Shown: piece after piece, positions 1 through 37,623 of the stretch | Position numbering within the stretch: position 1 is the first letter of the stretch | Layout of the letters: every line of letters begins with the position of its first letter | Translations under genes and position numbers: made by a program | Assembly (NCBI GenBank): GCA_013287235.1 | Contig: JABDEF010000006.1 | Coordinates: 1-37,623 of the forward strand | DNA from: Gammaproteobacteria bacterium | Lineage (GTDB): Bacteria > Pseudomonadota > Gammaproteobacteria > DSM-16500 | Direction: 5' to 3' | Length of the DNA: 37,623 nucleotides | The notes under the pieces: generated by a model | What the model was told of the DNA's origin: nothing | Databases searched by the model: none | What the model saw: the letters and a program-made list of their open reading frames with translations, nothing else

Positions 1-1
1 A

Positions 2-1009
2 TTAGATATGCCACAGCCGTTATCTTGTACATTTATTATATACGGTGTAAGGCCAAAACGGAGTTTTAGGGACGCAGCTATAAAATTTTTGATGGAAAAT
101 CAACATAAGAAAAGTATTCGCTCAGATGCGGGACGATTAAAGATATTGGATTCTTATATTGGTGATCTCTCTTTAGAAGCTGTTCATATGGGAACATTAC
201 AACCTTATATTGCAGCACGAAGAAAGGAAGGAATAAAAATCCGCACGATTAATCACGGGTTGCAAGTGGTACGCCATATCTTGAATCTTGCTGCAGGTGA
301 ATGGATGGACGAATTTGGTCTGACTTGGCTAGCATCTGCGCCAAAAATTAAATTACTACCGAAGCATGATGCAAGGAAACCTTACCCATTGGATTGGGAA
401 GATCAGGTTAAACTACTTGCCGCTTTGCCGCCACATCTACAAGAAATGACTTTGTTTGCAGTTAATACAGGTTGTCGTGATAGTGAAGTATGTGGATTAC
501 GCTGGGAATGGGAAGTAAAAGTACCTGTGACAGAAATCGAGTCAGTTTTTATTATTCCAGGCGATGCTGTTAAAAATGGTGAAGATCGTTTGGTAATACT
601 GAATAAAATTGCACGATCTGTCATTGAAAGACAAAGAGGGAAGCATCCTGACTATGTTTTTATTTTTAAAGGGAAGCCAATATGTCGTATGTTAAATAAT
701 GGATGGCGTAAGGCGAGACGAATGAGTGGCTTATCTGTGCGCGTACATGATCTTAAGCATACGTTTGGAAGAAGATTGCGAGCAGCGGGTGTGTCATTTG
801 AGGATAGACAAGATTTACTTGGCCACAAGTCCACAAGAATTACGACACATTACTCGTCTGCTGAATTACTCAATCTCTGGGAAGCGGCAAATAAAGTATG
901 TGGTAGTCAGCAAGGACTTGCATTAACGATGTTAAGGCAGGTTAAAAAGGTGGTGGGTCACGCAAAAGTCACGAACCCAGTTTTACTCAGAGCGGCGAAT
1001 GATGCGTAA
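2..1009 (+). CDS. Tyrosine-type site-specific integrase of the left-hand island (5' end incomplete)
   Basis: Phage-type tyrosine recombinase that would integrate and excise a mobile element. The catalytic domain is complete. From the first ATG (position 8), R157 lies in NTGCRDSE, the beta-hairpin lysine is K189, H247 lies in VHDLKHTF, H273 in LLGHKS, and the nucleophile is Y282 in THYSSAEL. The second catalytic arginine is lysine here (HDLK), which I recall as usual in this subfamily. The N-terminal arm-binding domain is missing or lies left of the window: the frame is open to the edge, and residues before GVRPKRSF do not look like the family. The gene stops 15 bp before the tRNA-derived repeat at 1025, so it most likely belongs to an element extending to the left. 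It differs clearly from the integrase at 1234. Confidence 0.85.
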   Translation, partial: LDMPQPLSCTFIIYGVRPKRSFRDAAIKFLMENQHKKSIRSDAGRLKILDSYIGDLSLEAVHMGTLQPYIAARRKEGIKIRTINHGLQVVRHILNLAAGEWMDEFGLTWLASAPKIKLLPKHDARKPYPLDWEDQVKLLAALPPHLQEMTLFAVNTGCRDSEVCGLRWEWEVKVPVTEIESVFIIPGDAVKNGEDRLVILNKIARSVIERQRGKHPDYVFIFKGKPICRMLNNGWRKARRMSGLSVRVHDLKHTFGRRLRAAGVSFEDRQDLLGHKSTRITTHYSSAELLNLWEAANKVCGSQQGLALTMLRQVKKVVGHAKVTNPVLLRAANDA

Positions 1010-1024
1010 CTTTTTGATTCTACT

Positions 1025-1068
1025 CTGGGCCCACTAGGACTCGAACCTAGGACCAAGGGATTATGAGT
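1025..1068. repeat. Attachment-site copy: 44-bp duplicate of the tRNA 3' part
   Basis: These 44 bases are identical to 13113-13156 and in the same orientation. They cover the 3' part of the CAU tRNA (acceptor 3' strand, T arm, variable loop, anticodon arm 3' side up to the anticodon loop). The sequence diverges right after GAGT, so this copy cannot make a tRNA. It is the left att site of the 12-kb island and probably also the right att site of the element carrying the integrase at 2-1009. Confidence 0.9.
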
Positions 1069-1102
1069 TCAAGAAGTGACACTTTTAGGTGATTTTAATA
1101 AG

Positions 1103-1110
1103 TTCGACAC
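1103..1110 (+). repeat. Single TTCGACAC motif near the left att
   Basis: One copy of the octamer found twice at 1199-1217 and once, with a near copy, at 13046-13064. It lies 35 bp from the att repeat, within the range expected for an integrase or excisionase arm site. Assignment is inference. Confidence 0.4.
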
Positions 1111-1198
1111 GGCTATAAATATCTTATAACCTACTTGTTTTACTGATATTTTTATTTATAATGCATCCAACGTTCTTAGAAGAATTTTTAATTATTCT

Positions 1199-1217
1199 TT
1201 CGACACATGTTCGACAC
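1199..1217 (+). repeat. Paired TTCGACAC motifs, candidate integrase arm-type site (left)
   Basis: Two TTCGACAC octamers start 11 bp apart, about one helical turn, and in direct orientation. The same 19-bp arrangement occurs near the other island end (13046-13064), with 17 of 19 bases identical. This pair overlaps the first possible ATG (1207) of the integrase, which favours the downstream start at 1234. Confidence 0.5.
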
Positions 1218-1233
1218 ACAAAAAGATCATAAA

Positions 1234-2499
1234 ATGAAAATAACAAAATCAGTGGTAGATAAACTCATTGTACCCGAAGCGCTTATCAAAGGGCGTACGG
1301 CACAAAAGCGTTATTATGATGATGCAATGAAAGGATTTGGTGTGCGTGTGACATCCGGCGGAACAAAGGCATTTTTTATTGAGAAATTAGTGAATAATAA
1401 ATTACGTCGTATAACGATTGGTCATTATCCTCATCTCACTGTAGAGCAAGCACGAAAAGAGGCGCAAAAATTATTGGGTCAAATTGCAACAGGCATTGAT
1501 CCCATTGCTGAAAAAAAAGAAAGAAAAGCCAAGTCGGTGACTCTGCGAGAGGTATTTGAAGAATATCTTGATGCTAGAAAATCATTGAAATTCACGACGG
1601 TGTTAGATTATCAACGCATTATGAAAGAATCATTTTTAGATTGGCAGAATAAACCCATATTGGATATCACCAAAGATATGGTCGCTGCACGCCATAGCCA
1701 TTTGGGTGAAAGAAGTGAGGCACGGGCTAATTTGGCGATGCGTTTTTTACGTGCTCTTTTTAATTTTGCCGCAGGTCAATATGAAGATGCCAAAGGACGA
1801 TCTCTCATTTTAGAAAATCCTGTTAAACAGTTATCACATACACGAGCATGGTACAGAGTAGAACGCAGACAAACCGTCATTAAAGCGCATCAATTATCAA
1901 CTTGGTATAACGCATTGATTGAAATTGAAGATGAAAGAACGACAGGAAAATCTGCTATTTTGCGCGATTATTTTTTGCTGATTCTTTTCACGGGCCTTCG
2001 TCGTGAAGAAGCATTGCGCTTAACTTGGGATCAGGTTGACTTGCAAGGAAAAACTTTGACAATAAAAGATACGAAAAATCATCAAAAACATATTTTACCT
2101 TTGTCTGATTTTCTTTATAATCTACTGGAATTCCGCAAAATCAATTCTGCTACTACATTTGTTTTTCCCGGTGGGGGTAAAACAGGCTATATCGTCGAAC
2201 CACGCAAAGTGATGCAAAAAGTGATTGATCTTTCAGGCGTAAGTTTTACATTGCATGATTTACGACGTACTTTTATTACAATCGCTGAGAGTTTGGATAT
2301 TCCCGCCTATGCCTTAAAACGATTGCTTAATCATAAGATGTATCATGATGTGACAGCGGGTTATATCATCATGGATGTTGAGCGGTTACGGATGCCTATG
2401 CAGATGATTACGGATCATTTATTGAAATTAATGGGAGTTAAATTGGGTGGTGAAGTGATTAGCATCATGTCTAATAAAATAAATCGGAGGTTATTGTGA
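1234..2499 (+). CDS. P4-type tyrosine integrase (DUF4102 N-terminus)
   Basis: Integrase of the P4/CP4 family that targets tRNA 3' ends. An N-terminal DUF4102-like domain (about residues 1-85, with GVRVTSGGTKAFF and IGHYPHLTVEQAR) is followed by a SAM-like core-binding domain and the catalytic domain. In the 421-residue product R256 is in TGLRREEAL, K281 in KDTKNH, H341 and R344 in LHDLRRTF, H367 in LLNHK, and the nucleophile is probably Y377. All catalytic residues are present, so it should be active. I chose ATG 1234 because 1207 lies inside the arm-like repeat. The stop (TGA 2497-2499) shares one base with the next ATG, so the two genes should be translationally coupled. It is the integrase of the complete island. 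Confidence 0.9.
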   Translation: MKITKSVVDKLIVPEALIKGRTAQKRYYDDAMKGFGVRVTSGGTKAFFIEKLVNNKLRRITIGHYPHLTVEQARKEAQKLLGQIATGIDPIAEKKERKAKSVTLREVFEEYLDARKSLKFTTVLDYQRIMKESFLDWQNKPILDITKDMVAARHSHLGERSEARANLAMRFLRALFNFAAGQYEDAKGRSLILENPVKQLSHTRAWYRVERRQTVIKAHQLSTWYNALIEIEDERTTGKSAILRDYFLLILFTGLRREEALRLTWDQVDLQGKTLTIKDTKNHQKHILPLSDFLYNLLEFRKINSATTFVFPGGGKTGYIVEPRKVMQKVIDLSGVSFTLHDLRRTFITIAESLDIPAYALKRLLNHKMYHDVTAGYIIMDVERLRMPMQMITDHLLKLMGVKLGGEVISIMSNKINRRLL

Positions 2500-2942
2500 T
2501 GAAAGTAAAATTAAATGATCTTGTAGATGCGATAGAGTTTCATTCGGACGAAGCACAATCATTCATTCACTTTAAATCAGGTGAAATTTATCGGATAACT
2601 GATGAGGCAATTCGTATTGCTGAAGATGATGATCGTAACTATCCAGATTGGATGCAAGACGATATGAAAATTGCTAAAGATTATTTAGAAAATGAAAATG
2701 ACTACCGAGCTTTACCTTCACAATATGAGGTGAATGAATATCAAATAATGGAAGATTTTGCTTCAAATCTCGAAGATGAAGATAAAACAAATAAGTTATT
2801 AGGAAAAGGGGTTTTTAGACGTTTTAAAGACGCCGTCATTTTATTGGACATAGATAAAGAATGGTACAGTTATAGAGATGAAAGATATCAACAGTTTGCG
2901 CGTGAATGGTGTGAGGTAAATGAAATTGCGTTAGAAGAATGA
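2499..2942 (+). CDS. UPF0158 family protein
   Basis: Small acidic protein (147 residues) of the UPF0158 family, whose function is unknown. Family hallmarks visible are an N-terminal LNDLVDAIE segment, the LPSQYEVNEYQIMEDF block in the middle, and the C-terminal GVFRRFKDAV...WYSYRDE...FAREWCE block. A strong Shine-Dalgarno GGAGG (2486-2490) sits 8 nt before ATG 2499; a GTG at 2496 is the alternative. TGATG coupling to the integrase suggests co-expression. Whether it has a role in integration or is a passenger cannot be told from the sequence. Confidence 0.85.
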   Translation: MKVKLNDLVDAIEFHSDEAQSFIHFKSGEIYRITDEAIRIAEDDDRNYPDWMQDDMKIAKDYLENENDYRALPSQYEVNEYQIMEDFASNLEDEDKTNKLLGKGVFRRFKDAVILLDIDKEWYSYRDERYQQFAREWCEVNEIALEE

Positions 2943-2970
2943 TTTAAAACAACATGGAAATAAAATAAAG

Positions 2971-3519
2971 ATGCATTTACCAATAAACATACATGATTTA
3001 TTAAATAGCGCGATTGTGGAATCCGACCGTCTTGAATTTAAGGCAGATTGGAATCCAGAAGCGGTATTGAGAACCGTTTGCGCTTTTGCGAATGATTTTA
3101 ATAATTTTGGTGGTGGATATATTGTCATTGGAGTGGGGGAAATCGATGGCAATCCTGTTTTTCCATCTAAAGGAATAGCCAAAACTCAAATTGATAAATT
3201 GCAAAAAGAGATTGTTAGAACGTGCTCTTATTTGAAACCCGCTTATACGCCTATTGTTTCATGTCAAGAGTATCAAAATAAATACATTCTAGTCATTTGG
3301 GTTCCTGGAGGGGCAGATCGACCCTATTCTGCGCCAGCAACATTAGGGAAAGATAAAGAATATAAATATTATATCCGAAAATTATCGTCAACAGTTATAG
3401 CAAAGAATGATGATCTCAAAGAATTGATAAGCTTAACAGCAGCCGTTCCTTTTGATGATCGTATCAATTATCATGCTTCACTACTTGATCTTAAACTTAC
3501 TTTAATACAATCCTTTTAA
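2971..3519 (+). pseudogene. AlbA_2 (Schlafen-like) ATPase, N-terminal fragment (frameshifted gene)
   Basis: N-terminal 182 residues of a roughly 530-residue protein with an AlbA_2 (Schlafen AlbA-like nucleic-acid-binding) domain: ESDRLEFKADW, then FANDFNNFGGGYIVIGV. The frame closes at TAA 3517-3519, right after DLKLTLIQSF. One base back, reading continues as LKEVGSELLDES and runs to 4571, matching the usual continuation of this family. The junction is a TTTT run before AAAA, so loss of one T explains the break. It could be a real mutation, a sequencing error, or, less likely, recoding; there is no canonical -1 slippery heptamer. Members are often labelled RecG-related ATP-binding proteins and are common in islands. 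Confidence 0.75.
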
Positions 3520-4571
3520 AAGAAGTGGGCAGTGAATTGCTTGATGAATCTAGCGATATACTATTTGCAGATTTATGCAGACAAATGGCCATTGTTGATG
3601 GAGGTAATGAATATTTAAAACCGCGTAATGTAGGATTATTGTTTTTTCATGATAAACCTGAAAAATTTTTTCCTTATATTCAGATTGATGTTGTTTATTT
3701 TCCAGAGGATGAAGGTGGGGATGTTATTCAGGAGGCTATTTTTAAAGGTCCATTGGACCAACAATTGCGCGACGCATTGAGGCATATTAAAAATAATTTT
3801 ATTATTGAGCGAGTGTTAAAAATTCCTGGTGAAGCAAAAGCAAAGCGTTATTTTAACTATCCTTATGTTGCGATTGAAGAGGCTTTGGTTAATGCAGTTT
3901 ACCATCGTAGCTATGACATTAGAGAACCCATAGAAGTTCGGATCAATCGCACGAGTATCAGTGTTGTTAGTCATCCTGGACCGGATCCATCTATTACTTT
4001 AGAAGATATGCAAGCTGGCCGTATGGTAAGCCGGCGATATCGTAATCGTCGTATTGGTGAATTTTTAAAAGAGCTTGAGTTTACGGAGGGCAGAGGAACA
4101 GGTGTTCCAAAGATGCGTTCAGCTTTGAAAAGAAATGGATCACCAGAACCCGTTTTTTTTACTGACGGAGCTAGACAATCCTTTTGGACAGAGATAAGGA
4201 TTCATCCTGAGTTTTTAAGGGATCTTTCTTTCTCAGAAGGGATGCAAGCCCAAGAAGAGGCCTATGTGGAGGCCCATGTAGAAGCCCATGTTGACTTTAC
4301 GGAAACAGAGTTGAAAATTCTTAAGATGTGTCTAAAAAACCCTATTGGAAACAAGGAGATAATTAAAAATTTGGGTTACAAATCGCTTAGTGGTAATGTA
4401 AAAAAAGCTTTACAAAAACTTAAGAGCGCTGCTGTTATTGCTTACACGATACCAGATAGGCCAAAAAGCCGATTCCAAAAATATGCTATAACTAAAAAGG
4501 GAAGAAAATATTTAGAAGAAAATTATAATCGTAATTCAAAAAATAATATATTTAATGGGGGAATCTATTAA
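3516..4571 (+). pseudogene. AlbA_2 ATPase, C-terminal fragment with GHKL-like domain and winged helix
   Basis: Continuation of the preceding gene in the -1 frame, about 350 residues. If translated alone it would start at GTG 3525, which has no Shine-Dalgarno. It holds the HATPase_c_4-type domain (YFNYPYVAIEEALVNAVYHR, then GEFLKELEFTEGRGTGVPKM). Next come a short repeated linker of EAHV units (around 4267-4290) and a C-terminal winged-helix domain (TELKILKMCLKNPIGNKEI...YAITKKGRKYLEE). The fused protein would bind ATP and nucleic acid, probably as a regulator. The break separates the AlbA_2 domain from the ATPase, so the intact activity is probably lost. Confidence 0.75.
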
Positions 4572-4680
4572 CTCACAAAATAACAATATAGATTAATATC
4601 GAATTGCTTCACACTCAAAAGGATTGAGTTGTCTAGCACTTTATGATATAAAGTTAATAACATGCAATAGTTACAAATAA

Positions 4681-4707
4681 ACCAGCTAAGCGCTGGTTTT
4701 TTATTTT
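4681..4707 (+). terminator. Intrinsic terminator 1
   Basis: Stem ACCAGC/GCTGGT (4681-4686 with 4692-4697), 5-nt loop, then TTTTTTATTTT. It ends transcription from the integrase-side genes. Confidence 0.75.
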
Positions 4708-4721
4708 CTAAAAAATTCAAA

Positions 4722-4753
4722 AGCCAGATTCGGTAACCCGGTCTGGCTTTTTT
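4722..4753 (+). terminator. Intrinsic terminator 2
   Basis: Stem AGCCAGA/TCTGGCT (4722-4728 with 4742-4748) with an inner CGG/CCG pairing, followed by six T. In tandem with terminator 1, it isolates the next operon. The rest of the gap 4572-4808 holds nothing else I can support. Confidence 0.75.
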
Positions 4754-4808
4754 ATTCTCTATTTTTTTTTGTAAATCCAAAAAACACAATCTTTAGGAGA
4801 ATCCATAT

Positions 4809-5081
4809 ATGAAAACAAAATTATCTTGTTTAGAGCTTATTCATCAATATGAACAAGCGCCGAGTTCAGCGCTATTTTCGCAGGAAACTGTTGCGGCGAT
4901 TCTTGATTGTTCTCTTGCGATGATTGAACGCGATCGTTGGATGGGAACAGGTGTTCCCTTTGTCAAAATCGGACGTATGGTTCGTTACCGCAAGATAGAT
5001 ATTGATGCATGGCTTGGAGGGCATGCGTTGTTTCAATCAACCAGTCAGTGCGTAACCATGAAGAGAGCTTACGATGAATAA
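4809..5081 (+). CDS. AlpA-like helix-turn-helix regulator / excisionase
   Basis: Small (90 residues) DNA-binding protein with a MerR-type helix-turn-helix of the HTH_17/AlpA kind: SQETVAAILDCSLAMIERDRW, then FVKIGRMVRYRKIDIDAWL, the standard wing that ends these domains. In P4-type islands such proteins activate int or act as excisionase. Shine-Dalgarno AGGAG (4795-4799) is 9 nt before the ATG. It overlaps the RepA-like ATPase gene by 8 bp, so the two are co-translated, the usual order in these islands. Confidence 0.85.
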   Translation: MKTKLSCLELIHQYEQAPSSALFSQETVAAILDCSLAMIERDRWMGTGVPFVKIGRMVRYRKIDIDAWLGGHALFQSTSQCVTMKRAYDE

Positions 5082-6093
5082 CAATCATTTTCAGAAAAAC
5101 CAGCAGAATCATGTTGGCAATCATTTTATAAAACAAATTAAACAAATGCTTGGTAAGTCAAATACCAAGCATTTTATTCCTGTTCATCCACAAAAAAATT
5201 TTCCATTGAACGCCATGGAAGTGACTGACTTTATCAAAATGGATTTACCAAAGCGAGAAAATATTTTGTCGCCATGGTTGCCTGTTCAAGGGCTCGCCAT
5301 GATTTATGCACCGCGCGGAGTTGGCAAAACTCATATGGCATTGGCAATCGCTTACGCTGTGGTATCCAATACATCATTTTTAGGTTGGCAATCTAGCAAG
5401 CCACGAGGTGTGCTTTACTTGGATGGTGAAATGCCAGCGTCATTAATGCAAGAAAGACCTGCCACTTTGCTGGTCAGAGATTCTATTCCTTTCTCAGTAC
5501 CATTTCGATTAATCACGCCGGATCTACAATCACTCGGGATGCTTGACCTTGCAACACTTAAAGGTCAAATGCATTTGGAATCTTACTTGCATGATATTGA
5601 GCTTATCATCGTCGATAATATTTCAACTTTGTGCAGAAATATTAAAGAAAATGAAGCTGATTCATGGCATCCAGTTCAAGAGTGGGTCTTAAAAATGTGT
5701 GCATCGGGTAAATCAGTTCTTTTTATTCATCATGCGGGAAAGAGCGGTCATCAAAGAGGAACCAGCAAACGAGAAGATATTTTAGACACAGTGATTGCAC
5801 TTAGGAGACCAAATGAATATAAATCTAAAGATGGCGCTATTTTTGAAATTCATTTTGAAAAAGCACGAGGATTTTTTGGAGAAACCGCAAATCCTTTTGA
5901 GGTGCAACTGATGATTAATGATGCCGGAATGCAAGAATGGATTATACGATCGATAAACACACATGATCAAATTATTGATCTCGCAAAAAAGGGATATAAA
6001 CAAAGTCAAATAGCCGAACAAGTTAATCTACATAAATCCAATGTTAGCCGGCACATAAGGCAGGCTATTCAAGAAGGAAAAATTACCAAATAA
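5074..6093 (+). CDS. RepA-like AAA ATPase (AAA_25) with C-terminal helix-turn-helix
   Basis: RecA-fold ATPase like the hexameric plasmid helicase RepA (339 residues). Walker A is APRGVGKT around residues 79-86, Walker B is LIIVDN around 177-182, and LFIHHAGKSG plus GTSKREDILD are the downstream motifs typical of this group. The end (from IIDLAKKGYKQSQIAEQV) is a resolvase/Tn-type helix-turn-helix. Probable role: DNA replication or replication control of the excised island. Just downstream lie a perfect terminator hairpin and a possible origin region with a consensus DnaA box, which supports that role. It is cotranscribed with the AlpA-like gene through an 8-bp overlap. Confidence 0.8.
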   Translation: MNNNHFQKNQQNHVGNHFIKQIKQMLGKSNTKHFIPVHPQKNFPLNAMEVTDFIKMDLPKRENILSPWLPVQGLAMIYAPRGVGKTHMALAIAYAVVSNTSFLGWQSSKPRGVLYLDGEMPASLMQERPATLLVRDSIPFSVPFRLITPDLQSLGMLDLATLKGQMHLESYLHDIELIIVDNISTLCRNIKENEADSWHPVQEWVLKMCASGKSVLFIHHAGKSGHQRGTSKREDILDTVIALRRPNEYKSKDGAIFEIHFEKARGFFGETANPFEVQLMINDAGMQEWIIRSINTHDQIIDLAKKGYKQSQIAEQVNLHKSNVSRHIRQAIQEGKITK

Positions 6094-6140
6094 AAAAGTT
6101 GCGAGTTGCGATTCTTTAGATATCGCAACTCGCAACTTTT
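6094..6140 (+). terminator. Perfect 19-bp inverted repeat terminator
   Basis: Arms 6094-6112 and 6122-6140 are perfect inverted repeats with a 9-nt loop. The A-run at one end and T-run at the other make it a bidirectional-type intrinsic terminator immediately after the RepA-like gene stop. Confidence 0.85.
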
Positions 6141-6450
6141 ATCATACATGTAAAAGTTCAAATGGCACCACTGTTTGCATGACTCGCTCATAAAGAATGA
6201 GTCCGAGGAAAAGTTACTCTGTCTATCAAGCCGAAATCAAGTTTTTAAAAAGATTAGAAAGAAGCTTATCTTAAAAGTTTTTCTAAATTTCCAAAAAGCG
6301 GTCTTCCAAAAAGATAAAAAGTGTTAGTCATTTTGAAAAAATAAACGTTTAATTTTCAAAAATAAACATGAAATATATACTGTCCTCAATATTTTTTATG
6401 AAGAATCAAAAAAATATCTTGAGGATTCAAAGAATTAAATATGAGCGCGC

Positions 6451-6490
6451 ACCGCGTCACTACCGACATAGAGCATCGTAGTGACACGGT
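6451..6490. repeat. Near-perfect 13-bp inverted repeat
   Basis: ACCGCGTCACTAC (6451-6463) pairs with GTAGTGACACGGT (6478-6490) with one mismatch. It is more GC-rich than its surroundings. It has no T tract, so it is more likely a protein-binding or replication site than a terminator. Confidence 0.6.
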
Positions 6491-6497
6491 CGCATGA

Positions 6498-6506
6498 TGT
6501 GGATAA
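6498..6506 (-). promoter_or_regulatory. Consensus DnaA box
   Basis: TGTGGATAA is the exact complement of the strict DnaA box TTATCCACA. A single site could be chance, but it lies 8 bp from the inverted repeat and downstream of the RepA-like gene. Confidence 0.5.
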
Positions 6507-6595
6507 ATCCGATAGTGTGTTGAAGCATTGATTAATTGGATGAGTGCTCAACGCTTATAATAAAGGATTAGTATCATTATTTTTTTTTTGACGTT

Positions 6596-7081
6596 TCATT
6601 GTTCATTTAATAATAATGAAAGCGCAAAGTGATTTTTATCTTTTATTTCGATTAATTTATTAAATAGCAATTGAACCACATCTGGTTTTACTTGCAGGTA
6701 AAGGTCAGCAACTCTTGCCCAGGGTGTAATCGATAATTGATTATTATTGCCACAAGCAGCATCAAAAATAACGTCAAAGGGGATTTTTGTGTAGTAAGCG
6801 ATTCCTTCCAACGTATATTCTTTTGTTTCAATAATGCCATCTATAAGAAATTGAATAATTTTACCGTCCATTGTGTAGCACTCCATTGAAGAATTAATTG
6901 ATTGAATTTTATTGTGAAAAAGTTCACAAAATAAACGATGCAAGCAGCTTAATAATAATGCCTTCAAAATCTTACGTTCATTTTGTATATAGAATTTTAA
7001 GACAGAAATGCCAGAAGAAGGGGGTGATGAGTTTTTTTCAGGAAGATTGGAATAATGGGTCGAGGTTTCTTGCATGCTCAT
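6596..7081 (-). CDS. Hypothetical island protein, divergent from the Xre regulator
   Basis: 161 residues, not recognised with a function. Visible features are a polar N-terminus, a basic helical stretch (KFYIQNERKILKALLLSCL), and a conserved-looking segment YTLEGIAYYTKIPFDVIFDAACG followed by WARVADLYLQVKP. The second half resembles a helix-turn-helix-like segment (TLEGIAYYTKIPFDVI), as in small regulators from Legionella and Coxiella islands, but this is weak. Shine-Dalgarno AAGGAG lies about 10 nt before ATG 7081. A good promoter (7149-7177) and paired TATGCAT motifs precede it, so it is probably controlled by the divergent Xre protein. Confidence 0.7.
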   Translation of the reverse strand: MSMQETSTHYSNLPEKNSSPPSSGISVLKFYIQNERKILKALLLSCLHRLFCELFHNKIQSINSSMECYTMDGKIIQFLIDGIIETKEYTLEGIAYYTKIPFDVIFDAACGNNNQLSITPWARVADLYLQVKPDVVQLLFNKLIEIKDKNHFALSLLLNEQ

Positions 7082-7117
7082 TGTTTTTCTACTCCTTTAG
7101 TGATGAGATTGAAGATT

Positions 7118-7133
7118 TATGCATTTATGCATA
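7118..7133. promoter_or_regulatory. Paired TATGCAT operator-like motifs
   Basis: Two TATGCAT heptamers start 8 bp apart (7118 and 7126), just downstream of the minus-strand promoter. The same core recurs at 7242-7249 inside the Xre promoter. They are candidate operators for the Xre protein. Confidence 0.5.
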
Positions 7134-7148
7134 TTTAATATGTTTTAA

Positions 7149-7177
7149 AGAATATTTATGGACTCAACAATTGTCAA
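7149..7177 (-). promoter_or_regulatory. Sigma70-type promoter for the minus-strand hypothetical gene
   Basis: On the minus strand, -35 TTGACA (7177-7172), 17-bp spacer, -10 TATTCT (7154-7149). It would start transcription near 7142, just upstream of the TATGCAT pair. Confidence 0.6.
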
Positions 7178-7228
7178 TATTTTTATAATATTATTTTAAA
7201 AATAAAAGATATTTTAAAAATAAACAGA

Positions 7229-7257
7229 TTGACAATACATATATGCATATATATTAT
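7229..7257 (+). promoter_or_regulatory. Sigma70-type promoter of the Xre/signalling operon with palindromic operator
   Basis: -35 TTGACA (7229-7234), 17-bp spacer, -10 TATTAT (7252-7257). The spacer contains the 14-bp perfect palindrome ATATATGCATATAT (7239-7252), so a dimeric repressor bound there would block RNA polymerase. Transcription should start near 7264, leaving only about 14 nt before GTG 7278. Confidence 0.65.
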
Positions 7258-7277
7258 GCGTTAATAATAAATATTGT

Positions 7278-7757
7278 GTGATAGATACGATTGTGAAAAA
7301 TATATCCGATGTGCTTTCTTTTTTAATGTCCGACTTGGGAATAAAATCTGCGGAGCTAGCTAGAAAAACGGGTGTTGCGCAACCCGTGATTTCTCGGTTG
7401 ATGACAGGGGTGACGACTAATCCACAGGTTTTAACAATAAAGCCAATCGCAGATTTTTTTTATGTCAATTTGGAACAGCTATTGGGGATGTCGCCATTGG
7501 ATGCGCAACATCACTTTGACAGTAGTCAATTGGATGATCTGAGTAACAAAGTTAATTTGATTAAAACGATCGCAAGTGTTTTAACAAATATTTTACCTAT
7601 TTTGATTGAAGGCTATCAAAAAGCTATTTTGGCTAATTTAATAAAAGAAGAAGTGCCCACCGATATTTTACCATTGTTTATTTTAAACATGAAAAATCTT
7701 GTTAAAACAGCAGATCAAATACAAGAGCTGTTTGTGAATATAAATAATAAGCCTTAG
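7278..7757 (+). CDS. Xre-family transcriptional regulator
   Basis: 159 residues. A Cro/CI-type helix-turn-helix occupies about residues 15-70: LGIKSAELARKTGVAQPVISRLMTGVTTNPQVLTIKPIADFF, ending in the usual LEQLLG. The C-terminal half is helical (NLIKTIASVLTNILPILIEGY) and may dimerise or sense. It is the first gene of the module that runs to 12434 and lies opposite a divergent gene, so it is the obvious local regulator. Candidate operators are the TATGCAT motifs. The start is GTG 7278, or GTG 7293 five codons on; neither has a clear Shine-Dalgarno and the leader would be very short. The next gene starts 8 nt after its stop. Confidence 0.85.
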   Translation: MIDTIVKNISDVLSFLMSDLGIKSAELARKTGVAQPVISRLMTGVTTNPQVLTIKPIADFFYVNLEQLLGMSPLDAQHHFDSSQLDDLSNKVNLIKTIASVLTNILPILIEGYQKAILANLIKEEVPTDILPLFILNMKNLVKTADQIQELFVNINNKP

Positions 7758-7765
7758 GATTAAAT

Positions 7766-8686
7766 ATGAAAAGTCTCATTCCTATTTGTTTTTACCCCAC
7801 AAGAAAAATTATTTTAGATGATGATAACATATTTACTGAGAGTATCTTGTTTAAGATGCAAGATAAGCATTTTTCATCGTATACCTCGCCGCACTGCTTA
7901 TTAAATTATTTATTGAAAAAGTATGATACTGTATTCAGGCAAACTGATTTATTTGAAATAGAGCAGGCAAATTCCGAGTTATCAGCATATTATAATTTTC
8001 ACATTCCAATTAAAAAATGGAATGCTATTGCTACAAATACATTTGTTTGTGATATTAGCGTTATTTTAATCGATTATCATATACCAAATATGAATGGCAT
8101 AGACTTTTTGAACCAAATTAAAAATTTTCCATTTAAAAAAATTTTGATTACTGGAGAGCAGGATTATTCCATTGGAATAGATGCTTTGAATGTTGGATTA
8201 GTAGATGCCTATATTCGAAAAGATGATCCTGATTTATTAAATAAAATGAATAGTCTAGTGAGAGCGCTGGAATGGAAGTATTTTACTGAATTAAGTTTAT
8301 CCGCTTATAACATTTCGGAATTAAATTATCTTAAAAATGATGTTTTTCTTAAAAAATTCGAGAAACTTATTCTTGAAAATAATATAACATCATTTTTTTT
8401 AACAAACAAAGAAGGTGATTTTTCAGGATTTAATGTTGAAAGAGAACAGAGTTTTATCGTTGTTAGAAGTAGAAAACAACTTCAAGAGTTATCAAATTTA
8501 GCAAAAGAAGATGGTGCATCTGAAGAAATAATTAATGATTTAGTCCAAGCTAAAGTAATTCCATTTTTTAGAAATAAACAATATTGGGAAATTCCAGCAA
8601 AAGAATGGGGGGGATTTCTACATCCTGCAAATCTGCTTACGGATGATTCTAGCTTGGTATGGGCAGTTATTTCTCCGCATTCCTAA
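7766..8686 (+). CDS. Atypical response-regulator receiver protein
   Basis: 306 residues. An N-terminal receiver domain is recognisable: acidic pocket ILDDD (18-20), phosphoacceptor D103 in LIDYHIPNMNG, T129 in ILITGEQD, K152 in YIRKDDP. The gap between acidic pocket and phosphoacceptor is about 85 residues instead of about 45, so an insertion of about 40 residues sits in the receiver. The C-terminal half (from about 190) has no helix-turn-helix; it has the pattern SFFLTNKEGDFSGF, FIVVRSRKQLQEL, KVIPFFRNKQYWEIP, which I cannot name. The output is therefore probably protein- or ligand-based rather than DNA binding. It is the likely partner of the kinase at 10713. Shine-Dalgarno AGGA precedes the ATG. 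Confidence 0.8.
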   Translation: MKSLIPICFYPTRKIILDDDNIFTESILFKMQDKHFSSYTSPHCLLNYLLKKYDTVFRQTDLFEIEQANSELSAYYNFHIPIKKWNAIATNTFVCDISVILIDYHIPNMNGIDFLNQIKNFPFKKILITGEQDYSIGIDALNVGLVDAYIRKDDPDLLNKMNSLVRALEWKYFTELSLSAYNISELNYLKNDVFLKKFEKLILENNITSFFLTNKEGDFSGFNVEREQSFIVVRSRKQLQELSNLAKEDGASEEIINDLVQAKVIPFFRNKQYWEIPAKEWGGFLHPANLLTDDSSLVWAVISPHS

Positions 8687-8790
8687 ATTTTTTAAAAATA
8701 CTGTTGCATTTTCTGGCTTCACTAACTAACATGCGATAATTTTAATGACCATGCATTATTTATTTATATTTTTTAAAAGTTGAGAAAAAA

Positions 8791-9204
8791 ATGGAAAATT
8801 ATATTTTTAAATACAAGGTTCGATTAGATGATCTGGATTACATGGGACTAGTTGGAAATTCACAATGGATGATATTTTTAGAACGAGCGAGAATTGATCT
8901 CTTAGAAAAAATCAATTTCCCATTCTCTGAAATGAAAAAGCAAAAAATAGGCGGGGTCGTTGCTGAAACAAATATTAAATTCTTAAAGCCCGCATTTTTT
9001 GATGATGTGCTTGAAATCAAAATACAACCGCATAGTCCATTTTCAAAAGGATTAGTCCTGAATTATAAGATACAAAATCAGAATAATGTGGAATGTTTAT
9101 TTGCTGAAATAAAAATCATATTTGTTGATGAATATGGTAAGACAATTCAAATGCCAGAAAGCATTAGGAATAATTTTTTTAGATTTGATTCACTAAATAT
9201 TTAA
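8791..9204 (+). CDS. Hotdog-fold acyl-CoA/acyl-ACP thioesterase (YbgC/4HBT type)
   Basis: 137 residues, the normal size for a single hotdog domain. The N-terminus YKVRLDDLDYMGLVGNSQWMIFLERARIDLL is the 4HBT pattern: a substrate-side Asp followed by the central helix. Then come GGVVAETNIKFLKPAFFDDVLEIK strands. It should hydrolyse acyl thioesters or transfer acyl groups in the cytoplasm. A 104-bp gap without a convincing promoter or terminator separates it from the receiver gene; only 13 bp separate it from the di-iron gene. In this setting it probably releases or supplies an acyl chain for the product made by the next two enzymes. Substrate unknown. Confidence 0.8.
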   Translation: MENYIFKYKVRLDDLDYMGLVGNSQWMIFLERARIDLLEKINFPFSEMKKQKIGGVVAETNIKFLKPAFFDDVLEIKIQPHSPFSKGLVLNYKIQNQNNVECLFAEIKIIFVDEYGKTIQMPESIRNNFFRFDSLNI

Positions 9205-9217
9205 TCTGGGAATTTTA

Positions 9218-9985
9218 ATGCGATTTATTTATAGGGACAACCGTGGGAAACGCGAAGCAAAAATTATAGATGCAGCAATACGGAATACTTGGACGGTTTC
9301 TGACATTTTCCATAATGAGAATGATTTTTTCTCGGATTATAAAACGGAAGTTGAAAGATTAAAATGGGCACCAATTTTAGTCGCATTGGCTTTTGGTGAA
9401 AATACAGCATTCTATGGATTTGGGCAACGTATTGCTGAAGCTGATGATATTTCAACGAAAAGTTGGCTGGCGACACATCTGTTAGATGAAGCTAAACATA
9501 CAGAAGGGTTTTCTAAATTATTAAATTACTTATACCCTACGTATAAACATCAGCAGGACAAATTATTTAGTAGTCGTGATGCTTTAGTTTTTTATGGATA
9601 TACTCATCGCACTAATTCATTGATTGAGTGGCTGCTATGCACTCAGGTAGCGGAAGTTTTTGGGAGGCATTGCTATAAAGAATTGTATAAAAGTTTGAGT
9701 GATGAACCCGTTGCTGCAAAATTCCTTAAAAATATTATTTTTGATGAAGCGCGACACATAGCTTATATTGCTGAATTAATAGATGTTCGATTGCAAGGTA
9801 TTTATGAAACTAATCAAAAAGAAAATTTGTATACTTTTATAGATAAAATGATAAAACTGGGTAGAAATATGTTTGAAGCAAGAAAGAAAGGTGAAAATTA
9901 TAAGGCCTTGTCTTCCTTGGATATTGATGTTACTAATTTTTGTGATGTGGCGGAGATGGAATTACGAGAAAAGTATTTCATTTAA
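9218..9985 (+). CDS. Ferritin-like di-iron carboxylate protein (putative oxygenase/oxidase)
   Basis: 255 residues, nearly all helical. It has the full di-iron ligand set of the ferritin-like superfamily: E61 (FGENTAF), E91 and H94 (LLDEAKHTEGF), E146 (TQVAEVFGRH), E177 and H180 (IFDEARHIAYI). Spacings of 30 and 31 residues within each pair fit a four-helix bundle as in RNR R2, R2-like oxidases, acyl-ACP desaturases and AurF-type N-oxygenases. It is too divergent and too short for a true R2, and no radical tyrosine can be assigned. Its place between a thioesterase and a hydrolase points to oxidation of a small, possibly acyl-derived molecule. Shine-Dalgarno-like GGGA precedes ATG 9218. Confidence 0.75.
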   Translation: MRFIYRDNRGKREAKIIDAAIRNTWTVSDIFHNENDFFSDYKTEVERLKWAPILVALAFGENTAFYGFGQRIAEADDISTKSWLATHLLDEAKHTEGFSKLLNYLYPTYKHQQDKLFSSRDALVFYGYTHRTNSLIEWLLCTQVAEVFGRHCYKELYKSLSDEPVAAKFLKNIIFDEARHIAYIAELIDVRLQGIYETNQKENLYTFIDKMIKLGRNMFEARKKGENYKALSSLDIDVTNFCDVAEMELREKYFI

Positions 9986-9994
9986 TGTTGAAAA

Positions 9995-10720
9995 ATGAAA
10001 AAATTAATACTTAGTGGTATTCCTTGTGCACCAGAAGCCTGGAATATGATTTTCCCCGTTGAAAACAATATCAAGCAAAAAATAATTCCATTTATTGATA
10101 TTTTTGTACAAGGATATTATAAAAATAAAAAAATTTCTGATTTGGTTCCGATTGTTTCTGACATAATACTAGATTTTCTTCCAAACCAAATTATTATGCA
10201 TGACATAGGAGTAACTATTGGAATATTGTCGCTAATAAGCATTATGAAGAAGTATAAAAAACCTCAAGGTAGCACGATTATATTTAATGGTGCTTTTGGT
10301 CATTTTGACATTAATAAGGCCAACCATCCTGTACGTATACAAAGCATGTCATATTTAGATTTTGAATATGAGGTTAGAAAAAGTGGTGGAGAAGTTGACC
10401 CAAGATACCGAGACCACTATATTTTGATTCAGCAGTTTTATAAAGAATTAATTGAAATTAATAAGATTAATATAAAAAATAAATCTATTGGTTCAGGTAA
10501 TCATCCCAGGATTGATTTAGGTAAAAAAGTTTTAATAATCGCTTCGCGAAATGATCCGTATATCTATTTTGAATGTTTAGAATTTTTAAAATCTATTATT
10601 TCTAATTGTCAGTTGAAGATAATTGATTATGGTCACTTTCCATATGCCGGTGATATTGAGTTAATAAAAAATGAAATTGATAAATTTAATTGTAATAAAG
10701 ACACTGAAAATTATGAATAA
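9995..10720 (+). CDS. Alpha/beta-hydrolase-fold enzyme with Asp at the nucleophile position
   Basis: 241 residues with the core pattern of an alpha/beta hydrolase. Strand 3 and oxyanion loop: LILSGIPCAPEAW. Nucleophile elbow: IIMHDIGVTIG, with D70 where serine is usual. Acid: D187 in IIASRNDPY. Histidine: H214 in DYGHFPYAGD. An Asp-Asp-His triad is typical of epoxide hydrolases and haloalkane dehalogenases (HDWG/QDWG), so hydrolysis of an epoxide or similar oxidised intermediate is plausible, following the di-iron enzyme. It starts 9 nt after the preceding stop and overlaps the kinase gene by 8 bp (ATGAATAA). The alignment of D70 with the nucleophile is by eye. Confidence 0.7.
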   Translation: MKKLILSGIPCAPEAWNMIFPVENNIKQKIIPFIDIFVQGYYKNKKISDLVPIVSDIILDFLPNQIIMHDIGVTIGILSLISIMKKYKKPQGSTIIFNGAFGHFDINKANHPVRIQSMSYLDFEYEVRKSGGEVDPRYRDHYILIQQFYKELIEINKINIKNKSIGSGNHPRIDLGKKVLIIASRNDPYIYFECLEFLKSIISNCQLKIIDYGHFPYAGDIELIKNEIDKFNCNKDTENYE

Positions 10721-12434
10721 AATAACTGCAAGAAAAGATTTTGACTCAACGATTAATAAAGATGCACTTCAGGCTGATTTTAACAAGGCATTTCCTCCAT
10801 TTATAATTTATTTAGGAACTGTTATTATTTTAGTTTCTTTCTCTAAGGATCTCGTAAAAGTTGGATTCAATTTTAGCTGGCTTTTAATTAGGCTGGGGTA
10901 TTTACCATTTATTTTAGTTATATGGAATTTTTCAAAATATAAATTACAAAATAAATATTATGAAATACCGCTTTGGGCCGCAGGATTATATATAACCAGT
11001 TTATGTACTTATTTTTCGTTTTCGACAGGTGGTTTGAGTAGTGATTATATTTTTGGACTACTTCAGTTATATTTTGCGATAGCATTAATGCCAATTACAG
11101 TTTTTACCTTTTACGCAATAATATCTTTTTCTACGATTTTATATTTCGGGTTCAATTTACATAGAGTCCATGCTATTAATTTTACTGATCAGACTACAAT
11201 TTCTACTATAGTGCCATTAATTATATTTTCAGTGGTTGTTTATATAATCAATTCTAATTTTAGAAAATCGAAATTGGATTTACAAGAAAAGTTGCGTTTA
11301 ACTATAGAGGATAGGGATATTGTTATTCAAAAACAATCTATTAAACTCGCGGAGATAGAAACGAAAGGGGCTTTGGGGGTATTAGCAGCGCAAGTGGCAC
11401 ATGATATCCGATCGCCTCTTGCGGCCTTAAATATTTTAACTATGCAGGATACACCTGTTACAGAGCAGTCTAAGAAATTGGTGTATAATGCAATAAATCG
11501 GATCAGAGATATTGCTAATGATATTGTAGAAAAAAACCGTGACTTGCGCAAAACAAAAATCAATATAAATGATACGTCAATTCAATTACTGGCAGCAATT
11601 ATTTGCCCTTTAATTACAGAAAAGCGCTTACAGTTTCGTTCTTCATCTAAGATCAATATAGAACTTGAATTGACTCCCGAGAATTACGGTTTATTTGTTA
11701 AAATTAAATTATCTGAATTCAAACGCATGATTTCTAATATTATTGATAATGCTATTGAAGCATTGTCAGGCAAAGGAACGGTTTGTATTAAAATTCATAA
11801 TAATAATAACCATATTCATTTAAGTATTTCTGACAACGGTAAAGGTATTCCACCTTCTGTTTTGCACCAACTTGGGCAATATGGGGTAACTTACAATAAA
11901 CAATGTGGTTCTGGTTTGGGTTTGTATCATGCTAAAAAAACAATGGAGCAATTTGGTGGTAAATTAGAAATTATCTCAGAACCAGATAAAGGAACAGATG
12001 CTATTCTTAAATTTCCTCACGCGTACATTCCGAAATGGTTTTATCCCAGATTTGAAATTGCAGAAAATGCCACTTTAATCATTTTAGATGACGACATTAC
12101 CATTCATCAGCTTTGGAAAGAACGTTTTAAAAACATCGATCAAAAAATTTCTATTATCAATTTTACTACACCAAAAGATTTTTTTGAGTGGAAATCGGAA
12201 TACAAAGTGCAACAAAGGCCATTTTTATATTTATTTGACTTAGAATTTTTAGGATGTAATCAAACTGGAATTAACATAATCGAGCAGTATAATATTCAAA
12301 AAGAGGGCGTATTAGTTACCAGTCATTTTGAGAATGTTGATATACATGAACAATGTGAAAAATTAGGAATAAAAATTATTCCTAAGGATCTCGCTGTATT
12401 TGTTCCGATTAAAATTGGAATAACGTATTTATAA
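10713..12434 (+). CDS. Six-TM hybrid sensor histidine kinase with C-terminal receiver
   Basis: 573 residues from ATG 10713. About six membrane helices fill residues 25-180 with very short loops, so the ligand is probably bound within the membrane domain. A coiled linker leads to the kinase core: H230 in QVAHDIRSPLAAL, N box IIDNAIEAL near 346, G1 DNGKGIP near 375, G2 GSGLGL near 399. The C-terminal receiver has LDDD (459-461), phosphoacceptor D509 in LFDLEFLG and K558 in IIPKDLA. The layout (6 TM, kinase, receiver) is that of CqsS; LqsS also has a multi-TM sensor. I chose 10713 over ATG 10671 because it gives the normal 8-bp overlap. It probably phosphorylates the receiver protein at 7766. 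Confidence 0.88.
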   Translation: MNKITARKDFDSTINKDALQADFNKAFPPFIIYLGTVIILVSFSKDLVKVGFNFSWLLIRLGYLPFILVIWNFSKYKLQNKYYEIPLWAAGLYITSLCTYFSFSTGGLSSDYIFGLLQLYFAIALMPITVFTFYAIISFSTILYFGFNLHRVHAINFTDQTTISTIVPLIIFSVVVYIINSNFRKSKLDLQEKLRLTIEDRDIVIQKQSIKLAEIETKGALGVLAAQVAHDIRSPLAALNILTMQDTPVTEQSKKLVYNAINRIRDIANDIVEKNRDLRKTKININDTSIQLLAAIICPLITEKRLQFRSSSKINIELELTPENYGLFVKIKLSEFKRMISNIIDNAIEALSGKGTVCIKIHNNNNHIHLSISDNGKGIPPSVLHQLGQYGVTYNKQCGSGLGLYHAKKTMEQFGGKLEIISEPDKGTDAILKFPHAYIPKWFYPRFEIAENATLIILDDDITIHQLWKERFKNIDQKISIINFTTPKDFFEWKSEYKVQQRPFLYLFDLEFLGCNQTGINIIEQYNIQKEGVLVTSHFENVDIHEQCEKLGIKIIPKDLAVFVPIKIGITYL

Positions 12435-12485
12435 TAAAATGTCTATTAGCGAATAATATATGGAGTTTTGTAAAATGACAATCAA

Positions 12486-13016
12486 ATGGAGTCAGTAAAA
12501 AAGGATTTGACTGACATTGCAAATTTTTATAAAGATTTGCAAGAAATACTTTCGAATGAAAATTTAAGAGCTCGAACAAATATACAAAAATCTGTAGTAA
12601 GATCGATTGTTATCACATATGGTAAATGTTTTGCACAAGCAGATAGTCGGACCATTAAATTGGAGGAGACGGCTATACCCAATGAATTTAAAGAGTTACA
12701 TAGATATTTGATGGATATGCGTCATAAATATGTTGCTCACGCAGGTGAATCAAGTCATGAATCGTGTAAATATGTTCTTGTTATTCCACCTTTGACTTCG
12801 ATTAAATACGCAGCGGATATACCATATGCTACTTTCATACAAATACACCAGGCAGTTAATATCAAAATAATTTTTAAGGAGGACTTTTTGTGTTTGATTA
12901 AGAAATTGTTGGATTTTGTTAATGCTAAAATTGTTTTGCTTGAAAAAAAGGTCATTGATGAATTACAAAGCAATTTCAAATCTTATTTTTGTAACTTGGA
13001 GCCAAATAAAAATTGA
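12486..13016 (+). CDS. HEPN-like protein of unknown function
   Basis: 176 residues, mostly helical. R79 to H85 in DMRHKYVAHAG is an R-x5-H motif, the signature of HEPN RNases (R-x4-6-H), placed after a long helix as in AbiU2-like proteins. HEPN proteins act as toxins, abortive-infection factors or RNases, so a defence or toxin role is possible but not shown; no clear antitoxin lies next to it. The best Shine-Dalgarno (GGAG 12462-12465) fits a seven-codon ORF at 12475-12498 that overlaps this start, so translation may be coupled to it. It follows the kinase by 51 bp and is the last gene before the right island end. Confidence 0.6.
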   Translation: MESVKKDLTDIANFYKDLQEILSNENLRARTNIQKSVVRSIVITYGKCFAQADSRTIKLEETAIPNEFKELHRYLMDMRHKYVAHAGESSHESCKYVLVIPPLTSIKYAADIPYATFIQIHQAVNIKIIFKEDFLCLIKKLLDFVNAKIVLLEKKVIDELQSNFKSYFCNLEPNKN

Positions 13017-13045
13017 AATCCGTGCCCTTTCCCCGAGTTTTTCCA

Positions 13046-13064
13046 TTCGACCCATCTTCGACAC
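13046..13064 (+). repeat. Paired TTCGAC motifs, candidate integrase arm-type site (right)
   Basis: TTCGACCC (13046) and TTCGACAC (13057) start 11 bp apart and match the left pair at 1199-1217 in 17 of 19 positions. They lie 49 bp inside the right att copy. Same orientation as the left pair. Confidence 0.5.
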
Positions 13065-13112
13065 GCTAATTTTTATTTTTTGGGCAAGTATCGTAACTTC
13101 TTGTTTTTACTA

Positions 13113-13187
<75 letters not shown>

Positions 13188-13331
13188 GTTTATTTCGGAG
13201 TGACAATGATATATGGAAGTGCTGAGATTTTCTAGGCTTTTCCTATTCAAAGAACAAGGTTTTCTCGATTTCATTCCTATAATCTTGTTTTGTCAATAAT
13301 TTCCGCTGTTCAATATAAAGGTGCTCAAAAA

Positions 13332-13360
13332 TTGCTTATTTAAGCGAATATATGTATAAT
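13332..13360 (+). promoter_or_regulatory. Sigma70-type promoter for the C/H/D protein gene
   Basis: TTGCTT (13332-13337), 17-bp spacer, TATAAT (13355-13360). The first in-frame ATG (13352) lies inside this promoter, which supports the later start at 13394. Confidence 0.6.
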
Positions 13361-13393
13361 AATCAATCATATTTATTCAAACGAGGACATAAT

Positions 13394-14554
13394 ATGCAGC
13401 ATATGCAGCGCAAAAACATAAAACCAGTAAAAGTTAAACATGACAAACAACACATTAAAAATTTGGAACAAAAAAGACGTAATCAGGTATTCGAGTCGCA
13501 TCGTCATACTCCTTCTCATTATAGCGATCGGAGAGCAGGGCTCGGCTTAGGGCGTGCGCAAATGACGGGATTTTTTTTCCTGTGGTTACTTGGCAATGCT
13601 TATGCGATTCATGTACAGAGTAAAGTGACCCAATCAACTGCTGGTAACAATCCTTCCCAGAAAAAATTAACTGCAAAAGAGAAAATATATAAAAAGGTTT
13701 GTACCGATTCAACATTCACTACCTATAACAAACCCAATGTGACTTTAGGCGCTTTGAATGGAAAATTGGTATTAAAATCTTGTGTGGATGGAGATATGGC
13801 GCTTTGTCTGCATGAAGAACAATTATTTCATTTATTTAAGCCCAATAATCATGTTTTATTATTGCGAGATAAAGTAAATGTTGATTTTCAAAATTGGTTG
13901 AATGTAATTAAACCCCAAGCACACAAAATACAAACTTCAATGACACAACAACAAGTAAATGATTTCAATAAAATTTATATCGCCATACAAAGATTTAAAC
14001 AAATGCAAATTTATGCGAAACATACCAATGATGCGCGAGGAGGGCAGTGTAATGAGCATACCATGTTAGAGATAAGCAAACTTTTTCAGGCTAAAATAGC
14101 GTATGATTTTCCTATGGAGGTTGCATTTGTTCAGATGCGTTCTTCCACGAGCACAGAGCTTATCACTGATCACGGTTATGCATTGTTAGATTCAGATGCG
14201 CCTCAAGTTAGAATCGTCAATAATGAAAAAGCGGTTAACAAAGTATTGAAAAAAATTACCAAGGGGAAAATATGTGATCGTTGGAATCATGGTTACTATA
14301 CGGATTTTACTTCTGATACAAGCGGCCTTTATAAAAAAGATGCAAAATGGGATAATCTTGAAATTATTACTTACTCATTAAATTTTAAAAACTTTAATCA
14401 ATTGCCTCAAGTTGTACAACAGTTTGTTTGTAAAGAGTTCCAGGAGATGGGTTTGGATGTAGAGCCGAAAGGGTCTTGTCCATCGAAAGTATTTACAAAA
14501 CCTAGCAAAAAGAAAAAAACACCCACTCCAACAGAGCCAAAGCAAGAATTATAA
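13394..14554 (+). CDS. Membrane-anchored protein with a possible Cys/His/Asp (transglutaminase/protease-like) site
   Basis: 386 residues from ATG 13394, which has GAGG 7 nt upstream; ATG 13352 lies inside the promoter. The N-terminus is basic, followed by one hydrophobic segment (FFFLWLLGNAYAI, about residues 58-73), so a type II membrane protein or late signal anchor is likely. The central domain has C219 in ARGGQCNEHT, H260 in TDHGYALLD and D266. This C...H...D order and spacing fits papain-fold transglutaminase-like enzymes. The C-terminus is a Lys/Pro/Thr tail. It is not recognised as a named family. It may be secreted or surface-exposed; an effector role is only a guess. It converges on rpoD across a hairpin. 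Confidence 0.7.
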   Translation: MQHMQRKNIKPVKVKHDKQHIKNLEQKRRNQVFESHRHTPSHYSDRRAGLGLGRAQMTGFFFLWLLGNAYAIHVQSKVTQSTAGNNPSQKKLTAKEKIYKKVCTDSTFTTYNKPNVTLGALNGKLVLKSCVDGDMALCLHEEQLFHLFKPNNHVLLLRDKVNVDFQNWLNVIKPQAHKIQTSMTQQQVNDFNKIYIAIQRFKQMQIYAKHTNDARGGQCNEHTMLEISKLFQAKIAYDFPMEVAFVQMRSSTSTELITDHGYALLDSDAPQVRIVNNEKAVNKVLKKITKGKICDRWNHGYYTDFTSDTSGLYKKDAKWDNLEIITYSLNFKNFNQLPQVVQQFVCKEFQEMGLDVEPKGSCPSKVFTKPSKKKKTPTPTEPKQEL

Positions 14555-14562
14555 ATTCACCC

Positions 14563-14592
14563 TCCCCTCTCCATGCCAAGCGGGAGAGGGGA
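14563..14592. terminator. GC-rich hairpin between convergent genes
   Basis: TCCCCTCTCC (14563-14572) pairs perfectly with GGAGAGGGGA (14583-14592). It lies between the end of the plus-strand gene at 14554 and the end of rpoD at 14604. T tracts are poor, so it may be a dispersed palindrome that also terminates. Confidence 0.55.
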
Positions 14593-14603
14593 ATCGTGAT
14601 ATT

Positions 14604-16445
14604 TTACTCTTGCTCTTCCAAGAAACTACGCAGTTGCTCCGATCGTGAAGGGTGGCGCAATTTGCGTAAAGCTTTCGCTTCAATTTGACGAATACGTTCA
14701 CGCGTCACATCAAACTGTTTGCCGACTTCCTCTAACGTATGATCCGTATTCATATTGATCCCAAAGCGCATGCGTAAGACTTTCGCTTCGCGTGGCGTGA
14801 GGGTATTTAAGATTTTTTGCGTGGCCTCAGACAACCCTGTATTCGTTGCGGCATCGAGAGGAGACTCGATATTCACATCTTCGATAAAATCTCCTAAATG
14901 TGAATCTTCATCATCTCCAATCGGGGTTTCCATGGAAATGGGTTCTTTCGCGATTTTTAATACCTTACGAATTTTATCCTCCGGTAAATCCATGCGCTTG
15001 CTCAATTCTTCAGGGGTGGGTTCCAATCCTGTTTCTTGTAAAATTTGACGAGAAATACGGTTTAATTTGTTAATCGTTTCAATCATGTGTACCGGAATAC
15101 GAATGGTACGCGCTTGATCTGCGATAGATCGCGTGATCGCTTGTCGAATCCACCAGGTAGCATACGTTGAAAATTTGTAACCGCGTTGATATTCAAATTT
15201 ATCCACGGCTTTCATCAAGCCAATATTCCCTTCTTGAATCAAATCTAAAAATTGCAAACCGCGATTCGTATATTTTTTCGCAATGGAAATGACAAGACGA
15301 AGATTGGCCTCGACCATTTCTTTTTTTGCACGCCTTGCTTTGGCTTCTCCAATCGACATGCGGCGATTGACTTCTTTAATTTCTGCGATCGTCATGCGCA
15401 TTTGATCTTGTAATGCGATTAATTTCTTTTGTGCGCGTTGAATGTCACTCGCATAATTATCCAAATCAGTAAAATAATTTTTGCCTTTATGTTGAGATAC
15501 CCATTCCAAATTGGTTTCATTATTTAAAAAGGAATTGATAAACGCTTTTCGTGACATGCGTGCTTTATTCACACAAAGATTCATAATGTAACGTTCTTGC
15601 GAACGGATTTCATCAAGCATGCTACGCATTTTGCGTGATAATTTGTTAAATTGTCGTGAAGCAAGTTTGATATCCATGAAGCATTTGGCAAGCTGTTCGC
15701 GTTTTTGAGTGTATTTTTTGTTTTGCGACCCATATTTTTTTTCAGCGGCAATCGTTTCATCATAAAGATTACGTAATTCACCAAAACGTTCACGCGCAAT
15801 TTCAGGATCAGGGCCTGTTTCTTCATCGAATAACTCACCGCTACCCCCTTCACCTTCTTCTTCATCCTCTTCCGCTGGAATGGGGGGCGCCACTTCTTTT
15901 TCTTTATCCACTTCTTCGTCAGAAAAAATATTCGGTTCAATGTAACCGCTGATAATATCACTTAATCGAATGTCGCCTCTTTGTACAGCGTCATAATCCT
16001 GAAGCACTTCTGCGATCATTTGCGGCTGATTAGCCAGCGTGCTTAGCATTTGATTCATGCCTTCTTCGATGCGTTTTGCAATGGCGATTTCACCTTCACG
16101 GGAAAGGAGCTCAACGCTGCCCATTTCACGCATATACATACGGACAGGGTCCGTGGTGCGTCCAAATTCACTGTCGACAGTGGCGAGGGCGGTTGCGACT
16201 TCTTCTTCCGCAATTTCATCGGCGGCTACTTCATTATCGACTAATAAAAGCTCTTCTGCCTCGGAGGCAGTCTCCCGCACCTCAATCCCCATGTCATTGA
16301 TCATACTGATAAATTCTTCAATTTGTTCGGGGTCAGCAATGTCTGCGGGTAAATGATCATTCAATTCTGCATAAGTTAAAAATCCACGATCTTTACCACG
16401 GGCTATCAATTCTTTTAAACGTGATCGTTGTTGCTCTTGATCCAT
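14604..16445 (-). CDS. rpoD: RNA polymerase sigma factor RpoD (sigma70)
   Basis: Primary sigma factor that directs RNA polymerase to housekeeping promoters. The 613-residue product has region 1.1 ([27 protein letters not shown]), region 1.2 ([21 protein letters not shown]) and an acidic non-conserved insert typical of proteobacteria. Then come region 2 ([27 protein letters not shown] and [17 protein letters not shown]), region 3 and region 4 ([36 protein letters not shown]). I start it at 16445 ([13 protein letters not shown]) by comparison with family N-termini; 13 upstream codons in frame are unlikely to be used. It is the last gene of the rpsU-yqeY-dnaG-rpoD cluster and probably also has its own promoter in the gap after dnaG. 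Confidence 0.98.
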
Positions 16446-16510
16446 AGTATTCAGCCTATTTATCAGTGTGAAATAACCTATCATTATACATTAAATCGGG
16501 CTTCTTTTGT

Positions 16511-16539
16511 ATTATAGTGTTTCATAAATAATTTGGTAA
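16511..16539 (-). promoter_or_regulatory. Possible internal promoter for rpoD
   Basis: On the minus strand TTACCA (16539-16534), 17-bp spacer, TATAAT (16516-16511), giving a leader of about 58 nt to ATG 16445. A second TATAAT-like hexamer is at 16488-16483. The -35 is weak. Confidence 0.4.
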
Positions 16540-16553
16540 AAAACACCAAATTA
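16529..16553 (-). terminator. Hairpin between dnaG and rpoD
   Basis: Perfect 9-bp inverted repeat (16529-16537 with 16545-16553), 7-nt loop, 5 bp after the dnaG stop. The T tract is poor, so it is better read as an attenuator or mRNA-processing hairpin that sets the rpoD to dnaG ratio. Confidence 0.4.
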
Positions 16554-16557
16554 TACC

Positions 16558-18249
16558 TTATTTTTGTCCTTGAATTAAATCATTGAGATACTGTTTTTCT
16601 TCGACACTTAGACCATGGATGGCAGCTTTTGCCAGAAGTTTATCAATCGTTACTTTAATTGACTGCGATTTTAAGCGGGTGATTGCGCCCAAAAATTCAT
16701 TTTGAATGCCTGTTTCCGGAATCATGTGTTCGATTTGTGCGAGTTTGGCAATTAATTTTTCTTCTTTTTGATCCCGCCATTGTTCAATCAGGGCGCCGGT
16801 GGTTTCAATATGATGTTCTTTAATGACGGTTAACAATTGAAGTAAAAAAGCAAAACCAGGTATGTCAGCATGGGCTAAGGGTGCGTCTAATTGCAAAGCA
16901 AGTCGCGGATTTTGAATGAGTAACATAATGGCAAGACGAATATTGGAGGGGGTGCGCCGTTTCATCGGTTTGGCGCGTATTTTCTCTGAAGCCGGTTTTT
17001 TAATATCGACTCGCGCTTTTTTCATCAATTCATCAAACATCATTTGCTGAAAAATGCCTTCCGGTAATTTATCTAAATGTGCTTTGGCGAGTTTAACAAA
17101 TCTAGCACGGCCATCAATATGGCTTAAATCCGCTTCCGTTCCTATGGTTTGAAAAAAGAATTGCGATAATGTAGCAGCCGTATCAATGCGCTCTTCAAAA
17201 GCTTTTTTCCCTTCTTTTCGAATAAAAGAGTCGGGATCTTCATTCTCGGGTAAAAACATAAAACGTACTTGAACATCATCTCGCATGATGGGAAGCGTGA
17301 CATGTAGCGCGCGTTCTGCAGCACTTCGACCTGCATTATCTCCATCAAAACAAAAAATAATTTCAGTCGTATGTCGAAATAAACACGTTAAATGATGCGC
17401 CGTTGTGGCAGTTCCTAACGTTGCGACCGCATGGGTTATACCGTGTTGAAAAAGCGCAATCACATCCATATATCCTTCTACAATGATGATGCGTTTCAAT
17501 TCTCGTTCGGTTTGTAATGTTTCATAAAGACCATACAGTTCATGGCCTTTTTGAAATATCGGTGTTTCAGGAGAGTTGAGATATTTGGGTTCACCTTGAT
17601 TTAAAATGCGTCCACCAAATCCAATGATATGACCCCGTCGATTTTTAATGGGAAACATAATACGGTCACGAAAGCGATCATAAAATCCACCATCGTCTTT
17701 TTTTATGAGCATGCCAGTGGTAGAAAGTTTTGCTTTCTCTTTCATAAATGCATTTAAAATCCGATCCCAGCCCGGGGCAGCGTACCCCATACCAAATTGT
17801 TTTGCAATGCTACCGGATAATCCGCGTTTTTTTAAATATTGGATAGCTGGGTCAGATTGACGTAATGCGTTTTGATAGAATTTCGCAATCTTTTCAAGTA
17901 ACGCATATAAATCCTCGTGGGATGAAGTTTTCGCGGTTTGAGATTTTTGCGGAATGGCTAAACCGGCTTCTTTTGCCAATGCTTCTATTGCTTCAGGAAA
18001 AGACAAGCGGTCATATTGTATTAAAAAATCAATGGCATTCCCGTGTGCCCCGCAGCCAAAGCAATGATAAAACTGTTTATTTTGACTGACAGAAAAAGAG
18101 GGGGATTTTTCTTGATGAAAAGGGCAGCAAGCAAAATAATTATTACTGGACTTTTTGCGTAAAGGAACTCGACCATCAATTAAATCGACGATGTCTGTTC
18201 GATTTAAGAGGGTTTGGATAAATTCTCTTGGAATGCGGTCGGTGGCCAT
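16558..18249 (-). CDS. dnaG: DNA primase DnaG
   Basis: Makes RNA primers for replication at the fork, with DnaB helicase. 563 residues. N-terminal CHC2 zinc-binding domain: CPFHQEKSPSFSV...FYHCFGCGAHG (about residues 40-65). Catalytic core with the GFGGRIL motif, and TOPRIM motifs IIVEGYMDV and FCFDGDNAGRSAAERA. The helical C-terminal domain for DnaB contact is present but divergent. I use ATG 18249 (MATDRIPREFI) because AGGAAAG lies just upstream and the alternative ATG at 18264 encodes that Shine-Dalgarno. A palindromic repeat lies between it and yqeY. Second-last gene of the macromolecular-synthesis cluster. Confidence 0.98.
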   Translation of the reverse strand: MATDRIPREFIQTLLNRTDIVDLIDGRVPLRKKSSNNYFACCPFHQEKSPSFSVSQNKQFYHCFGCGAHGNAIDFLIQYDRLSFPEAIEALAKEAGLAIPQKSQTAKTSSHEDLYALLEKIAKFYQNALRQSDPAIQYLKKRGLSGSIAKQFGMGYAAPGWDRILNAFMKEKAKLSTTGMLIKKDDGGFYDRFRDRIMFPIKNRRGHIIGFGGRILNQGEPKYLNSPETPIFQKGHELYGLYETLQTERELKRIIIVEGYMDVIALFQHGITHAVATLGTATTAHHLTCLFRHTTEIIFCFDGDNAGRSAAERALHVTLPIMRDDVQVRFMFLPENEDPDSFIRKEGKKAFEERIDTAATLSQFFFQTIGTEADLSHIDGRARFVKLAKAHLDKLPEGIFQQMMFDELMKKARVDIKKPASEKIRAKPMKRRTPSNIRLAIMLLIQNPRLALQLDAPLAHADIPGFAFLLQLLTVIKEHHIETTGALIEQWRDQKEEKLIAKLAQIEHMIPETGIQNEFLGAITRLKSQSIKVTIDKLLAKAAIHGLSVEEKQYLNDLIQGQK

Positions 18250-18258
18250 AAACTTTCC

Positions 18259-18327
18259 TGTCATGCCAGAGCATTCGGGCGAGAGATCCCGTGTAAAAGC
18301 ACCACGGGACGACGGCTTTACTCTGGC
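18259..18327. repeat. Imperfect palindromic element between yqeY and dnaG
   Basis: Outer arms GCCAGAG (18265-18271) and CTCTGGC (18321-18327), inner arms CCCGTG and CACGGG. It begins with TGTCATGCCAG, the core shared with the palindromes at 25094 and 37088. It overlaps the yqeY stop and reaches the dnaG ribosome-binding site, so it may affect the expression ratio of the two genes. Confidence 0.6.
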
Positions 18328-18773
18328 AAAAGTGCTTTTATTTTGCTACTCACAGACGCGATATCTGCACGGCCTTGGATTTTAGGCTTAATGATGCTCA
18401 TCACTTTTCCCATATCACGAACGGATGCCGCATTCGCTTCTTTAATAGCAGACAGAATGAGTACGTTAATTTCTTGGTCGGAAAGCTGAGAAGGAAGATA
18501 TTTTTGAATAACTTTTATTTCTTCCATTTCTTTTTGAGCAAGTTCAGGTCGGTTTCCAGCTTCGTATTGTACGATGGATTCACGGCGCTGTTTAAGCATT
18601 TTGTCTAAAACAGTCATGACTTGCGCGTCATTTAAAGCGATGCGTTCATCTACTTCGCGTTGTTTAATGGCGGCTAAAATAAGTCGGATGGTCCCCAAAC
18701 GCTCTTTTTCTTGGTTGCGCATGGCGGTTTTCATGTCTTCCAGGATCGCTTCCTTGATCATTTGCGTGGTCAT
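18318..18773 (-). CDS. yqeY: GatB/YqeY domain-containing protein
   Basis: 151 residues, YqeY family: TIRLILAAIKQREVDERIALND, then QRRESIVQYEAGNRPELAQKEMEEIKVIQKYLPSQLSD and a C-terminal GatB-like helical domain. The C-terminal domain resembles the tRNA-binding tail of GatB, and the family is often placed between rpsU and dnaG, as here. It may help tRNA-dependent amidation, but the biochemical role is not settled. It starts 22 bp after rpsU, with GAGAA about 8 nt upstream of the ATG. The 3' end is made from part of a dispersed palindrome. Confidence 0.93.
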   Translation of the reverse strand: MTTQMIKEAILEDMKTAMRNQEKERLGTIRLILAAIKQREVDERIALNDAQVMTVLDKMLKQRRESIVQYEAGNRPELAQKEMEEIKVIQKYLPSQLSDQEINVLILSAIKEANAASVRDMGKVMSIIKPKIQGRADIASVSSKIKALLPE

Positions 18774-18795
18774 ACGTCATTCTCTTCAATAAAAA

Positions 18796-19017
18796 TTAAC
18801 GTTGTTTATCTTTGTCTTTCGCCATTTGTTCGCGTAATTGCTTTTTTTGATGTCGCTTAATCGCAGAAGCTTTTTTACGCTTGCGTTTCCAGGTGGGTTT
18901 TTCGTAATATTCGTGGCGTCTTAAATCAGCAAGAACACCTGCTTTTTCCGTTAATCGTTTAAAGCGGCGTAAGCTAATTTCAAAGTTTTCATTGTCTTTT
19001 ACACGTATACTTGGCAT
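18796..19017 (-). CDS. rpsU: 30S ribosomal protein bS21
   Basis: Small basic ribosomal protein of the 30S platform, needed for efficient initiation. The 73-residue product starts [19 protein letters not shown] and has the family block [20 protein letters not shown]. The frame is open for 24 codons upstream, but ATG 19017 is the family start. First gene of the minus-strand cluster to rpoD, as in most gammaproteobacteria. It is divergent from tsaD with only 78 bp between starts. Confidence 0.97.
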
Positions 19018-19095
19018 TGTCGGCACTTTACTCCATCTATAATTTGAGAAAGAATGGCAGATTCTAATGGCTAATTGAGAGAAATGCAAAGCGAA
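19018..19095. promoter_or_regulatory. Divergent rpsU/tsaD promoter region
   Basis: For tsaD there is TATAAT at 19038-19043 with only a weak -35. For rpsU the minus strand reads TTGCAT, 17 bp, TAGAAT in the right half. The two promoters overlap. Confidence 0.4.
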
Positions 19096-20085
19096 ATGCG
19101 TATTTTGGGGTTAGAAACCTCCTGCGATGAGACAGGGGTTGCAATTTTTGATAAAAATGAAGGCCTTTTGGCCCATTCAGTGTATAGTCAAACAGACATA
19201 CATCAAGCTTACGGCGGGGTCGTGCCGGAACTTGCTTCGCGCGATCATATACGTAAAAGTCTTCCTTTGATTAAAGAAGTGATGCGAGTGGCGAAATCAA
19301 CGCCAAAAGATATCACTGGAATCGCTTATACAAAGGGCCCGGGGTTGAATGGCGCTTTACTGGTGGGTGCTTCCATTGGGCAAAGTTTAGGCTTTGCTTG
19401 GGATATTCCAACGATTGGCGTCCATCACATGGAAGGGCATCTTTTAGCCCCAATGTTGGAACCGGAGCCGCCCTCTTTTCCTTTTCTTGCATTACTTGTC
19501 TCGGGTGGGCATACGATGCTCGTTTATGTTGGAAAAATGGGTTCTTATGAAATTTTAGGGGAGTCTGTCGATGATGCCGTGGGAGAGGCGTTCGATAAAA
19601 CCGCTAAATTATTAGGCTTGGGTTATCCCGGGGGTGCGGCACTTGCAGCCCTAGCAGAGACGGGAAATCCAGATCGATTTTATTTTCCTCGTCCTATGAT
19701 TGATCGACCAGGGTTTGATTTTAGTTTTAGTGGTATCAAAACGTTTGCTGCAAATACCATCAGTGCACATCCTGAATCCAAAGCGGATATCGCGCGTGGG
19801 TTTCAAGATGCAATCGTTGAAACCCTCACCATCAAAAGCCGACGTGCATTGTCTTCAACCGGTTTAAAAACATTAGTCGTCGCAGGCGGTGTTTCTGCCA
19901 ATCGCGCTTTAAGAGAAGCCCTCCATGCAATGGCATCCAAAGAAAATGCTAAAGTATTTTTCCCACGCCATGAATTTTGTACCGATAACGGCGCAATGAT
20001 CGCTTACGCCGGGTGCGCACGTTTCATGATGGGTGAGCGCGATGATTTGAGTATTCATGTACTGCCTCGATGGCCTTTGGCTTAA
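19096..20085 (+). CDS. tsaD: tRNA N6-adenosine threonylcarbamoyltransferase TsaD
   Basis: Catalytic subunit of the t6A synthase (with TsaB, TsaE, TsaC), which modifies A37 in ANN-decoding tRNAs. The ASKHA ATPase fold is clear: [14 protein letters not shown] at the N-terminus, metal-binding HHMEGH near residue 110, SGGHTMLV, and [13 protein letters not shown]. About 329 residues, normal length. I start at ATG 19096 by homology; ATG 19084 and TTG 19075 are in frame and possible. TsaE is encoded in the same window at 30697. The usual bacterial order opposite rpsU is conserved. Confidence 0.97.
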
Positions 20086-20289
20086 TCAAGTAATTAAGAT
20101 TTCTTCTCACCAATTCTTCCTTAATGATTTTAACATGAGATAGTAACAAAATAAACTTAACTTTATGATTATATTGAAAATTTTTATTACTTTGGCATGT
20201 GTCTTATGATTTTTTATTAAAAATCAATAGCTTAATAGTTTTATTAAATCTCAAGATGCTTTATTTGATCAATTAGTAACCAATTTTAA

Positions 20290-20318
20290 TTGCTTTACGT
20301 GCAGTTGTGTATTATAAT
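20290..20318 (+). promoter_or_regulatory. Sigma70-type promoter for the gene at 20348
   Basis: TTGCTT (20290-20295), 17-bp spacer, TATAAT (20313-20318). The rest of the AT-rich gap 20086-20347 shows nothing else I can support. Confidence 0.6.
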
Positions 20319-20347
20319 TAGTCAAGTTATATTTATGAGTACTTTTT

Positions 20348-21634
20348 ATGTTTTTTAGAAGACAGCATTTAGTAAAGTTAGGCCTCGCTCCGCAGAATAA
20401 TCAAGAGGAGACCATTTATCTTCCGCAAAGCATGCGTTACCAGTTAAACTACAACGAAAAATATGTAGTGTATGGAGTAGAAGAAATAAATAATTTACTA
20501 GACATAGAAAGAAAAAAAAATCTGAAAAATCAAAATACTGTGACAGTCCGTTTTTTAGTAAGACCAAACGGAACATTAGTATTCGGCGAGGAAGGTTCTC
20601 CTTCAGGATCAGTTCCAGCGCATTTTCAATTGAGTATTATCAATCAAAAAACAAAATCATTTGATCCCCGTACAGATTTTGAGACACTGGGTTGTTTATC
20701 TTCAGGAAATGCATATTTTAATGACCAAAATGAGATTTATATGATTAGTAATAAAAGCGGTGACTACCACTGCCCGCCTGAGTCAATAGCATCTGGATTG
20801 GATGCTTTTTCTAAGCACTCCGACATCATAAAATTTACTGATACACTTGAGATCGAAGCATTATCTTATTACGGCCCCGAGAGCTGTGGCACAGACGTAA
20901 AAACTCACACATTAAAAACAAATGAACACATAAATTTTAATGATCTCAAAGAATCTAAGAGCAAGATAGTTACATCTCAAGTAATAACCGATCAAAATTT
21001 AACTAAAACTGCAGAGCCATTAGTGCAAGAAGAACCTCAAGCAGTTGGTTCTTCAACAGTACCGACCGAGCAACCAGATCTAGTTGACAACAAATTCTAT
21101 AAACCAACTCGCTGGCAAGAATTTAAAAATTGGTGGTCTACTTTAGCGCCGTGGAAAAAAGTATTGGGCATCATTTGTTTTGTAGCAATTGTTGCTGTCG
21201 CATGCACTGGGGTGGGATTCGCTTTAGAAATAGTGGCAGGTAGTGCTATTACAGGAGCTTTAGTTTTTACATCGGCAGGTGCTTGGATTTCAGGAGGCTT
21301 GCTAGCAGGAACATCGGCAACTGCAGTTGGTGCAGCTGTTCCAGTTGGAGGAGCATGGATTGCTTCTATATTGGCTGTTTTTGGAATGAATAAAATAACT
21401 AAACCATCTGCTGATAACAGGATAAAGAAAAATAATTTATCTACTCAAAAATCCAAATTTGACAGTTCACACGCTCTTATTTATACACAAGCACCAGGGA
21501 TCCAACCAAAAGCACCTGAAGATAGTCTGTCAATCTCGATAACACCATCAGTACTAAAGGATTCCACACCATCAGCTAGCGCAGTAACCTTCACAACAGT
21601 CCCCGTGACGGACAATTTATTGAGACCCGTATAA
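20348..21634 (+). CDS. Effector-like protein with hydrophobic Gly/Ala-rich segment
   Basis: 428 residues, no named family that I can assign. The N-terminal part has a pattern I recall from Legionellales proteins of unknown function: VTVRFLVRPNGTLVFG, VPAHFQLS, CLSSGNAYFND, then ISNKSGDYHCPPESI. A polar linker follows, then WKKVLGIICFVAIVAVACTGVGF and a Gly/Ala-rich hydrophobic stretch (about residues 270-345), probably two or three membrane segments. A Ser/Thr/Pro-rich tail ends it. There is no signal peptide. Membrane-inserting effector of a secretion system is a reasonable guess but unproved. It has its own promoter and no coupled neighbour. Confidence 0.7.
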   Translation: MFFRRQHLVKLGLAPQNNQEETIYLPQSMRYQLNYNEKYVVYGVEEINNLLDIERKKNLKNQNTVTVRFLVRPNGTLVFGEEGSPSGSVPAHFQLSIINQKTKSFDPRTDFETLGCLSSGNAYFNDQNEIYMISNKSGDYHCPPESIASGLDAFSKHSDIIKFTDTLEIEALSYYGPESCGTDVKTHTLKTNEHINFNDLKESKSKIVTSQVITDQNLTKTAEPLVQEEPQAVGSSTVPTEQPDLVDNKFYKPTRWQEFKNWWSTLAPWKKVLGIICFVAIVAVACTGVGFALEIVAGSAITGALVFTSAGAWISGGLLAGTSATAVGAAVPVGGAWIASILAVFGMNKITKPSADNRIKKNNLSTQKSKFDSSHALIYTQAPGIQPKAPEDSLSISITPSVLKDSTPSASAVTFTTVPVTDNLLRPV

Positions 21635-21720
21635 ATAATCCACAAATAACAATCACTTCAGGTGGGGTATAAATAAACAGAGGAGCACAGTCTGGGATCA
21701 AGGCGTTTTTGACAAATCAT

Positions 21721-21748
21721 TTGCAGCCCGCATCGCAATTGTTATAAT
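21721..21748 (+). promoter_or_regulatory. Promoter for the outer-membrane barrel/propeller pair
   Basis: TTGCAG (21721-21726), 16-bp spacer, TATAAT (21743-21748), about 32 nt before ATG 21781. Confidence 0.5.
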
Positions 21749-21780
21749 CGAATGACTCAACAAGGATGGTTGATTGCCGC

Positions 21781-22536
21781 ATGTTCAAAAAGGAATTTAT
21801 TCTCGTATCTTTTTTATTTTTACCATCGACTTCTTTTCCCAGTGTCATCGATGCCTATTTATCCGGCGGCGCGACATTTTCTTGGACTACTAACGAAGAA
21901 ACCGTTCAAATCAGTCCCTTTGTGACGAATGAATATGATGCAGATAACGATCTCGAAGTCGGTCCATTAGGCGGTATCGGTATTGGACATACTTGGCTTT
22001 TCAATCCACAAGTTGCAGGATTTTTTTCTCTCGCCGGATATTATGTGAATTTTGATAAAGTAGAAGGCACAGAACATCCCTTTGTCAATGCGGGTAGTGA
22101 TTTCGATACACTGAGTTATCAATTTAGGGCAGAAAGTTTTGCGATGTTGGCAGAAGGACGCGTATTCTACACGCCACATGCATTGCAGCCTTTTGTTTTG
22201 GTGGGATTGGGTGTTTCTTGGAATGAATTGTATAAGTATAGTGAAGCGCCATCCAGTGCCGCATCCACGGCGGAGCCCGTTCCAAATGCGTTTGGTGATC
22301 ATACAGAAGCGTCATTCGCTTATGAAGTCGGTGTTGGTGTTCAATACAACTCAGGCTGTGGTTTTTCATGCACGGATCCCGCGAACGCTTGGAAAGTATT
22401 ACTCGATTATCGGTACATGAATCTGGGTAAAGCACAATTGGGTGGTTTTCCTAATTCCTCTTTAAATAACTCTATTAAAGTATCGGATTTAGCTACGCAA
22501 GCATTAGTATTGACAGTACAAATGGGATTTTTTTAG
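21781..22536 (+). CDS. Outer-membrane beta-barrel protein
   Basis: 251 residues with a signal peptide (MFKKEFILVSFLFLPSTSFP). The mature part has alternating strands typical of a small 8-strand barrel: GGIGIGHTWLFNPQVAGFFSLAGYYVNF, AEGRVFYTPHALQPFVLVGLGVSWNEL, YEVGVGVQYN, KVLLDYRYMNLGKA. It ends in VLTVQMGFF, with the terminal Phe recognised by the BAM machinery. It resembles opacity/OmpA-like barrels. The first in-frame ATG (21766) adds MVDCR before the signal peptide and is less likely. It is followed after 16 bp by a secreted beta-propeller, probably in one operon. Confidence 0.85.
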   Translation: MFKKEFILVSFLFLPSTSFPSVIDAYLSGGATFSWTTNEETVQISPFVTNEYDADNDLEVGPLGGIGIGHTWLFNPQVAGFFSLAGYYVNFDKVEGTEHPFVNAGSDFDTLSYQFRAESFAMLAEGRVFYTPHALQPFVLVGLGVSWNELYKYSEAPSSAASTAEPVPNAFGDHTEASFAYEVGVGVQYNSGCGFSCTDPANAWKVLLDYRYMNLGKAQLGGFPNSSLNNSIKVSDLATQALVLTVQMGFF

Positions 22537-22552
22537 GGATGATATACCTTAC

Positions 22553-23809
22553 ATGAAGAAATTACTGGCCATCATTATATTATGGGTACCTTTAGCGGCA
22601 TTTGCCTTAAAACCGATTATGATTATTTCGTTTGTTTCTGGTAATACGAGCATAGATCGTTCAGGCACGGATCTTATTGAATATAGGGTGACAAATAATA
22701 GTGGCCAAACATTACAAAATATGACAGTGATTGCAAATGCGGGATTAGAAGGAAGTGCGGCTTCTGCTGTCACTTTAAGCAGTAGTAATTGTGGCACACT
22801 CGCACCGAATGCCTTTTGTACTTTTTTTGTGAGTATCACTGGAAATGAAAAGTTACCGAATAGTTTTACCCTAGCGCCTGCTGTTTGTGCCTTTAATAAT
22901 CAAATTTGTTCGAGGCCTGATGGTAGCAATCGAGAAGACATCACTGTTATCACGCAAGCATATGTCACAAATACGCAGACGGGTATTGTGGATGTCTGTA
23001 ATGTGAATACCACCAATGGGAATTTGACGCCTTGTGTGACAGTAGGACCAACTTTTTTTACACCGACCAGTATTGCCCTTAACCCATCTTTGACATTTGC
23101 CTATGTGACAAATTTTGCGAATGGAACGGTTTCTGTGTGTCCCATCAAGGCGGATGGAACATTTAATCCATGTACGGATGCTTTAGAAGATCAAGAAGAT
23201 CCGTTATTTATTGCGTTGAATCCTGCCGGAACCATTGCTTATCTTGTGACAGATAGTAGTAATGCGACGACGGTGAAGAAATGCGGTATCGGGATTGATG
23301 GTATATTAACTTGTTCTAGAACGGGCGAAGATTTTTCGGGTCCCTCATCGATTGCCATCCATCCTAACGGGAAATTTGCCTATGTGACGAATGCCGGTTC
23401 AAATTCGGTTTCTTTATGTTCTGTTTCATCTGGTGGAGAATCTGAGGGTGAATTAACCGATTGTGCAGTAACAGGGGATATTGCATTTACTATGCCGAGT
23501 GGTATCGCGTTAAATCCATCAGGGACAAAAGCTTACATCACGGAAGTTTCATTCATTTTTGAAGCAGGTTTTATCGTTTGTTCAGTCAATTCCACCACGG
23601 GTGCTTTATCAAGCTGCGCGCCAGTTGATATTGAAGCAAGTAATCCCGGCGGTGTTGCTGTTATGCTAGATGGCTCACGTGTATTTCTAACAGATTCGGG
23701 TTTAGACGATGTGATTAGTTGTCCACTGAATTCGGACGGCGGTATCGATGGGGTTTGTACGACTGTCGGGATAGGTTTCTCTGGGCCGATGGGGATTGCA
23801 TTAAACTAA
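22553..23809 (+). CDS. Secreted beta-propeller (YVTN/NHL-like) protein
   Basis: 418 residues with a signal peptide (MKKLLAIIILWVPLAAFA). An Ig-like domain (about 20-125: YRVTNNSGQTLQNMTV, CGTLAPNAFCTFFVSI) precedes repeats of the form GPSSIAIHPNGKFAYVTNAGSNSVSLC. At least five or six blades are visible from about residue 135 on, ending within IALN. Many regularly spaced cysteines in the repeats (VDVCNVN, VSVCPIK, VSLCSV, IVCSVN, VISCPL) suggest disulfides in the periplasm or outside. It probably binds protein or cell-wall ligands. It is cotranscribed with the barrel gene 16 bp upstream. Confidence 0.85.
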   Translation: MKKLLAIIILWVPLAAFALKPIMIISFVSGNTSIDRSGTDLIEYRVTNNSGQTLQNMTVIANAGLEGSAASAVTLSSSNCGTLAPNAFCTFFVSITGNEKLPNSFTLAPAVCAFNNQICSRPDGSNREDITVITQAYVTNTQTGIVDVCNVNTTNGNLTPCVTVGPTFFTPTSIALNPSLTFAYVTNFANGTVSVCPIKADGTFNPCTDALEDQEDPLFIALNPAGTIAYLVTDSSNATTVKKCGIGIDGILTCSRTGEDFSGPSSIAIHPNGKFAYVTNAGSNSVSLCSVSSGGESEGELTDCAVTGDIAFTMPSGIALNPSGTKAYITEVSFIFEAGFIVCSVNSTTGALSSCAPVDIEASNPGGVAVMLDGSRVFLTDSGLDDVISCPLNSDGGIDGVCTTVGIGFSGPMGIALN

Positions 23810-23825
23810 ATAGATAGTGTATAAT
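23796..23825 (+). promoter_or_regulatory. Promoter that predicts an almost leaderless mRNA
   Basis: TTGCAT (23796-23801), 18-bp spacer, TATAAT (23820-23825). The predicted start near 23832 is only about 4 nt before ATG 23836, and no Shine-Dalgarno is present. Confidence 0.45.
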
Positions 23826-23835
23826 ATATACACAT

Positions 23836-24543
23836 ATGAAAAAACAAACCCTGATTTTACAACCCATTCACAATAGTTCCGCAGACATTATAAGGAATTT
23901 TGCAAGTGGGGCGCCGTTAACTGCTGATCAAAGATTATTTTTAGAATCGCATGAAAAAGAAATCAGTAATAACGACTTTGATCCCATTATCCAATATTAT
24001 CTTGCCTCTTTAAAAAAACATAAAGATAAATTTCATGCGACATTTCTTTTACCTTATGAAAAATTGAATTTTGAGCGTATTGCAGAATTAAAAAAACGCA
24101 TTCAAACCATGTTAAAAGATAACAAAAATAGTTATGTGATAATCAACATGTCTCAAGAAGAATTTTTAGATTTTAAAGATTACACGGATGAAGAGGTTAT
24201 GTTTTGGCGTGGAAATGTTTATCTTACGGGCGCGCCATTAGTGCCGGGTGGTACACCGCCAGTGATATTTTTTCGATGGGGTAATTTCTTTGGCATCGTG
24301 AAATATGCTTTATTGTTTGATGAAAAAGCAAAATTAAATTTATTTCTGTATTTTGAAGAAATGCGAAATCGAACGCTCGATCAATGCGTGAAAGAGTATC
24401 ATACGGAATTAAAATATAAAATTGCCTTGCAAAATCAAATCACACAAGAAAAAAATCATTATTTGAAATCTGAAAATATTTCTCATCCATCTGAACCCCT
24501 CAAAAAGTCTTTATCTCATTATTATTTGCTTCATCATCTCTAA
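23836..24543 (+). CDS. Hypothetical protein
   Basis: 235 residues, no family recognised. Soluble and Lys-rich, with no signal peptide. The middle holds a mixed alpha/beta part (SYVIINMSQEEFLDFKDYTDEEVMFWRGNVYLTG) followed by a Pro/Gly loop and hydrophobic strands (VIFFRWGNFFGIVKYALLF). The C-terminus is helical and polar with several His residues. It may be an effector or a small enzyme; nothing fixes its role. The promoter 10 bp upstream predicts an almost leaderless transcript. It precedes another hypothetical gene by 70 bp. Confidence 0.6.
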   Translation: MKKQTLILQPIHNSSADIIRNFASGAPLTADQRLFLESHEKEISNNDFDPIIQYYLASLKKHKDKFHATFLLPYEKLNFERIAELKKRIQTMLKDNKNSYVIINMSQEEFLDFKDYTDEEVMFWRGNVYLTGAPLVPGGTPPVIFFRWGNFFGIVKYALLFDEKAKLNLFLYFEEMRNRTLDQCVKEYHTELKYKIALQNQITQEKNHYLKSENISHPSEPLKKSLSHYYLLHHL

Positions 24544-24613
24544 AGATATTGCGAATAAATTTTAGTTCGTGTAATCTCATTTTTATAAAAACAACAACAA
24601 GGAAGATACAAAT

Positions 24614-25084
24614 ATGTTTAGCACAGAAAAATTCGTAAAAATTAAATATCAAAGACACATGCATGCGACTGATCTCATCCAAGAGGAAGTTCATATAAAA
24701 TCCTATTTAGATAATGAAAATTTGTCAGATAATGAAAGAGAAGAGTATATTAAATTTCTTTTACAAACCAAATATACTTTTGGTTTGTTAAAATCAACAC
24801 TTGCGAATTGGGAAAAAAGCATACTCGATCAACAAGAAGGACTTTTGAAATTATATGAACGCAATCATGTTTGCATGGACGAGCAAGGAGAGTGTGAGAA
24901 AATTGAATATGATAATGGCATCAAAGAATATAATAAGCAACTGGATGCAGTGCAAGCAGTATTTAATTTAAGTATCGATAATCTTAGGAAATCACAAACT
25001 TTATTAATTGCTTTGGCAGAAAAAAATGAAACAATCAAAGCAGTCGGTGAAGATATTGTAAAACTCCATGTGCGGCGTTGGTAA
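24614..25084 (+). CDS. Hypothetical helical protein
   Basis: 156 residues, nearly all charged helix, for example QEEVHIKSYLDNENLSDNEREEYIKFLLQ and a long coiled-coil-like C-terminal half (YNKQLDAVQAVFNLSIDNLRKSQTLLIALAEKN). Two cysteines are close together (CMDEQGEC). Shine-Dalgarno GGAAG lies about 10 nt before the ATG. No function is recognised. It converges on plsY, with a palindromic repeat between the stops. Confidence 0.6.
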   Translation: MFSTEKFVKIKYQRHMHATDLIQEEVHIKSYLDNENLSDNEREEYIKFLLQTKYTFGLLKSTLANWEKSILDQQEGLLKLYERNHVCMDEQGECEKIEYDNGIKEYNKQLDAVQAVFNLSIDNLRKSQTLLIALAEKNETIKAVGEDIVKLHVRRW

Positions 25085-25093
25085 AACTAAATC

Positions 25094-25126
25094 TGTCATG
25101 CCAGCATGCTTTAAGCTGGCATGATA
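25094..25126. repeat. Palindromic repeat between convergent genes
   Basis: TCATGCCAGC (25096-25105) pairs with GCTGGCATGA (25115-25124). The left 19 bases from 25092 are identical to those starting at 37086. It probably serves as a bidirectional hairpin between the hypothetical gene and plsY. Confidence 0.7.
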
Positions 25127-25138
25127 GGGCGGTTGATC

Positions 25139-25726
25139 TTATTTTTTAAAAATTTTACTTTCTTCCCCTCGAAATAATTTTCGAATATTTTGATGATGGC
25201 GATAAATCAATAATAAGCTCATGATAGCAACGATGAGGGTATAAGTTTCATTCGTAAAATACCAAGTATAAAAAGGTGCCATAATTGCTGTGATGAGTGC
25301 TGCGAGAGATGAATAACGAAAGATAAAGGCAATAACAACCCAGGTAATGATCATCGCAAATCCGACGGGCCACGCGAGTCCCAAAAGGCAACCCAGAACG
25401 GTTGCAACCCCTTTTCCACCTTGAAAGCGGAAAAAAATAGGATATAGATGCCCAAGGAATGCAAAGAGCGCGACCAGTGCAAGAATAGTGGTGGAGAATC
25501 CTAGCATTTTAGCGATCAAAACGGGGATAAGGCCTTTCAGCATATCACCCAAAAGCGTGATGATGGCAGCTTTTTTTCCCCCGATACGCAATACATTGGT
25601 CGCACCGGGGTTCCCTGAGCCTATCGTTCGAGGGTCTGGTATGCCTAAAATTTTACACGTGACGATTGCACTATTCACAGAACCGAATAAATACGCGATG
25701 ATACATGCGGTGATACCTAAATACAT
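25139..25726 (-). CDS. plsY: Glycerol-3-phosphate acyltransferase PlsY
   Basis: Membrane enzyme that transfers an acyl group from acyl-phosphate to glycerol 3-phosphate, the first step of phospholipid synthesis. 195 residues with about five membrane helices. Motifs are [10 protein letters not shown] at the N-terminus, [12 protein letters not shown] (motif 1, phosphate loop), [19 protein letters not shown] (motif 2) and a third near [15 protein letters not shown]. The start is ATG 25726; a TTG at 25741 is in frame but unlikely. Divergent from orn. Confidence 0.96.
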
Positions 25727-25804
25727 ATGTATTCCTTTCAAGATAGGATGTGCATTTTAACAGAATGGCGTTACAATATGAATTTTGATAGGACCCATCC
25801 ATTC

Positions 25805-26365
25805 ATGACTTTTAGCGCTGATAATTTAATTTGGATTGATCTCGAAATGACAGGATTGGATCCTGAAAAAGAACGCATCATTGAAATGGCAACCATTGTG
25901 ACCGATTCCGATTTAAATATTGTGGCCGAGGGTCCTGTCATCGCTATACACCAATCGGATGCACTTTTGAATGCTATGGATAGTTGGAATACGAAGCAAC
26001 ACAATGCTTCCGGCTTAGTTTCACGTGTAAAATCCAGTTTAATTGATGAAAAAGAAGCCGAACGTATGACATTAGAATTTTTACAAAAATACGTGCCTCA
26101 AGGGAAATCACCGATGTGTGGCAATACCGTTTATCAAGATCGGCGGTTTTTAACCCGTTTTATGCCAGAACTCGAAAAATATTTTCATTACCGCTTGCTG
26201 GATGTGAGTACTTTGAAAGAACTGGCTGCACGTTGGGCACCAAAAGTCTATGGCGGATTGCAAAAAGAATCGAAACATTTGGCTTTAGAGGATGTACGAG
26301 AGTCTATCGAAGAGCTGCGTTATTATCGCGCGAATTTGTTGAATTTACCTAAGGATGAGCTTTAA
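25805..26365 (+). CDS. orn: Oligoribonuclease
   Basis: DEDDh 3'-5' exonuclease that degrades 2- to 5-nt RNAs, including pGpG from c-di-GMP breakdown. 186 residues. Exo [16 protein letters not shown]. Exo II around [11 protein letters not shown]. Exo [14 protein letters not shown] with the catalytic His. All metal ligands are present. I start at ATG 25805 ([10 protein letters not shown]) by family comparison; ATG 25778 is also possible. The 3' end overlaps the convergent ankyrin gene by 4 bp. Confidence 0.96.
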
Positions 26366-27822
26366 GGAATGTTGGGGGCAATCCGTGTTCCTTTTTTCTT
26401 AATGTTCTTTTGCAGCATAAGATAGTCATCAAAAAGAGGATTCTTAAAAAAGGGTATTTTAGAAGTTTTAAGAAAAACTCTTATATGCTGTTCTACCTTT
26501 GGATTCTTATCTTGATCGCTTGAATGCTTTTCTCGTTTTTGTAGTTCTAAGATACGTGTTTGTGCAATTTTTTTAATAACATGTTGATGCTTAGCAAGTG
26601 GCGGTGTTTTTTTAAGATATTTATATAAAATGAGAACATCTATTTTATTATCCATCGATTTTATCCAGTTATCGGCAACTTCTAATAATTTTTTCTGGCT
26701 TTGTATTTTTTTAAGCGCATTATAATATTGGCTTTGTTGAAAAAGAGCCGAAACTAGTTTAGCATTATGGTTATTAAATGCATGGAATAATGCTGTTTCA
26801 CCGCTTGTATTTTGTGCGTTAATATCAGCATTACGCGCCAGTAAAATTTTTGCAATTTTTAAATGATCAAATTTAGCAGCAATGATAAGTGGCGTATTTT
26901 TTTTAATATTTCGGGCTTCCTTATTTGCGTTACGGTCAAGCAAAAGCGTGAGGACTTCAGTACTGCCGTTTTTAGCAGCGATATGGAGAGCAGTGTTTTG
27001 ATTGTCATCTGATGACTCAATTTCTTCTCTGCAATTTAACAAATCTGCGACAACGTATGGACATCCAATTTTAGTTACCGCAGGTAATGTCCTAGGCCTA
27101 TTGCCGATATAGAAATATAATTCGGGATCAAATTTTTTTAACTCAGCGAGACCGCGTAAATAATATGGCCATTTAAACTTTTCTTTACTCTCTTGTATGC
27201 GATCCAGAAAATTTTCGTACCCCGACGCTAATGCTTCTGCTAGCAAACCGACGATATAAAAAATATGATTGATATCAAAGAAATTTTGATTATTAACACT
27301 AGTTAAATAGGTAGGACCGCGAGTAATAAGCGCATTTTTTCTTTGGCCAGGACAAACGACAAATTCAGTGTCATCAATTAATATGACGCGATCGAGAGAT
27401 GCTGTTTTCCCTATTATTTTTGATATATCTTTTTTATTATTGACACAATGTTGTCGAGAAAAAATTGTAACGAGAAGGTGGTTCCTATTTCCAAGCGATT
27501 TATCGAGTAACTGTTCAACAAAATTAACATTCATTTCTTCTATCGCAGTGCTAAAAAATGATAATTCAACCTTTGGTATTTGAGAGATATATTGAATAAA
27601 GGCTCGAACACCTGGATGAAGCAGGCAAAATACATCGGTTTCAAATCCATCTACATTTATACGGTGCTCTATAATATCGTCAAGTTTGAACCTGTGACGA
27701 TAAAAATTTATAGTGGTATTTGAAAGATCAGGTTCTCTAAGCGCTAATGTTCCATCAATATCAAGAACAATATGAATAGAGGATTTAACCTCATTTTTTT
27801 TCTCTTCGAGTCTGGTTTTCAT
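26362..27822 (-). CDS. HAD/FCP1-like phosphatase fused to ankyrin repeats (effector candidate)
   Basis: 486 residues. The N-terminal domain is a HAD-superfamily phosphatase: D21-x-D23 in [11 protein letters not shown] (nucleophile and acid), S91/T92 in FFSTAIEEM (motif II), and D150/D151 in ILIDDTEFV (motif IV), as in the FCP1/SCP group. A helical middle follows. Three ankyrin repeats occupy about 275-360: [60 protein letters not shown]. The C-terminus is Lys-rich and ends without membrane segments. Ankyrin proteins are frequent type IV effectors in Legionella and Coxiella, so a host-directed phosphatase is possible. No secretion signal can be shown. It ends 4 bp into orn and starts 19 bp after queG. 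Confidence 0.8.
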
Positions 27823-27841
27823 AAAATCACAATGGATCCCT

Positions 27842-28885
27842 CTAATTTTCTAAAGCCCATTCCACGTGTTCCCGGACAAGTGCAGATGGATGATGGATCC
27901 TTGTTTTTAAGGCATCGATAATGCTGGAGTTTTTGGGTGCGTTGCCAAGCGCTACCGAAATATTGCGAAGCCAACAGGCATATCCAATGCGACGAATGGC
28001 AGATCCTTCGGTTTTTCGTAGAAATTCTTCTTCTGTCCATGCAAATAATTCGATGAGCTTGGGAGCTTGCAAGGCATGTCTTGGATAAAAATCGATTTCG
28101 GAGGTTGTTTTTGCAAAACGATTCCAAGGGCAGACCAATTGGCAATCATCACAACCGTAAATGCGGTTTCCCATCATAGAACGAAATTCGACTGGGATAC
28201 TGCCCCGTAATTCAATGGTTAAATAAGAAATACAACGTCTCGCATCCAATTGATAAGGTGCGATGATGGCTTTGGTGGGACAAATGTCTATGCAAGCGGT
28301 ACACGTGCCGCAGTGATTTTTAAGGGGTGTGTCAATGGGTAAAGGGAGATCCGTGTAAATTTCGCCCAAAAAAAACCAAGAACCCGCTTGGCGGTTGATG
28401 ACATTCGTATGTTTACCGATCCAACCTAAACCTGCTTTTTCAGCGAGTGGTTTTTCTAAAACGGGTGCGCTGTCGGTAAAAGCACGAAATCCAAAGGGAC
28501 CGATCTCTGACTCAATTTTTTTAGCGAGTGCGTTCAAGCGTTTGCGCATGAGTTTATGATAATCTCGACCGAGTGCATATCGTGAAATAAACCCTAGCAT
28601 TTTATTTTGTAAAACTTTGGGAATGTCTGTATCTGGCGGTAAATAATTCATACGTGCCGAAATGACACGTATAGTTCCTGGGATTAGCTCGTTGGGTATC
28701 GTTCGTTTTTTTCCATGCGCTTCCATAAAGTGCATTTCACCATGATATTTTTTTTGGAGCCATTCAGAAAAATGCGTGGTGTATTTGTCTAAATTCGTAT
28801 CGGTAATGCCAATTTGTTGGAATCCGAGATCTTGTCCCCATTGTTTAATTTGGGTTGCAATTTGTGTGTAATCGGGTGTGGTCAT
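27842..28885 (-). CDS. queG: Epoxyqueuosine reductase QueG
   Basis: Cobalamin-dependent iron-sulfur enzyme for the last step of queuosine synthesis in tRNA (reduction of epoxyqueuosine). 347 residues, normal length. Two [4Fe-4S] clusters: HCGTCTACIDICPTKAI and GCDDCQLVCPWNRFA. Cobalamin-binding region motifs are RYALGRDYHKLMRKRL and FTDSAPVLEKPLAEKAGLGWIGKH. C-terminal HEAT-like repeats (IRRIGYACWLRNISVALGN) bind tRNA. It is divergent from terC. In many gammaproteobacteria queG is directly divergent from or next to nnr-tsaE; here terC is in between. Confidence 0.96.
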   Translation of the reverse strand: MTTPDYTQIATQIKQWGQDLGFQQIGITDTNLDKYTTHFSEWLQKKYHGEMHFMEAHGKKRTIPNELIPGTIRVISARMNYLPPDTDIPKVLQNKMLGFISRYALGRDYHKLMRKRLNALAKKIESEIGPFGFRAFTDSAPVLEKPLAEKAGLGWIGKHTNVINRQAGSWFFLGEIYTDLPLPIDTPLKNHCGTCTACIDICPTKAIIAPYQLDARRCISYLTIELRGSIPVEFRSMMGNRIYGCDDCQLVCPWNRFAKTTSEIDFYPRHALQAPKLIELFAWTEEEFLRKTEGSAIRRIGYACWLRNISVALGNAPKNSSIIDALKTRIHHPSALVREHVEWALEN

Positions 28886-28950
28886 TTCTTTTTAAAAAGT
28901 AAAATCATATAATTATCACAGAGTGATTAATATAACAAGGATTTGAATAT

Positions 28951-29886
28951 ATGCAATCAAAACCATGGTGGTGGGTATGGCTTTGTTTTTTTATTTTTGT
29001 TATAACCGTGATATTGATCGATATCTTTTTCTTAAATCGTAAAAAATCTCAAAAAGTTTCTCTGAAAACAGCCTTAAGCTGGGTATTGGTATGGGTTTCC
29101 TGCGCGTTCATTTTTAATGGACTCATTTGGTGGTATGATACGCCAAAAGCTGCGCTTCAATTTTTGACAGGATACCTCATTGAGCTTTCTTTGTCTGTCG
29201 ATAACTTATTTGTATTTATCATGATTTTCCAATTTTTTTCAATCCCTGATAAATATCAACATCGCGTCCTTTTGTATGGTGTACTAAGCGCTATTATTTT
29301 ACGCCTTTGCATGATTCTCGGGGGGGCTTGGCTTGTCAGTGAATTGCATTGGATTTTATATCTTTTTGGTGCATTTTTATTGTGGACTGGTTTAAAAATG
29401 TTATTTTTTAAAGAAAATAACAAAAATCTCTCAGATAGTAAAATGTTACAGTGGATGCGACGTCACATGCGAATGACGGATGAAATAAAAGACGAAAAAT
29501 TTTTTGTACGAAAAAATGAATTATGGTATGCCACACCGTTATTTTTAGTGTTAATATTCATAGAGATAAGTGATGTCATTTTTGCATTGGATAGTATCCC
29601 TGCGATTTTCGCAGTAACGACAGATGCATTTATTATTTTTACTTCGAATATATTTGCGATTTTGGGGTTACGTGCGCTTTATTTTTTATTGGCAAATATG
29701 GCGGCACGGTTTCATTTGCTACGTTATGGCATTGCGATCATGCTTTCATTTATCGGGATCAAAATGTTAATAGACCCTTGGGTGCACATACCCATTTTAT
29801 ATGCTTTAGCGGGGGTTATTTTGATTCTTACAACGACAGTGATATTGAGTTTATATATTCCAAAAGTGAAAAACCATGATCATTGA
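28951..29886 (+). CDS. TerC/Alx-family integral membrane protein
   Basis: 311 residues with about eight or nine membrane helices. Family motifs are LTGYLIELSLSVDNLFVFIM with the conserved acidic residues in membrane, and FIEISDVIFALDSIPAIFAVT, plus SNIFAILGLRALYF. It belongs to the TerC family, which exports or handles metal ions, notably Mn2+ (Alx, MeeF/MeeY types); tellurite resistance is historical. No Mn2+ riboswitch (yybP-ykoY) is visible in the short upstream region. It overlaps nnr by 11 bp, so it heads the operon terC-nnr-tsaE-amidase. Confidence 0.93.
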   Translation: MQSKPWWWVWLCFFIFVITVILIDIFFLNRKKSQKVSLKTALSWVLVWVSCAFIFNGLIWWYDTPKAALQFLTGYLIELSLSVDNLFVFIMIFQFFSIPDKYQHRVLLYGVLSAIILRLCMILGGAWLVSELHWILYLFGAFLLWTGLKMLFFKENNKNLSDSKMLQWMRRHMRMTDEIKDEKFFVRKNELWYATPLFLVLIFIEISDVIFALDSIPAIFAVTTDAFIIFTSNIFAILGLRALYFLLANMAARFHLLRYGIAIMLSFIGIKMLIDPWVHIPILYALAGVILILTTTVILSLYIPKVKNHDH

Positions 29887-30700
29887 AACATTACATTTAA
29901 CGCAATTTATCGATTTTTTGAAGCCGAGACCCAGAGATGCACATAAGGGACTCTATGGGCATGTTTTAATTGTGGGATCCGATGAAGGATTTTCGGGGGC
30001 ATCACGCATGGCAGCAGAAGCAGCTCTGCGGGTGGGCGCGGGGTTGGTGAGTGTGGCAACCCGTCCCGATGTTGCTGTTACCCTAAATGTCAGTCGACCG
30101 GAAATCATGAGTCACGGGGTTCGAACCGTCAAGATGTTAAAGCCATTGCTTAAACGTGCAACGGTCGTTGGTATTGGTCCAGGACTAGGCACTTCCGTCT
30201 GGGCGAAGAGCCTCTTTCAAGCCGTTTTAAAAAGTAAAAAACCGCTGATTGTTGATGCAGATGCGCTTAATCTATTGGCTTCAAAACCCTGTAGACACGA
30301 AGAATGGATTTTAACACCGCATCCTGGTGAGGCGGCTCGTTTATTGAAGATGAAAACCGAAGAGATTCAACGTGATCGAATGTCTGCTCTCAAAAAACTG
30401 CAAGAAAAATATGGTGGCGTGTGCGTCTTGAAAGGAAACAATAGTTTGATTGCGGGTCCTAAAAATCAAATGGCAAGATGTGATGCAGGGAATCCGGGTA
30501 TGGCGACAGGGGGTATGGGAGATATTTTAACGGGGGTGATCGCGGGGTTAGTTGCGCAAGGGCTTCCTTTGATAAATGCGGCGAAGTTGGGTGTTTTAGT
30601 ACATGCAAAAGCAGGTGATTTAGCGAGAATGGATGGTGAACGTGGCATGATTGCGACCGACCTTTTACCTTATCTTCGTCAGTTGATGAATACGAAATGA
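29876..30700 (+). CDS. nnrD: ADP-dependent NAD(P)H-hydrate dehydratase
   Basis: Repairs damaged NAD(P)H by dehydrating the S-hydrate with ADP (ribokinase-like fold). 274 residues, only the dehydratase (CARKD) domain: GHVLIVGSDEGFSGASRMAAEAALRVGAG, VVGIGPGLG, LIVDADALNLLA, ILTPHPGEAARLL and GNPGMATGGMGDILTGVIAG. The N-terminal epimerase (YjeF_N) found in the bifunctional enzyme is absent and not seen elsewhere in the window. The start overlaps terC by 11 bp; the stop overlaps the tsaE ATG (ATGA). Confidence 0.94.
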   Translation: MIIETLHLTQFIDFLKPRPRDAHKGLYGHVLIVGSDEGFSGASRMAAEAALRVGAGLVSVATRPDVAVTLNVSRPEIMSHGVRTVKMLKPLLKRATVVGIGPGLGTSVWAKSLFQAVLKSKKPLIVDADALNLLASKPCRHEEWILTPHPGEAARLLKMKTEEIQRDRMSALKKLQEKYGGVCVLKGNNSLIAGPKNQMARCDAGNPGMATGGMGDILTGVIAGLVAQGLPLINAAKLGVLVHAKAGDLARMDGERGMIATDLLPYLRQLMNTK

Positions 30701-31176
30701 TTTTGACGAAAACAATTCCCAATGAAATCGCTATGCTTGCGTTCGGCGGAGAATTCGCATTACACGTTTTCCATCAAATAAAAAAAGAATGGGTGATTTA
30801 CTTGCATGGTCCGCTGGGTGCAGGGAAAACGACTTTTGTTCGAGGTTTTTTGCGAGGTTTAGGATATAAAGGATTAGTGAAAAGTCCAACTTATACGTTG
30901 GTTGAATCCTATGAGGTTGGTGGCTGCAATATTTTTCATTTTGATTTTTATCGTGTTGCAGACCCTTCCGAATTAGAATATATGGGGATACAAGATTATT
31001 TTACAATGAATGCCATTTCTCTTATTGAATGGCCTGAAGCAGGAGCTGATTTTTTGCCGCGTCCAGATGTGGAATGTCGCATCGCCCCCTCTAAAGAAGG
31101 GCGATCTATCACGTTGACGGCAGGAACAGATGATGGAGAAATCATTCTGAGGTGTTTACATCATGCAGAGAAATAA
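30697..31176 (+). CDS. tsaE: tRNA t6A synthesis ATPase TsaE
   Basis: P-loop ATPase that supports turnover of the TsaB-TsaD complex in t6A synthesis. 159 residues. Walker A is HGPLGAGKTTFVRGFLRGLG, switch-like SPTYTLVESYE, and HFDFYRVADPSELEYMGIQDYF followed by LIEWPE, the usual catalytic block. ATGA overlap with nnr and a 14-bp overlap with the amidase gene show one polycistronic unit, the common nnr-tsaE-ami-mutL order in gammaproteobacteria up to this point. Confidence 0.96.
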   Translation: MILTKTIPNEIAMLAFGGEFALHVFHQIKKEWVIYLHGPLGAGKTTFVRGFLRGLGYKGLVKSPTYTLVESYEVGGCNIFHFDFYRVADPSELEYMGIQDYFTMNAISLIEWPEAGADFLPRPDVECRIAPSKEGRSITLTAGTDDGEIILRCLHHAEK

Positions 31177-32410
31177 TTATCTAAAAGCTTATTGGATAGG
31201 TTTTTTGTGGTTTTTTATGTTACCGGTTTTTGCATCCGTACAATTAACCCGTGTTGAATTGATCAATGGTGAGATGACGAAAATTATTTTTGAGAGAAAT
31301 CACACAAGTGATGTGCACGTTTTCGCGCTTTCAAAACCCGATCGATTAATATTCGATTTTAAAGATACCAAGTTATTAGCGAATATGAAAAATTTAAAAT
31401 TGACGAACGCATCTCATATTAAACGAGTGCGTTTCGGGTATCATAAAGATTTTTTACGCATTGTATTTGATCTTGATAAACCTTTACGTTTTAAAAAAAT
31501 TCTTAATGATGCATCGCTCGTTGTAGATATTACCTCAGAAGTCAAAGATCACAGTATTCAGACAGATAAGGATGAAATGTCTATCACGAGGATAGAAACC
31601 TTAGTTGAAGCTGAAGAAATTGATGCTATGTTAAAGGACTTACCTGAAAAAAAGGTAACGCAAACGCGTATCGCAAAAATAGAAACAGCTGAAGCGTCAA
31701 AAAAGATTTTCACGATTGTCATTGATCCAGGTCATGGCGGAAAAGATCCGGGTGCTATTGGTGATTTAGGCACAAAAGAAAAAGATGTGACACTTGCGAT
31801 TGCGAAAAAACTCGAGAAAATCATTAATCGAAATCCGAATATGCACGCGATCTTAACACGCGATGATGATTATTATGTATCATTGGAAGATCGTTTAGCA
31901 TTTGCACGTAAAGATAAAGCTGATTTATTTATCGCGATTCATGCGGATTCCTATTTAGATACACATGCCAAAGGGGCTTCGATTTATTCATTATCGTCGT
32001 ATGGTGCATCGAGCGCAACCGCGCGATGGCTCGCTGAAAAAGAAAATTATTCTGAATTAGGCGGCTTAGATCTCGATAATTTGGGAGATCAAAGTATACA
32101 ATTGCGTTCTGTGTTGATTGATATGGCCCAAACGCAAACCATTAAAGACAGTCAGCGTTATGGTGCTTCTATTTTGGATTCTCTTTTAAGGGTGACACAC
32201 TTGCATTTTGCGAAAGTTGAAGATGCGCCTTTTCTTGTCTTAAAATCACCGGATATTCCTTCACTTTTAATTGAAACAGGTTTTATTACCAATACCGATG
32301 AAGAAAAACGTTTACGCGATCAAAATCATCAGCAAAAACTTGCAGTGGCATTGTATCAAGGGATTCGATTGGGAAGATTCACGATGATGACATCCTCCAA
32401 TGATTTTTAA
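31163..32410 (+). CDS. Periplasmic N-acetylmuramoyl-L-alanine amidase with AMIN domain (AmiB/AmiC type)
   Basis: Zinc amidase that cleaves the stem peptide from peptidoglycan during cell separation. 415 residues. Signal peptide (WIGFLWFFMLPVFA), AMIN domain about 30-130 (LTRVELINGEMTKIIFERN, DRLIFDFKDTKL) for septal targeting, linker, then Amidase_3: TIVIDPGHGGKDPGAIG with the first zinc His, the Glu of KEKDVTLA, and IAIHADS with the second His, ending in LLIETGFITNTDEE with the catalytic Glu. There is no LysM domain, so it is closer to AmiC-like length. It overlaps tsaE. A 9-bp hairpin follows at 32432-32459. Confidence 0.95.
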   Translation: MQRNNYLKAYWIGFLWFFMLPVFASVQLTRVELINGEMTKIIFERNHTSDVHVFALSKPDRLIFDFKDTKLLANMKNLKLTNASHIKRVRFGYHKDFLRIVFDLDKPLRFKKILNDASLVVDITSEVKDHSIQTDKDEMSITRIETLVEAEEIDAMLKDLPEKKVTQTRIAKIETAEASKKIFTIVIDPGHGGKDPGAIGDLGTKEKDVTLAIAKKLEKIINRNPNMHAILTRDDDYYVSLEDRLAFARKDKADLFIAIHADSYLDTHAKGASIYSLSSYGASSATARWLAEKENYSELGGLDLDNLGDQSIQLRSVLIDMAQTQTIKDSQRYGASILDSLLRVTHLHFAKVEDAPFLVLKSPDIPSLLIETGFITNTDEEKRLRDQNHQQKLAVALYQGIRLGRFTMMTSSNDF

Positions 32411-32431
32411 GTGTCGTTAATCATCGATTTA

Positions 32432-32459
32432 ATTGAGGTGTTTTATTAGGCGCCTCAAT
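32432..32459 (+). terminator. Hairpin after the amidase gene
   Basis: ATTGAGGTG pairs with CGCCTCAAT (one G-T pair), 10-nt loop, 22 bp after the amidase stop. No T tract follows, so it may be a weak terminator or 3' mRNA stabiliser. Confidence 0.4.
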
Positions 32460-32523
32460 AGGAGTACAATCCAACTATACTATAATTTTTTTGGAGTGTA
32501 TTCTAAATTGAACCCATTCTTAA

Positions 32524-32712
32524 ATGAAACATATTTATGCGAGTGATATAGCGGATTTTCAAGTCGATGATTATTTATTTGAAATTGGCGGGAAAAATAA
32601 GACAATCCAACAAATCAAAAAAAGCAAATTATCTTCCTGGATAGTCAAAGATGACATTTTAATGGGAAGTCAGGGGATTATCCCTTTTTTATATTTTGGC
32701 TTCTGTTATTGA
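32524..32712 (+). pseudogene. C-terminal remnant of an AAA ATPase (DUF4143 family)
   Basis: 62 residues that look like the last segment of DUF4143-type ATP-binding proteins: FQVDDYLFEIGGKNKTIQQIK, then WIVKDDILMGSQGIIPFLYFGFCY, where family members read roughly FEIGGKNK...VKDDIE.G....IPLWLFGFLY. The ATPase core is missing upstream, so this is a gene fossil; the ATG at 32524 has no ribosome-binding site. It suggests that insertions and deletions have occurred between the amidase and mutL. The assignment is from memory of the family. Confidence 0.6.
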
Positions 32713-32751
32713 AACAGAGAAACTGTCAGCTTGACTTTATTTTTCACAAGT

Positions 32752-32788
32752 AAAAGTTTAAGGGGCCTTTTGGACCCCTGTAGCTTTT
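32752..32788 (-). terminator. Terminator after the minus-strand hypothetical gene
   Basis: AGGGGCC (32761-32767) and GGACCCCT (32772-32779) pair with one bulge around a TTTT loop. Outer AAAAG/CTTTT extends it. It lies right after the stop at 32790. Confidence 0.6.
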
Positions 32789-32789
32789 A

Positions 32790-33407
32790 TCAACCCTTAC
32801 GCATTCTTCTGAACGTAAATTCAGGTGCTTCTTTTTCTTGAGAGTTGTTACAAGCGGTTGAAGTGGAAGTGACAGACGCAGCTTCAGAAGAAACTGTAGA
32901 CGGTGCGGTAGAAGAGGGTGAATAATCTGATGATTTTGTTTCTTGTGGTCCGCCAGTACTAGGCATGGATTTCATGATGCATGCTGAACTTGAGCTTTCC
33001 ACTGAGCTGGTTGAAGCTTGAGATTGCTTCAAATTCAAGATGGGATATTTTTGTGTTTTTAGGAAAATGAACAGGTCTAGGAACGAGCGATGCGAAGGAT
33101 CATGTAACTGCAGAGCGCGATAACTTAGAATATCTATAGTAATATTTGCATTAAACTTCAGATCCTCGTATCTTGTTTTCTCCGTATTAGCCAAACGTGA
33201 TCTTGTTTTTTCATCTTGATAAAAGCTTGCTAAATTTACCAAAGATTTCTCAAATGCTTCAAATTCTTCCGTGCTTAAGGGGTTTTTAATCAAATTCTTT
33301 TCTTCTTCCGTAAGACTCTCTATTTCTTTAAGAGCAATTTGTTTCAGTTTATCATGTTCTGCAGCGCAAACGTTTAGATTTTTTTTGAATGTATCTCTTG
33401 GATTCAT
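32790..33407 (-). CDS. Hypothetical protein with Ser/Thr-rich tail
   Basis: 205 residues. The N-terminal 130 residues are charged helix (AEHDKLKQIALKEIESLTEEEKNLI, STEEFEAFEKSLVNLASFYQD). The last 75 are low-complexity Ser/Thr/Ala/Pro, ending EFTFRRMRKG. There is no signal peptide, membrane segment or known domain. A disordered polar tail is common in type IV effectors of intracellular bacteria, but nothing here proves export. It lies alone between a terminator and a 181-bp gap. Confidence 0.6.
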   Translation of the reverse strand: MNPRDTFKKNLNVCAAEHDKLKQIALKEIESLTEEEKNLIKNPLSTEEFEAFEKSLVNLASFYQDEKTRSRLANTEKTRYEDLKFNANITIDILSYRALQLHDPSHRSFLDLFIFLKTQKYPILNLKQSQASTSSVESSSSACIMKSMPSTGGPQETKSSDYSPSSTAPSTVSSEAASVTSTSTACNNSQEKEAPEFTFRRMRKG

Positions 33408-33588
33408 TATTAGTACCTTATTAAAAAATTATATTATCGAATTGCTGCGAAATTATGATAAAAATAACGAATCAAGGTCAAGTTAAATCAATGATGTCAT
33501 CCAACAAATTGGAGTTCTCTTAAAATACAAGAACCATCACCAATCACATTGATGTGATTTTCTTCGCATTTTAAAATGGTTTTTTCAT
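33408..33588. other. Intergenic region with a perfect palindrome
   Basis: 181 bp. It includes the inverted repeat AATCACAT/ATGTGATT (33542-33549 with 33552-33559, 2-nt loop), followed by TTTTCTT, and a short palindrome CATTTTAAAATG before a T run. Either could terminate. It is not a CRP site: the half-sites face the wrong way. Confidence 0.45.
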
Positions 33589-34005
33589 TTAGCTTTTAAT
33601 AGTTTCTAAGCAAAACGCTGTGGGTGTTAATATACGAGTACGTTCAATCGTTTTTCTTTTCAATAATCCAGCGCGTCGGTCTCCAGTCACTAAATAATCG
33701 GCATTTCCTTCGACGGCCATGCTCAATAAAAAAGAATCATTGGGATCATCGGCTTCAATCTTTTTCGTTAAATGTTTTAATACAATCGCATGTTGTAGAT
33801 TGTTAATCATTGTTCCGACGCGGGTGGGTTGCAGAATGTTTTTAAATTTTGGATAACGATTTGCGCGTCTTAATTCGTCGAGTTGTATAGTAGACGTGAC
33901 GAGATCAAACTTAGCTTTCTGCCAAGCACGATAAATAATATCAGACGTTCCATGTGGCGAGATCAGCGCGCTGAGTAATACATTGGTATCTAGGACGACA
34001 CGCAT
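33589..34005 (-). CDS. PIN-domain toxin (putative RNase)
   Basis: 138 residues. PIN fold with the acidic residues D6 (VVLDTNVLLSALI), E around 44 (IQLDELRRA), D around 89 (DPNDSFLLSMAVEG) and D in LVTGDRRAG, enough to bind Mg2+. It is of the PIN_3/VapC-like group that cleaves RNA. Its ATG shares one base with the stop of the RHH gene (TAATG), the classical antitoxin-then-toxin arrangement. The pair should form an autoregulated type II toxin-antitoxin module. Target unknown. Confidence 0.9.
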   Translation of the reverse strand: MRVVLDTNVLLSALISPHGTSDIIYRAWQKAKFDLVTSTIQLDELRRANRYPKFKNILQPTRVGTMINNLQHAIVLKHLTKKIEADDPNDSFLLSMAVEGNADYLVTGDRRAGLLKRKTIERTRILTPTAFCLETIKS

Positions 34006-34247
34006 TATTGATTACGTGCCCATTCAACGGCTTCTTCAACGATAGCGGATAAGTCATCTTCATTGATATTTACATTAGCCGCTTTGGCTTGTTCTACGGT
34101 TAATTCTAAAATATGCGTGCGTACCGCTTCTTCAACAAATCGCGATAAATCACCTTTTCGTCCCCCGCCCTGATTAGCAAGGAACATTCGAAGTGCTTGA
34201 TCGGTATCTTGTGATACAGAGATGTTCCAGCGTATTGTTTGACTCAT
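34005..34247 (-). CDS. Ribbon-helix-helix antitoxin
   Basis: 80 residues. The N-terminal RHH strand and helices are IRWNISVSQDTDQALRMFLANQ then KGDLSRFVEEAVR, followed by a helical tail (NINEDDLSAIVEEAVEWAR) likely to wrap the PIN toxin. I use ATG 34247, with AGAGG 5 nt upstream; the 12 codons before it in frame are probably not translated. It binds the toxin and its own promoter. Overlaps the toxin gene by one base. Confidence 0.88.
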   Translation of the reverse strand: MSQTIRWNISVSQDTDQALRMFLANQGGGRKGDLSRFVEEAVRTHILELTVEQAKAANVNINEDDLSAIVEEAVEWARNQ

Positions 34248-34282
34248 AAAAACCTCTATATAAACACATAAGCACATATACA

Positions 34283-34310
34283 CTTATACACCAATGCGTC
34301 CCTATGTCAA
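34283..34310 (-). promoter_or_regulatory. TA-module promoter with repeated operator-like motifs
   Basis: On the minus strand TTGACA (34310-34305), 16-bp spacer, TATAAG (34288-34283). The DNA from the -10 onward is an imperfect repeat of GTGTATA/GTATATGTG units (34262-34292), a likely RHH operator for autoregulation. Confidence 0.55.
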
Positions 34311-34364
34311 GCACTAATTAAAAATTATCTTAAAAATCAATTAATAAGATCATGTCTGTTAAAA

Positions 34365-34393
34365 TTGTACGTTTTTCACATTACATGTATACT
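34365..34393 (+). promoter_or_regulatory. Promoter for mutL-miaA
   Basis: TTGTAC (34365-34370), 17-bp spacer, TATACT (34388-34393), about 35 nt before ATG 34428. It makes mutL independent of the amidase operon. Confidence 0.5.
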
Positions 34394-34427
34394 TCTTCAA
34401 CTATTCAATCTTGCAAAACTAACAACT

Positions 34428-36167
34428 ATGACCCGCATCCATCAACTGAGCACCTTGCTCGCCAATCAAATTGCCGCAGGAGAAGTCATTGAAAGACCGG
34501 CCTCCGTCGTCAAAGAACTCATGGAAAATAGCTTGGATGCAGGTGCAACTGTGATAGATATCGATATCGAGCAGGGTGGTGGGAAACTCATACGTCTTCG
34601 AGATAATGGAAAAGGGATTCATCCAGAAGATTTACCCCTGGCCTTAAAACGCCATACCACCAGTAAAATCAGCGATTTTGCAGATCTTGAACGCATTCAT
34701 ACGCTTGGATTTCGAGGAGAGGCGTTGGCGAGCATCAGTGCGGTATCACGTTTTTCGTTAACGTCTGCCATGCTTCATCAAAATGGAAGCGTTGTCTCCT
34801 GTGAAGGAAGTGAAGATTTTGAAATAAAACTCGCAGCCCATCCCATCGGTACAACCGCTATTGTGCGTGATTTATTTTTTAATACACCCGCACGAAAAAA
34901 ATTTTTACGTTCTGAAAAAACAGAGTTTGAACATATCGAAGAGTATGTGAAACGCATTGCGCTTTCTTTTTTTGATGTCGATTTTACGTTAAAACATAAT
35001 CAAAAACTCGTTCGTCATTATCGTGCCGCAAAATCGGAAAAGGAACGTGTACAGCGTTTGAGTGTTTTATGCGGGCCGACTTTTGTTGAACATTCGATAA
35101 AAATCGAATCTGAAATTTTAGGATTAAAATTATCCGGTTGGATTGCGCAGCCAACATTTTCGCGTGCGGGTCCGGATTTACAATATTTTTATGTGAATGG
35201 ACGAAACGTTCGAGATAAATTAGTCAATCATGCGGTAAGGGAGGCTTTCCATGATGTGATGTATGGCGATCGTTATCCCGCTTTTGTTTTATTTTTAGAA
35301 ATTGAAAAAAACCAAGTAGACGTGAATGTGCATCCGACAAAACATGAAGTACGATTTCATGAAAGTCGTTTGGTACATGATTTTATTAAAAATAGTATTA
35401 AAAATATTTTAGCAAATACACGCGCGGAACATTCGCCTGCAATTCCCATCAAAACACCACTTGTTAATATTTCAGAAAAAATGGCTGTGTATGAGGCACT
35501 GCAAGCACCGCTCCGTTTGATCGTGGAACAAGATGCAGTGCCAAAGTCTATTCCGCAAGTTGAGCAAGTGCAAAAACCCATGGAATATCCTTTGGGTTTT
35601 GCGCTCGCACAATTACGTAATATTTATATTCTGGCAGAAAATACAGAAGGATTAATTCTCGTCGATATGCATGCCGCGCACGAGCGTGTGATTTATGAAA
35701 AATTAAAGAAAAATTATGAGAGTCACCAATGGATGTCTCAACCTTTATTAATTCCTGTTACTATTGTTTTCAATGAACGGGAAATGTGTGTCTTGGAAGA
35801 CCATGCAGCTTATTTCGAAAAATTACAGATTAAAATGGAACGTATGGGCCCTGATACGATGGTGGTGCGTGAAGTGCCATTCGAGTTACGTGAGGGTGAT
35901 ATCGCTTCATTTATAAAAGATATCGTGACAGATTTAAGTCTTCATGAAGGAAGTGATCGATATGAAGAAAAAATCCATCATACACTGGGTACCATGGCGT
36001 GTCATGCAGCAGTGAGAGCGCAGCGTCGATTAACGCTTCCAGAAATGAATGCGTTATTGCGTGCGATGGAAAATACAGAACACAGTGACCAATGTAATCA
36101 TGGACGCCCAACGTGGTTAAAACTATCATTGAAGGATTTGGATAAGTTATTTTTGCGAGGGAAATAA
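34428..36167 (+). CDS. mutL: DNA mismatch repair protein MutL (endonuclease type)
   Basis: Mismatch-repair matchmaker that couples MutS to strand removal. 579 residues. N-terminal GHKL ATPase: [39 protein letters not shown], then [11 protein letters not shown]. The C-terminal dimerisation domain carries [13 protein letters not shown], matching the endonuclease motif D-x-H-A-x2-E-x4-E with Met for Gln, plus ACHAAVRA and CNHGRPT. This is the nicking type found where MutH is absent, so this organism probably lacks MutH. ATG 34428 is the family start; the open frame upstream includes the promoter. miaA starts directly after its stop. Confidence 0.97.
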
Positions 36168-37109
36168 ATGGCACCTTGCATCGTTTGTCTTATGGGACCG
36201 ACTGCTTCTGGAAAAACGGATCTTGCCCTCGAATTAATTAAACATTTTCCTTTTGAAATTATCAGTGTCGATTCTGCGATGATTTATCGTGGTATGAATA
36301 TTGGAACCGCTAAACCCGATGCTTCGACACTGTGTATTGCGCCGCATCATTTAATTGATATTTGTGATCCGAATGAATCTTATTCTGCTGCAAAATTTAA
36401 AATGGATGCAGAAAATATAATAAAAGAAATTTTAGCAAAAGGAAAAATACCACTGCTTGTGGGTGGTACGATGTTATATTTTCGTACGCTACAACAAGGC
36501 ATTGCTGTCCTACCTGAAGGCAATGCGATACTTCGTAAAGAACTTTTTTCTCAAGGAAAAACCTTGGGTTGGGAAACCATGCATGCCCGCTTGTCAGAAG
36601 TTGATCCTGATGCAGCTAGCCGCATTCACCCACATGATCGACAACGTATTCAACGGGCATTAGAGGTGTTTTTATTAACAGGGAAAAATCTCACCGCTTT
36701 TTTAAAAGAACAAAATCAAACGATTTTAGATTACAAGGTTTACAATATTATTTTGGAACCTTTGGATCGTGCATTGTTACATGAGCGTATTGCGATACGA
36801 TTTAAAACAATGCTTGAAAAAGGCCTCGTGGATGAGGTCAGGGATTTAAAAACGCACTTTGATTTGAATAGTGATATGCCTGCCATGCGGTCAGTGGGGT
36901 ATAGGCAAGTATTGATATATTTAGAAGGTAAATACACTTGGGATGAAATGTGTGAAAGAGGGATTATAGCGACAAGGCAATTGGCAAAACGTCAATTGAC
37001 TTGGCTGCGCAGTTGGCCTCAAGGGGAGAGGTTTGTGAGTGAAGATATAAATTTGACGCGTGAGGTTATCCATTTTTTAAAAAATTCTGTCATGCCAGCA
37101 TGCTCTTAG
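36168..37109 (+). CDS. miaA: tRNA dimethylallyltransferase MiaA
   Basis: Adds a dimethylallyl group to A37 of tRNAs reading UNN codons. 313 residues. P-loop GPTASGKTDLALEL at the N-terminus, SVDSAMIYRGMNIGTAKP (DSxxxYxxxxIGTAKP), HHLIDICDPNESYSAA, PLLVGGTMLYFRTLQQG and a C-terminal QLAKRQLTWLR. It begins at the base after the mutL stop, so translation is coupled. The last five residues (MPACS) come from a dispersed palindrome that overlaps the stop. In many gammaproteobacteria hfq follows; here it does not. Confidence 0.97.
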   Translation: MAPCIVCLMGPTASGKTDLALELIKHFPFEIISVDSAMIYRGMNIGTAKPDASTLCIAPHHLIDICDPNESYSAAKFKMDAENIIKEILAKGKIPLLVGGTMLYFRTLQQGIAVLPEGNAILRKELFSQGKTLGWETMHARLSEVDPDAASRIHPHDRQRIQRALEVFLLTGKNLTAFLKEQNQTILDYKVYNIILEPLDRALLHERIAIRFKTMLEKGLVDEVRDLKTHFDLNSDMPAMRSVGYRQVLIYLEGKYTWDEMCERGIIATRQLAKRQLTWLRSWPQGERFVSEDINLTREVIHFLKNSVMPACS

Positions 37110-37120
37110 CTGGCATGACA
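37088..37120. repeat. Palindromic repeat overlapping the miaA stop
   Basis: Perfect 12-bp arms TGTCATGCCAGC (37088-37099) and GCTGGCATGACA (37109-37120). Nearly identical to the element at 25094-25126. It supplies the last miaA codons and the stop. Confidence 0.75.
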
Positions 37121-37174
37121 GCGTGGACTCTTATATACTATTATTTTCTCATGAAATCAACACGGAGGTTGTTT

Positions 37175-37498
37175 ATGGAAAAATCATGTAAATGTGGTGG
37201 TTTGTGTGCAGGATCCTTTGGTATTTCCTTAGGATTAGTATCAGGTATTATCATGATGTTATTGGCTTGGGTCTCCCATTGGTGGGGGATGGGTTCAAGT
37301 CTTGTGGACCAGTGGTCAACGATTTACAAGGGATATGAGTCTTCGATCCAGGGTGGTTTCATAGGGTTAGGATGGGGTTTTCTAGAAGGATTGATTGTCG
37401 GTTGGGTTTGGGCTTCAATCTATAATTGTATTTGCTGCTGCTGTAAGTGCAAACGCTGCAAATGTTGCAAAGGTGAAGAAATCAAACCAATGCCGTAA
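37175..37498 (+). CDS. Small Cys-rich membrane protein of the holin-like family
   Basis: 107 residues from ATG 37175, which has GGAGG 6 nt upstream. Two hydrophobic hairpins: SFGISLGLVSGIIMMLLAWV and GGFIGLGWGFLEGLIVGWVW, with a GY motif between (IYKGYESSIQG). This layout matches short proteins annotated as bacteriophage holin in Legionella/Coxiella genomes, whose real function is unknown. Unusual are the cysteines: KCGGLC near the N-terminus and CICCCCKCKRCKCCK at the C-terminus, ten Cys in the last 25 residues. They may bind metal or be lipidated in the cytoplasm. A terminator follows. Confidence 0.75.
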   Translation: MEKSCKCGGLCAGSFGISLGLVSGIIMMLLAWVSHWWGMGSSLVDQWSTIYKGYESSIQGGFIGLGWGFLEGLIVGWVWASIYNCICCCCKCKRCKCCKGEEIKPMP

Positions 37499-37515
37499 AT
37501 TTTCTATTCATAAAC

Positions 37516-37541
37516 AAAAATGCGCAGCAATGCGCATTTTT
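37516..37541 (+). terminator. Intrinsic terminator after the holin-like gene
   Basis: Perfect 10-bp arms (37516-37525 and 37532-37541), 6-nt loop, followed by ATTTTT. It separates the preceding gene from ridA. Confidence 0.85.
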
Positions 37542-37563
37542 ATTTTTAAATATAGGTACAGAA

Positions 37564-37623
37564 ATGAAAAAAGTCATACAAACAAATGAAGCGCCAAAAG
37601 CGATTGGCAGTTATTCACAAGCC
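37564..37623 (+). CDS. ridA: RidA family protein (2-iminobutanoate/2-iminopropanoate deaminase), 5' end only
   Basis: Only the first 20 residues are in the window. TNEAPKAIGSYSQA is the highly conserved RidA N-terminus. RidA hydrolyses reactive imines made by PLP enzymes such as threonine dehydratase. ATG 37564 follows an AGG 7 nt upstream. The gene runs off the right edge. Confidence 0.9.
   Translation, partial: MKKVIQTNEAPKAIGSYSQA

Follow-up and report, generated by a model that had tools for sequence, protein, structure and literature searches.

Gene content of the locus and its island

The window, meaning the whole stretch of 37,623 nucleotides analysed here, contains six open reading frames, A to F, all on the plus strand and in the positions where a sequence-only reading had placed a compact signalling module (Table 1). 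The domain calls made in that reading stand for A, B, C, D and F. The genes are closely spaced, with gaps of 8 bp between A and B, 13 bp between C and D and 9 bp between D and E, and an E/F overlap of 50 bp that shrinks to 8 bp if F starts at ATG 10713, which agrees better with the starts of the homologues. As had been claimed, most junctions are therefore shorter than 15 bp or overlapping (four of five), the exception being the 104 bp between B and C. The spacer of the candidate promoter before A holds the palindrome ATATGCATAT, and a near-identical copy of this predicted sigma-70-like promoter is found in L038, a related locus described below. The small gene U adjoins A in seven of the ten LqsR-type loci of the order that carry A, and the A homologue in another related locus, L002, has an additional Peptidase_S24 domain.

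Table 1. Positions of the module genes and of the island features in the window.
Feature	Position	Strand	Basis or remark
Direct repeat, 44 bp, att-like, outer island end	1025..1068		identical to 13113..13156
Tyrosine integrase	1207..2499	+	Arm-DNA-bind_3 and Phage_integrase; just inside the repeat
U, small divergent protein	6596..7081	-	family unknown
Candidate sigma-70-like promoter before A	7229..7257	+	TTGACA-N17-TATTAT
A, Xre/Cro-CI type HTH regulator	7278..7757	+	GTG start; HTH_26/HTH_3
B, full-length LqsR-type response regulator	7766..8686	+	Response_reg
C, hot-dog thioesterase, YbgC/FadM-like	8791..9204	+	4HBT_2
D, R2-like ferritin-fold di-metal protein	9218..9985	+	Rubrerythrin
E, alpha/beta-hydrolase, Asp70-Asp187-His214	9995..10720	+	model fold, residue conservation
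F, membrane histidine kinase, C-terminal receiver	10671..12434	+	HATPase_c
Second copy of the 44-bp repeat, in the tRNA-Met gene	13113..13156		tRNA-Met at 13114..13187, minus strand

The module is cargo of an island of about 12.1 kb whose borders are an exact 44-bp repeat of part of the tRNA-Met gene. A tRNA gene end duplicated at the far border, with an integrase within the borders, is the arrangement of a tRNA-targeted integrative island, and the module had rightly been called island-borne. A non-exhaustive scan of island genes recognised none for conjugation. A neighbouring SLFN_AlbA_2 gene is unrelated to the module. PADLOC, applied to ten island proteins including A, D and U, gave no match for D or U and weak partial matches for A; one stronger match, to argonaute-associated models, fell on the gene at 3525-4571.

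Protein families and the resemblance to Lqs

B is recognised as Response_reg by Pfam (30.7 bits, cut-off 30.2) and matches the LqsR-type structure 6sy9 over residues 5-302 (E 5.7e-34); its alignment to an LqsR-type profile reaches residue 303 of 306 (E 2.2e-63). The receiver residues D18, D19, D103, T129 and K152 are invariant in an alignment of 29 rows, and B combines this intact receiver with a C-terminal output domain, as is required of the LqsR/PhcX family. An 82% relative of 6sy9, in L092, adjoins an LqsA-type gene (565.8 bits, cut-off 428). On sequence grounds, the likeness of B to its Lqs counterpart is one of true homology.

The same cannot be said of the kinase. F has an HDIRSPL box, ATPase boxes and a receiver-like C-terminal part, and its sensor domain is common to six loci, but hhalign detects no relationship of this domain to sensors of LqsS type (probability 0.3%, from alignments that are shallow, at 5 and 9 rows). 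"CqsS-like" therefore describes the layout of F only. The six transmembrane segments attributed to F are plausible from conserved hydrophobic stretches, although a simple hydropathy scan of the window protein flags only four. Because F carries its own receiver, the route from F to B may need a further step.

An LqsA-type alpha-hydroxyketone synthase is absent from the locus, in agreement with the earlier statement that the synthase is not LqsA or CqsA: none was found among the window's open reading frames of at least 120 amino acids, which were read, the module genes also being scanned. None of 36 genomes of the order, other than the window's own, contains LqsA above the NF005526 cut-off; 34 of the 36 have sub-threshold matches, presumably BioF/Kbl-like relatives.

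Three other enzymes take its place. C belongs to the general 4HBT_2 family (57.6 bits, cut-off 25.5) and scores just below the cut-off of the YbgC/FadM subfamily TIGR00051 (65.4 against 68.7 bits). D, a Rubrerythrin match (24.1 bits, cut-off 22.8), has an R2-like fold with the six metal ligands E61, E91, H94, E146, E177 and H180. The nearest structural match is to R2-like ligand-binding oxidases, R2lox and R2 chains being tied within 1 Z, and D differs from R2lox in scoring under the model cut-off (28.3 bits against 194) and in having Cys141 at what we take, by numbering, to be the position of the cross-link Tyr. Phe98, which is invariant, presumably occupies the offset of the radical Tyr of ribonucleotide reductase R2, four residues after the first ExxH His. 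R2-like ligand-binding oxidases bind a fatty acid (PMC6399176), and one has been reported as an alkane monooxygenase (PMC10867098). Searches for D homologues on plasmids and in viral contigs gave no match; a remote D-like match of 27 bits was seen in G110. E is left unnamed by Pfam (12.7 bits, cut-off 25.8) and its profile gives weak matches only to solved structures. Its predicted model nevertheless has an alpha/beta-hydrolase fold with Asp70 at the nucleophile elbow, and the Asp-Asp-His triad, Asp70 included, is kept in 22 of 22 rows, which bears out the assignment of an Asp nucleophile and places E with the Asp-nucleophile hydrolases, such as epoxide hydrolases and dehalogenases.

Conserved order, exchange of halves and enzyme loss

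C, D and E are followed by F in all four loci with readable DNA, which come from two bacterial orders, and the complete U-A-B-C-D-E-F order recurs in a second genome (L002). Co-occurrence had been proposed as the check on the module, and enzymes lacking the kinase as its refutation; the latter arrangement occurs in none of the four loci. Islands do collect unrelated genes, the SLFN_AlbA_2 neighbour among them, but a chance gathering of cargo is contradicted by this recurring order, in which C, D and E proteins share 38-69% identity across genomes, and we regard it as extremely improbable. Two of the loci (L001 and L003) carry C-D-E-F with no HTH or LqsR gene alongside. The HTH and LqsR genes therefore lie outside the core, B is not required as a partner, and of the six genes described as one module only C-D-E-F travel as the conserved unit: thioesterase, R2-like di-metal oxidase, Asp-triad hydrolase and membrane hybrid kinase.

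The trees of regulator and sensor conflict (AU p 6.6e-5, 4.5e-71 and 8e-15), and from these tests it follows that the half with the regulators (U-HTH-LqsR) and the half with the enzymes and sensor have changed partners. C-D-E-F is a heritable enzyme-sensor unit, able to sit behind different U-A-B regulators. Among 28 D, 19 E and 67 B proteins from metagenomes, equal contig sizes were found for B, D and E (34441), B and D (9974), B and E (26049), and D and E (9786, 22204, 36901 and 2720); these agree with linkage, although a match of size alone is not counted as evidence. Of the 13 B proteins that are closest (P0030-P0042), ten lie on contigs of sizes found for no D or E match, which suggests that B often occurs without the enzymes and speaks against a fixed link between them. 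One of these ten, P0039, equals the B of L038 in start, length and identity.

That locus and L046 have F and no enzyme genes. In both, F is immediately preceded by what is left of the end of E (E 8e-8 and 2e-9), so that the enzymes were lost and the sensor kept. F remains open in these loci, with a pairwise dN/dS of 0.13-0.23, a value that includes the time before enzyme loss. In some relatives, then, C-D-E has been deleted while F, A and B are kept, leaving receivers only; the L046 copy may be decaying, since its B looks frame-shifted. These loci bear on a reading in which the operon serves lipid metabolism or detoxification, F sensing a lipid from outside the cell, such as one from a protist host, which C, D and E would modify or degrade, with no cell-cell signal. 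The three enzyme types would suit lipid modification, the module contains no exporter gene, and small catabolic operons are commonly under two-component control. An open F behind a hydrolase relic would, however, be odd if F merely induced the enzymes, and related loci of LqsR type have EamA transporters and a periplasmic binding protein where the enzymes would be. We consider this explanation unlikely.

One LqsR-type locus, L037, in which A-B is followed by a Lys/Orn monooxygenase and an EamA transporter, looks like a metabolite cluster. Together with the enzyme set and the island location, it could indicate that the module makes a specialised metabolite or modifies membrane lipids under its own regulators, with a product that acts on membranes or competitors and whose level or effect is sensed by F. 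Against this stand an enzyme set of only three small proteins, with no recognised scaffold synthase among them, and the persistence of enzyme-less F loci, which make it distinctly improbable.

A possible signalling pathway and its relatives

We lean, with modest confidence, towards a two-component signalling module that is mobile and Lqs-like, has its own signal-making enzymes, and some of whose relatives are receivers only. The island genes probably make a new fat-derived signal and provide its membrane receptor and an LqsR-related regulator; the signal is probably different from that of Lqs, of acyl type and O2-dependent. We infer a pathway in which C would first cleave an acyl-ACP or acyl-CoA to free the acyl chain, and D, as an R2-like di-metal oxidase, would then use O2 to oxygenate or epoxidise it. 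The Asp-nucleophile hydrolase E would open the product of D, for example an epoxide to a vicinal diol, giving a lipophilic, oxylipin-like signal. This product of C, D and E could leave the cell, although the module has no exporter gene, and bind the membrane domain of F, which in turn would set the phosphorylation of the LqsR-type B, while A and U would control the operon.

The layout of F is shared with CqsS of the Vibrio CqsA/CqsS system, in which a multi-transmembrane hybrid kinase serves a lipophilic ligand. The synthase chemistry differs, and to our knowledge the Vibrio system has no LqsR-type regulator; the CAI-1 synthase turned up only as PDB matches. Three further systems offer comparison. 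Lqs of Legionella pneumophila, comprising lqsA-lqsR-hdeD-lqsS and lqsT with the signal LAI-1 (PMC5289986), shares with the module a full-length LqsR-type regulator, a membrane histidine kinase, clustered enzyme genes and a presumed acyl-derived signal. The module differs in having three other enzymes instead of an LqsA-type synthase, a kinase that bears a receiver of its own and whose sensor domain looks unrelated, and a tRNA-Met island location with U and an HTH gene in front. In the Phc system of Ralstonia, the LqsR-family regulator PhcX stands beside another synthase and kinase set, with PhcB making 3-hydroxy fatty acid methyl esters (PMC10653808); this is a precedent for re-wiring, although the module has no PhcB. 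Oxylipin-dependent quorum sensing in Pseudomonas aeruginosa (PMC6377657) is a precedent for oxygenated fatty acids as cell-cell signals, with what are probably other synthases and another receptor. L038 and L046 resemble LuxR solos in being receivers without a cognate synthase. Unlike those, they have a membrane kinase as receiver, next to which a remnant of the lost enzyme genes survives. No described system with the C-D-E enzyme set was found in the open-licence PMC literature, consistent with the earlier impression that none is known.

It is possible, though we put it forward tentatively, that the locus represents an autoinducer class of a new kind, namely an oxygenated lipid (a vicinal diol or related compound) whose synthesis by an R2-like di-metal oxidase depends on O2 and which is read by a dedicated membrane receptor kinase. 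Ligand and receptor would together form an exchangeable cassette that lies behind LqsR-type regulators on integrative islands, and repeated deletion of the synthesis genes would give rise to receiver-only eavesdroppers.

LqsR-family regulators are common, yet most occur without LqsA in the class sample, where LqsR (E <= 1e-30) was found in 25 of 369 genomes, LqsA above its cut-off in 7 and both in 5. For LqsR regulators without LqsA, the locus is a concrete candidate for a synthase-receptor pair, and its receiver-only relatives are natural controls. Our results give evidence for the exchange of enzyme/sensor cassettes behind one type of regulator and mark the oxygenated lipid products of R2-like oxidases as a signal class worth seeking.

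The element at the tRNA-Met gene

An exact 44-bp repeat, one copy of which lies at a tRNA-Met gene, together with a tyrosine integrase just within the other copy, defines an element of ~12.1 kb, and the module occupies its tRNA-proximal half. These features back the earlier proposal that the module is island-borne, on what appears to be a mobile element. The island genes have a GC content of 28-39% vs 40-47% for rpoD, dnaG and tsaD, although GC alone is weak evidence because the stretch 25000-37000 also reaches only 38.5%. A second integrase falls outside the repeat and may come from an adjacent island sharing this tRNA; L041, another compared locus, has similar integrase fragments close to tRNA genes.

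All six ORFs proposed as the module (A-F) were found in place. Four of the five junctions are indeed below 15 bp or overlapping, but B and C are separated by 104 bp. Pfam supports the earlier calls of HTH (A), receiver (B), 4HBT_2 (C), rubrerythrin-like (D) and kinase (F) domains; E scores under the cut-off, despite an alpha/beta-hydrolase fold in its predicted structure.

Coordinates of features in the window and in compared loci (L numbers)
Sequence	Positions	Feature
Window	8-1009	second integrase
Window	1025-1068	44-bp repeat
Window	1207-2499	tyrosine integrase
Window	2971-3519	SLFN_AlbA_2 part, separate ORF
Window	3525-4571	RecG-C/HATPase_c_4 part, separate ORF; weak PADLOC matches to argonaute-associated models
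Window	6596-7081	U, small protein, minus strand
Window	7278-7757	A, Xre-type HTH
Window	7766-8686	B, LqsR-type regulator
Window	8791-9204	C, thioesterase
Window	9218-9985	D, R2-like di-metal protein
Window	9995-10720	E, Asp-triad hydrolase
Window	10671-12434	F, membrane histidine kinase
Window	12486-13016	final island gene ahead of tRNA; phrog_8440 (E 1e-17; phrog of unknown function); Pfam sub-threshold only (HEPN_AbiU2, 13 bits)
Window	13113-13156	44-bp repeat
Window	13114-13187	tRNA-Met
L003	749-2146	one ORF resembling SLFN_AlbA_2 and RecG-C/HATPase_c_4 parts joined
L037	5937-9595	HTH-LqsR, Lys/Orn N-monooxygenase, EamA transporter
L040	6748-12758	U-HTH-LqsR, EamA-like protein, periplasmic-binding-like protein, kinase with other sensor domain (from domain scan)
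L042	5974-11960	U-HTH-LqsR, then gene set as in L040
L046	8745-9800	B
L053, Legionella anisa plasmid	5980-11920	LqsR-like regulator, kinase, substrate-binding protein, alpha/beta-hydrolase
L056, Burkholderia pyrrocinia plasmid	3683-6939	kinase, 4HBT_2 thioesterase, LqsR-like regulator, adjoining

The conserved enzyme-receptor unit

C, D, E and F form a genuine unit of enzymes and receptor, conserved between loci and carried here on an island that looks mobile, where it is joined to an LqsR-type regulator. A pattern scan for D, with one genome per species, yielded three loci among 48 candidate stretches. L002 contains U and A to F in the order of the window, L001 has C-D-E-F reaching the contig end, and L003 has C-D-E, its contig stopping within the next gene; the final 141 bases of L003 exactly match the end of contig L136, which holds a 752-aa open frame starting with the F sensor domain. 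In all four loci with readable sequence, which include the window and represent two orders, F comes after the enzymes, and none of them has the enzymes without the kinase; the remaining D proteins, from metagenomes, had no legible context. A and B lie beside the unit in the window and in L002, and because they are absent beside the L001 and L003 units, they are partners rather than core.

D was found in 2/36 genomes of the order of the compared genome G001, 1/43 of a second set and 2/369 of a class sample (one a remote 27-bit match), and the F sensor in 4/36, 1/43 and 1/369 (G001 again). The window's RpoD is 87% identical to that of genome G022 and 77% to that of G001, so its host fits the latter's order. 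Because the comparison genomes carry no completeness values and many are split into many contigs, absence of genes is weak evidence.

The LqsR-type regulator and its changing partners

The likeness to Lqs logic drawn in the sequence-only reading is borne out for B. Residues 5-302 match structure 6sy9_A (E 5.7e-34), as does the family profile (E 2.2e-63). The database labels 6sy9 only 'Response regulator'; we take it to be LqsR, as the synteny of L092 supports. The L092 regulator, the closest among the compared loci (82% identical to 6sy9), is adjoined on one side by a gene that passes the alpha-hydroxyketone-type autoinducer synthase model (565.8 bits, cut-off 428) and also matches CAI-1 synthase structures, with a histidine kinase on the opposite side. 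F, a kinase given a CqsS-like layout in that reading, has a sensor that showed no detectable homology to LqsS-type sensors when shallow alignments were compared. No LqsA match exceeded the cut-off in the 36 genomes of the order; 7/369 of the class sample did so, with LqsR (E <= 1e-30) in 25/369 and both in 5/369. According to PMC10653808, LqsR and PhcX belong to one family, which in Ralstonia came to be linked to the Phc system.

Fifteen LqsR-type loci, found in 13/36 genomes of G001's order, align with 267 or more of the 306 positions of the B profile; matches below this level come largely from generic receivers or contig ends. An HTH gene lies upstream of B in ten of the 15, with U diverging from it in seven of those ten. 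U, which is conserved and recurs beside HTH-LqsR in the order, has no Pfam match at all and is possibly a DNA-binding partner of A. The genes that follow HTH-LqsR vary (C-D-E-F, F alone, or the sets of L037, L040 and L042), and the frequent occurrence of B-type regulators without the enzymes counts against a fixed link.

The window and L046 share 61% identity in F and 26% in B, and L002 shares 65% in A, 49-50% in B and 30-31% in F with L040/L042. AU tests, on groups named only after these identities were seen and on trees with some long branches, rejected three groupings: F carriers as a single clade (p 6.6e-5) and the window joined to L002 (p 4.5e-71), both on the B tree, and, on the F tree, L002 joined to L040/L042 (p 8e-15). 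By these comparisons, the regulator half and the enzyme/sensor half have been exchanged among loci.

Enzyme loss and the retained sensor

Genomes G024 (L038) and G034 (L046) carry F with A and B and without C-D-E between them, and D was not found elsewhere in either genome sequence. A relic of the end of E lies ahead of F in L038 (41 codons, 63% identity, E 8e-8) and in L046 (28 codons, 79%, E 2e-9), where it is preceded by apparent first codons of C, a short match that is only suggestive. With four F loci holding enzymes and two the relic, all six testify to C-D-E, which was evidently lost from L038 and L046 while the F sensor was retained. The F frame is open in both (pairwise dN/dS 0.13-0.23, in pairs that also span the time before the loss). 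B of L046 looks frame-shifted near its start, through either decay or assembly error.

Searches of the open-licence literature yielded no paper on such a module. Most likely the module is a two-component quorum-sensing variant with a new acyl-derived signal; we infer ligand, signal and phosphotransfer. F has its own receiver, and the route from F to B may therefore need an extra step. Loss of the enzymes with the sensor kept speaks for a ligand that neighbours could supply, as in LuxR solos.
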